Source of the DNA: Paramacrobiotus metropolitanus
Lineage: Eukaryota > Tardigrada > Eutardigrada > Parachela > Macrobiotidae
Direction: 5' to 3'
Length of the DNA: 64,000 bases
Assembly (NCBI RefSeq): GCF_019649055.1
Contig: NW_026570226.1
Location: forward strand, 682,001-746,000
Shown here piece after piece: positions 1-64,000 of this stretch. Numbering within the stretch: the stretch's first letter is position 1; every line of letters starts with the position of its first letter. The notes beneath the pieces were generated by a model. The model had not been told where the DNA came from. It worked only from the letters and a program-made list of their open reading frames with translations, and ran no database searches. The position numbers and the translations under genes are program-made.

Positions 1-251
1 GATATTGTTGCGCAGGTCATAATTATTACCAAAATAAGCACATAAAATAAATTTTAATTCCAAATAATTTTGTTTCTGAAATATATACAGATACGTACGT
101 TATTTTAATAGCGCCATTAATCTCGTTTGAATTTTTTTATTTCGCTGTCGATATTCGTAATTCTGCAGCTAATGCTATGGTAGTGAAGCGCACCGATAAT
201 ACATGATAATCTCCGATCAAACAGCTTTAGACTTTGCGTTGATAAACTTAC

Positions 252-1678
252 TGACAACTCATCGTAATCCACACACGATGTGTAATTGGACCAGGGCTTG
301 CCGCTTAGTGGATGTGTCCACCACGATCCATTTTCCATGCAGTCCTTAAAGGCAGTTACTGCAGGGGAGCAGAAGAAAAAAAAACAGTCTAATGCGCAAC
401 ACAGAATTGATAGCCCATAAACAAACATCGCATTCACGCACATCTCGGATCAAAGCCATCATGCGCCCAGGCCGGGCACGGGATGTATGCCTAAATGAGC
501 AGTAAATTATTTGTTAGGCATGGGATATGCGCAGATAAGGATGCATATGTACTCGTGTTCCGGCCAGAGTATCGTTCCAGCAGCCCCAGTTGTCGAATGT
601 CCGATTGCAGTAAAGCCGTCCTGCAATGAATAGTAAATTATTCTACAAAATGACACAATTACGACTACAATTACACAATCAAAAAATCAGTATCACCAAA
701 CATTTAATCGCCGGTTATTTCAAGTACGCAGAATGGGGGGACGTAATGAATGTTTATGGGATTCTCGGGATAAGCCCGATGAAGTCAAATCGGTACGCAC
801 TACATTCTTATGGTAGCCCAGACACTTTTAAGCAGTTTGCGGTGGTGTTGGGATGTGATACATTTTGGACCGACAACAACAGCGGCAATTATATAACCTG
901 ATCTTGATCCCAATCGTTGACAGTAACTTTTGTATGTGGCATGTTAAACACAAGCATGATGATCCGTTACGGTGTTTATTTTTGGCTCTAACAGAGGCAC
1001 TATCTTTCAACGAGTTATAATTATACAGATATTTGCGCTATGCAGTCTGGCAGTTTCCCATTTATTCGCGACGAAAAACAGAGCACTATTCGCTAGTGAA
1101 GAATACAAAATTAGCTTTGTATATGCATGTAACTGACCTGATCCCTAAAAGGTACTGCCGAAGCAGAGTGAAAACTATTGGTATTAACAGCAATCTGATG
1201 AACTGGACATTTATAACGAAATACAGCTAGCATAACCATTCCGGCGACGTCATTGTTCATATTTCTCGATAAGTCTAGCAATAAATAATTATAAAGAGCT
1301 CAAGCTTTACGCAATAAACCATGCCGCTACACCAGCATTACATTACTCATGCAACCTTCGAATAAATTATTTGTAATAAAGAGTACTGCAGTACATGTGA
1401 TCAGACATCGTATTTCCGTAACTTAATCGCCAATTACGAACACTAAAACTGCTAAGATTAGCGGTTATTAATTGCTGATTCTTACCGTCATTAGGATACG
1501 GCAAGCTCATTATGTTGTCTTCGCAATCTTGTGCTGCCTGTTGTTGCCGTGCTGCGAACTCCCATCGATGCTGCTCAGACTCCGTTATAACGGTTTTCTC
1601 TTCAGTTTGCGCCACAGGATCATTGTCTAAACCATCAGTATAATTGCTGAATAATGTGGCACTCGGGTCTTCCGTCAT
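252..1678 (-). CDS. Class B (secretin-family) GPCR, calcitonin/DH31-receptor type, N-terminal part (partial at left edge)
   Basis: Four exons join in phase: 1678-1486, 620-553, 490-442 and 358-252, each with GT/AG borders. The gene then leaves the window. The product begins with an acidic stretch starting MTEDPSATLFSNYTDG and continues into the hormone-receptor (HRM) ectodomain. That domain shows the conserved order CNRTFDNWGCW, DTLAGT, a CPAW..GFDP block, ENGSWWTHP, and SNYTSC. This pattern and the spacing of the cysteines are those of calcitonin/CGRP receptors and arthropod diuretic hormone 31 receptors, which bind an amidated peptide at the cell surface and signal through Gs. The seven transmembrane segments should lie to the left of the window. 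No signal peptide is visible after the chosen ATG (context cgaaaATG), so either an upstream exon is missing or the true start differs. A paralogous receptor lies on the same strand at 7.96-12.5 kb. The family call is firm; the ligand is inferred. Confidence 0.85.
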
Positions 1679-4600
1679 TTTCGTGTTCCACGGGGGTTGG
1701 TACTATATATATCGTCTTCTGCCGGTACAGGCAATTCCAACGAATATTGTTTAAACTTTAACGGAAGCTTCTATGGCTCATGTTGACGCAGCCGACGTAG
1801 AATAATTGCGGCCCAAAAATGTACAGCGCGTTTTCGCTCTCCTTCCGATCGCACTCTCTCACCTACGCCGGAGTGCAGGATAAATCTGCCAAGCAGAAAA
1901 AGACGTTAATCAAGCGCGTCATACGGCCGGGAGATTAGCCAACACAGTAGCGTATATACGAGTGCGCGGCGCTCAGGATAATAGTAATCATTTGGATGTC
2001 ATTAAAATTGTTACATTGGCTGGTAATGCGGTATTTCTCTCCGTAAATGTCAAGATGATGAATCTGTATCCGGATAAAATAATATGGACACATTACTCGT
2101 GCCAAACCGAGAAGATTTTGATTGGACTTCATGGAGATATTGTTTGGATAGACCGCTTCGCGAAAAAATAAGAAGTGTAATAATTCGGCATAGTACAGTC
2201 GTTCACCGCGCGGTGAACGGTCAACTGTCGCGCCGCTACTGTTAACATACTGCTGATTGATGTGCACAAGCCCACTTTAAAACATATGCAGCAAATTTCG
2301 TTAATTTAGAATGGTAATGATCTTGCATGTAAAGCCCTCTCTGGCAGAACCGAGAGGAAGGGAGTTTAGAGGGTTGAACCAGTTTTACATAAATATATCC
2401 ATACGGCCATTCCCCCGGGTTAGTCTAAAAAGGAAATCGCTGGGTGATACACAGCAATCCGCCAAATCGGGAACAGTCGGAACGAGCATGTAAATTACCT
2501 TAAAAATGATAAAGGTTTGCAGTACTTGATTCCTTTACATTCTATCCGATAAATGAGCACTCGCTTATTGTATGAGAGGGGGTCAGTGCGGCCTAACACA
2601 TATAATTATGATGACACTAACCCCATAATTATTGTCCCGAACCACTTTTATTAGAGGAATACAACCTGACATGCAAATGCGGTTATCCCTTTTGGGCTGG
2701 AAAACATCGTGGCTGGAGTACGGCAACGATTTGTGCCGTTAAACTGGGAGGAGCAGCTATGCCGGTTGCGATAAATACGGTGTATAATCAATTTGAGCGC
2801 ATGCGTGCATATATGGATAATCGCTTGATCAAATCTTATGTTCCAACTCGGTTATGGTGTAAGTAAGCATACTTCAGCGAACGTAGGTTCAATAACATAG
2901 TTCAATTCTTCTCTAATTTTTTTATATACAACACATTCAGTAACCGTTTTTTGTGTTGTTTGATGTACGTGTCGCTCAAAAGATGTTTAATTTGAAGTAT
3001 GGCACTTCAAATTTAATATTGACATATGTTTATTATAGGGTATAATACATGTCAATGGGATTTTGCAAGTCAGCCATCAGAGCGCAGCTATAGTATACTT
3101 CTACTCTATCTGTACATATTTTAATTTTACCAAAAAACGAGCTCTGTGATGTCCCAATGATATCAGTTGACTACCTCTAGAGTACTGCAGTATTACCATG
3201 GCATACCATATACTCATTATAACTGGCGGTAGTATGTATTATGCCATGATATTACCATGATACAACGAAATATTTTTTCTTTTATATGACCGGAAAGAGA
3301 ATTATTATTATGCAACAGAAAAACCATTATAGGGCAATTAATAACGCAATAACGTTTTGAAAAAAAAATATGGTTCTATGGGCATGGGAAGGCTTCTCAC
3401 GTTTCCTACCACATACAATGGTATACTCATGAACCTATATTAATTATTAGCGTTTCTGCGTTTGCTTTTTAGAGTGTTAGATTGTGAGCCGGAATTAATC
3501 AAATATTTATCTTAATTTGCATCAGCAGCTTCACGCACCGAAGTGCACTTTCCTCGACACCGCAGTAATGTGCTTCTTTAAGTGCTTCCGATTGTACAGG
3601 CAAGGTGGCACAGGATCTTGTTAACTGGGTTATTTAGATAAACCTCAAGCTCGTGCAGTAGAAATCTCAGCAGTGCATTTTTAGAATCAACAATCCGCTT
3701 ATGTAACAAACCGCAGGTGTCCTACTTAATACCGCGCTCATCCCGGTGACGTTGCATTTACAATTCTTGATTAGTAACAAACACCATACCTGTAGCAATT
3801 CCTTTCTCAACATTCTGTCGAAGAATATGGTTTTGCCAATAAATGATGTCTTCATAAGCCATTATAAAAGTTAACTTTAACTTAGGCCTAACAGAAGCCT
3901 AAAATATTTATTCCGTGCAAATTGCAGAAACCAAGTGCGTGCAGCACTGAAAAATTCCTTCGCCTATAAAGCCAAGCACGTTTAATTTACTGCACTAGCT
4001 ACTCGTAAGTAAAAGTTCATTGGATCGGCTTACACAACAGTTCTCAAATTTCATTATTAGTTATAGATTTTTAAGCCATGCAGCCATAATACGTACTGAT
4101 CAGGACTATAAAGTAACAACCATATGCATTACACACCTACGTAATGTGCTTTTTTATACGAATATAATTGTATTAAGTATGCAAAACTTAAAAACGTACG
4201 TATATAGTAATAAATTTTATTATGCAAAAGTAAAATTAATTCGTACTTAATAGAAGTGTCTACATCTGTTCGAATAATAACAGACTTGGCTTAGGTTTGT
4301 AATTTACGTTATATATATTGCTGCTATTATCGTATACTGAATTGGAATCGACGCTGTTTAAAATTTGACATCTTTGTGAGTGCGGATAAGGCTGCAGATC
4401 ACACCGAAGTTATTTCAGATTAAAATACAAATGTACGTTTTTAACGGACATACAAAATCCACAGTTACATACATTCACGATACATAACTTTTAATTACGA
4501 TCTATTTTTTAGAAATTCAAAATAAACCAGAAAGGGTTCATGGTTATATGCCCAGCCGCAAAAGTCCTGACAACGTGCAGGCGTATGAGATCAGTGTATG

Positions 4601-5449
4601 ACACTCTGTGCCATGATATGCGCTGTACAACATTTTGAAACAAAACAAAACAAATTATTATTATAAATTATTCCGGCATCGCAGATTGAAGTACATGCGC
4701 AAGCATCACGCGCTTACCAAAGTAACCAAACATGTGAATGTGTGTTTATAATTTTCATTGTGAAGTCCCTAAACACAATTGTCAACGTCCATTTCAGTGA
4801 TTTCACGTACCGATTTCTCAGCAGTCACAAGTCGAACAAATATATTCCTCAAAAGCATAACGGGCCACAGTAAGAGAAACAATCACAACAGGTCAGTAAG
4901 AGAAGCCTACGAAAAATGCTGCGGCCACCGGCATAAGTCAAATATGTTTTCCGGGTAAGGGAAATCACTCTCGTCAAAAAATTAAAATAACTTTTAGAGG
5001 CCAGCTCCGCAAAAATAAATGGTGCATGAAGGCTGAAAACGTAATGCTGTATAGGCACGGGTCCGACACGACAATTTCTTCAGTTTACGATCATCCAGGC
5101 AGTAAACACTTTTGTAAATTTATGCGAGTATAAATTATTTTCCGTGGTAATATAGGAAGCGGAGTAATAATATCTTAGTAGGCCATATATTTACGCAGGA
5201 TAATAAAATTTGTTTATTTGCGGCGATCGGTGATCGGTGCTACTCGAGATCTCGGATGCTTATATTGCCCACCATGGTTTCGAAATGCAGCAGTTCTGTT
5301 TATAGAAAGTGAGGCCAGTTATTGCCATTTCCGATGTACATGCGACGATCGACGGACCGGGTACTCAAACATGGAGCAATGTGGCTGGAGAACTGCCAAC
5401 AAAAAGCCGAGAACATTAGAAACAGTGTGTCGGTTCACGGTTGTACTTC

Positions 5450-6205
5450 CGAACTGCCAGTTAAAAACTAATATGACTCAAAGTAGGAAAATGTTTGAGG
5501 TTGCAAACAAGCAAAGTACACCATGCATTCACAAGCACGGCTGCATTTGCAGGGATTTGGCATGCGTGCATGGTAAATTGATGCCGGACCACAAAATTTA
5601 ACAAAACTTTTCTGGATACGTTAAGTCCACTGTAATTCCCTACATAAACATATTAGCATGCGCATAGTTTGTTGAAATTGCTAATCCTTGATTCGTTTAA
5701 AACGAGCTTGATGCAGTATTTAGTGACAACTGACAACGAAAACGTAGTGAACGATTTTTTACAACGAACAACAAAAAACGAAATGGATGGTAACTTGGTA
5801 ATTATAATATACAAAACATAGCTGGCCATTGGTCTATTTCATTAACAATCCTATATTTGGTGGGCGCTCTGCATAAATTTAGCATGCAGAATGTAATTAA
5901 TCAGTGTCGCTGTACAATAGTACACACTGATCAAGCGCGTCTGAACCGAATTAAGGTTTAGCAATTTTAACAAACTATTGCGTACGCTAATAAATTTATG
6001 TAGGGATTACAGTGGACTTAACATATCCAGAAAAGTTTTGTTAAATTATGTGGTTCGTCACTTTACCATGCATACATGATACATGCCAAGTCCCTGCAAA
6101 TGCAGCTGTTCTTGTGACTGCATGATGTACTTCGCTTGTTTACAACCTCAAACATTAATTTCTTATTCGAGCCATTTTAGTTTTTAACTGACAGTTTTAA
6201 ACTAC
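5450..6205. repeat. Foldback (long inverted repeat) element, diverged
   Basis: The left arm (about 5450-5715) and right arm (about 5930-6205) are diverged reverse complements. Examples are the block GTTAAGTCCACTGTAATTCC near 5620 and its reverse complement near 6010, and the block ATGTTTGAGGTTGCAAACAA near 5490 and its partner near 6140. The central spacer of about 215 bp holds CAACGAA-type sub-repeats. Scattered mismatches and small gaps indicate an old insertion. I could not define a target-site duplication. An open frame of 127 codons across the left arm is a by-product of the repeat. Confidence 0.75.
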
Positions 6206-7241
6206 GTCAGTTCTCTGCTCTACTGCAGAACGGCCCTTATTTACGATTAATAGTCTACGTACTTGTAAGTGTGCTATATTACACGAGTTATATATATCCG
6301 CCAAAATTTAACACCACAATGTTAAATGCATACATTAGCAAAACCTGCCCATCTGTATAAATATATTTCCGCTTTTTCTAAGAATTTTCTGTTCCGTGTC
6401 AATGCAAGGAACTTTCATGGATCATTATGACATTTGCATTTCTTGGCATTCCATGCATACATCACTCCCAATGTAAAGCAGTATGGCACCAGAAATATGG
6501 CTTTATAAACCAACTTCACATTAACTAGATACGCATAAGTGGACTGAAGCAAAAAAAAGGCTTAGTTATTCATTTAACAATCATATTGCGGAATAAGCGG
6601 TCAAATCTTCTGGTATTATCTTCGTTATATTTTGATTAATTCGAAATTGGGGATCTTGAGACGCTTAGTGTTGTGGTGTGTTGTTTTATAGCGTTAAATA
6701 GCTGCGAGTCAATAAAATGCGTTGAATTCGTAATGCCCGATGGACATACTTAATATCATATGTAAATGCCGTTAAATTCAACAAAGTATTGTATTGTCCA
6801 TACCCGAATGACATGCCGAACACACTATCTAATGTACTTTAATAATGAAAACCAGTTTCAAGTATGTGGGTTTAAGTGTAGCGATAAGTTGCGACAGTTA
6901 CAAATATCTACTTATTCGCTGACAGGGTTTTGCGCCTAATGGTTAGTATAGGTAGACAATAATGGCCGTATATTGCCCAAGGCTAAATTAGTTGTGGTGC
7001 AACTTATTGTAAAGTAATTAGCGTTATTATCTGTAAACAATATATTCTAGCTGATATCATCAGGTCCTGCAACAGTTTTGGCGATACATGCCCCATAGGG
7101 TCGACGATTTTAGCCATGTGTAAATCACTGCTACTGTCACAGCAGTGTATAAATTGCTGCCGTCGTCTGCGAAGCTGCAAAAAATGTCTTACCCCATTAC
7201 AATTTTTCTTATTTTTGAATGTCAAACAAAAATTGAAGATA

Positions 7242-7766
7242 CAGTAAAACCTGCGTACTTTGAACACCAACGGTTCCATATTTTTCGTTCAATGTAGACG
7301 CCTGTTCAATGTACAGAACAGCTGCCCCCAGGGGGGCGCCCTTGAAGACAGTGCTTCAGCGTTTTAAAGCTGTCCCTGAAAGCGAACAGGCGCCGCCTCA
7401 AGGGGGACAGCCCCGTTAGCAAGCCTTTTTTACACTATTTTCGCTCATAATAAATCAAAAATCACGTGGAGTTATTGTTGTAACCAGCGCATGTCTGTGA
7501 ACTCTGGTCCGTTACGCGTTTTTTTTTGGGTTTTTTCGCTCTCGAAACCAGATTCCGACGCTTTGTTCACTCTCGAAAGGTCTAAATATTAGTAAATAAT
7601 TAGGTCCGTTCCAGCTAATTTGTTCAATGTTCACTTTAGGGAGTTGTTCAATATACGCGAGGGCCCCCCTGTGTTATAGTCTATGAGACGCGCCGGTTCC
7701 GTAATAACCGTTCAATGTACACCAGTGTTCAATTTACGCGAGTGTTCAAAGTCACAGGTTTTACTG
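7242..7766. mobile_element. pogo/Tc1-mariner-like MITE, 525 bp, flanked by TA
   Basis: The element starts CAGTAAAACCTGCGTACTTT and ends in the near-complement, giving terminal inverted repeats of about 28 bp with few mismatches. It lies between TA dinucleotides (7240-7241 and 7767-7768), the target site of Tc1/mariner/pogo transposases. A CAGTAAAACC-type end is typical of pogo-related elements. The interior repeats the motif GTTCAATGTACA in both directions and contains a GC-rich inverted block (CCCCCAGGGGGG region, about 7325). There is no transposase frame, so it must be non-autonomous. It lies about 200 bp downstream of the stop of the minus-strand GPCR and may fall inside that gene's 3' UTR. 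Confidence 0.75.
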
Positions 7767-7963
7767 TATATAAACTGTATGATCAAAAAAGGAACACTTG
7801 CAAGGGAATCGCTTTTAAGTATCAAAATCAACAGGTTATAATATAAACAATATCGCAGCGGAAAACAAGATACCGCTGATACGAATCACAGGTTTCTTAA
7901 TACAATAGAGAAGGCAATGCTCAGCGAACAATAGAAAACAAAATTTCCGAGCTGGGTAGCCGC

Positions 7964-10900
7964 TTACATTCCTGTTTCAATACTTAAAGGGCTGCTGTTA
8001 GATTTTCGCAGCAGTTCCTTTTTCTCCACGCTAGACTGCCGAGTGCCCATGAGGGAATCGTACCGACAAACCCGAGCATGAGGGCTTTTCGTGCTTTTGG
8101 TTGAGGAGTGTCTCACGCTGTTCAACGGTGAAATCCTAGTGACGGTGCTTAACGAACGGATGGCCGCACTATCGCTGCGAGGCATATTTCCTCGACGCAA
8201 CCTCCAGAGTCGTAGGGAACGTTTAAATACCGCAATGACCTTTAAAAACAGTTTTTAAAAGCAGGTAACTTTTTACTGCAGTAAACAGCGTTAATTCCAA
8301 AAGCTTTTAATGGTACTATATACATGAAGTTAGAGAAATCTGCGCTTACCTCGCCGTTACAATAACAAAAGGTCACCGAAACAAAAAAGCCTTGAAGTCC
8401 GTCCAAAGCATTGTTTAAGTAAAAGTACCACTGCGTATGACAGGAGTCCGCCGGTCGATACGCCGTTATGACAAAATGCAGTCCAAAAAGAGGCATCAGC
8501 ACTAGGATAGCGCGAAAACTTTTCCTATGAACATGCAAGCTGTTTAGGGAAGTGCTGAAAGTAATGTCAAAGTTTAGTTAATGGAAGCTTTAAATAATGT
8601 GGTACTGTTGCGATAAAACCGCAGTCAGCATACCAGTGGTCAGTTTACTGCAGATATTTTATTAAGTACATACTAAAGGTATGAGACCGGCTTACCTTAC
8701 TTTACCGATTTCGCTGACATATCGGGTTTGAAGCTTTTTAACGAGTAAGCAAATGATATACCAGAGGAATAAAAAGTTCAACTGTAAAAACAAAAGATCC
8801 GAAATTGAAGATGTTTCAGTTGACAGTAATAACAATGGTGTTACACTATATAAGTGCTGGAGGCCAGTAATCCGGGAAAGGTGTAAAGTACAATACAAAC
8901 TAACAAACTATGCATAATAATTATATCCTTTTCTACGCATCTTTCGTATGCTCTTCTTAGCTAACTAAAACTACCAAAAAAATAGCGAAGCTCACACTCA
9001 GCGATAGGAGAGCAGGTCCTTTGAATAGCCACTCCAAGACTTCCACAGGTTCTATCCAGCAGCTATACAGTAGAAAGAACAGATGTATTACATATACCGA
9101 TGTATTGTATCATTTTCGTCTCCGGCTCCAATATTTTTCAGTATTTTTGTTTCAGTATGTAATATCCAGTACCATAGCTTATATTGTTACTGCAGTAGCG
9201 TGTTTCTTTTAGAAAATTAAGGAATTCGTCACTTTTTAGGATAGATCAACTAAAATACTTATCTATAACGTAAACCATGCAAATCGAATCGGGTTCGGCA
9301 GCAGTGGAGTATGAGTTATGAGTCTTATGACATATTATTATATGGAATGGTACAATAAAAAATGCTTAATTTATATAGAATGGTGTTCGTACCCATTTTC
9401 CGACCATCGCACCCCAGCATAAATGCTAACCGGCAAAAACGGCAATCCTGAAAATAAAAAAGAGTAATATTTTTCCAACTCTAGCCAGCTGAACATAAGC
9501 AAATCACTGCAGCCCAGTTTCTTTTTTTAATACTGCTGCGAGCTATTTCATAGAATTTCTTAACTATGACCCAAGACTATAAAATTTAAAATCAAGCAGC
9601 TGGTCCCTTTGTGAATGACTGGGCGATGGCGTATATGAAAGGATTACACATTACGCTCCCCGAGAATTGGGACGAACAACCGAATTATACAAAGTATGTG
9701 ACGGTCATTTCGGAGCATGAATTTATAATAATGTCTTGTACGCGGAAAAAACATAACGCGTTAGCGTACCCCATCCGTATAATATGTAAACGTAGAATCT
9801 TTGTTCTCTCATAAACACATGTTTTAGGTGACGGAGTAGGAATAAACCCTCGCATAGCATCCAGCAGTAATTACACAGTCGGAAGTATTTAGTAAGACCG
9901 TAAACCACCCGGCACTGCCAAACATCGTGATGCTCCAGCAAAAGTAGATCCGGATCGCTCAGGAGCTGCTGAGTTACCAGTCCGTGGAAAACTGTTAGCG
10001 TAATTGCGTACAGCAGCAGTGATACGAAGAAGTTCACGTGAATTAAGTTGCGCTGCACCTGAAGATGCCTGAAACCAATTAGAATTATCGTGATTTAAAA
10101 AACTTTTCTTCTCCGTATAACAAGCGGTAACGGATCATTAGCATTTAACTTTCTATAAACAGTTCTGCTGGCCAGTCGACCTAATGCACCTGTCATGCAA
10201 GCGTGAAAATGTATTTGGGATACGGTTGATTTAACGTATGTATGCATAGTTTTCTCGGAACAAAATGCATGAAAAATTGAGCGGCTTCAAATTTATTTAC
10301 TGAGCAACTGAACTGCTGTTTGTTATTAAAAACAAAAGGTCTGCAAAAGTTTGGTGCATTGATGGTAATTTATAACTCACGTTGATTATTTACGCATATG
10401 CTGTAATCATGAAGCAATCCTCTCATTGATTAATTTAAACGCAGCGGAAAATACAGCTTAGCTAACACAGGTACTTTAAAGCCGTCTGCGCTTTTGAAAG
10501 TGTTTTTCTAACCTTTGTTCAAATATAAATATTAACCGTAAATATTTGATGCGTGTATATCTTAGGGGTTGTCATTGATTGACTTCTTCTCGGCTATGTT
10601 CATAAAAAAACATCTAGTCAGCACATTTAGCTTTTCCATGACTTACTGGCATCTCCAGAAGATTAACAATGCTGGCACAAGAAATGCAATAGAGATACAG
10701 TAAGTCACCATTTGCACTTGAAACCGACTTTCCAGTGGTGACAAATTAAGACATTCCGTGTAATTAGTCCACTCTTTCGAGAACGATGGGTCCTCTGGGC
10801 CGGCATGCTTTGCGTACCAAGTCCCATTTTGAGTACAGACTTTTTCTGCCACACCTACGTAAAAACGAATAATCTTTGTTAAGGTGAGTAGCAGGAATAC

Positions 10901-12477
10901 TTGCCGTAGTTACGCTCTATGTATATTTGGCAAATAACGTTAATGCAGCACTGAATAAGATTTTCTTTGTAGTGTAGTAATCTCTTAATCCGTCTTAAAT
11001 TTGAAATGTTAATCCACGCTGAGAGCCATATTATGACGCCATACAAATCATCAATCCCAAAAAATACCTGTACACGTAGACCTAGCAAATGGCTGAATAT
11101 GTCTAGGGCAGTGTCCCTGTAATATTTCGCCTGCCTTAGCGCCTCGCCAACATTGCCATCCATCCCTAAAACGAAGTGGAAAAGCTGTTCAGTGAGTCGA
11201 AATTTAACGCCATCTTCGCAAAAGTTATACAGCAGAATATAGTACGCGTCGCACAATGGCAAAAAATCCGTCAAATGCAACCAATGCAAAAATAAATTTG
11301 CGTTTTTAGTGCCTTTCAGTACCTGCTGCATAGGAGATCCAGAACCGGATCATTTGCATAGTTTACACGCATTCTATTAGTATCATCATACAACGGTATG
11401 TACTTATAAGCCTTTTGGGCATCGTGAATTTAATTGCTACTCAATTTTTACTTACACAACAGGTGAAATCATACAAATTAAAAGAAATACAAAAATCTTT
11501 CACCTGGATAAACTATAAGGTTTTGGCGTTAACAGCAACATTCATTTCTGACAATATTCACGGAAAATCAAAATTAATAAGTTTTTAGGGGCGCCTTTCC
11601 TGTATCTTGCATTACGTACAATACGCACAGTTACCGTATTTTATCAATTAGTGACCCTCCCCGATTTAGCAAGAGCTCCCCGAAATCATTTTATACTATC
11701 GTTATGAACTTATAGTGACCACCCCCAATACAAACCCACTTTTTACCCAGCGCTTGTAAAGAGTGGTAAAACTAAAAACGACACCAGTAAAAATGCCACC
11801 GATATAATGCAAAAATGTTATAAAGTGTATGAAATTCAATAATTTCATAGAATATGAGGTATGACGATGGATCTTTTTTAAGTGCAACTGTTATTATGTT
11901 ACGACCAGAAAAGTTATGCCGAAATTCCATTTCTCAACATAAGAAAGATCCAATAATACGGAATGTACCGCACAGCGATTAAAAGATGAACGTATATTAA
12001 ATCCACAAGTGAAGAATGAATTCCAAGATGTTCATAAGTATTGTATAAAGTACCGTATCTACTAGCCTTATCGGCCGCAGTACAGTGCAACAAAAAGGCA
12101 TACCACGTCGGCGGACAGTCGCTATCGTTCCCAGCTCGTTGCTGCTGGCTACAGCAATCTGCGGCGGCCTGGCAGCACTGCTTCCACACTTCCGCATCTC
12201 GGTCCACTTCCCAACTTGGAAACCCTACACTGTAAACGGGCGCATTTCGATCGGAAGCCAACGGCAAATACAATTGACGCAGCGTTTTATTTCCGTCGGG
12301 CAAAGCATCATAATTAGTGAGATATCCATCCGGATGATAGGTCAACGGATAATTGGTCGAATCGGTAGAATGGAATGTGTATACGTAGCACAATGCGCAC
12401 GTTATATTCAGATAAGTATTCACCGGATGATAGCCGAATTCGTTACGACATAAATCCATTTCAGAAGAAAGTTTCAT
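7964..12477 (-). CDS. Class B (secretin-family) neuropeptide/hormone GPCR, complete, 545 aa
   Basis: Nine exons join in phase: 12477-12104, 11165-11068, 10854-10647, 10068-9770, 9447-9393, 9062-8996, 8781-8696, 8524-8350 and 8239-7964. The total is 1638 bp, stop included. The ectodomain reads QCCQAAADCC, CPPTW joined to DGWQCW, GHCPRH, STCT, VCTQNGTWY and WTNYTEC. TM2 starts at RNLIHVNFF, TM3 carries CRVVYGLTKYFRLCNYCWML, TM4 follows YGWGLPF, ECL2 has GCWIEP, and TM5 contains LNFLFL. TM6 starts with RAILVLMPLFGLHF, and TM7 ends QGFFVSVTFCYCNGEV before helix 8 (KRSLRLWRLRRG) and a Ser/Arg-rich tail. Features around TM5-TM6 (SEIGKVRK) and the family motifs place it near calcitonin/DH31/PTH-type receptors. 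It should act at the plasma membrane in peptide signalling. The first 80 residues before the HRM are unusually long and no signal peptide is seen, so the 5' end may be incomplete. Every intron falls at the usual class B positions. Confidence 0.9.
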
Positions 12478-12707
12478 AAAAGGTATTTTTAGCACATAAT
12501 ATCATGTATGCGTAAGCATGGATCACAATTTCACTAGCCAGAATAACTGATCTTTAATTTATCGCCGCATTTAAATTACTAATAAGGCAATAATTTCTGG
12601 TTAGTAATTAAACAATTTGATTGCATTGGTTTATCATAGTGAAACTTGGAATAGCGCACCGGAAGAAAGCAGCACGCTAAACAATGCACGTTTGCAATTA
12701 ATTAATG

Positions 12708-13106
12708 CTACAATAACGCAGAACCTATAACTGAGCCTCGCATACGTACTTTGGACCAAATTGTCCAAATGGAAATAAAAATATTATTGGTAAACGTTTG
12801 TCGCTGCTGAATAAAACGTTTTGGCAAGTGATAAAAATCAAAAATCACGAAAAATCCCATCGTCAACAAAATATGCACATCGAGAACCGCTTTGTCAAGA
12901 TTACACTTGAAAAAAGGCACACGAATGAATACGAATGTACAACAGAAAAATGCAACACTCAGCAATTTGATGCAGTTTTTAAGCCGATTGATATTAGCAC
13001 AAAACTGGTCCCACGTTTCAGGCGCGATCAGCTGCGGGTACTGGTGCCGCAGTGCATAAGGAAACATCGACACCCGGAAAACGATTTGTAACCCGAGAAA
13101 ATGCAT
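12708..13106 (-). CDS. Unrecognised hydrophobic open frame (possible 5' exon)
   Basis: A 132-codon open frame begins with an ATG in good context (aacaaaATG). It has a hydrophobic start that could serve as a signal peptide and later short hydrophobic stretches. It lies just upstream of the nine-exon GPCR on the same strand. I could not join it to that gene: the upstream side of the first GPCR exon has an in-frame stop and no AG acceptor. It could be an untranslated or alternative leader, an unrelated exon, or chance. I recognise no family. Confidence 0.2.
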   Translation of the reverse strand: MHFLGLQIVFRVSMFPYALRHQYPQLIAPETWDQFCANINRLKNCIKLLSVAFFCCTFVFIRVPFFKCNLDKAVLDVHILLTMGFFVIFDFYHLPKRFIQQRQTFTNNIFISIWTIWSKVRMRGSVIGSALL

Positions 13107-15261
13107 TTTGTTCCGCCGGTATTTACATGCATCACAAGTGGCCGCCGCGGCCCGTGTGTATTAGTATTCCCCTATGATCGAACTGATTGCGCGCTCCCTT
13201 AAAGCCAAATATTGTCTTTCGCTTTAGTGTATACCCAGGGAATCCATTCGGCTGACGATGGTGTGTCATCACACCATTTCCTAAATCACCTAGTCAATTT
13301 TCCGCGAAACTTTGTTCGGTCTTCCGTGCAATCATTAAAAATGCATGAACAAGATTTAAAATGAATCAAATTAATTAACCAACCATTAGCTATGGTTGTC
13401 TCATCGCCAGCTAAGACGAACCATACCAAGAGAGCTCAGTACCGGTGTTACAACAAATTTTCGTTCTTGAAAACTCAACGACTTTTCTGGTGCAACCGCT
13501 ACTGTTGCACGTAATTAGGCAGTATGCTAATTTCAAAAGTAATGTTGCCATTAATTGTGAGTATGGTCATATCTGGAAATAGAGCAGTATATGACAATCG
13601 TAGCGCGGGCGCGCTTCTCCTGCTACGTAGATCCTGTAGCTATTAATCAAGCACCTCGCGCACAGCAGCAGAATACTACAGCAGGCAGTGGCACAGTAAG
13701 TTGCAGAAGCAACTTTAACAATCCATGTCAACCTTGGTAGAAGTACAGATAGTGAATATTAAAGATGCAGTTTAAGGTGCAAAAAAGCTAAACGTAATAA
13801 GGGAAGAAAAATTATCATTACGTCGTACAAGTCCGTACAACGAAGAAGTGCGATATACATATGAGATGAGTACAATTAATCCCGACCAGAATAGCATTGA
13901 GGAAGTGTTGTTTTATGAATTTCTGTTTTTCTAAGCACTTACAGGTGAGAATTATTAAAGGTATTCCTGATAATCCTTATTTTCTTAGTAATTACGTTAA
14001 TATTAATTGGCAAAGTTTTTGCTTCCTTCATTCGTAATAATCTGGATATAGCTGCTGTACTACAATTATGTTGGTTTACCGTGTACCCATTTACATGTAA
14101 AAAATAAATGTATCTGAATTCTGAATAGATAGTCGTTGCTTAAACAATTCTTTCGCCCGTTTCCATATCCATAGCTTGAAGCTATATTATACTTTCATAA
14201 TATACTATAGCTTTAGAAAATATGCTTTAGAAAATATGCAGCGGTATTTTCTTCGCAAATTTAAAGTACTGTCTTGCCGAGTCTAGTGTGTACAGACATA
14301 CTCCCAGTGCACTACATCATGATTGCGCAATAAATTTTTTGATGCTGAAAATGATCACTGAAGCCAGCACTCAGCACGGAGTCAACAGTACTTTAGCAGT
14401 TACGTAGTGACACGTACGCATGCGGTGGCCCATGTCGCACGCGGTTGGAATGCAAATCTTCAAAAAATCATAACTTTGTTAATTTTCGCGTTAAATTTTT
14501 ATACAAAGGCTTAAAAAACACAGAATAATACATACTAGTAGGCAGAACAAGTGGTTTTTCGTTTTTCTTTTACAGTTACGCACTGTGAGCCTATGCAGTT
14601 AGCATAGTTGTCTATGGAGGACTCATTTAAGATTTCTCATAGGCGGCTATGCTAACCACGCATGCTCACAGTGCGTAACTGCAAAAGAAAACGAAAACCA
14701 CTTTCTATATTATTTATTTTTAAGCTTGTATAAAAATTTAACGCAAATTAAAGATTTTTTGAAGATTTGCATTCAACCGCGTGCGACATGGGCCACCGCA
14801 TGCGTACGTGTCACTACGTTACTGCTAAAGTACTGTTGACTCCGTGCTGAGTGCTGGCTTAAGTGATCATTTTCAGCATCAAAAAATTTATTGCGCAATC
14901 ATGATGTAGTGCACTGGGAGTATGTCTGTACACGTCTAGTACGAGTACTAATATTTCGCTGAATTTGTTACCTTCCGGTGTCTGGTGGGACACGGACCGC
15001 ACTCGGACGGCAGCGGCAAGAGCAGGCTGTGTTATGGCTCACTTATGCCTATGCGACATGGGCAAAGACCGAGGAGCATCCCCGTTGTTCTGCAGCCCGC
15101 CAAAATTTTGTCATGAATATTAAAAAAAGTTTTGGATATTTTTGAGGTTTACCGTTTACGGTATCAGGTTTACTACCTCGACTTACTTTACTTTCCGTCC
15201 AGTCTTTCGGCCACTGCAGTTCGTTGCATGATTTAGAACAAGGTTTTTTTCACAATCGAAG
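13107..15261. other. Intergenic region between divergent GPCR and POLA2 genes
   Basis: No coding exon is recognised. The region should hold the promoters of both flanking genes, which point away from each other. It contains a 646-bp foldback insertion (14288-14933) only about 330 bp upstream of the POLA2 start codon. I see no clear TATA box or other core promoter motif that I would defend. Confidence 0.5.
14288..14933. mobile_element. Foldback/hairpin transposable element with 7-bp target-site duplication
   Basis: The arms are long inverted repeats: left about 14288-14607, right about 14647-14933, around a spacer of about 39 nt. The outer ends read GTGTACAGACATACTCCCAG and its complement. 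Internal blocks such as CACGTACGCATGCGGTGGCC recur inverted. The left arm carries about 30 extra bases (near 14521-14550). The element is bracketed by the direct repeat GTCTAGT at 14281-14287 and 14934-14940, a 7-bp target-site duplication. There is no coding capacity. The high identity of the arms suggests a fairly recent insertion, and a transcript would form a stem of about 290 bp. Confidence 0.88.
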
Positions 15262-17875
15262 ATGGCCACGGAACTAGCAACAGAACGGCTGAAAAGTGAG
15301 CTGAACGTGTTTGGTATTGAATTTCAATCCGACAGCGTTCTGGAACAACTGCACACTTTCGGAATTGTCAGCGCTTTGGATACTGACGATCTGGTTAATT
15401 CGTTCCTGGCATTCCACCAACAAAGCAAGGCGAGAAGCAAGGAGAAGATTGTTACAGCCCAAGATGTCAGTCGCTTCGAGAAACAGTCTGCCCTGCGAGC
15501 GAAAGAGGAAATTGACAAGGATCCTGATCCTGGTATGCAGCCTGAGTTTCTCACTCCGCAGAAGAATTCCGCTTCTGCCAAATCGTCCACGGTTTTCAAA
15601 ACGCCAACTAGCGCTCATCGACCAACAAAGTCCACAGCAGCGTCGAACAAAAAACCGCATGGTAGTGCTGGTGCTGGCGGGAATGGACAACGTTTTAATG
15701 GCGTAGGTTCTCCGCGGCTGGATGCGTACATGACAGATCGGATAAGCAATATCAAGCCAGATGCAAAGGTAAAGCAACAGCCATTTAACGAACGGAATAA
15801 TCAGGGCGAATTGGTGGCTTCGCATGGATTTCTACCGGATGGGTACACCTGGCAGAATCTTCCTCGAGGTATGAGGCTGTGCTTGCACAGCCATTAATCA
15901 TGATTAATGCTTGATAACTTGCAATACAGCAGTTGACTATTCACTATTGCGGGTGGACGCATACTTTAAAATCCGATTAGAAGTGGGCTTGGGTGTTTTC
16001 TCGAAGCCGTCGTATGCTAAACGATTTTTGTTACACTTTTGGAATTGTAACATTGTTGTTGCAAATTTTGCAAAATTGTTGTTCGATACAGTGCTTGATT
16101 ATCTTGCCTGTCGTAGTACTTACTTGATAATCTTGTCGTACAGTACTTGATAATCTTGTCGTCGTGTTTTTCGGGGCGTTCGTTATTTATACCAGACACC
16201 AGTTGTTTCCTTTTTAATGTTATTTTTTGTGAATGCTTTTATTTTACAGTATTGTGAGATTTGATTCTTCATTTATTTAGCTACGTCCACTGTGAAAATT
16301 TCCATCCAAGATCCATCGTCGTACTTAACCGAGCAATACCCATTGATGTTTGTCAAGTATCACGACGTAGCAGTGACACTGAGCAGTAGTCTGGAAGAAT
16401 TGTGCGAAGAAATGGCACGACAGTACAACATCCCTAAATTCTCTGCGCCTAATGTCATCGGCGAAACGTGCTACACCTGCGGCCGAATATTACCAAATCC
16501 CGATGGATTGAATGCAGATAATCTGTGGTTTCAGACATCTGGACAGTTTGGAGCCGCCATGTGCCGATTAGATATTGGCATGGTGAAAAACTGCGCCTTA
16601 TTTCCGGGACAGGTTATCGTAGCCAAGGGAATTTCCAACGGAAAAGTCTTCTCCGCATCGGAAATTTTTACGGGTTAGAGAAGTCTGGTGTCGTCTGTTT
16701 TTACTACTACATATGTGTAGTTTCACCAGTTTATATTTTTATTGTACTGTTTTTATTGTTTCCGACAGAACGCATGAGATTTGGGTTATATTTTTATTCT
16801 TCTTGCTCCTAATGTCCTTTTTATAGGCGCACCTCCGAGGCAAGTTGAGCTGGCTTTACCAGAGAAAGACACGCTGCACATTTTAGCGGCTTGTGGACCG
16901 TATAATTTGGCTGGCGAAAGCCAACCGGAGCCTTTGAAGGATTTTATTGGATATATTATCGACACCAAGCCAGATCTGGTTATATTCATGGGACCATTTG
17001 TTGATGAAACATTGGCACGCAATGAGGAATTCATGAACGAAACAACGTTCGAAAACCAGTTCAAATCTGTGGTAAGTACGCTCTGACGCATTTTGGCCAC
17101 AAAAGTTCATGGTGTTTTCGGATATTTTTTTGGAAAAAAATGAAACGGCAAAATTTTATGAGTACTGGTTTGTGGTTAAATGATTAACATGGAAATGTTA
17201 TGAATTTGCACCCGAAATTAATTTAGCTGATTGGGCGCAGAAGATAATGGAATTTAAAAACGAATATGGTTGCTTTTGCAGATGCATTTTATATTTGCTC
17301 AGATCCCCGAGAACCTTCATATTCCGATTATCGTTGTTCCAAGCGCTGGTCAACTTGTGGGAATGCCCGTCTATCCTGTAGCAAGATTTACTATGGCCGA
17401 TTGTGTGGAAAACGCTGTCGCTTTCGCTAAATCCGATGTTACTCGTCTAGTAACCTTTATACCGGAGCCGGCTCTCCTCAATATTAATGGAGTAATTGTT
17501 GGCCTGACATCCACGGATATTTTGTCGCATCTTAATCAGCACGAACTGCGATGGCGATGCAATGGACAATTGGCCGACACTGCCGGACATATGTTGCTTC
17601 AGCAGAGCTTCTATCCTTTATATCCGTCTATGATTCCTTCCGATACCATTGCTCAGAAGAAGTTTGCAAAGATCACTTATCAACCACATCTTCTAATTGC
17701 TCCATCGGAGCTACCGGCATTTGCCAGATTTGTTGCGGGTACTATTTGTGTTAATCCTGAGAAATTAGGACAGACTGATTCTGGAGGTTGTTTTACGCGA
17801 ATTTTTATTCGAACTGCGGATGATTACCATAGTGACGCTGCAGCCAGAATTGCGGCAGATGTAATTAGGATTTAA
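15262..17875 (+). CDS. POLA2: DNA polymerase alpha subunit B (POLA2), complete, 612 aa
   Basis: Four exons join in phase: 15262-15868, 16281-16673, 16827-17071 and 17282-17875. The protein is the non-catalytic B subunit of the DNA polymerase alpha-primase complex, which tethers primase to the polymerase at origins and lagging-strand starts. Residues 1-75 form the N-terminal helical domain. A Ser/Thr/Pro-rich linker follows (TPQK, TPTS), where cyclin-kinase sites usually lie. The OB-fold region (about 215-335) ends in FPGQVIVAKGIS. The inactive phosphodiesterase-like domain includes AACGPYNLAG, GPFVDETLA, VVPSAGQ, GLTSTDILSHL, FYPLYPS, LIAPSELPAFARF and ICVNPEKL. Its length is close to the 598 aa of human POLA2. 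The start ATG has a good context (gaagATGG). A polyadenylation signal AATAAA lies at 18145-18150. A decayed second copy is at 24.6-26.0 kb, so this is the functional copy. Confidence 0.95.
16095..16163. repeat. Short tandem repeat in POLA2 intron 1
   Basis: The unit ACTTGATAATCTTGTCGTACAG, about 23 bp, occurs at least twice in direct succession (from 16122), with a more diverged unit before it. The repeat is wholly intronic, and no function is apparent. Confidence 0.7.
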
Positions 17876-18144
17876 TTTGATTGTTTGTTCCAGCCAATCT
17901 TTTGTCGGTTTTTGCAAAGTTTTCTTTTTTTTAGTTTTTTTTACTGTATTTTGCTGCATAATGCATATCTAGACATCGGAATTTCTGTTTTAACAACTAC
18001 AGTAAATGAAAGGGATAGTAGCCGAGCTGCGCTGTTTTTTATTGGCAACCGAATATGCATTGGCAACTGTCTGATAAGAACAAAGTTGACACAAACATAC
18101 ATGCGATGGATGCTTTGTACAACTCATACAAAGTGATTTACTGA

Positions 18145-18150
18145 AATAAA
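18145..18150 (+). promoter_or_regulatory. Polyadenylation signal of POLA2
   Basis: A canonical AATAAA lies about 270 nt after the POLA2 stop codon. It precedes the last exon of the opposing ABCG pseudogene, so the two 3' ends are tail to tail. Confidence 0.55.
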
Positions 18151-18306
18151 AATCACTCAGAAAGCCAGTATTCGACATTATACGAGCATATCGTACCGTG
18201 ATAATTAATAAATTTTCAGACAATTTTTTGCTTCCAGAAGGGCAACGTTCTAATGACACTTATGACAGTACAGATACATGTGAACAGCAAGCAGTAAGAA
18301 CAACCT

Positions 18307-20601
18307 TTACCGACGATTTCGCAAAAATAGAAACAGGCACCCTAGTATATGGAATCCGGCAAATACAACGCATACCATGCCCAAATCCAGCTCTAGTTTG
18401 TCCTGCAAAAAAACACAATAATGCATTCCAAGTTCAAATTGGTTCAACGGAATCGCCACCGAGCGTGTTTAGGGTCTGCCGGGTCACGTCTGCATGCGCG
18501 AAAGCTGCTTATCAATTGAAATTTTATTGATTCTTATTTCTTACGGTAACTTTACAAAAATAAATTGTTGTGGCGAATAACCACACCCATTTCCGGAACG
18601 CACCGGGTCATACTCAAAGTCATGCATGACCTCCGCTCCTGTCTTTATACACGATGTCCCAGCTTCCCATTGCAAGCTGAAATGAATCATTTTTTAACGA
18701 CACTGTCCTCCTCTCCGGCATAACTAAATACCGCTTCCTTGCTGACTTACTGATGTTATGAACGTCCTTCCAGTGGACAATGCCCAGAATTTCATTTCCA
18801 TATCGAAACCAGCTAAACCACTGCAGCCACGCTAAAAATTTCGGAAGAGTTCTAAAATCAAACGTTTATTACGTCCAGGTAAAGGTAAATTCCATTGTAT
18901 GCTAGAAGCAAAAGCAACGTAAATTTCCAGTTGGTGTGGGATTAGCTCGGAACTGGTACAAATTCCTCATCACGTTCTTAATGTGTATTGTCACAGCAAA
19001 CGTCGTAGCCGCTTCCGGTAGTCTTGAGTCCACCATGTCTTCGTCCGTAGACGTTGGTTTGGTGGTCGCTCCAACAATAACGGTCGAAGTGATGCTGTTT
19101 GGCGGTGGAGTTTATTTAAAGCTCAGGTACATCAGGTAGGTTGTAACGCACAATACGGACGCGTCAATGGCAAAGGATGGCAGCTACGCCAGACGAACAT
19201 GTGATGCTATTATCATGAACAGCAAAGGTCAGGATATAAAAAGAGCGGAACTTTTCAAAATAAAAATCAAATTTATTTTATTATGTTACCATGCAAACAA
19301 AAACTCAGAACTAATTTTATTATGAGCAAGGTACTCTTTATGTCGCTGTCTTTGTTATCGCTCCACACATTTCGATATTCATTAAAAGTGGGAAAAGTTG
19401 CAACATTACCCATCCCAGAACTTGAGCCATGTATAGTACACGAGCAGTCTGTACATATATGCAGAAACATTCTCTTCTAAGCAACGTCATTGATCGTTGG
19501 AATACCTGTTTTAAATAAGTAATAAATTAGTATGCTGTCAAACGGTATATACAGTATGTCAAAAGCAGCAACATTTCTACGGTGCTTTTGTAACTGGAAT
19601 AACATTTCAAACTAGCAGGACATTAATTAACTTGACTCTCACCGTTACGAGATCCAGCATAACCCAAATGAATTCTCTGAAAGTATGAACAGTACTTTAA
19701 ATACGTTTTCCCTAATTAAATAGTATTACTCAAGTGGAACCGGCGGAAGACTGACACTTGCTTAATCTTTTCTTACCAGTCGTGTACAAGAATAATGCTC
19801 CATTAATGCTCTGAATTCCCCTTTGCGTAATTTGGCCCCATGATAGTAAATCATTCCGTATATAAAGGCAATAATCTACAAGAGTAAGATTTCGCAGTTA
19901 AGATTTCCTGAGCATGCAGTGCGGAAGTTTTCGCGATCACCAATGAGGGTGTCATATTATTAGTAGTAGTTCAGTACAATTTCGACCTACTATTTCAGCA
20001 CGTACTATTTTTTGAATTGTTCGCCCTCTAAACATGTCGGTATTGCGTAAATTGTCCGGCATTCCTCGCCACAATAACCACCGTGATTGCATCCAAATTG
20101 ACACTCGATAACTGCAAAGAAACAGGTATTATAAAACAGTGCACTAATTGTACAATAGTAAGTGCAGTCTCATGACAATTTTTATTCGTAGTTCTTACAT
20201 ATTTCGTCAATGCAAAGACTGCTCGCATTTCGGCCTCTTTCCCGGCCACAGCATCTAGGGTAGTTATTGGTGAACCTCGGCGGCCTCTGCCGACTGGTCG
20301 TACGCATCGCAAATGGCTCGTATATATTCGCTCGCGGCACCGGTAAACATCACCAGCGGAAATCACCAAGGATTTTATGTAATATTCTGCCGCGGGATTA
20401 TACAATTCGCGGCACGTATATATCCCAGAGCTGAGAAATACTGGATAGCGCCGGTAAGTGACCCTTGGTATGCGACTCGGCTTTCTGCCGTTAACAATAG
20501 TCTGAACATGTGTCTATTATTGATTCCTATAATCGGTGCTTGATTAGTCTACAATTTTTTGCCGAATGCAAATATTTTGTAAACATGCTAAATACCATGG
20601 T
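18307..20601 (-). pseudogene. ABCG half-transporter pseudogene (left duplicate), with an inverted exon
   Basis: This is a copy of exons 6 (part) to 15 of the intact white-like ABCG gene at 26449-30809. The last exon copy (18402-18307) is still open and ends in the same stop. Upstream exons are broken by one-base indels. The exon-14 copy loses a base (GGGAAGCTGGGACA against GGGAAGCCCGGGACA), the exon-10 copy loses one, the exon-11 copy gains one (GAATGTTTCTGC against GAATATTCTGC), and the exon-9 copy is also shifted. Most of the exon-12 copy (about 18935-19130) has been flipped and lies on the plus strand. Exons 1-5 and the ATP-binding Walker A part are absent. No functional transporter can be made from it. 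Confidence 0.9.
18935..19130 (+). other. Micro-inverted ABCG exon 12 segment
   Basis: About 196 bp encoding the membrane block [20 protein letters not shown], followed by a block containing [20 protein letters not shown], is on the plus strand, while all surrounding ABCG sequence is on the minus strand. In the intact gene the same DNA is at about 27069-27263 on the minus strand. The flanks are collinear in both copies: ttccagttgg on the left and atcaggtagg on the right. The breakpoints are clean to within a few bases. Confidence 0.9.
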
Positions 20602-21926
20602 AAGGAATCATTTGCAGTTGGAAATGTGTCGATTGGAACCCGACTGGCGCGAAACCAGCCTATCTGCCTTTACGGCACATAGGAATAGGGCACGTCAATC
20701 GAAGTTGGAATACTTCGAAGACAATCGAGGTGTAGTGCGAGTGTTCACAACTTTCAGAATGATGATTCCAAGGCTGACAACAGTTTCTGTGTGAGGCATG
20801 GAAACTTAACTGCCAGCCTTACCACTACTAGCCTTCACTATGGTATAAGCAGCGCCATGTATATGGGTATATCTATAGATATATGTATGAACATTTGTGC
20901 CATGAGCAAGATCTGGACCAGCAAGCTCTGGCTTCTCCAAAATTTATCGATTGGAGTGGAATTGTTAGTAGGCCTTAAAGGATAGAGGCTGTGCGAGGGT
21001 GTTTGAGACTGCAGTACTTTGATTGGTTTACTTTGCTTTCTGGAAAATCAACGTTTAATGAACGTATATGTAGAACCAAAAATGATAATCACAGCTGCGG
21101 TTATATTCCCAGCTAATTATATGCAGTATAAATGTAATTAGAATATAGGTAATTTATGTATAATATAGTGTAAGATACCATTTGAGACTAAAAGGTCGCG
21201 CGCTCCCGTGCCAGCATTCCGTACGCATGTGGCGCAGTACACTGTATGCATATTACATAGTCTTGAATAGTTGAATTATAACAGCCACCGATATTTTCAC
21301 GAGGAAGACTGTTTGCCCCTATCCAGACAAATCTGCTTGTACCGAACAATGCCACATCCGGGATGCTGTACATGTCCTATTAGATCTTTCTTGGACAATA
21401 TTATTATGACCGACCATCCTGAGACAACCGTACAGGACTTAGCCTGCTATGTATAAGCATCAGCATAAGAAGCAGCAGGATGGAGAATGTTGTACAGCGC
21501 TGCGGTTGTTTAACTGAATGCGCCGGAGATTTACTTGCCATTCCTCATCTTCTCAATTGCAAAGTCGGTGTTGGGGCCACTTGGGGCTGTTTTGATGCTT
21601 TCGTAGACTCTGGCGTTTGTGGCATTAGCCTACTTGTTAAAGTGTCATTTCTCCTTAATGGATACGTGTTTTAATAATTGTTTGTAATATCTATATTATA
21701 ATTTATTTTGCTCACGAGATGGATATTAATACATGGCGTCTTCGCTACCCAAAATAATAAACTCCAGCATAGGTAGTTGCCGTGCGCTCGTCCCGCGGAA
21801 TTCTGTATATTACAACAGCCCCAAAAAGGAGCCAAATTTACTGAGCACAGTTCCTGTTTTGTCTGTTTTACTTACCGGACCACAAAAATATTTGTGTTGT
21901 CATATTGTGAGAGATTGTTATCGGCA
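20602..21926. other. Unrecognised stretch after the left duplicate
   Basis: Past the duplication boundary there is an open frame at about 20586-20794 (+), from MVRNHLQLEMCRLEPDWRE to a stop. It has an acceptor-like tttgcag before LEMCRLEPDW and a possible donor (CGAG/GTGTAG), so it could be an exon remnant. I recognise no domain. Further open frames at 20791-20985 and 21480-21674 have no supporting evidence. Confidence 0.3.
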
Positions 21927-23035
21927 ATGGATGAGTCGTCAGTGCAGCACCATTCCACGGAAAGCGGTTGCCTTTGCCTAGTGTGCCAGTCTGAAAAGCA
22001 GTTTCGGGAAGAAACGCGAAAAGCTTACATGAGGCGCTCTTGCATTTTATCTATTACATCGCATTTTAAGTGGATAATTAGTATCAATGTGGTCCTGCTT
22101 GTTGCGACAGTGACGGTTCTGTACTGGCTCCCTTCGCCATACGTATGGCGTACGTACGTATGGCTCCCCTCGGCGAACATCCCTAAGTGCAAAAACAGGG
22201 AGGTAAGCAAATAATTTTTATAGAGTTTTACGTAATTAAGAAGGCACGTAATTATACAACAGATACGCAGTTAATCCACATACTGTAAATTTGAGTATTG
22301 TACCTGTACCCGAATACACGGTAGATAGAGTCCGTTCTATTAAGAGAAAGTGGTAAAAATGTAATCGAAACTTTTCAGGTGCGCTATGACTTCTTCTGCA
22401 AATACTTCTGGCTTGTCCTTGAAGGCCTCAATGTCGGTACCGCTCCGGTTGGATGCCTTAGTAGCATACTATCATGCATTTTGGGTTGGCGCATTGTGAG
22501 CGAAATGCCCGCTTGGCGCATTTTATCCACTTTGGGATTGGAGGCCGGACAGATGCTGACAAAATACTGGGCAGAAACCATTAGTCTCGAGTGTTGTATT
22601 CTGCTCAATTTGACATTCTGCGCATTTTACTGCTTGTACGCAATTGCCGTGCAGTGGTTCGTCTTGGTCCATGATGTCGACTACGTATCAGGTCTCCTGG
22701 AGTTAGTGACCTATAATTTTGAAAAGATCTCGGGCCGAGAATTTCTCCTCGCGCCGCTGCTGCCTACCGGCATAGCTACTTTAAATATAATAGTCTGCCT
22801 GCGTTGCCAGTCCGAGATTCTTACAATGAAAAAGTTGCTGCTGTTTGAATATTACCCCAAAGAAACAGCGAATGCGATTTGGGAAAGTTTATGTGCGAAA
22901 GCAACGCTGTTGACATATTTGGAACGATTTGACCTTTGCATAACAGAACTGGCAGTGTGTGCAGCTCATTTCGGGCAGTTGTTGTTCCATGCACTGAAAA
23001 AACTGAAAATTGTGTTATGTTTGAATCCTCGGTAA
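21927..23035 (+). CDS. Unrecognised multi-pass membrane protein, 310 aa
   Basis: Two exons join in phase: 21927-22202 (donor GAG/GTAAGC) and 22379-23035 (acceptor ttttcag/GTGCGC). AATAAA follows the stop at 23042-23047. The N-terminal 45 residues are hydrophilic with a CLCLVC cysteine motif. Strongly hydrophobic segments then follow: WIISINVVLLVATVTVLYWL, a span through SSILSCILGW, a long one from ECCILLNLTFCAFYCLYAIA, and LLAPLLPTGIATLNIIVCL. At least four membrane passes are likely. The C-terminus is amphipathic and basic (HALKKLKIVLCL). I do not recognise the family. A diverged chemoreceptor or other lineage-specific membrane protein is possible, but nothing specific supports this. It lies between the left duplicate and the third ABCG fragment. 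The intact splice sites, long open second exon and close poly(A) signal support a real gene. Confidence 0.6.
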
Positions 23036-23041
23036 TCGTGA

Positions 23042-23047
23042 AATAAA
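23042..23047 (+). promoter_or_regulatory. Polyadenylation signal of the multi-pass membrane protein gene
   Basis: AATAAA occurs seven bases after the stop codon of the 310-aa gene. If used, the 3' UTR would be only some 20-30 nt long. Confidence 0.45.
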
Positions 23048-23100
23048 ACAATGCCTGTATATTTATGCGCTTGTGGATTACAAATATGTAAATTCCGCTG

Positions 23101-23530
23101 TTTACCCACTTTTAATGAATATCGAAATGTGTGGAGCGATAACAAAGACAGCGACATAAAGAGTACCTTGCTCATAATAAAATGGTAGTTCTGAGTTTTT
23201 GTTTGCATACTAACATAATTTAAAATAAATTTGGTTTTTATTTTGTCAAGTTCCGCTGTTTTTATATCCTGACCTTTGCAATTCATGATGATAACATCAC
23301 ATGTTCGTCTGGCGTAGCTACCATCCTTTGCCATTGACGCGTCCGTATTCTGCGTTATAACCTACTGGTAGAAGTTCCTCATTACGTTCTTAATGTGTAT
23401 TGTCACAGCAAACGTCGCAGCCGCTTCCGGTAGTCTTGTGTCCACCATATCTCCGTCCACGTTGGTTTGATGGTCGCTCCAACAATAACGGTTGCAGTAA
23501 TGCTGTTCGGCGGCGGTGGAGTTTACTGAC
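23101..23530 (+). pseudogene. Third ABCG fragment (intron 11 and exon 12), inverted
   Basis: This matches the intron between exons 11 and 12 and exon 12 of the ABCG gene, but on the plus strand. The exon-12 acceptor is kept (ggcgtag/CTACCATCC at 23318). Relative to the intact gene the exon has lost 24 bases in frame (the codons from CTG ATG GTG to AAC), and the next TAC has become TAG, a stop. The fragment ends at GGAGTTTACTGA, where the homology stops. It begins just after the poly(A) signal of the neighbouring membrane protein gene. Confidence 0.85.
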
Positions 23531-23819
23531 TCATCTATCAGGGTCTCACATTTGCTCCATTGCAATGCAGATTTCAACAAGTGCTAATGCTAATCGACAA
23601 CTGGCCATGCACTCTGCAGGCAGACTTGGAATACTTACTATTTTCGATTAAAGAGTTTTTTCCACATCTTTTTTGTTGTTTTGGTGCTTCCACTTTCCAG
23701 CTTCCGAGGTCGTGTTTGAACGTGTCATTTTGATTTAATTGCTAACTAGAGTTCAGATTTTGTTTGCACCGTATTGAGAGTCTGTTGGGACTGAGCGCGT
23801 CGGGTACGGGAACAACATT

Positions 23820-23862
23820 TTTCGGAATTGCTAGCACTTTGGATACTGACGATCTGGTTAAC
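23820..23862 (+). pseudogene. POLA2 exon 1 remnant
   Basis: The block containing ACTTTGGATACTGACGATCT matches POLA2 exon 1 near 15375-15398, with a few changes around it. This is all that is left of exon 1 in the right-hand copy. Directly after it the sequence changes to the start of a different small gene. Confidence 0.7.
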
Positions 23863-23872
23863 TGGTGCGATA

Positions 23873-24515
23873 ATGCCCAAATATCCTGGAGTATTTCATG
23901 GGCTCTGCGTTATCCTTGCGATTGTAGTTAGTGGCCTTCTTGCTGTGGTAGTGTTGTGTGGGCTTCATGGCGCGGCGTCGATGTCCTGCCCGCGCACACA
24001 CGCTGACACTGATGACTGGGCTGCTAGTAAGTGTCCTGCCTTTCAAGTTTACGAGATACATCCAGGCTCGAGTTCGAGAAGTTTTTGCAGATTGTCGGCA
24101 CAACAGGTGTTTTTTAGCTGTGAGCAGGCCATTGTTGTTGGAGAGTTGTTGAGGGTTTTACAGTGTAGTTCTTGATTGGACCATGGCTCCAACAAATTTT
24201 GATTGAGGTCATCTCTTCATGGCAGCAATGTTATTGTAATCTTCATGACGGTTCCAGGATCACTTACTTTTATAGGGAATTTGTGATTGTTCTATGCCCC
24301 CAATCTGTTTTTACGAATAAAAATATTCGTCCTTTGTAGAGTTCCCCGGGACACTCGCAATGCTGGCGGGCTTACTGCACATTGTAACGGCCGTCTTGGC
24401 AGCTTACGCTGGGTATTACTTCCGGAACAAGGAAGACATGCCCGGAGGAATACGTGCCGCTACGGGAGCCAGTTTGGGCGCTCCTTTCGGGGGGGGCGGA
24501 AGAAGGAGTTGCTAA
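23873..24515 (+). CDS. Small two-TM membrane protein (109 aa) of unknown family, inside the decayed POLA2 locus
   Basis: Two exons join in phase: 23873-24026 (donor GCTA/GTAAGTG) and 24340-24515 (acceptor cctttgtag/AGTTCC). Exon 1 gives MPKYPGVFHG followed by a strong membrane segment (LCVILAIVVSGLLAVVVLCG) and a short loop with one cysteine (SMSCPRTHADTDDW). Exon 2 gives a second membrane segment (MLAGLLHIVTAVLAAYAGYY) and a basic, Gly-rich end (PFGGGGRRSC). A run of eight G at 24489-24496 lies just before the stop. With one G fewer, the frame would stay open, add a third hydrophobic segment (ILPIVALMLLACAVAIP), and read directly into the POLA2-derived exon. The true C-terminus is therefore uncertain. 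It occupies the place where POLA2 exon 1 and intron 1 should be in this copy. The family is not recognised. Confidence 0.5.
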
Positions 24516-24598
24516 TCCGGCTAGAGCGCGACGCCGTCCCTCCATCCTACCAATTGTAGCGCTAATGCTTCTTGCGTGCGCGGTTGCGATTCCAACTA

Positions 24599-26007
24599 TT
24601 GGAGATCCATCCTCATTTTTAACCGAGCAGTACCCGTTAATGTTTGTCAAGTATCACGACGTAGCAGTGACACTGAGCAGTAGTCTGGAAGAATTGTGCG
24701 AAGAAATGGCACGACAGTACAACATCCCTGGATTCTCTGCGCCCAATGTCATCGGCGAAACGTGCTACACCTGCGGCCGAATATTACCAAATCCCGATGG
24801 ATTGAATGCAGATAATCTGTGGTTTCAGACATCTGGACAGTTTGGAGCCGCCATGTGCCGATTAGATATTGGCTTGGTGAAAAACTGCGCCTTATTTCCG
24901 GGACAGGTTATCGTAGCCAAGGGAATTTCCAACGGGAAAGTCTTCTCCGCATCGGAAATTTTTACAGGTTAGAGAAGTCTGATGTCGTCTGTTTTTACTA
25001 CTATATGTGTAGTTTTACCAGTTCATTTTTTTATTGTATCCGACAGAAAGAATTAGATGTGGATTTGATTTGTATTCTTCTTGCTTCTGATGTCCTTTTT
25101 GTAGGCGCACCTCCGAGGCTAGTTAAGCTGGCTTTACCAGAGAAAGACACGCTGCATATTTTAGCGGCTTGCGGACCGTTTAATTTGGCAGGTGAAAGCC
25201 AACCGGAGCCCTTGAAAGATTTTATTGGATATGTTATCGACACCAAGCCAGATCTGGTTATATTCATGGGTCCGTTTGTTGACGAAACATTGGCACGTAA
25301 TGAGGAATTCATGAACGAAACAACGTTCGAAAACCAGTTCAAATCTGTGGTAAGTACGTTCTGACGCATTTTAGCAACAAAAGGTCATGGTGTTTGGGAC
25401 ATTTTTTTGGAAAAAAATGAAACGGTAAAATTGAATACTGGTTAGTTGTTAATGATTGACATAAAAATGTTATAAATTTGCCCCCGAAATTAATTTAATC
25501 TATTGGGCGCAGAAGGTAATGGATTTTGAAAACAAGTATGGTTGTTTTTGCAGATGCATTTTATATTTGCTCAAATCCCCGAGAATCTTCATATTCCGAT
25601 TATCGTTGTTCCCAGCGCTGGTCAACTTGTGGGAGTGCCAGTCTATCCTGTACCAAGATTTACAATGACTGATTGTGTGGAAAACGCTGTAGCTTTCGCT
25701 AAATCCGATGTTACTCGTCTATTAACCTTTGAACGGGAGCCGGCATTGCTCAATATTAATGGGATAGTTGTCGGCCTGACATCCACGGATATTTTGTCGC
25801 ATCTTTATCAGCACGAACGGCGATGGCGATGCAATGGACAATCGGCCAACACTTCTTATTGCTCTATCGGAGTTACCGGCCTTTGCCAGATTTGCTGCGG
25901 GTACTATTTGTGTTAATCCTGAGGCGAATTTTTACGCGAGTTTTTATCGAACTGCGGATGACTGCCATAGTGAAGCTGCAGCCAAAATTGCGGCAGATTT
26001 TAATTAA
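24599..26007 (+). pseudogene. POLA2 pseudogene (right duplicate), lacks exon 1 and parts of exon 4
   Basis: Exon 2 (24599-24967), exon 3 (about 25107-25351) and exon 4 (from 25554) are clearly copied from POLA2 with few changes, and exon 2 and 3 frames and splice sites remain intact. Exon 4 has lost about 125 bp of the segment coding for the FYPLYPS region (junction near 25853), which shifts the frame to a stop at 25916. It has a further deletion after the VNPE region. Exon 1 is reduced to a remnant at 23820-23862. Exon 2 is fused in one frame to sequence from the small two-TM gene upstream. No complete B subunit can be produced, though a truncated or chimeric transcript is possible. Confidence 0.85.
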
Positions 26008-26143
26008 AATTTAATTTTGTTTGTTTCCAACCAATCTTTTGCCGATTTTGGTCAAATTTTACTTAGTTTATTGTATTTTGCATATGTAGATATCGTAATT
26101 TCTGTTTTAGCAGCTGAATGGAACGAATAGTAACTGCGCTGTT

Positions 26144-26149
26144 TTTATT
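26144..26149 (-). promoter_or_regulatory. Possible ABCG polyadenylation signal
   Basis: AATAAA on the minus strand lies about 300 nt past the ABCG stop, beside the 3' end of the POLA2 pseudogene, so the opposing 3' ends lie close together or overlap. Confidence 0.35.
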
Positions 26150-26280
26150 GGCAACCGAATATGCATTGGCAACTGTCTGATAAGAACAAAGTTGACACAA
26201 ACATACATGCGATGGATGCCTTGTAAAACTCACACAAAGTGATTAACTGAAACTAAAATCAATCAGAAAAGCCAGAATTC

Positions 26281-26346
26281 GACACTATATATCTATGATA
26301 TTCCATTTATCGTGACATTATATCTCTATGGTATTCCATTTATCGT
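26281..26346. repeat. Two 33-bp tandem units
   Basis: The units start GACACTATATATCTATGATA and GACATTATATCTCTATGGTA, and both end ATTCCATTTATCGT. The left copy of the segmental duplication has no second unit at the matching place (near 18176), so the tandem duplication arose after the copies separated. Confidence 0.75.
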
Positions 26347-26448
26347 ATCGTAATAATTAATAAATTTTCAGATAATTGTTTTGCTTTTAAAAGGGCAGCG
26401 TTCTAATGATAGTACAGACACGTGAGAAACAGGTAGTAAGAACAGCCT

Positions 26449-29400
26449 TTACCGACGATTTCGCAAAAATAGAAACAAGCACGCTAGTATATGAAATCCG
26501 GCAAATAAAACGCATACCATGCTCAAATCCAGCTCCAATTTGTCCTGCAAAAACCAAAAACATGCATCGCAGGTTCAAATGGTTAAATGGAATCGCCACC
26601 GAGCGTGTTTGGTGTCTGCCGAGTCACGTCTTCGTGCACGAAAGCTGCTTATCAACGAAATTCTATTAATTCTTACTGCAATTTTTCGAAAATAAATTGC
26701 TGTGGCGAATAACTACACCCATTTCCGGAGATACGCACCGGGTCATACTCAAAGTCATGCATGACCTCCGCTCCTGTCTTTATACACGATGTCCCGGGCT
26801 TCCCATTGCAAGCTGAAATGAATCATTTTTTAACGACACTGTCCTCCTCTCCGGCATAAACTAAATACCGTTTCCTTGCTGACTTACTGATATTATGAAC
26901 GTCCTGCCAGTGGACAATGCCCAGAATTTCGTTTCCATATCGAAACCAACTGAACCACTGCAGCCACGCTAAAAATTTCGGAAGAGTTCTAAAATCAAAC
27001 GTTTATTACGTCCGGGTAAATTCCATTGTATGCTAGAAGCAGAAGCAACGTAAATTTCCAGTTGGTACCTCAGCTTTAAATAAACTCCACCGCCGAACAG
27101 CATTACTACGACCGTTATTGTTGGAGCGACCACCAGACCAACGTCTACGGACGGAGACATGGTGGACACAAGACTACCGGAAGCGGCTGCGACGTTTGCT
27201 GTGACAATACACATTAAGAACGTGATGAGGAACTTGTACCAGTTCCGGGCTAATCCCACCATCAGGTAGGTTATAACGCAGAATACGGACGCGTCAATGG
27301 CAAAGGATGGTAGCTACGCCAGACGAACATGTGATGTTATCATCATGAATTGCAAAGGTCAGGATATAAAAACAGCGGAACTTGACAAAATAAAAAATCA
27401 AATTATTTTATTTAATCAAATTATGTTATCATTTTATTTTATTGTGTTAGTACTCAAACACAAAATCAGAATTATTATTTTGTGATGTACAAGGTACTCT
27501 TTGTATCGTTGTCTTTGTTACCGCTCTGCATGTTTCGATATTCATTAAAAGTGTGAAAAGTTGCAGCATTACCCATCCCAAAACTTGAGCCATATAGTAC
27601 ACGGGCAATCTGTACATATATGCAGAATATTCTCTTCTAAACAACGGCATTGCTCGTTGGAATACCTGTTTTAAATAAGTAATAAATTAGTATGCTGTCA
27701 AACGATGAATACGATGAATACGAATGTCAAACGATCAAACGATTTCGTATGTCAAGAGTAGCAACAATTCTACGCTGCTTCTATAACTGGACTAACATCT
27801 TTAAGCTAACATGACAATGATTAACTTCATTCTCACCGTTACAAGATCCAGCATAACCGCAAAGGAATTCTCTAGAAGTATAAGCAGTATTTTAAATAAG
27901 TTTTCCTTAATTAGATAATAATATTTAAGTTGAGCGGGCGGAAGACTGACACTTCCTTAAGCTTTTCTTACCAGTCATGTACAAGAATAACGCTCCATTG
28001 ATGTTCTGAATTCCCTCTTGCGTAAATTTGGCCCCATGATAGTAAATCATTCCGTATATAAAGGCAATAATCTACAAGAGTAAGATGTCGCAGTTAAGAT
28101 TTCCTGAGCATGCAGTGCGGAAGTTTTCGCGATCACCAATGAGGGTGTCATATTATTAGTAGTAGTTCAGTACAATTTCGACCTACTATTTCAGCACGTA
28201 CTATTTTTTGAATTGTTCGCACTCTAAACATGTCGGGATTCCGTAAATTGTCCAGCATACCTCGCCACAATAACCAGCTTAATTGCATCCACATTGACAC
28301 TCGATAACTGCAAAGAGATAGATGAGTCAGAATGTAAAGTATTGTAAAACAGTGCACCTAATTGTACAACAGTATTTGCAGACTCATGTCAATATTTTGT
28401 TAGTAGTACTTAGATGTTTCGTCAAATGCAAAGACTGCGCGCATTTCGGCCTCTTTCCCGGCCACAGCATCTAGTTCTTGGCGAACTTCGGCGGCCTCTG
28501 CCGACTGGTCGTACGCATCGCAAATGGCTCGTATTTGCTCGCGGCACCGGGAAACATCGCCAGCGGAAATTGCCAAGGTTTTTATGTAATATTCTGCGGG
28601 ATTGTACGATTCGGGGCACGCATAACCCAGAGCGGAGAAATACTGGATAGCGCCGGTAAGTGACCCTTGGTATGCGACTCGGCCTTCGGCCATTAGCAAT
28701 AGTCTGCAAATATGTGTCTATTAATTCCTGTAATCGGCCCGTGATCAGTCTACTAATTTTCGCCGAATGCAGTTACTTTGTAAACATGCTAAAGACCACG
28801 GAAGATGGCTGATGAATTACGCAAATAATGGTCTTTCCTTGTTGGGCCAGTTGTTTTAAAACGTTCACAACCTATGTAAAAAACACACATACGATATGTA
28901 TAGTAAACAAAATCTGTGCTTACGCAAGGAAATAGTCGTATAACACTGTTCTTAATAATTAGTTGTATTTAAATTCCGGTGATGTATTTAGCCCACCTGC
29001 TCGGCCATGAAGGAATCAAGCCCGGTGGTTGGTTCATCACAGAAAAGAATTGCTGGATTAACGATTAGCTACGGACAACAAGATTAGAAACAGTAGACGT
29101 GAAGCCAAAGGACAAGAAATGTGCACAATGAAGTACATAAGTTGTCTATTTTGTTCGATCTAATATTACGACTATATACATGTAATCCAGTACCTCTGTG
29201 GCGAAGGCCAGACGTTTACTTTCCCCGCCGGAAATGCTTTTTTCCACTCCTGGCAGGCCGATTCGAGTATTCTGACACTTTCGCAAACCCATCTGTTGCG
29301 AAACATAATTACTAACTAAATGTATGCGATTACTGATTTTTGTGTAATTTGTATTGTCACACGTTATGCAGGCGCAGCTTAAACATAAATTTCAGGATAC

Positions 29401-30809
29401 TAGTGCTAGTTTCAAGATTCTCAACGCGCAGTATACTCAATAGTCAATACCTGTAATAGTATAGTATAGCTCACTACTATAAATCTATTCGAAAATAAAT
29501 CAAGTCAAATCCATAACTTACCAAGTCGAGCAGTTCAGTAATTCTTGTTTCTCGTTCCTCTTTACTCAGCAGGTTACCAATTTTCAGCGCTGCTTGGAAT
29601 CGCAGGTGCTCTTTGACCGTCAAGGTTGGAAAAAACAAGTCATCCTGCTGTACGTAGCCGGATATTTTGGATATTCCGGACCTCAGTTCGACACCATTTA
29701 CTTTTACGGAGCCATTTATCAAAAGGTTGTCGCTCAGGTTTCGGTTTGTCAGGACATTCATCAGAGTCGATTTTCCCGCTCCACTGTAAAAAGCGAAGAG
29801 GATGTCGCAATCGTACTTAATAATTTTCAACAAGCCCCGTATAAAAGGTAGCGCGCATAATATAAACTGTATGAAAATGAAAATTAATTCGACGTCAACT
29901 ACATATGGTTGCAAAATTCGGAATTGTCCGAAACCGGCGAATGCAGGCGTAGTTCGTGTTATTAGCCACTGCTTACAGCAGGCACTGTACTTATGTAGTA
30001 CCAATTAGCTATTGGGAGCCTGTGACCGCGTGGCCGAATGTTAATATTATTTTACAAAATTTACGTGCAGCACATACAGAACAGAAAAGCATCCCTAATA
30101 ATCCATCTCTAGGAATATATAGTATAGTTATTACTCACCTCGATCCTATCACTGCCATTACTTCTCCCGCTCGGACTATCCCACTGACTGTAAAAAAATT
30201 CCATAACTTGACCATCAGTTACGGTGAGTTACCATAGTTTTTTTTATATACTCTGTACAAGTAAGAATGCTTCCTTATGGTTAAGAGTGGGTATGGCTTG
30301 AATTTTCCAGTTATGCGGTATGTGCTCTTTAGGCATTGGTATCCAACATCGAAGATAAAGGTAGTTTTGTAACTTGTATCAATTTTTATGACATTGTATT
30401 AAAATTTCAAATATTAGCCGCGACACATACCATTTCTTAGCAGTTGTGTCGGACCATCTCCCACAGCTTCGGAATACTGGTTGCTGCCAAGCCAGCGATT
30501 GCGCTGTTTAGGAATGGTGTAAACACAAACGTTCTCAAATGCTAAATTAGCGCGCATACCATCTCCCGCACTGAGAAGAGTTTTTGATCTCTTAGCAAAC
30601 GGGCTTTTGTGTGCGGGTACTGCGCCATAATGACCGGAAGAGCGACTTGATAGCTTTTCTCGAATAGCCGGATCCCAGAGAACATCTTCTTCAAGGCGAG
30701 GCCGCAAAAGAGATTGTCGTTCTTCCTTACGGTTTAACTGGTTTCGAACTGCATGACCAGTTTCCGAGTACGATTTTGATCGAGGCTTATATGCGTAGGT
30801 ATCCGCCAT
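26449..30809 (-). CDS. White-like ABCG half-transporter, complete, 699 aa
   Basis: Fifteen exons join in phase: 30809-30431, 30187-30139, 29783-29522, 29292-29194, 29068-28997, 28871-28777, 28703-28410, 28307-28202, 28071-27972, 27871-27837, 27665-27573, 27313-27069, 26988-26888, 26812-26739 and 26544-26449. The N-terminal ATPase has Walker A GSSGAGKST (residues 141-149), Q-loop GYVQQDD, signature SISGGESKR (about 249-257), Walker B ILFCDEP with D274/E275, and H-loop histidine at 307. The following [14 protein letters not shown] and [14 protein letters not shown] match the linker of Drosophila White. The transmembrane half starts near residue 417 and includes [14 protein letters not shown], the cysteine-bearing loop CNGKPGTSC, and a last helix ending LFLRNRR. 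Half-transporters work as dimers; White-type members move pigment precursors or other small molecules across intracellular membranes. The substrate here is not shown. Two broken copies of its 3' part lie at 18.3-20.6 kb and 23.1-23.5 kb. Confidence 0.95.
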
Positions 30810-33800
30810 ATTTCATTCTAACTGTTAAAAGCTAACAGGAAAATCTGAGGAAAAAATGACAAATTAATATTAGGAATTAAAACAACCAGTGCTACAACAA
30901 ATTAACATGGTCGCCTGAAATGAGAATTCGATATAAAGGAAATTTAGGATCAAGCAGTTTGAACATTTGTGTACAACTCTGTCCTGGAAAAATTTTGATG
31001 ATGTACAAGTATCTGGATGCAAAGCTGCAGACGCGTTGCATTTATCTAATCAGTAAGGGCTAATCTTATTTAAACTATCTATTTTCGAAGATCCACTTCA
31101 TTTTATCTCGTGTGAATGCAGCACTTGTGCTGTACTGTGTATATATTAGGGTTAATTATGGAAAGAAAATTAAGAAGTTAAGAAAGTATAGGTACCTTTT
31201 CAGTTCAGTTCAGCCATAAATACAATTTTTAATTCCCTCAAGCTTATTATGAAGCCTCATTTGGCTGCATTTATACGTACACATATCATGTAAAACTGCA
31301 CAGTAAAAAAATTTAAAAATCCATCGGCAAAAAGTAACAGACTGACTGCTGTAGCCTGTATGTAGTAAGTTCCTAGTAACTATAAATGTTCTCGGTACAT
31401 GTACTTTCTTGTTGTACGACAGGTATCATAGAAAATCAAGATCTGCAGTGATTCTGCACTATAAATATCGCACGAATCATTAATAACTGAACGGACATCA
31501 GGTAATTTCCAAAAAGCTATTTGCCTATTGGAACAGGATAATGCCTTGGAATTTGAGCGTTCCAGTAAACGAACTCCTGTAAGATTCCAGTAAAATGGTC
31601 CACAAAGACTTCTGCAATATCAATGCCATTGCTAATAATACTATTATTCTGTCTTGAAAGTAATCAAGCACAACATAAACTACTACTTTTTATGCCCCAT
31701 TTACATCAGACTCATTAAATCAGTTGAAACCCTCATTAGCACATCGAGAATTAATGTTGTCATCATAGTGGGCAAAGTAACCACACACAATAATACGTAT
31801 GCTGTAATTCTTGTCAACATACTCATGTGGTTTCCTACACAAGCTACATAAAAACAGAAGTAATACCTTTTAGAATATGTGGTCCAGGTATTAATTCTGA
31901 GATCCTCTTGGCTCGCCCGGTGTGCAAAGCTAATTAGATGGATTTTGCTGCAACAGCAGACGAATTTGACGAACGTACAAATTTAGATACGCAATCTACC
32001 CGGCTTTACCGACTAATAATTGTAAAGAAGTTGCAGTTATTTCTAAGACTTAATACGCCTAAAATTGGTCAGATAAACAAATGTTTTACCTCGGTCCATT
32101 TTCTGATTCAAGCTTAGATATTCGCATCTTCCGTACGCCGACGAAGCTGCAGTGGCAACGCTCAACGTAGAGGAAATAAAACTCGCTTCCATATATACGA
32201 AGGATTTTCTAAAATAATTATAAGTTAAAAAAGCAAAGAATACAGTATACCTAACCACTGCAAAGGACTTGTGGATATTTACCTTTTTCGAAGAGCTAAT
32301 CTTTCGTGCTAGCGGCATTTTGTTGCATTCTGCTTGTGTCGCGCTTTTCGGGTCGTTTTCCGGGCTTGTCTGCGCAGCAACTGGTCGGTAAAAATAGCAA
32401 ATAGTGTAGTCTTCCACATCATATTCGAGGAATTTTAAAGTTATTTATAAACAAATACCCAAAGTTATAAGTTACTGGTACAAGTACAATTTTAAATGAT
32501 CGGGACACCGAGTTTTTGCAAGACCCGGCTATATACAGCCACCACGTGGCAGATGTCTACAATATGTATCACTGTATCGCTGCAGATTTTATCCGTTCAA
32601 ACAAGTTTTAGTACAGTAACTATTGCTGCTCTGCAGTGTTATCAAAGCAAATTGCAAGCAGTACAAACAGAACGCTCCGTTTACACTCGTGTACTAGTTC
32701 TAAATAAGTTTTCAACTCGCGAAACGGTACACTATGGTATATATGAGTATTTCGAGTGCTATGTTTTATCCGAAGACAGATTTTTACTGGTAATTGTTAA
32801 CTTCTTCGACCGCACTCGTATATAAATGCAGTTAATAACAGCTATACTATGCCGGTAATAACACAGTATTAGGAATACAACTTATCATTGTTGTATTATT
32901 ATATGCATCTCTAGCGTCTAAGTCGTGGTAATTGCTTGTTTTAGCAGGCATCTGCCGACTGCTAACTAAAGCATGAAAAATCAGCGCAAAATTATTGTCA
33001 GCTTTTTTTACTCCGAAACTACAGTAGAAAGCCTGTCTACAAGTGCAGATACAACTGCCGTATTTATTGTGCTATAGTACACCAAGCTGCGTAGAGCATG
33101 GCCGTACAAGCTGTCTAGCACAGCTGCGTTTACTTTAACACCACGAATACAATTTGTCGCGCTGACCTTTTTGAAAAACACATTGTGCTGATAAACTTAT
33201 TGTTATCTAACACAGTAAAATTCACAGCAGCAATCTCGGCTGTCTGTTTTACTCATTAATCTGAAAACATTCTGTCGGTATGAGAATGGAAATTGTCCAA
33301 CCCTACTAATATAATTTTAGGCTGCGTTTGCGTTATCCGACAGTGCAGATGTAGTTGGCTAGTTAAAGCGATTGGTCTTCCAAAATTTGCAAAACAACTT
33401 TGCTACGGTAATAATAACATGGCCGTACGTGCTGTTCATTTCTGTGTACGTACATAAATAAATTGCACATTAATCAAATAGAAGGACAGAACTAACTATA
33501 AGAACTCAAGATACTTAAAAATATGGTACAACTATAACACCATTGGTTTTTGCCAGATTTGTCACGACGAGGATTTGTCAGGAGGATTTGTCAGGACGTT
33601 GGGAATAATTAATTAATTACTACAGTAGAGGGGTGCACTAACATATCGTGCAGTGATGTAAGCAGTACATGCATGCATGTATAGAAAAAAAGTGGTAGAA
33701 AAAAGGAACACTTTTTTAACAGGTTAAGGAGTTGCATGAAGTTGATGCGGCAACGTGCACATACGGTCATTGTAAGTAACCTGGTATCACGCAGACTTGT

Positions 33801-36357
33801 AGCTGCCTTAATTAGCACGTTTAGGTTACTTCGAATATGCAGTCCGGCAGAGCACGCCAGAGAATTAACGGTAAACACGAATAAAAAATTGTGCGTTATA
33901 AAAGCTAGCCGCGTACACATTTTACATACGCTTGCACACATTTCAGTCATTTCTTGGTGTTAAGGTTAGTGTACCGTGTGCCGATTTCTGGAAATATTAA
34001 TCGCTAAGTTGCGGTTACTAGGTGAAAGAAACTTCCATGTACAGGTACTTTGTTCACAGCGCAAAGTTGTTGCATAAAGGAGCAGAGCGCATCCAGGGAG
34101 TAGTTCCCCTCTTTTACTTGTGAGTAGTACTCTCTATTTATAGCGGTCGAGGATACATTGGGATTTGATGGGTAAACTCCGATCTAATGTGCGCCTTTTA
34201 TGGTGCTTGTGATTAAAAACGTTGACTGTAAATGCATATATGCCAGTCATATTGTAGATGGCACTGGCGGTGCCGGTATGCCACCGCGGAGTCCCGAAAA
34301 TCGGCTTGAAGCCACTGTTGCAGAAGGTGTTTCCCGCGAGATCATTTCGCGCGTACCTGGCTCACGCCGCTCGCGTCACACATACACACATACACACACA
34401 AGGAGAAGAATCAATAATGGTCAAAATAGGATGAGCAGATCGATTCAACTTCACTTTTCATCTCAAACCCAGTACACATCCAGCTAACTATACATCGGCA
34501 TATATATAGATTGCCAAAAGAAATGTACATACATATAGTCCACACTCTGGCACTCACACATATACACGTTGCGAATACTGGAATCCCCAAGAGCATGCGC
34601 GCCACACGGGCTGGAAAACGCTGGGCACGTATAAGCAAACGGAATCAAGAGGAGACAAGCCGTAACCAACAGGATCATTGGGAACCTCGATAACTAGCGG
34701 CCCTGATCACGGAGAGAGCGCGAGAGAGCGGCGACGCCAACGATCCCAGCTTAGAGATATTACATGTCCTGTATAAGACACATTTTCCGGTGATCTTACA
34801 TACTGCATATTGAATCTCATATGTACTGTTGTGTGTGATGTGTTGTATTTGCCATATTCGTGAAATCTTGTGTCCTTGTCATAGAATTAAATTGCTTATT
34901 GAGAACGTTCTTCTAGTGTGACTGAACATGACGAGTAAACTCTTCTATTCAGCGGAGATGTTATTAAAGAAACGTGGATAAACGCTCGTCGCTCCAGAGT
35001 AATTCAGATCAATCAAGATTTCTATCTTGCAGCTCTTTTTCTCTGTATGCCCCGATATAACCACATTACGCACAGTGTACAGGTTAATAATTTTCTATTG
35101 GGATTCCGCGGCTCATGCACTTTGTATGTGTAACTGGCATGGACGCAAACCCCTTTTGGCACCATTATCGCATGGAGAAATAAAACTATTAACAGTTGAA
35201 TCCCCACGATGTCATGATCCGTAAAGATGACAAGTCCCAGTGTGAGCGTGTTTGCATAGTGGGAATCTGGATATTAATGGTGATTTCTTTTATCTGTCTG
35301 CCCGCATTTTCGGCCCTTATAGTTCTCGCCTCTTCGGACGGCGTATAACACCAACGTCATAATATGCCGTATATCCTGCAATTATAGTTATGGCGCAAGT
35401 TTGTGCAGCGGGTTTTCTGTGTTGTCTTTTGGCTGCGTGCATCCACTGCATCGGATAGTTGTGCGCGGTATATGTCGTATGTGTCACAGTGTGGACAACA
35501 TTTGGGACTGGTTACAGCGTTAAGCTCCTGTTATTATTTTTGGTGATCTTTTTTCCTGGCACAACTCTTCGGGGTCTCTCTAGCCGCTCTTGTATCGCAT
35601 ATATCCCCAGCCCGCCCACACCTCTTCTGGCGTGCAGCTTCTCATCCGTGATTTTCACCCATCGCCATCAGAAACAGCAGATGTTGATTTTTCTCGTGTG
35701 TATGCTCGCACACACACATACACACATGCACTGCGCACTATATGATTCTGTTGTACTGTATACGTATGTGTCGAAAAACCGGGAAGAGAAATTGATGTGA
35801 TTTTAAATGTCGCATTCAATGATTATATGAGCGGTCTCTACACACCGCGACCAAACATGAGAGTCGTTCGGCACTTTGTCCATTGATTATACTTAGTGTA
35901 TTAAACATTATGTAACCACCTTACCGTCAGCAGGAAAGCGGGTATCAAAAGGAGTTCCAGGTTGATATTTCTTTCTCTGTGTGCAACAGCTCTCTAATCA
36001 TCATGCCACGGGAACGCGCTAGCTTTCGTCACCACTGACCTACCCGTAAATCACTCCAATCTGGGCCAGAAGCAGAAGACGTTATGAAGCGGAATAAAAC
36101 CCATTATCAGGATCCGTGTTTACATATGTTCTGTTTTCGGACTAGGTTATTATCATCTTCTGTTGTGGTGTTGTACGGGATATTCGTAGCTACCGCGGTT
36201 GCCGTCGTGAGACTGACCGACGTGTATGCCGGTTAAGAGACTATTTGGCCCGATCACAGCAGCATCTAATCAGCATCTTCCTGCTGCCGTAATCTACCCC
36301 CAGCGCACTGAAGAGCACAGCCCGGGAAGACGCGGTTAGTCTCTCTGGGCCCAAAGG
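30810..36357. other. Intergenic region between ABCG and the ERG channel gene
   Basis: No recognised exon. One minus-strand frame at 32043-32417 contains MPLARKISSSKK directly before a GTAAAT donor-like site, and further down a SVATAASSAYGR block before GTAAAAC. These could be small exons, but I cannot join them or assign a family. CA-type microsatellites occur at about 34377-34402 and 35709-35728, and a GA/CG-rich patch at about 34713-34738. The 3' part should contain the ERG promoter and 5' UTR. Confidence 0.4.
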
Positions 36358-39300
36358 ATGCCAGTACGACGAGGCCATGTTGCTCCGAAAAACACTTTTA
36401 TTGAGACGATTATCCGGAAATTCGAAAGCCAAAGTGAGTTGTAATCATGCCTAATAACTAACACCCTGTATAAGTGTATTATATAGCCAGTAATGCTGGC
36501 GTAGAATGCCGATTTCCTGGTCATGCTCAGCCCGGCCAAGGCTGGCAGTGCTTTTCGGGTATGATGTCAAAAAATTCCTCTCCAAACGACCATCATATAA
36601 TACTATTTTCCGCATGACTGCGCCCAGATTATTATGTCATCTTCAGATGATCTCAGCGCATCAGCCCTGATTATAAATGACTTACTTAATTAAGTATTGT
36701 TTCTTCTTTACATTTGCTTTCCCTTTACAGACCGCGTATTCCTCATATGCAATGCCACCATACCACTACCGCGCATCATATATTCCAGCGACAGATTTAA
36801 TGAGTTGTCCGGCTTCAGTCGCAGTGAAGTTATGCAGAATAACTGTACAATTAAATTTCTTCACGGGCCCAAAACTGACTTGCACAAAATCCAGGAAATT
36901 GAAATTGGTGTACAGCAGGCTGAGGAGCTTCAAGTGGAATTATGGTTATATAAGAAAGATGGTAAGTTTCGCGCATTGTTTGTGACCTTTTTAAAGTTGC
37001 GTTGTCCGTACACCACAGCAGGATACACTCTTTTGCAAATATTTATATGTAGCATCGATGGGAAATAATTATCAGTAATTTAGGTACAGCCACGGATGAA
37101 CTAACTTTTATCTCGACAAGAAGTTTTTGCAGGAAAGAGTGTGAGCAGTATTGTAATACTAATGTGGGTGAAAACTAAAAAACATTGAAATGCCTTGTTG
37201 TTTCGGGTTTTAAAATTGTTAAAATATTATTTATTTCGAAATTATAGAGGCAAAGGCTGAAGCATAAACCGAAAGGAAGTCTGTGCTACCTGTTAATTAC
37301 GAAAGTGGTGCATGTCCCACCTCTATTAATGAGCTACCGATGACGAAAGCGAGTCCTTTGTTCGATTATGCTTTCCATATTTCTTAATCATACCGCTGAA
37401 TGCGTTGAAGACAGGAGAAATGCATATACAGTTGATTTGGTGGTGGCGGCTCCAGGGAACGGAACGAGGAAATAGGAAATAGAGTGCGTGTCTTTAGTGT
37501 TTCAGTTAAAAAAAGATTACACTGACAAGGTGTAACACTTGAGAATGCCACAAGTACAGAGAATCTGGAATCCGTTAAAAGAGCTCATTTAGCGCACTTG
37601 TCAAAACAAGCACGATCAAGTTAGTCGTGAACAACTTGCTGTGTAGTGCTCTGCTAACAGTTTCTTTCGCCACCCAATACCTGATCGAAACGCAAACAAG
37701 CGAATATTGAAATCTTGTTCGAACACCAGTAGAACTACAGAATCTCTCGGCATACGTCTACTGCATGGATTTTTTATTGTTTAAATACAAAAAAATAATT
37801 AATTTCATATTCTCTAAAATATTATAGGAAAATATTTTTCCCGAACTAATATGTCTGTCAAGTTTATTGTTCTGGAAATCATATTGTATGTGCGCTTGTT
37901 GGCATTATGATAGCCTGAATTGTTTCTGTCCATGCAAAATACGTTTTCTGAATCAGCTAGTACTATAATAGGCTCATTCAGTTAAGATAAACGCTGTGAA
38001 ATGTGAACGTTTACCTAAAAATAATAATTTGAAACAGTTATGCATTGTGCTGATTGCAACCATTAGAAGTTCACACGGTGACTCAGTGGTCGATTGTAAT
38101 TGAATGTAACTGAACGCGATAAATGCCGTTCATTTAGAAGTGCGTTTTGGCACGCTTAATTCCGTACGGAGGAACAAAAAATTCCGGCAGGATATCAGGC
38201 TGCCGGGTCTGTTTGTTGCAAAAACATATCGGTGGTCCTGGGTCGTATATAAACTGTCTGTGCTTCCTACAAGGGTAATCTAATTAAAGTCGCAAGATGC
38301 ATTGCTCTTAATGACTCCCAATACCCACATCTAGACCTTTTACTTAGACACTTGAGATCGCCGACCGATGCGTATACAATGGTCTTATGTACCATCAGTG
38401 TAATACTTTACAGTAGCGAAAAGTGATTTAGCACGTTATATTGATTTCTTTCGCAAAATGTGTTATACAGCCACAAAATACACACTAACGATAGCCCGCT
38501 GTATGCAGACATGCATTCAACACTGATACGCGAAGTAACTTCGGCCCTTCATGGGTAATACGAACCCAGTGGGTTGCTCTTAACGAAAATTATGGTGCAT
38601 GTATGTATACACTCTTGGTGTGATTATATTTCGCAAAATATCAATAACCCTAATACCGTAATCACTTTGTGCATTTCTGAATGCGTCAGTGCTGGAAAAA
38701 AGGAAGACCGTTGTACCTGTGCGTACTTAGGTCGACCTCAACACCCGGGCGCACCTTTTGAGAAAAGTGTTAAGAATTAAAAAAGCGTGGTTTATAGAAT
38801 GCAAAAACAGACAAGAACTAACCGAGCAAGTGTAAGCTACATATAACAGTCTATTAGACAGGCTATATATTTGGAGTGCGACAACGAATTAAGTGCGTAC
38901 CTCGTAATGCTTTGCATACTAATGATTTTGCCACACTCAGCCGGTTTCTTGTATTTTCGTGAACCCTTTTTGTTAAATGACAGCAAGTATCGCAGTCAAA
39001 ATTGACACTTTTTTGCATTCAGGGATTGGATATAAATTTAAGAGTACTCAAGCGTTTTGCTAATTTTAGTAGTAATATCGGTGCATCATCTAATAACCCG
39101 AGTAAAACAACTTGCAAAAAAAACGTTAACTTAACGTTAGGAAACGGCTAAAATTGACACACATCCGTTAACCTAGTAGTACTTAAATGTTAAACTAACG
39201 TTTTTCCTACAAGCTGTTTTACTCGGGTAAGAGGCTGTCATGACCTTTTGTTCTTTTACGTTGGTTTCATCCTAACCTTCTTAATTAACCACGATTCAGT

Positions 39301-42300
39301 AATTCTTTATAGTAATGGTAAGGTCCCTTTACAATTCCTGGATTCTTTATTAGAGTCATGAGTAGGAATAACATAAATTAAATGCCTAATTTTGCGCAGT
39401 GTTTTGTACACAGATACTGAACTACTTATTATTTCTTAGTTGCATTTACGAACTTTAAATAGTATACAATTATATACTCAGTATAGTGAGCTACACATCG
39501 TTTTGGGCCAAAAGATAATAATTCCCTGATTCGAAACAAAAGTTATGAGTTACCAGAACGAATCCACGCTGTACATGATCAATTTGGTAAATAACAGATT
39601 GGTCTTAAAAAGTGAACTTAAGTGAGACGTAATGTTGATTCCAGTTAAACAACCTTAGTCGCAGTGGATCATGTGTTTATTTCACGCCTCTGTTGACGTA
39701 GTTATAAAACGTTGGTGCAAGGGCACAGATTGCTCAAGAGTATCTTTGCATGATTACCCTTAGGAGTTGTGGGGATTTTAGCATGAATGCTGTGACATAC
39801 ACTACACGGAAGCGCAATTTCAAAAACGCCTTCTGGATCCACTTTTATTTGAGAACATGGCGAGAAATGCTGCAGATCTCCTACGTTACCGGCACATTGC
39901 TATGCCCCACCGACCAGGCCAAAGCACTTTAGCCAGCAAATGGTTACAACGCTTTTTTCAGCGGCTAAACAGCCGAAAGGGGATTGCGTTTCATTCGACA
40001 AAATTTGGGGGGAACAATCAGCTGTTTTTCAGCCAACTTGCAAAGTGTTTTCCAATCCAAATGCAATTCTTCAGACCCTGATAGACAAGTGCAAATAATT
40101 TTTGCCTTTCGAATAGATGGTGATTGTACAATTCTTTTGAGCCATAAAGCACCACTGATGACTAAATAACAATAGAGGCCTTATTGCTGGGAAAATTAGT
40201 GTAGATGGTTTATCTCTCATTGCTTACAGGGCTTCTTCTGCAATACTCGTGCTTACTACTTTGTAAAAAATCCATGCACTAACTTTTTTAAAATGCTACA
40301 TTGCAGCTGCGATCACATTGTATTTGCGATCGGTCCCGCTTTCTCCGTTTCGGATTTGACTTTTTTATATGAGTTTAACAAACTTGTATCTGAAATATTG
40401 ATACGAATAATCAATCATACACTTAATTTTTATTGCTCTAACTTTTAGCGCAAAACTTTTCGCAAAAATAATTCGTGTGCTGAAGTTTTTTTTACGTTCT
40501 GCATGAACGCACGTAAAAGGAACTAGTTCAAAATCATTACTAAACCATATTACTGACAACGAGCGGAATTATATAAAATAATAGCAATTGAAGAGAAATC
40601 CATGTAGCTGGCCTTTACCAGCGTAAGTTTTAATTTTCTAAAAAAGTCAGTTTCTAATAATGAAAGTGAGCTTTTAAGTACAACACAAATGCGCTTCAAC
40701 TCAGATTTGCTATTTTACGTCTTATTCAAGCAACTCTTGTTGTGGTAGTTCGTACGACAAAAACCGCGACGCATTTACCTCTTTAATGCGATATAGTTTT
40801 TTTGGACGTGTAATCACTCTTATAAATTTTGCTTTGAGTTCTTGAAACGAGCAATTATGAGCTTTAATAAAACGTACAGGTTTTATCTGTACTGTCGCCT
40901 TTCGAGTGCATAAGGCATAGAAATGTAAAAACACTTTTCGTTGCTTACATTTTTTTTTCTAGCTCTGATATTGCAAAGTATGGAATTTCTTCGTATGTAT
41001 TAATCCACCGTTGTCTGCTTTATCGATTAACCATTTTGTATAACGTGTCTGGCGAATTCTGACAACAAAGAGGTTGCTCTAATTGGAACTGATGATTTTT
41101 GTGGAAAAGAATGATTTTGGGCGTCAGATATGGTCGATAACGCCATAGAGCATCCTATGTCATTATGCTGGGTTCGGATCCAGGCGGATCCCGACCCCTC
41201 TCTCTGTGTCCGGTCTCATCTTTAATGCTGCTTGCGTTTGAATCCTGCGAATTCCTTTTGCTGGAAAAAATTTCTCGTTTATTTCGATCGTTCAAGCATG
41301 GACAACGCCAGAATCTAGAGCTTACTATCATGCGTGTCAGTGCGTCCTTCACTTTCTCCCGAATGCCGCACTGCAGTGTCGACCGGCAATCGATCCCGTT
41401 CAGTGCTTTTATATGTGTAGTTCTCTGGAAAATATGGAATATGCATTCGTAGATACATGAATGATGCATGCGCAAGGCGCACGGTGTTCTTGCTTTTTGA
41501 TTGAAGGAATCTGCCTTAAACTTTACCAAAATAAGGGTGTTCTTATTGTCGCTTACACTGGTACTGAATTGTGCATGAAAATTATAACATGCCAGAAATA
41601 GAGATTTTGCTTTGCGTTTTCCAAACACCTCACTGGACGTTCATTTGCAACTACTTTCAGTCGTGATATCGATAATTTTATGATTTCCTAATACAAAGTA
41701 ATTCTTAATGCAGAAAAAAATTTGATGACCGAAATCCTTTAACTGTAGTGAATCGTCAAAACGGAGCAGTTGTATCTCAATTCTCAATAGAGCTATTTTT
41801 CACATTCTTATCTTAAAAAAGGTTGTAACTGCATGGCTTACTAGTTTGATATGTGTATAAGATAGTCAGATTCAGATGAACTTGTGCTTTTAGCAACTTT
41901 TGTTTTGTTGGATTGAAGTTTTTTCATATTTTAATAGGCAGCAAACGATTAACGTCAGCAAACGTCGCAACAGTTCTTGTTATTTTTTAGCATTTCTTGC
42001 ACAACCAAATTAAAACAGCTGCACCATAAAAAAAGATCGAAAATTTATTAGTCTTGCGTTGTCTGTTATGATAATATATTAAAGTTATGTCTTTCCTTCA
42101 TATGATTTCAGTGTTCGCAAGTTTATGAACATTTCTGAGTATGTTTATTGTGCGCTTATCGGTACCGGTAGTAGTAAGTACTCGTACAATAGTTATTTCT
42201 ATTTCAACGCCTATTTTCACGTAAAGAAAGTGCCGGATTTTAGATTTTCGTGCAGTGTTCACAAAACAGCGCTCTTATAAACTTAAAACCTTTGTAAATG

Positions 42301-45300
42301 TAGAAAAGTAGGTTCTAAACGGTCCTTCCTAACTTCTTAGGAGTTTTTTGTTTTCATAGAGTGCATTAGCGGTATGGTTACATGGGATCCCAATAATTCC
42401 AAATTGCATTGAAATGTATTAACAGCTGGCTTGGTACTTTGATCTATAGTGTAAATAAACAAAAAGCTGCCGCTGCGTCGTTAGATCCCTGTAACAGCAC
42501 GAACTGTTACGTCAATCCAGACTGCGGTATTTGCTTATTAAAAAAATTACAACGTTTACATTTCATATATATTTCATACTTTTCACTTTACGTATTTTAT
42601 TTTATATTTCATACGTCATGTGGAATCAGTGTGGATACACCAGTCTGTCGAGCGGTTTTCGAACGCACAGAGTGTACTGAAGTATATAATATACCGGCGG
42701 GATATTACAGTATTATGCTGCACAATAACACTTGATGATCAGCGAGTCTCCATTCAGTACCAGATCTAGACATGAACTCATAACGGCCAAAAATTTTGTA
42801 CTATTGTAAACAAAATTTTGGTTGATATTATCTGGCATACTAAGTATTGCTACTTAGGTTTGCCATCCTGTAGAGTATTCCTGTTGTGCCTGCAAACCCG
42901 GTATTTTTTGTGTTGTCTATTGAACGAATTGGTTGGATTACATTACCCCATGACTTCTTAGCCTGTTCTAGCTGCTGCGAAACATTGACGAGGCACAGTT
43001 TTAAGGCAATCAGGACAAAAATGATTAAACCAGCAGATTCGCTTATGTATAATAATGGAGCCCGGTTACGGTGCTCCGCAACGAAAAATCAATAAAACAC
43101 TTTCCTTCCTTTTTGGCGTAGAAACATCTGACGTCGGGAAGAGACCCAGAATCAACGTAGCCACATGTTCAAATGTTGTATCTGTCTCTCTGTCATCAGC
43201 GTTGGGTTGTGGTTTGCAGTTTACAATAAACAGTTCTACGGCATCAGTTCATTGGCGCTTGAGTCCAAGTGTTGGCAATTAATGTAATGACAAGTGCAGC
43301 GCTGCATGATGATCAGTTTTGTTTGCGGCGTACTAAAGTACTCGTACGTCATATATATGCATCAGTTGTATAGCAGTGAAATGTTTGCAAGGGCTGCGAG
43401 AATATTAAGGGATTTCGGTGTTGCACAAAAATTAAAACACAGGTGTTTTTACGACTGTTTAAGGTGTCATTGGATTTTGCTCTGTAAGGTGATTGGTTGA
43501 ATGAAATTGTGCTTTGATTGCATATATAATCGAAGTTGTGTCGCAGTAATAATATAGCAACATCCTGAATTTGGTTATGTGTTGCTAAATGGCTGATTCA
43601 CAGGCTAATTTCTTTTAATAAGAACCTATTATTACAGTTTAGTTAACCTCAGAGTCCACCGACACTTCAATTTGAGTAGGTGTGTGCGAAATTATAAGGT
43701 CACGTTGCGTGCCGGTGCAATACGTCGGCGAGTGCTCTCATGGTGTGCTAATGTGTTACCAGAGTCTCAATGATAAGGAATCTTGAGATGCAGTACTTAA
43801 ACACACAAGGAAACCACTGCTTTTTACCCCAGAACAGGCCAAATTACTGGATGAGGATCAAAAGATTCCGTGACAATTTGTATCGATGGGTCCGCACTCA
43901 GCATACATGGCACACTCGTTGTTAGAACCGGAGGGAAACCGGCATACTCGTACGCTGCGTGAATGTACTATCTCTAATTTGGATATATTGGTTCCCGTGT
44001 ACGCTGCTACATGGTAGGGGAACAGCGCGGCACAGGTCTTTATTGTGGTTTTTATTGACACCAGCTCGTCAAGTGAAGCAATTATCCAAGTCTTTGTTAT
44101 GGATATGTTGCGCGTTCGCTTCTCAAAGTGGATGGGAGATACCCCGCGCTCTGCGCGCGTATGTATTGACAGTACGCAACTGAACTGCCGGCAAAGCGCA
44201 GCGAGCTGTCACGAGTTAACCCGTTTTTCTTCCTGTCTATCTCGCTGCATCCCTGGTTGTATAGGACAGAGATACAGAACACACTCGTCCAAATACTTTT
44301 CCCACAACACACATTATGGATTTGTGTGCGTGAATGTGTGATTTGTGGGAGGTGGCTAGTACGGGATACGTTGTAACGCACAAAAACGATACATATCGAC
44401 GTATGTAGTGTACGCCTTGGACGATGCGGCAAAAGATACTGACAAAGCGTAGTCCAAGAATATGCGGCAAAATTTTCCATATATTCAACTTGGGCAACAA
44501 GTCATATAACCCGACAGTATAATCATTGGATTTTGTAGCTGGGCTACTGATGGCCATATTGTAACGATTACAACGACCAGCTGCTGTTCGCGTCCGCACT
44601 ATCTCATGATCGACAGCGATATATGCTTGTGTCTTTGCAGGCACAGAGTTCCTCTGCAATGTGATACTTGCGCCGGTCCGCAATGAAACCTCCTCTGTGA
44701 TTATGTACATTTTGAATTTTGAGGATCTTACTGATAAAGAAGATGAGGAACGACATAATCACGGTAAGCCAATATGTAACTGCCAATTATCAGCGTTTTT
44801 CTGTAGCGTTCGTAGACCGACAAAAACGACTGTATCCAATGCACATCAGTAAAACACCTGCTTAATGTCACACGTACGTGGACTAACTAGCTTAGCTTTT
44901 TTATATATCTTATTGATTGGCAAAACAAATAAGCTGCGTTATATTTGTCGACACCTACCGCATATTGGACTAATTTTATTTTTTCCCGCTTTATTAATGT
45001 CCAGGGGCCCTTTGTTGCGCTGCACGTTGTCCAATTTGTTCTTGGCTTTTCAGCATGCTGAACCGGAAGTACCCTGTGGTTGACCCCTTATCGCATCCCT
45101 GCTTTTGTCATTATTAACCATGCATCATTTGAGATATAACGAACTATGCTTTAATGGATTACGTATGGAGCGTACTGTATGGGATAGTTTGTGCATTATT
45201 GAGCGGCGCGGAGCAGCAAGCTGCATACGATGATACGATATTTACGTAACTTGAAACAGGTGAATTGCTGTTTTGCTACGGTATCGCATCATGAGAACCC

Positions 45301-48300
45301 GTCAATTAAGTTGGCAAAATACGGTACATATTAGCTCAATATATATAGACCAAGCCATCCTTGGTAAATTAAACGGATACACGTCTAGCTCGTATTTCAC
45401 AATTTGTTTTACTTGTCATATACATGCATGCTAGGCCCGCTAGCCCGTGTGGTGATGATTTTATTTTATAGCTTATTCAGCTTGGTTATGGGCCTTATGG
45501 CATCCAGGCAAATGCATACATAGCGTCCATACAATTGCCTTTTTTGCTTCCTTTTTCGTGACACGCACAGAACGCAGCGTTTATGTACAAGGCTAAAACT
45601 GCCCAATTCTGAATGTCTGCATGCATTATGTATTGTGCAAATAGCATTGGATCTTGATGGTGAGAACTGTGAAATATTGACGCTGATGAAGAGTTGGTGC
45701 ACAGCTAGTTGCACTAGTCGCCCTTATAGTTGCAGTTCGGCCCCAATTGAACTTACAACTACCGCGCTTTCGCCGCACCGGCTCCCGCCGCAGTAAAGCC
45801 GGCTCGCCTTCCCCGTCGGATTTCGGCGGTAATTACTCCATCGCCTCATCAGGCGACGTGCCTGTATCTATAACCAGCACGCAACGCGGCGCTCCGGCAT
45901 CGGCAGCTGGTGCAGCTGCTACTGCTGGCGAAGCCATACCCATGGATACCTTCTCCGCAACATTCAATCCCAACATGCTGAGTGTGTCCGCTCAACAGTT
46001 TCCGCCAGGAAGTCGACGTGCCTCCACTACCCCATCCGTCCGCTCCATACGCGAGCCATCAGGGAGTCGTGCGACCAGCAGTGCCGCTGAACGCCAGGAG
46101 AACTATGCGTCATCACGCGAGAATACGCAGTCACCTGTCATGCCCCATTCCTTTAGCGGGATGTCAATCGGCGCAGCTACCTCCGCCAGTGGACCGGGTG
46201 CAGCGTCAGCGACAACAGCACCCAGTACTGGTTAGTAATTATTTTCACTTCCTTTTCATGTTTCTCCCATAATATTGTGATTGACATATGCCCATACTGT
46301 ACCGCGGCCAAAGCAGTGCCCCGGTACGCACACGCTAATCACTTCATCAATTTTCTAACCTTTGATCTTTCTCCATTGGTGTTATATAGGACGCGGGCAC
46401 GACGTGCCACGAATGGTTTCGGTGGATGCGACTTCCCTGCGTAAGTAGATGGGATTATCGCATGTACTTATACTTACCTGCCGGCTAATACATATATATC
46501 TCTGTGAACCGGGAGCGCGCACCAGGCATGCGGCATGTGTGCAGCGTTGAGGTTACTTATATGATGGTGACAACTGACAACGATGCTGTATAGTGTATTA
46601 ACTTCCAGATCATATTATATATTATATATCCGCTTTCCGATCCAGTCACCCACCATTGAAGCGGGCAATCATATCTGGTTGCTGAACATTTCATTATCGC
46701 ATCCAGAACCGTGTGTTGTTCATTATACCGTATAACACATTGGCACAAGCTGGCATGCCTGAATTGCAGATTCTGCCGAGCGACTGCATATTAATCGCAT
46801 TCCGCCGCATTCTTCCCATATTCCCAAAATCTCCCCGACCAGTAGTCTGGCCGATCTGAAAGCCACGTATGGGTCTTCGGAAGGACCTGGGCCAGCATCC
46901 TCTGTTGATCAGCCACGGCATGAGATGAAGAAATCAGATTCCCTGGGACACAAAGTGCACGGCATCGCCTCGGTACGTACAATATGCACTGTAGTATCTG
47001 AAGAGGATGCATAGTCTGGCAGTCGTTTCTGCACTTTAAGTGGCATATAAGCAGTACGAGTGGTAGCGGCTGTATTAGCCAGCGTGTAACACACAGTCCT
47101 TCCAATTGTGCTTGAGCCGATCCAGATAATTTCCCCCATTGCCGGCATTGATTCCCGGCTTGTTATATCTCCACACTGAATTATCATCCTGTTCTCCACG
47201 GAGCGACGGTAATTAACCAGTGGGCCTCGGCGATGCGTTGGGCTCTCCCAATCGTCAAATGTAATAATCGATTCTTTCTCTTTGGCCGGGGCGCTGACAC
47301 ACACACATACACACACACCCAGGCTCACTGCCACAGTGTACTAGCACAATCGGAGGAAATCTGTGTCAAAACGCTCTTTCCATTCCCGACCAGAGACTCG
47401 CTACGGTCTCAAAGTGTTGTCGACAAGTGCTTATTTAACTACATTGACAATTACAGTAAAAGAAGAGTAACGATGCTTACTGAAGGATCAAGAATACAGG
47501 GCCAAATATATAAAATAAAGTCTTCCTTGGACATAGTTTGGGGTAACTTCACACTAGCACAGATGCGGGTCAGCCGTGAAATTTAGTAGTGGCACTATCC
47601 CGGATAACCGCGGCGCATGACATCCAGTGTTCTTATTGTCTTTTTTATTTGGACGAAACTAACTACAGTTTTGGTTAATATTTTGGACTGACAATGTTAG
47701 TTTTTGACAGTTTGATTGACTAGTTAAATACCATGTCGGGTAGAATTATTGCTCCACATCGTTTGCATAAACATGAGGTGAGAGAGGAAGTTAATGGGTT
47801 TTTACCGTTGAACATTATTTTTATGATAATATTGACTTGATAATGACATGCGCCTTTAATTGCATGAACATGCGTATAATCCAACTGGGAATCTATACTC
47901 TGCTCTCATGATTGTCACACGTAAGTTGCGCATCTCCACTACATCTCAGTTGTTGTATTAATGAGAGGCAGAAGGTATGTGTATATAGCGACGACCTTTA
48001 TTAGTTCTCGCTTAAACTGCCACTATAATATTAATGACTAGGAGTATTCATAAGTATGTGCTCATAAGTCGTAGAGTCGTTAATACAACGTTAACAAATT
48101 TTCATCGGTAATGTACAGCATCTGATGGTGTATAATACTAAATTTCTATATTGGTTTTCCAAAAGCAGGAATGAGTACATTGCGCGAGTGGATATTTTAG
48201 GGTTACAGTATAGTTTTTAGTTGTTATAATAATTACCTCGTTTGCGTTGGATAACTACCTCGTATATGTTCTAACGAAACATGCACCCTGCCGCATATGA

Positions 48301-51300
48301 TCAAGCAAGCTAACATTTAGGGCCAGATTTTGCCAGAAAACGGCCAGATTTCGGAAACTGCCAGATTTAGCTCCAATCTTTAACTTAAAATAGAAATCTG
48401 CAATATCGTTATTGTGCAGTGTGAGATTTTTATTGTAAATGTATAAACCATTAAATTAATATCGTACACTGCATGCTGCTTAGAGATACTGAAATACGTA
48501 TACTATGTACTGTAAATATGAAGACTTATTGGCCATCTCGGCTCAGTATGTTGACTTTGAAATCTTTTACTGAGTTCCCCGCGCCGAAATGCATACCGTC
48601 CCTAATCCCGGCTTTTTGTGAAACACTTTACGCTAACGGAGCCCAGGGTTCAAGTTTCAAGTATAGATTCTGGAAGCTCAAGAGTTTTGTCCAAGTGACA
48701 CTGACACTCTAGACGCCGGGTTGTAGTAGAAACGATATACAGATATATACGCATAGGAACTGTACCATGTATGTATGTGTTACTTAATGCTGACGATCAT
48801 TTTGTATGCTTCAGGCCTTTCAGTTGGAGGACGATAAAACGCAAGATTTTGTGCTCAATCCTCCAAAAGTCAATAGATGGACCATATTGCACTACTCACC
48901 ATTTAAAGCCGTATGGGACTGGATAATTCTCCTCTTAGTGATCTATACAGCCATTGTTACGCCCTATGTGGCGGCCTTCTTGCTAAATGAGGAAGAACGC
49001 CGAGCCAAACTCAACCAGGTACCCGGTGTGCCCATGCTGTGTTGAACCCTAGCGTGATTAGGTTAATTTCAAACACCACGGGAAACGCTACATTTCCGCC
49101 ATCCCGACTCCGCATGCTAGGCTGCTTGAAACAAGTGCTGATTTTTTCCGGCCGCGCGCGCGCGGGATCGGGATATGGCACGGCGTTATGAGTATAGACT
49201 GTATACGATACATACATCGGTATAGTGTTGATACAATATATATGCCGTACTATGAACGCCATCAAAACCGATACAGCTAAACTCTGTGCGTGGCTTGCCC
49301 TGCACGTCCTGCGCTTCATATGTAATCCAAATCGTAATTGATTTTTTCCAATAATACAGCATTATATTTCACGTCTTTGTAATGTTCGTTTGGCTCTTGG
49401 ATTACAGAACCCCGAAACACGAGGAGAAGGTGCAGAAGATTCCAGTAATCGTTACGACGACCCTATGACAATAGTGGATCTTATAGTGGATATAATGTGA
49501 GTTACGTAACATCCCGCCGGCATCATAGATCAAGGCAGTTGTCAAACTCATGCCATTATACATCTAAAGCATAGCAGATGCATGTGGAAAATGGTTTTGA
49601 CTAAGTGCTGAAAGTTATATGGTTAATTGGAATACGTTTTACATATATAGATTGCGAACATGCAGAACGTACCTATGCGCAATGTAGCAGAGCGCGAGAA
49701 TAAGCACGCAATGGTCATATTATTTTGCTACTGCTGTAATTACAAAATTATATAACCTCCGGTTTTAAATTTAAGCGATACAGTTGATTAACAGAGTTCG
49801 TTAGCCAGCGTGGTAATAACCGCTCTACAGTAAAAGTAACATAGTTGTAATATCTATATTCTGTTTTCGAAATATGTGATTTTTGATTTTGCATAGCGAT
49901 ATGCGGAAATGTATTTGCCATGTTGTCTAGGTTTATTGTTGATATATTAATCAATTTCCGCACAACATACGTCAACACGAATGATGAAGTTGTCAGTGAC
50001 CTGGGCAAGATATCGGTCCATTATTTCAAAGGCTGGTTCCTTATTGACGTTGTGGCGGCTATTCCATTTGATTTGCTCCTGTTCGGATCGCAAAGTGATG
50101 AGGTTTGTAGTCATTTTTGACCGGTAGTGTATACATCAGCTATGATGCCAGTGACGCATAAACTGCTATAACGATCCAGTATCACTGATACATTCTCATC
50201 GTTGCATCCAGTTCGATAACTGGGAATGTGAAGTACGCACCATAGTAAAAACGCGAAAGAGGAAGATAATAATAACCCTAGTTGTCTATCTGAGGATAAA
50301 TGGTAATACTTGTATACGCATGGGGCAACGATTTTTGCTCGGCTCAGTCAGCCTTTATCATTTTCATCTTCTATTCAAAACGCTTTGCCCGGGAAAAAAG
50401 TAGGGAAGCGCGCATAACTGTAAATTCATTTCATCGATATTATTGACTGACATGACGGAGACGTATTCCGCTGGCCCGGCTGTGAATATATCCACGCTCC
50501 ACTGCCATTTCACAACTAAGCTACTTTTCAGTTATCAATATACAACGGGTTGAAATTTGGTATACTATTAAATGGGAAGGTCGCCCAGATTAGCCATCAC
50601 GATCTCGACTCTAAGATTTTGTCGAAGCTAATCATCGTTTATGTCTGTAAAATGGCATATTCAATCTGACTTTTCGAACAAGCGTTTTCTGCTGTCCCGA
50701 GGAATCCGTTAACCTTTCACTACTCCAATATTTGTAAATTTTTGTAATTTGGCAAGCAATTCACCACATATACTCGTATGTCTTTAACTGTTGTCCATGG
50801 CCTAAAGGTCATGTGCGCATTGCAGCGACTGCTGGGCTTATGCAAAGCATAAAAACTAATGTGTGCCTATTCAGGTTAAGCTTATGTTTTATTACAAATA
50901 TCTGGATTTACCGAAAATGTGTTGTTACAAAAACCAGATTTAGTTTCATATACTAATGCGTCTCTTTTACGATTGTAACGATTTTTAAGAACTGAGTAGA
51001 ATCTAAACTGTCATACTGGCGCATGACTACTGATTCAAACCATTTAATCAAACTGCTTTAGTGCAAAGACACACTTGTGATAAGAACACTGACCTTTACT
51101 ATTTACTACACTGCTTTTGTTGAAGGTAAATTTCTTCTTATTTACAGACAACGACGCTTATTGGTCTACTGAAAACCGCTCGTCTGCTGCGATTAGTGAG
51201 AGTGGCCAGAAAATTAGACCGATATTCGGAGTATGGTGCTGCGGTGCTCATGCTACTTTTAGCAACGTTTTTGCTCATAGCCCACTGGCTCTCATGTATA

Positions 51301-54300
51301 TGGTACGCGATTGGAAACGTGGAGAAGGCCTACGTGATGCAGTACGGCTGGCTAGATCAGCTGGCGCAACAAACCAAACAGTACTACAATGAAACCGATA
51401 TCACTAGTGGACCATCATTAAAATCCAAATACATAACATCGCTATACTTCATCATGAGTAGTCTGACGACGATCGGTTTTGGAAATATCAGCGCAACAAC
51501 CAATTCTGAAAAGGTAACTAACGATAAAAATACACACATACCCGGCTATACGTCTTTTTGTGGGTATTCGAGTATATGCATATGTACCACACGTCGTCGT
51601 TTAACATAGTTATCGCTGTAATATAATGTCCATCCCGCGGCAGCCCAAAAATTTTGCTGATTGAAATGTTAATAATTCAACAGTTTGCTTGATAGCGACG
51701 GCAAATTAGTATCATTGACAAGATTTACACAGTTGTTTGATTAAGGCAGATTTCTAGTGTTAGCACCTGCTTGATGTTGACATATGGGTCTCGTAATCGT
51801 CCTACAAATTGTCCCGAAGAGCATGTTAGTCACTGTAACCCATCAGCCATAAACGGTAACGATTGATTTGCCGGCCACCTAAGGTTAATATAGGGTTATC
51901 GAACTTCTAGGTCTTCCTGTTTATAAGGCTCGACATGGACTTATGTAGGCTTAATTGCAAAAAGAGTTACGCGACACCAAATTAATATCGACAGCTGTAG
52001 AGCAAGCTGCATTTGTACAATTACGTGCATGCTAACATCAGTGACGTATCCAAAACTATAAAATTGTTTTTATGTACGTGCAAGTTGTATTATATTTCTG
52101 TATTTTCTCTAGCGCCCTTTAGGATAATCTTGTACTGCTTATGTGGCACAATATTTGAATGCTACGTACATAATGCAAAAAATCGATGTTGCAGATATTT
52201 TCCATCTGCGTCATGATGGTTGGCTCCCTTATGTATGCCAGTATTTTTGGCAATGTGTCGGCCATTATTCAACGACTTTATTCGGGGACAGCGCGTTATC
52301 ACACACAGCTGGCGCAAGTTAAGGAGTTTATTCGATTCCATCAAATCCCAAATCCCCTCCGGCAACGTCTGGAAGAATACTTTCAGCATGCTTGGTCCTA
52401 TACCAATGGAATTAATATGAACGAAGTCAGTTTGTGTTGACATTTATTTGGCTGTGCATATCAAATATTTCAGTTGTGTCCGCTTCATCAAACTGCCGAC
52501 AAAACCGTCTCTCTGTGCAGCGGTTGGATTGTAATGTGTTTTTTTGTATCTGAAAATGTTGTAGGTATTAAAAGGCTTTCCTGAATGCTTGCAAGGAGAT
52601 ATTTGCCTTCATCTGAATCGTCAGTTATTAGAAAATAATCCGGCCTTTAGAGATGCTTCTCCTGGCTGCCTGCGTGCCTTAAGTGTGAGATTTCACACAA
52701 CACATGTGCCTCCTGGCGATACTCTTGTCCACCGCGGTGACGTCCTTAATGCCTTGTATTTTGTCTCGAGGGGCTCCTTGGAAGTCATTAAGGAGGACAT
52801 AGTCGAAGCCATACTTGGTTTGTACATGTTTTCCATAGAAGTACATATCCACTGTAGCACTTATAGAAACGTAGCTGTGATTTTGTTTTCTACAGGGAAA
52901 GACGATGTGTTTGGTGAAAATCCCTGCATTTATCCTACTATTGGCAAATCATCGGCAACCGTTCGTGCCTTAAGTTACTGTGATTTACATAAGATTTGGA
53001 GGGATGATATTCTCGATATACTCGAAAGTTATCCAGAATTCCATGACCATTTGAGCAAGAATCTGGAGCTGACCGTGTGCCTTCGCGATGTACGAATAAG
53101 TCTAAATAACGTACCTCAATACCTATATATCGTTCATAGCATATGCACGATGGTGTAGATTTAGATGCACAAACATTAGTTAAAGGCAAACGTAAGCCCA
53201 ATTTGTATGGCACTTACTAAAGGGCATGCTTGGTGCAGGAGGAATTAAGCGCTCAGGTATCGCAAATCCGTCTACCTCGCGGCCAGCGGCACGAATCATC
53301 CAGTGACGAAAACGAAGATGAACTCGCCAAGGAGCCCTCTCGTCGACGGACCCGCCAGATGCGACCACAGCACCGCGGACAAAGCACCAGTCATCCTCAT
53401 CCGGACCGGGGTCATGGTGACCTCCACGGACATCGCTCCAGCAGCATCTCTCCCGAATCTCATCTTTATTCTCTGCGGCCTGAAGGTGCCGGCAAAGGTA
53501 TTTTGGAATTTACGCCCTTTCTGGCTGGCCAGGACGTCACGCCGGCGAATTTGGATTTTGACCGTGCATCACGGCGCAGCACTTTAGGCGGTACGCCAAT
53601 CTTTGTTATTGTTAACCTGTACTTTATATTCTGTTGAACAGTTTTCTGATTAAACGGAACGCGCAGTATATTATAAAATGGAAGTGCATTTCCGCACGTA
53701 AACAAAACTACTTCAGGTTTATGGAAAGTTATACATTCTTATATTTACAAACATTTTTATTCGTTTTTCCCGGTTAACGTTGTACACGTACTCATTGTAC
53801 TGTATTGCTCTTGTGCATCCCCATCCTATTAAGCATTATACAGGATTCCACAGTTTAATTTCTACCGTTCCATAACCTGCTTTTTCATGCGTGCAGATAT
53901 GGTGACAGCAATCAAGCGAAGCATAACCGATTTAGCCTTGAGCAAACCCCAACGTGAGAAAAGAAATGCTTTTAACTGAAAATTTTTCGTGATCTCCTGG
54001 GACATAAACTAACGGGGCCTTGTATAATCTGTGCTTGCAGCATCATCCGATACGACGGAACAAGTTCCCCTATTACATTCCGCGCAGACCAGCGGCATTC
54101 CGCACACTTCCCGTGAGCAGCGCATCAGTGTTGCCAGTGAATCTCCCAGGACATCCAAACGCCGTGCACCGCCGCTTGCCACCTTCCGCAGCCGCGCCAG
54201 TGTGGAGGAAGCCGGCACGGCGCTGTCCCATGCTCATGCAGCGGATCCGCGCATTGATGAGCTTATAACGTAAGAGATCATAGCCAGCAGTTTTTCCCAT

Positions 54301-55545
54301 TGTCTATGCATAAAGTGCACGCTGTCTACAGTTGTGGTGAAGCTGTCCGTATTAAAAGATTTATTATAATAAAAATTTGGCAGTTCTGCTTATTCACCTT
54401 TCTCATAAAGGTCACGCTTCTCGAAAAGGTTATTGTGTAGAATTTAGAATTATACGGCTCTTTTTGAATGTTAAGTCAGACGCGGTTTTACGAATTATGG
54501 AAATTTAAAAGTCACAACTTAACTGTACATTAATGAACGGGAAAACTTCATTTTGGTTGGGGTTGTTACGCGTTGGAATACATTGGGTCATGATTACCAG
54601 ACTGTCGTAGTATGGCGGCTTAACTAATTACTTACAATGTGTGCGGACGTTAAACCATTAAACTTAGTAATACGGAGCAGATGGAAAAACTGCTTCATAA
54701 TTTCGAGAATACTCGTACAGTATCGTAAAGAAAGCATGGTTAGTAGTACTAATACTGTTACCGTAATATTTGGATTACGTTGTTCCAAACTGATTACGGT
54801 AAAACTAGTGTTGTTTTTAAATGCCTATCCGAGAAATTTCGTTTGTTATTTTATTTAAGTACTTTCGTGTTGGCGTATGTGCTACGGTGCTCCGAAGTGC
54901 AGCAACTGTTTTGCAGTGAGCTTACAGAAGCAATACAATATCAAGAACATGTCACCTAAAAATAATTTATCTTTTTCTACAGGCGCTTGGACCGCTTCGA
55001 AGAACATACAGCTCGTCGTTTTGAGGAATTAAAACAAATACTGATGGCTCGATCTCACACTGAAGTGGCTGCCCAAACCGCAGCGCCCCTGGTAAGTGGT
55101 AATTACGATATTTAAATTTCATTCATTTAAAAATAGCGCGATCAAGTATGAATGATCATAATGTAAATAATGAAATCTTCTAAATTTATTATTTTTTCAT
55201 AGATAATAGATCTAATGAAAGCGATATACGTATTCTAATTTATCCGTACCCAAATGCACTCCCTTATTTTTCGTTAACAGTGCACTTACACGGTTTTTTG
55301 TATCCGTTGTAGTGAGAGCATGTGTTGGTTGACCTGTATACACACACACTACAGACCAGCCCCCCTGGGTCGGCAATCATTAACCGGTTTAATTTGCCGG
55401 TTCGTTGCAGGCCAAATCGGACACATTGAGCAGTCTGACCACGGCCGAATTCTATCGCTACAGTTCCCGCTCGACCACCGCCGGCAGCAGCACCAGCTCC
55501 CGTGCCTCTTCCGATACGCCCACAAACGAAGGGTCCCGAGTGTAA
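36358..55545 (+). CDS. KCNH2-like (erg): ERG-type (KCNH/Kv11) voltage-gated potassium channel, complete, 1170 aa
   Basis: Seventeen exons join in phase: 36358-36433, 36731-36961, 44641-44763, 45736-46230, 46390-46440, 46770-46972, 48815-49018, 49408-49496, 49931-50102, 51148-51513, 52195-52425, 52565-52817, 52896-53089, 53239-53590, 54041-54269, 54983-55091 and 55411-55545. The protein starts [20 protein letters not shown], the ERG PAS-cap, then a PAS domain to about residue 140. A low-complexity Ser/Ala linker fills 144-393. S1 is at about 427-450. S4 reads [19 protein letters not shown]. The long S5-pore turret has an N-glycosylation site (YYNETD). The filter is TIGFG (656-660), and S6 is in [18 protein letters not shown]. 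The C-linker and cyclic-nucleotide-binding-homology domain follow (748-896), then a charged tail and a tail helix ([20 protein letters not shown]). Human hERG has 1159 aa. It should carry the rapidly recovering repolarising K+ current in muscle and neurons. Confidence 0.97.
36962..44640 (+). other. 7.7-kb intron 2 of the ERG gene
   Basis: This intron separates the PAS-domain exon from the next exon and is by far the longest in the window. It contains a 131-bp MITE (39097-39227) and several open frames without motifs, for example 41165-41452 (+), 41155-41628 (-) and 42409-42735 (+). A large 5' intron is a common place for an alternative promoter, but I see no exon here that would splice convincingly to exon 3. 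Confidence 0.8.
39097..39227. mobile_element. 131-bp MITE, PIF/Harbinger-like, in ERG intron 2
   Basis: Inverted ends start CCCGAGTAAAACAACTTGCA on the left and match the complement of AAGCTGTTTTACTCGGG on the right, extending about 40 bp with AACGTT-type sub-repeats. It is flanked on both sides by TAA (39094-39096 and 39228-39230), the 3-bp target duplication typical of PIF/Harbinger elements. It is non-coding. The superfamily is inferred from the target duplication only. Confidence 0.7.
47299..47319. repeat. CA/TA microsatellite in ERG intron 6
   Basis: An interrupted (CA)n run with TA steps. Similar tracts lie at 34377-34402 and 35709-35728, and a (CG)n-like patch (gcgcgcgcgcg) lies near 49155 in ERG intron 7. 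Confidence 0.7.
48320..48371. repeat. Triplicated GCCAGATTT motif
   Basis: GCCAGATTT recurs three times within 50 bp in ERG intron 6. No function is evident. Confidence 0.6.
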
Positions 55546-58500
55546 CTGACCGACTGTGCCGTTGCGGTGTGTGGCGGTAGCCGGAATGCGTAGCAATCTC
55601 AGATTATATGTTTGCCGGCTGCAAACACTTTTCTCAACCGATCCCGGGTATTACTTACCACTTTTTCTCTTCTCTCACAGAAATCTCTCTCAGGCACTTT
55701 CTACATTGTTCTAGTCAATAAACAGAGAGCTCTAAGCTAAGATTTCCGTTCCTGCTAAAAACGGCAGCTTGTGATGGTTTGTAAAACTATAATGTCCAAG
55801 AAGCTGCGTCTTTCTGTGGACCAAAGATTTCAAGCAATTATTTGTGCCCCCGGTTACTGCTGCGTAAGTTATAACGAGAAACCCAGCCAAATGCTGAGCT
55901 CACCGCGTGTACAGTCTGAGCTCGTTTCTTTGTGAGGCATGCACCGTTTGCACATATGTGTGTGTTTTATCCATAATTACTTTGGTTCAGATTTTAAAAT
56001 ATGTTAATAAAGCATAATGATACAATATTTGAGTATTTACTGTGTGAACATATGCGTTTAGGTAGCGAAATTATGTTATCTTAATTGTCTGATACAAGGA
56101 TTTGACTCATACCGTATCCTGCTGACGTACCGATACAATCCACAGTATTGTGGTAGAACACTGCCGTTAGATACGGTGACCTTTACAAGGTCCGGAGGCA
56201 AACGAGCTGACTTCTAAGAAAACATCTTTCACTCAACAAGCGGCTTTAATTTTAGATGATTTCGCAATAATCGAGACCTTGAAAATTATTATCTGCGTGT
56301 GCGTCCATTTTATGGTTCTGTCGCATGGATTTCTTGTCTAGTAGAGTAGACTTTAGTATATTATTATTACAAATAATTTCCTTACATAAGGACTTTTTAT
56401 ATGTGCAATAATACCCGGAAAAAATTAGTTTTGTTTTGGACGCCACCCAGCTGTACATGTGCGAGTATGCTAAAATACAATTAAAAGCTGACCAGTCAAT
56501 CCATTCTAATACAAGATCACGAAATCATATGCAGTAGGTGAGACATCCAAGATGGTGTAGATAAAATACTCTGACACATATGTACGAGTACAAGTCCAGT
56601 ACGTGTACCCTCCTTTATGAGGAAGGTACGATGGAGCTTCGTTGCGTATGTCTAAGATGGCCCACTCTTCCATGCACTCAAAAGCGGTATTAAATATCTA
56701 AGTGATCTTTTGAATAATGCTTAAATTTTAGAAGCACATGAACGATACCATAACAAAAATTATCTGGATTCAAACAGTTACATTTAATTACCTAATTCCT
56801 CTTAAAAAAATGCAGCGGGTTTCTTGTCTGTGGTCATTCACCCCTTCCCTTAATTCTTATAATCACCAGAACAGTTGAGAACATCCCGTGAGAGCTACCG
56901 AGTATGCATCACTAACAAAAAAATACTTTTTTAAAATTCTTGCGAAAAAAACGAAAGACTCGCCAGTTATTGCAGTACAAGGTCATAGCGATATACGCTC
57001 AAAACGCATTTGCGGACAGCGGAAAAAAATTGGCAGAAGAACTGGTTACTAGCTGCCCGTCCAGCCAGCCATTGCAGAAACTGATTTAGCAAACTAATCT
57101 ACTAATAATTAAGACTTGTAAAAACGGCGAAATTAGTGCAACACATCATTCTTTTATAAGAATTTGTTTAGAAATGGGCATTTGCTGCAGGCCTAAGTGT
57201 AAACCTAACCGTGTAAACGTATACCGTTAGAGCAGAACATGGTCTACTTTAGTAACTGAATCGACAAGGTGACCTTTATAGCCGCTAATGATTCGGCCTA
57301 TTGGTATATTCGTTCAAAAAAAGAGAATTCACACATGCAGATACTGTTACGCGAATGTAACTGAAATCGATGTTATGCTGTTTATTAGTTTTTTTGTATC
57401 GCAACTGTCATGAGATGATTAAAGTTTGCTTAAAGTTCGGAAGCTCGTGAGTTTGTAAACTGCAAATACGGAGAAATTTAATACTATTTGGAATATTGTT
57501 TGGTACTATTTGGCAATTCGTTTCTAAATGTGACTTTCAAAAGCTATTGCTATTTTTTAATGCTATTAATTTTAAGGCTATAATGTATCTGAAATTTTAT
57601 TCATGACAACATTTTCTACCGTCTATATAGGCTATCTATACAAGAGTATCCTTGAACAACAACTTATACCAATTTCACTCGTACGAATTTTACTTATAGT
57701 TAGCTGGAATTTGGTATTTGGCACTGTGTTGTACTTATACCATGGTATCTTACAGACAAAAAATCTAAAGCAGGGACGCACGAACTAGGTTTTTATGCAT
57801 AATAACCGAATGCTATAACCGCTTCCAAGTACTGTTCGATTTACGAAGTTAACTGCAAAAATGAAAGTTCCGGTAAGTTTTTAATCTGTATATATATAGA
57901 ATGGTGCCCGGATTAGGGCAATTAGGTTTTACTTTTACACCAAGGTCACTATTGTACCTTTTCTGCAATCTGGCTAAAGTTTTACTGCATTTAGCGCCAG
58001 TTCTTGCGTGTACTGTATGTGAACATTTGTTATCGCTAATAGTCGAGCGACTTGTGCTCGGCATACCTCAGCTGGTAGGCTAAGTGCCCACTGCCCATTA
58101 ACAACGTACGTACATTTGCCGTATATTAGTAAAGAGAAGGCGTGTCCTTGGCTATTTATCCAATGGCCGTGGTCACTTGCGTACACAAGATGGCGGCATG
58201 GAGCGCGCTTGGTTTGGATCTGCAGTCTGAATTTACAGCCTGCAGATTCATGCTTTCAGTTTTTTGAAACCATCGTCCACGTGAGCTTTTTGGTTTCAAA
58301 AACTAAAAGCTGACTCCGTTTTCCTTTTTCTTTCAACCAAACTAGGTTTTGCTCATTAGTTGCGTGCGATTTCGCATTTTCGTAAATCGATTCGGGATAA
58401 AGTTACAGTAGAGAATAGGCTTGCCTAAAGAAAAGGAAGCGTGTCCTGAAAACGTCCAGTTTGTGGCTGCCCTGCTCAACTACAGAACGGCTACTCTTCT

Positions 58501-59156
58501 TCATTTGTCGCTGGACTTCTACTTCTGCCCCATGATCCTGACTAGACGATTTCGTCAGCGTGCAGTTCTAGGGCAGGTGCACTTGGGAACAGTGAAACAG
58601 AACCAGGGACAGTGAAACAGAACGAGCGAAGGTATGTTGAACCACCGCGTCTGTGGAGTTTACTGTACAGCTTTTAAATTTTATCTAAAATTTATGATGA
58701 AATAAACTGTACAGTGTGCACCATTAACTTTGTTTTGCAAGTTTCACTGTAAAGTTTTCTTAGTATTTCAATTTATCAAAAATTTTTAATCGAATTATTG
58801 AAAATGATATGGAGTGTTATAGAATTGTATACTGTAATACATATTTATTGTTATAATCTTTATTTTTTCAAATTTTGTGTAAGTCTCTCAACAAAATTTT
58901 AGAACGTAAAGGCCACGGAAATATTAATTATTTTAAACATGCTTTTTGCAGATGCGTATTCGCAAGAATTTAAAATGAAATAAACGGGGAAGTTTCGAAC
59001 CCCAAACATCCGAAGCAGAATTCCAGCGCACATTTGGCAAAGGCTTTGTTGGCGCTATGAAAGGTATGTAGCTATCCACTGATTTCACCTCGTAATTAAA
59101 ATCTGCCTACTGAGGTTCTTTAATTGGTTCAGTTAAGGTTTTTATGTTTTTAGCAC
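55546..59156. other. Downstream flank of the ERG gene, no recognised gene
   Basis: AT-rich DNA. AATAAA at 55717-55722 is a likely ERG poly(A) signal. A duplicated block AGTGAAACAGAAC lies at about 58589-58622, inside an open frame (58421-58615) that has no motif. Confidence 0.4.
55717..55722 (+). promoter_or_regulatory. Polyadenylation signal of the ERG channel gene
   Basis: AATAAA about 170 nt after the channel stop codon (context ctagtcAATAAAcag). A second AATAAA near 56010 is an alternative. Confidence 0.5.
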
Positions 59157-59282
59157 ATGTCCGCACCGCTGACTTCGCGACGTGACAGCCGCCAGAGCGA
59201 TGACCTCCTGGATGAAAAGCGAAATCGCGCGCTGCCGAATTTTAGCCGACTACCGGGAACGGCCGCCAAATTAAGAGCATAA
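59157..59282 (+). CDS. Possible small CDS or terminal exon, 41 aa
   Basis: After an acceptor-like tract (ttttatgtttttag/CACATG) an open frame reads MSAPLTSRRDSRQSDDLLDE and then a basic, proline-containing end (FSRLPGTAAKLRA) before TAA. The composition is more protein-like than the surrounding AT-rich DNA. A candidate upstream exon with a GTATGT donor ends near 59064 (EFQRTFGKGFVGAMK in one frame), but the two do not join in a frame that stays open through this exon. If translation starts at this ATG, the upstream exon would be untranslated. The family is not recognised. Confidence 0.3.
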   Translation: MSAPLTSRRDSRQSDDLLDEKRNRALPNFSRLPGTAAKLRA

Positions 59283-62200
59283 AGATACCGGTAGATTTGT
59301 TGTCCAAAATGACTTGAGTTTTATTGTTGTGTCTTGAATTCGCTTTTTTTAAGTTTTATAAGGTAGTGATTTATATGACCTAGATGATTTTAATTAACTG
59401 GTCAAGTTAGTAATTTGGTTCCTGGTTTTTTAAAGTTATTTTGCACTTAATAGGTTATTGTTACGACTTCGTATTAATTGCTTTTCCAGTTACGGAATTA
59501 GTTTTTTAGCGGAAATAATTAAAATTCAGCAATTTAAACTGCGTTCCTAACTGAGAACTCTGTATCCGCTACATGCGATCCGGTTAAGAGTACGGTTTGC
59601 TCCACATACGACCCGCAACGAATTCCTCTAGCATACTTCTTTCATCGAAATCGACTCTCTTAGGACTCGACTGACCAGTTACGGTGAATCGTCAAACGAG
59701 CCGCTAGGTGCTCGAAATCTGTATCCCTCTGTACTCGTAACACGATCGCCTAATCATAGAGCTCCACTCTTCAACCAAAAAAATTTCACTATACAGCCGC
59801 TCCTCTTCGGATCGACTGAGGATCTAAAGTGCAGTACCTGTAGATCCTTTAGGGATCGTTTAGAATTAAGCCTTAGGATCGGGTATGTGGCCAAAGCTGC
59901 GATTCCCAAGGTGGGTTTACGGTGAGCTCTTGGCCCTCTAAAACTCCAGCACGTACGTATGCTCCACAATGCAGTCTTTTCGTTTTTAAGAGTGAAAAAA
60001 GATTAAACACACTAAATTTCACTGACAGTTGGAAAATTCAAATGAGCAAATGCTGTGATTATTTCGTGATGTGCTTACCGACTAGCTACTACAGTAGTGT
60101 ACTGTTATTAAATATTTGCTAGCTTGTTTGCAGAAGATTATTGCAGAAGTTTAGTAATGGTAAGTCTCCTACCCAATATCAGAAAATTCGCTGATTAGTA
60201 ACTGCAAATTCATATTTTTGAATCCACGAACTTCAGAATTTGCGTGCAAAGCAGCTACACATAAAAATAAAGGTCAATATTTTTTACAATTAAAAATCAA
60301 TATTTTTAATAATAGGTATGCTTGGGTTTTGATATTTTAACTGGTCAAGTCCGATAGAAAGATAAGTACAATACTATTAAATATCGACATGAAAAACGGT
60401 GAAATTCTGGATCGTGTACCTGTTACACACATACGGATGCTACATACAGATCGTCGATGGTCGTTTCGTATAAATTTTTACAAATACTCTGTATGCCTTC
60501 TGTTGCAAACCTTTAATTAACCTTACAGAGTGTATGCCTAAGATCTTAATATTACCGAGTGCATCTTTACGAGTACAGAATTTTACGGAGTGATCTATGA
60601 TGCCGTCGCTTACATAAAATACAGTAATTATCACTTCTCCGCATATGTACACAACTGCCATAGAACCTCATACAGATCTACGAGTAGATTTTTGCACTAA
60701 TACAGTTCACTGCTCACACGGTTTTTCTTTTTAGCATTGGCTATCTTGTATAGTTAAATGTGATAGTGCAAGTAAATAATTTTTATGTTTAACATAAAAA
60801 TTTTCTATTGGCATTGTAACTTTGCTGTCATGTAAGAAAGGATAGGCGAACAATACTGCTTGTACAATACTGATCACACTCGATCAGTCGCCGAGCGGCT
60901 GATTTCAGTTCTCCGCGGTCGGATAATTACAGAAAGGGCGACTTACAGGAACACGAATACCAAACAGGAATACCAAAAAGCAAAAATAAAGCAAAAATTC
61001 GAACTGGGTACATCAGATTGTACTTAACCTTGTGTACAGGATAAAATTCATTGTAATCCGAGGTCCAGCGCAAAGCTGGAGATAATGTCCCAGGTCCCTC
61101 GGGTTGGGCAGATGGAAAGGTCAGGTGCAGAACACCTACAAGAGAGCGTACCTCATGTTGTGTGCAGATAAACAGTACAACCAGAGCGAGAATCCTGGCG
61201 AGCGCGTCCTGGCGTGTTATTGAGCGAGAATTATTCGGCTCACCATGGTCCAGTCCTACAATGCTAAACGTGACTTCGATAGTGGTATTCTACTGGTGAT
61301 TTAGACTTTTGGGTGTTACCGACTTACCGTTAGGTTTGAGCAGATACCGGCACATTAACATAACTTGGCAAACTTAGTTCAGTAATGCGTAATAAGCTAG
61401 CGATCAGTAGCCATTGGCTACAACAATTGAGGTGCGATGACTATGTGCGTTAAGGTCCACATGACAAAAATAAAGGCATCAATCGTAGAAATCAAGAAAG
61501 ATGTACGAGCACACCAAACAAGTAGGAAGAGATATATATAAAAGGGAATACAAAATTAATGTAAAAAAAACATAACAATGCAGCGGACGTAGTATCCCAC
61601 TATCCACATCACTGCAAAACAAATTCTTGGCATTTATTTTGTTAGATTTTTTTACCGATAGGCAGCGGTCAGCGTACATTTATTTACCTTGAATTGTTCA
61701 TAGTATTCTTAGTGAATTTAAATTAACTTTTTACAACTTAGGTTCCGGTACTTTTATGTTCCAAATGATATGCAAAAGTTTGCTAAAAGCATTTGGTCTA
61801 GCTGAGCGGAATACTTATTGCGACGGTATCTACAAACTTCTGCGTCAGTTTTGTATTATTAATAATTTAAAAGCCCAGCCCCTTGGAAAAACGCGGTCGT
61901 ACATGCGGCAACCATGCAGTAATTTCAATCCGCAGTCTAAAGGGAAATCAAGGGATCGTTTCGTTCATCACGGCCTAGAAGGCACACGAGTTTTTGTCTA
62001 ACAAGTTTGTTACGGACGGCGATGATGGAATGGAGACGAACGTATACGTATAATGCTTCCGCTTCGATGTCGGTCTAACAAGAATTAAGACAACCCAAAT
62101 CGATTGGCTGTTTACTCTTTCGAAAAAGGCGTGGTGGCACGCATCCCAAATAAAACGTTGGGTTGCAACGGTAAATCGATAGCATCCGTGCGCATGCACC

Positions 62201-63626
62201 TCCAAAAATTCCCTATAATGACGCTGCCTTAAGGTACCGGTTGATATGCATATAATCATATCCGTACAGCTCCCAACAAAGCCGTTTTGCCCTAGAAACA
62301 TGCAGGATTTTTTGTGTATCTGTATGTATTGTGCTAGTCGACATTACGAAAATTTACTACAGTAATAAACCATCGCGGCTGTTCGGTCGAAACATAAGTA
62401 CTGCAGATATAAATACAATATATAGATATTTATATATCAGAGTGTGTTATTATATTAATCAAGATTCTGTCCAAATCCTGACATGTAATAACACCCCGTG
62501 ATGCAGGAAATAGCAGCTGTTATTAAGCGATAATTCTTTCTTATTTGGGTGGGACCCCTACCATATTATGTGCCAATAAGCCTACTTCGCCATTAATAAG
62601 TAGCGACAGTTGAAAGTGCCGGCATATACACCTGTACTGAGAAGTGTTGGTACTCGTAGCGTGTCAGTGTTTCTTCGTTGTCGCTGCTGGCAAGAGTACG
62701 AAATAAACATTAAGCCTCGTAAGTTTCCGGCACACTTTGGAATAGTTCTATGTGATTCAGTTATTTGTTACTCTCTGTATGTACAATAATTTAGCAGCTG
62801 TTGGGTATATTTAAGAAGTACTTGTACATGCGGTATGAAAGCATAACCCGATGAGTGAATATCGCCTTGTGTTTTCCTTGTGCACGATCGTATCATGCGG
62901 AATATTTGGCAACCCTAGCACGTCATCTTAAACTTCCAATCAGTATGTACACGCCGTACCGGTGCTGCTGCAGTACCCGGCCATACAATATTCTATCAGC
63001 CCGAGAGATACGCGAAGGGAAGTTTCGACCACAGGCAGTGATGTAACGTCTTGCAATATGCGCGCGCCGTTCAATGTCGTCAGTTGTTACGGGCGCTCGG
63101 CGAAAGTCTATTTGTAGGTACTTGTGTGTTGGTGCGCTGTGATCTGCTGCGCGGTTGGCTTGATAGAGGGTGCGCGTTTTTCGTACAGACGATTCATGAA
63201 TCGATCTGCACAACAATCTTCTCCAGATTAATACACTGCTGCCATATTTAGTCATTTTTACCTTATGCCAGTTTTTTATAAGGTCATTCTTATTCAAAGA
63301 GAATGTTTCGGTGTTGTTAGATGATGTGCGCAGATGGGCTAACTTAATCATTGTACATGATGTACACGACCGTACACCTGCCACTGTTTACCTTTTTTTC
63401 CTATATTTAACTGATCTAGGATTATATATACAACTGTCGTAAAGGTTGTGATTGTATCATTCGCTGCTGACCGCACTTTGTATGCATGAGTTGCCACTAC
63501 TATTGCCGGCAATCGTGATCATGTGTCATTAATTACAGGAAGACTATCCTACATCGAAACCATCTCACCATCGTAATTATTTGCTACTATTTTATTTATA
63601 TGGTATTGCGAGGATTACTTTAATGT
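59283..63626. other. No recognised gene
   Basis: Open frames up to 153 codons occur (61756-62001 plus, 62923-63384 minus), without domains, membrane pattern or convincing splice context. The stretch at about 59540-59960 is less AT-rich than its surroundings, but I cannot identify it. Confidence 0.35.
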
Positions 63627-63685
63627 GTTCTTCTATCCACTGCATTTTGTGTCGCAAGACTGCCTCCGCAACAACGAAGAACCGG
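63627..63685 (+). CDS. Possible internal exon near the right edge
   Basis: An acceptor-like site (ggtattgcgag) after a T-rich tract opens a frame FYPLHFVSQDCLRNNEEP that ends at a strong donor (CCGG/GTATGT). It is too short to assign and would belong to a gene continuing beyond the window. Confidence 0.2.
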
Positions 63686-64000
63686 GTATGTTTTTACGTA
63701 CAGTGAAATTACGCAGACACTACGAAATGTTCATCTTGTTAGAATTATTAAGAATTGTATGCTTTTGATGAACTTTTTTTAAGATTAAACCCAGCTCAAA
63801 TTTATGAATTTGCGTTTTCATCTATTTCTCCTCTACATTCTCTGAGGCTAAATGACATTCAAAATTTTACGCGACTCGTAATGCAATATCGTATATCGTA
63901 GCCGATGAAGTTTTACATTGTATAGAATATTTACACTCTGTTGGCGTTATTTTGGTTGAGACAGTTTTTATAAAAAAAACCAGCACTGTACAAGGTATTA

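Follow-up and report, generated by a model that had tools for sequence, protein, structure and literature searches.

How did the locus analysed here, within a window of 64,000 nucleotides from Paramacrobiotus metropolitanus, come to hold POLA2 and ABCG twice over, with one whole and one broken copy of each gene? Self-BLAST of the window identified two direct copies of a block in which these genes lie tail to tail (Table 1), and an alignment, made after flipping back a 195-bp inversion in the left copy, showed 91.7% identity over 4,049 aligned sites; order and strand are equal in both blocks except for this inverted piece. This arrangement had been proposed in a sequence-only reading of the window, and gene models, indels, and a nonsense codon also bear out its proposal that the left block carries a complete POLA2 (612 aa) and a broken ABCG, and the right block a complete ABCG (699 aa) and a broken POLA2. 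Introns and intergenic DNA differ at 197 of 1,812 sites (p = 0.109; 89% identity; K2P 0.118), and exons at 140 of 2,232 sites (p = 0.063). Similarity is thus not limited to exons, and the proposal of one DNA-level duplication stands; retroposition of a processed copy is ruled out, as both copies have homologous introns. Because introns and intergenic DNA are alignable, we infer that a segment with tail-to-tail POLA2 (plus strand) and ABCG (minus strand) was duplicated directly. The spacer and the outer flanks share just a 47-bp remnant of POLA2 exon 1 and matches of ≤31 bp at E ≥ 0.46, and the duplication breakpoints were therefore not located. The description of the locus as caught early holds in a relative sense only, dS between the copies being 0.13–0.15, or 0.15–0.21 outside the low-divergence tracts described below.

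An assembly artefact, in which two haplotypes or a misjoin would mimic a tandem duplication, is an unlikely source of the two blocks. Both are found in one contig, the window contains no N, and noncoding divergence between the blocks is 11–13%, far above usual allelic levels. The flank at 28802–34800 matched only itself, while the flank at 9500–15600 gave 125 matches, with the non-self ones among the matches listed falling within approximately 14276–14945, a dispersed repeat; an uncollapsed haplotype is not supported, as these flank searches show no second copy.

Table 1. Features of the POLA2–ABCG locus, in window positions (L, left copy; R, right copy).
Feature	Position	Strand	Evidence and details
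POLA2-L, complete gene	15262–17875	+	gene model, Pfam, PDB match
POLA2-L exons	15262–15868, 16281–16673, 16827–17071, 17282–17875	+	gene model
Left copy of duplicated block	16309–20600	+	self-BLAST, alignment
Low-divergence tract 1	16346–16723		right 24640–25015; 7 differences/376 sites; run test
ABCG-L, broken, remnants of exons 15 to 6	18307–20600	-	tblastn, indels, codon comparison
Low-divergence tract 2	18583–19130		right 26715–27094; 10 differences/375 sites
Micro-inversion in ABCG-L, 195 bp	18936–19130	+	vs. 27065–27259, 95% identical; self-BLAST
Low-divergence tract 3	19823–20024		right 28018–28220; 1 difference/202 sites; run test
Short dispersed repeat	20603–20712		matches on contigs C53, C52, C48, C228, C41
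Member of multi-copy two-exon membrane-protein gene family	20909–23095	+	genome matches
Third ABCG fragment, exon 12/intron 11, ABCG sense on plus strand	23101–23525	+	self-BLAST, site comparison
POLA2 exon 1 remnant, right copy, 47 bp	23820–23866	+	matches 15357–15403, 89%, E = 5e-9
POLA2-R, broken	24603–25998	+	alignment, indels, reading frame
Right copy of duplicated block	24603–28801	+	self-BLAST, alignment
ABCG-R, complete gene, 15 exons, 699 aa	26449–30809	-	gene model, Pfam, PDB

Each of the two genes is again present in the genome as a single complete copy. POLA2-L has four exons, with a stop codon at 17875, and its residues 5–611 match POLA2 chain 8g99_B (E = 7.8e-58) in a PDB search; Pfam models Pol_alpha_B_N and DNA_pol_E_B were found on its exons and, with an OB model that was scored on the exon 2 frame of the right copy only, give the domain order of POLA2 (Pol_alpha_B_N, OB, DNA_pol_E_B). 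A search of the 170-Mb assembly gave eight POLA2 exon matches, all at this locus, and no further POLA2. ABCG-R, for which exon borders were placed by hand, has 14 introns, all GT-AG, and encodes one ABC_tran domain (6.4e-26) followed by one ABC2_membrane domain (7.6e-40), the composition of a half-transporter. Its residues 120–693 match ABCG1 chain 7r8c (E = 3.5e-84), ABCG2 was also matched, and the top E-value in the PDB list (2.7e-91) belongs to the two-domain transporter CDR1; any name finer than ABCG half-transporter would be tentative.

ABCG-L lacks exons 1–5 and all but 25 aligned sites of exon 6, with left-block homology stopping inside this exon (left 20600/right 28801); it presents 11 exonic indel events, including frameshifts in exons 7, 9, 10, 11, and 14, and a nonsense codon at position 395. 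POLA2-R lacks nearly all of exon 1, the exon 2 splice acceptor along with the first 28 bp of exon 2, and an intact 3′ end; in exon 4, a stretch of 110 bp is deleted and four smaller indels occur. The junctions of exons 2, 3, and 4 retain their splice sites, and a frame of 336 codons is open between an ATG at 24565 and a stop at 25914. POLA2 exon 1 had been taken to be unique; its 47-bp remnant sits upstream of right exon 2, in the expected place.

Of the 4.0-kb spacer (20601–24602), approximately 2.5 kb has relatives on other contigs. The short dispersed repeat starts 3 bp past the end of left-block homology, and the membrane-protein gene (frame parts 21927–22196 and 22361–23032) has its nearest relative found on contig C68 and no Pfam match at E ≤ 0.01. 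This gene may or may not have entered the locus when the block was duplicated: its noncoding distance from the C68 relative (0.178) exceeds that between the blocks (0.118), while its coding dS (0.16) is close to theirs (0.13–0.15). The third ABCG fragment lies in inverted orientation to the two blocks and combines sequence from both copies as a mosaic: before right-copy position 27400, 16 informative sites are R-like and three L-like, and after it two are R-like and 20 L-like (P = 1e-6). A frame at 24321–24515 was dropped as a known or repeated protein, as it had no Pfam match at E ≤ 1 and a genome search with 60 of its 64 residues matched only itself. A bacterial-code scan found no tRNA in the window, and the (TTAGG)5 telomere repeat gave 0 matches.

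The locus is probably best explained by a duplication after which the inner genes lost their 5′ ends at a shared rearranged junction, the outer genes stayed whole, and the copies later exchanged sequence. Direct duplication would have placed ABCG-L and POLA2-R in the inner positions, their 5′ ends turned toward a single junction, which is now a patchwork of dispersed repeats, a gene-family member, an inverted ABCG fragment, and the POLA2 exon 1 remnant. Both inner genes lack the 5′ part adjoining this spacer and both outer genes are whole, the latter having presumably kept their own upstream DNA. As both 5′ ends point to the same rearranged junction, damage to a single region can be enough to inactivate the two inner genes; two independent losses, as implied by the reciprocal decay proposed earlier, are thus not required, and a reciprocal pattern in one genome does not imply them when orientation makes one damaged junction enough. 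Nor does the label of textbook divergent resolution apply, since the term denotes loss of different copies in different lineages and a single genome is described here. ABCG-L exons 1–6 may have been lost at birth or later, and POLA2-R, judging from dN/dS, would first have been under coding selection and then have decayed. Several observations speak against a single junction event: the exon 1 remnant is in place, so that a simple deletion does not by itself account for the loss of exon 1 and intron 1, the lesions in exon 4 of POLA2-R are separate ones, and indels are unevenly spread over exonic sites (0 in approximately 907 sites of POLA2-R E2–E4a vs. 11 in 1,164 sites of ABCG-L; Fisher P = 0.003, in a comparison picked after the data had been seen). 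The remnant also weakens the alternative that each block received a partial insertion as far as POLA2 is concerned; for ABCG, whose homology stops in exon 6, that alternative could still apply.

Differences between the left and right copies are clustered, with a window variance exceeding that in 5,000 of 5,000 shuffles. Tract 1 spans POLA2 exon 2 into the intron; tract 2 covers ABCG exons 14 and 13, the edge of exon 12, and introns, its left part consisting of 18583–18935 and 19101–19130, the latter in the inverted segment; tract 3 includes part of ABCG exon 9, intron 8, and part of exon 8. Because these low-divergence tracts cross exon borders and the third fragment is a mosaic, the data suggest that the copies went on exchanging sequence by gene conversion, the evidence for such exchange being statistical and indirect.

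Between the POLA2 copies, dN/dS is 0.26 (CI 0.15–0.42), below the approximately 0.5 expected with one copy dead from birth; nonsynonymous differences number 31, vs. 48–64 under this expectation, which sets live-copy dN/dS at 0.05–0.1 (Poisson P ≤ 0.006), and 28, vs. 56–59, outside the tracts, suggesting that selection acted on POLA2-R during part of its existence. The corresponding dN/dS for ABCG is 0.34 (0.21–0.57) over all codons and 0.40 (CI 0.23–0.69; P = 0.03–0.06) outside the tracts, with no difference between the two genes (Fisher P = 0.61). Rejection of death from birth, which is firmer for POLA2-R than for ABCG-L, would fit independent reciprocal decay, in which both pairs were once complete and functional and ABCG-L and POLA2-R were lost in unrelated events, as would the different lesion patterns of the two broken genes; we consider this unlikely, given that both losses are inner and involve a 5′ end missing at the same rearranged junction. 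The outer-intact pattern itself is weak evidence, because by a counting argument independent random losses give a one-each outcome in 2 of 4 cases and the outer-outer outcome in 1 of 4. Estimates of the dead fraction, from which the two losses might be dated, are wide, overlapping, and confounded by gene conversion.

As a sub-case of the shared-junction explanation, whose odds overlap with those of the whole, ABCG-L may have been truncated at birth by a right breakpoint in ABCG exon 6, much as partial genes lie inside the human RCCX modules, with only POLA2-R decaying later; we rate this slightly below an even chance. The end of homology inside exon 6 with a dispersed repeat just beyond it, the finding of no ABCG exon 1–5 remnant in searches of the spacer, and the ABCG dN/dS outside the tracts are consistent with such a truncation, against which stand the 38 nonsynonymous differences over all codons, vs. 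52–60 if ABCG-L had always been neutral (P = 0.001–0.03). Conversion from the live copy could account for a shortfall of this kind.

POLA2-R might instead be alive as a truncated gene re-started at ATG 24565, with the OB and part of the phosphodiesterase domain, a reading that we regard as very unlikely. Its open frame, retained splice sites, and indel-free exonic sites point in this direction, as does a dN/dS of 0.115 in E2+E3 vs. 0.454 in E4 (Fisher P = 0.025), subsets that were picked after the data had been seen. However, most of exon 2 is within a low-divergence tract that is also poor in synonymous changes (dS 0.04 inside vs. 0.21 outside), so that conversion explains part of the low E2+E3 value, and the copy has lost exon 1 together with the 3′ part of the phosphodiesterase domain.

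The layout of whole outer and broken inner genes matches the one previously described for the human GBA1–MTX1 locus, given in PMC8255797 as GBA1-MTXP-GBAP1-MTX1, where a convergent gene pair occurs as two copies of equal orientation; there, the outer genes work and the inner copies are pseudogenes (GBAP1 is non-processed and 96% homologous in coding regions), and gene and pseudogene recombine and undergo gene conversion. The outer POLA2–ABCG copies are likewise intact and the inner ones broken, as judged here from sequence alone; unlike at GBA1–MTX1, the copies are more diverged (dS about 0.15), 5′ ends are missing from both inner genes, a gene-family member and a third, inverted fragment lie in the spacer, and a micro-inversion is present in the left copy. 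The human RCCX modules (STK19/C4/CYP21/TNX) are, according to PMC11542561, in tandem with partial copies at the inner junction (TNXA closing the first module and RP2 opening the second), a feature shared by the POLA2–ABCG block; RCCX differs in being copy-number variable and in having more genes. For DPY19L2, a single gene, PMC1475853 describes a relocation within low copy repeats that lie on two chromosomes; the ancestral copy was lost, and duplication followed by one-copy loss set the position of the functional gene. Duplication and loss of one copy would similarly decide the place of the functional genes here, except that both survivors keep outer positions, so that gene order would not change.

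The locus offers a datable example of a duplicated gene pair, including a replication gene, that is back to single copy with a rearranged scar. It is possible, if doubtful, that position decides survival, such that tandem-duplicated tail-to-tail pairs lose their inner copies as a rule; outer copies would keep native upstream DNA, and inner ones would share a fragile head-to-head junction. If true, POLA2–ABCG would be an independent case beside GBA1–MTX1 and RCCX, and the rule can be tested across genomes by counting convergent-pair tandem duplications.

The micro-inversion covers the 3′ part of ABCG-L exon 12 and its splice donor. In the right copy, the mutually inverted motifs TACCT and AGGTA are found near the two edges of the corresponding region.

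Self-comparison of the window (G000:C6:682001-746000; assembly G000, 169.8 Mb in 533 contigs) bore out the two direct copies of a tail-to-tail POLA2–ABCG pair proposed in the sequence-only reading, at 16309-20600 (left, L) and 24603-28801 (right, R), and a whole-genome search with the left block yielded seven matches, including itself, all within the window. With the left inverted piece turned back for alignment, the blocks presented 91.7% identity over 4,049 aligned sites (exons, p = 0.063, 140/2,232 sites; noncoding, p = 0.109, K2P = 0.118, 197/1,812 sites). As introns and the intergenic stretch are indeed alignable, the pair is, on sequence grounds, a DNA-level duplication.

Each gene retains one complete copy, as had been claimed. 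The POLA2-L gene model has four exons (612 aa), and its protein has a match to POLA2 chain 8g99_B spanning residues 5-611; eight exon matches to POLA2 were all at this locus and none was found elsewhere in the assembly, although a missing match in G000 is not proof of absence. ABCG-R comprises 15 exons (699 aa) with hand-placed borders, GT-AG at 14/14 introns, and an ABC_tran domain followed by ABC2_membrane; it matches ABCG1 over residues 120-693, while the best E-value was instead for CDR1, a two-domain transporter. More distant ABCG relatives are present in the assembly (e.g., on contigs C64, 46%, and C43, 51%).

The other two copies are broken, also in line with that reading. ABCG-L lacks exons 1-5 and retains only 25 aligned sites of exon 6. 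What remains is interrupted by a nonsense codon (position 395) and by 11 indel events in exons, one of which is at the inversion edge, and a 195-bp inversion covers the 3′ part and donor of exon 12. TACCT and AGGTA, mutually inverted, are located near the ends of the homologous right-copy segment; a template-switch inversion would fit these two five-base motifs. POLA2-R lacks all of exon 1 but a 47-bp remnant, which contradicts the claim that this exon is unique; exon 2 is missing its acceptor and first 28 bp, and exon 4 has five indel events, the largest of 110 bp. A frame of 336 codons nevertheless stays open between an ATG at 24565 and a stop codon at 25914, via the kept exon 2/3/4 splice sites. 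Directly upstream of POLA2-R, 24321-24515 holds a 64-codon open frame without a Pfam match; a genome search with 60 of its residues gave no match other than the query itself.

When a tail-to-tail pair is duplicated directly, ABCG-L and POLA2-R come to lie on the inside, with 5′ ends facing across the junction. Because both broken genes are these inner copies and each lacks its 5′ end at that junction, a single disturbed junction would suffice to leave exactly one complete copy per gene. Loss in two independent events is possible but not required, and independent random loss would give the one-each outcome half the time anyway. Divergent resolution denotes loss of different copies in different lineages, whereas the pattern described here is that of one genome.

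The layout, with dead inner copies, is the same as at GBA1–MTX1, where, according to PMC8255797, MTX1 is just past GBAP1 and convergent to GBA1, an MTX1 pseudogene lies between GBA1 and GBAP1, and gene–pseudogene recombination is described. In RCCX, partial TNXA ends the first module and partial RP2 starts the second (PMC11542561), and PMC1475853 deals with how duplication and loss relocate a functional gene. The POLA2–ABCG locus is a new case of this kind, more diverged and more rearranged.

Differences between the copies are clustered: the variance of 100-site window counts was above that in 5,000/5,000 shuffles in which exon and noncoding totals were preserved. Of the identical runs, the longest is 133 bp (14% exonic; P = 0.011); the second-longest, 129 bp in POLA2 exon 2, was reached as second-longest in 0/5,000 shuffles. 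A two-state model with analyst-set rates called three low-divergence tracts (see table), all crossing exon borders. Since selection alone would follow these borders, conversion between copies is the simpler explanation.

Coordinates of features in and around the POLA2–ABCG blocks
Feature	Position	Strand	Source or relatives
Secretin-family receptor exon	9726-10094	-	Pfam
Low-divergence tract 1	left 16346-16723		two-state model
Low-divergence tract 2	left 18583-18935 + 19101-19130 of inverted piece		two-state model
Low-divergence tract 3	left 19823-20024		two-state model
Dispersed repeat	20603-20712		
Two-exon membrane-protein family member	20909-23095		C68, C67, C29
Third ABCG fragment (exon 12/intron 11), inverted	23101-23525		
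Spacer piece	23596-23800		C120
Dispersed repeat	about 24132-24260		
PAS, ion-channel, cyclic-nucleotide-binding exons	36694-53155	+	Pfam

Between copies, dN/dS was 0.26 for POLA2 (bootstrap CI 0.15-0.42) and 0.34 for ABCG (0.21-0.57), without significant difference (P = 0.61); about 0.5 is expected with one copy neutral from birth. With live-copy dN/dS set at 0.05-0.1, neutrality from birth was rejected for POLA2-R (31 nonsynonymous changes vs. an expected 48-64, P ≤ 0.006); the rejection was less firm for ABCG-L (38 vs. 52-60, P 0.001-0.03). Outside the three tracts, dN/dS remained low for POLA2 (0.25; 28 vs. 56-59) and rose to 0.40 for ABCG (37 vs. 48-50, P 0.03-0.06). POLA2-R was thus probably functional during part of the time since duplication; ABCG-L may have arisen as an already truncated copy. 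If anything, subsets chosen after the data were seen (POLA2-R E2+E3 vs. E4, P = 0.025; exonic indels on E2-E4a, P = 0.003) point to POLA2-R exons 2-3 being constrained longer than the pseudogene reading predicts.

The third ABCG fragment, in the spacer between blocks, covers 43 ungapped sites at which L and R differ, 41 fitting one copy and two, fitting neither, dropped. R-like sites outnumber L-like ones 16 to 3 before R 27400, whereas beyond that point the counts are 2 R-like and 20 L-like (Fisher P = 1e-6). Fragment-private changes are also uneven (11/157 sites in R 27081-27246, 0/130 in 27265-27395, 1/117 in 27430-27560); the fragment is thus a product of recombination or else an older piece that conversion later overwrote in part.

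The spacer's membrane-protein gene belongs to a multi-copy family and had no Pfam match; the window and C68 copies have open frames, whereas each of the six other matches listed contains a stop. Its dN/dS to the C68 copy is 0.89 (CI 0.56-1.48), so this gene is fast-evolving or relaxed. Among the neighbouring genes, the plus-strand PAS, ion-channel and cyclic-nucleotide-binding exons are similar to those of an ERG-type potassium channel; with the secretin-family receptor exon, they point to an animal as the probable source of this eukaryotic DNA. An inverted repeat is present at 5452-5717/5926-6196 (83% over 276 aligned columns), and a fold-back dispersed element (14276-14945) immediately upstream of POLA2-L has both-strand matches at at least dozens of places.
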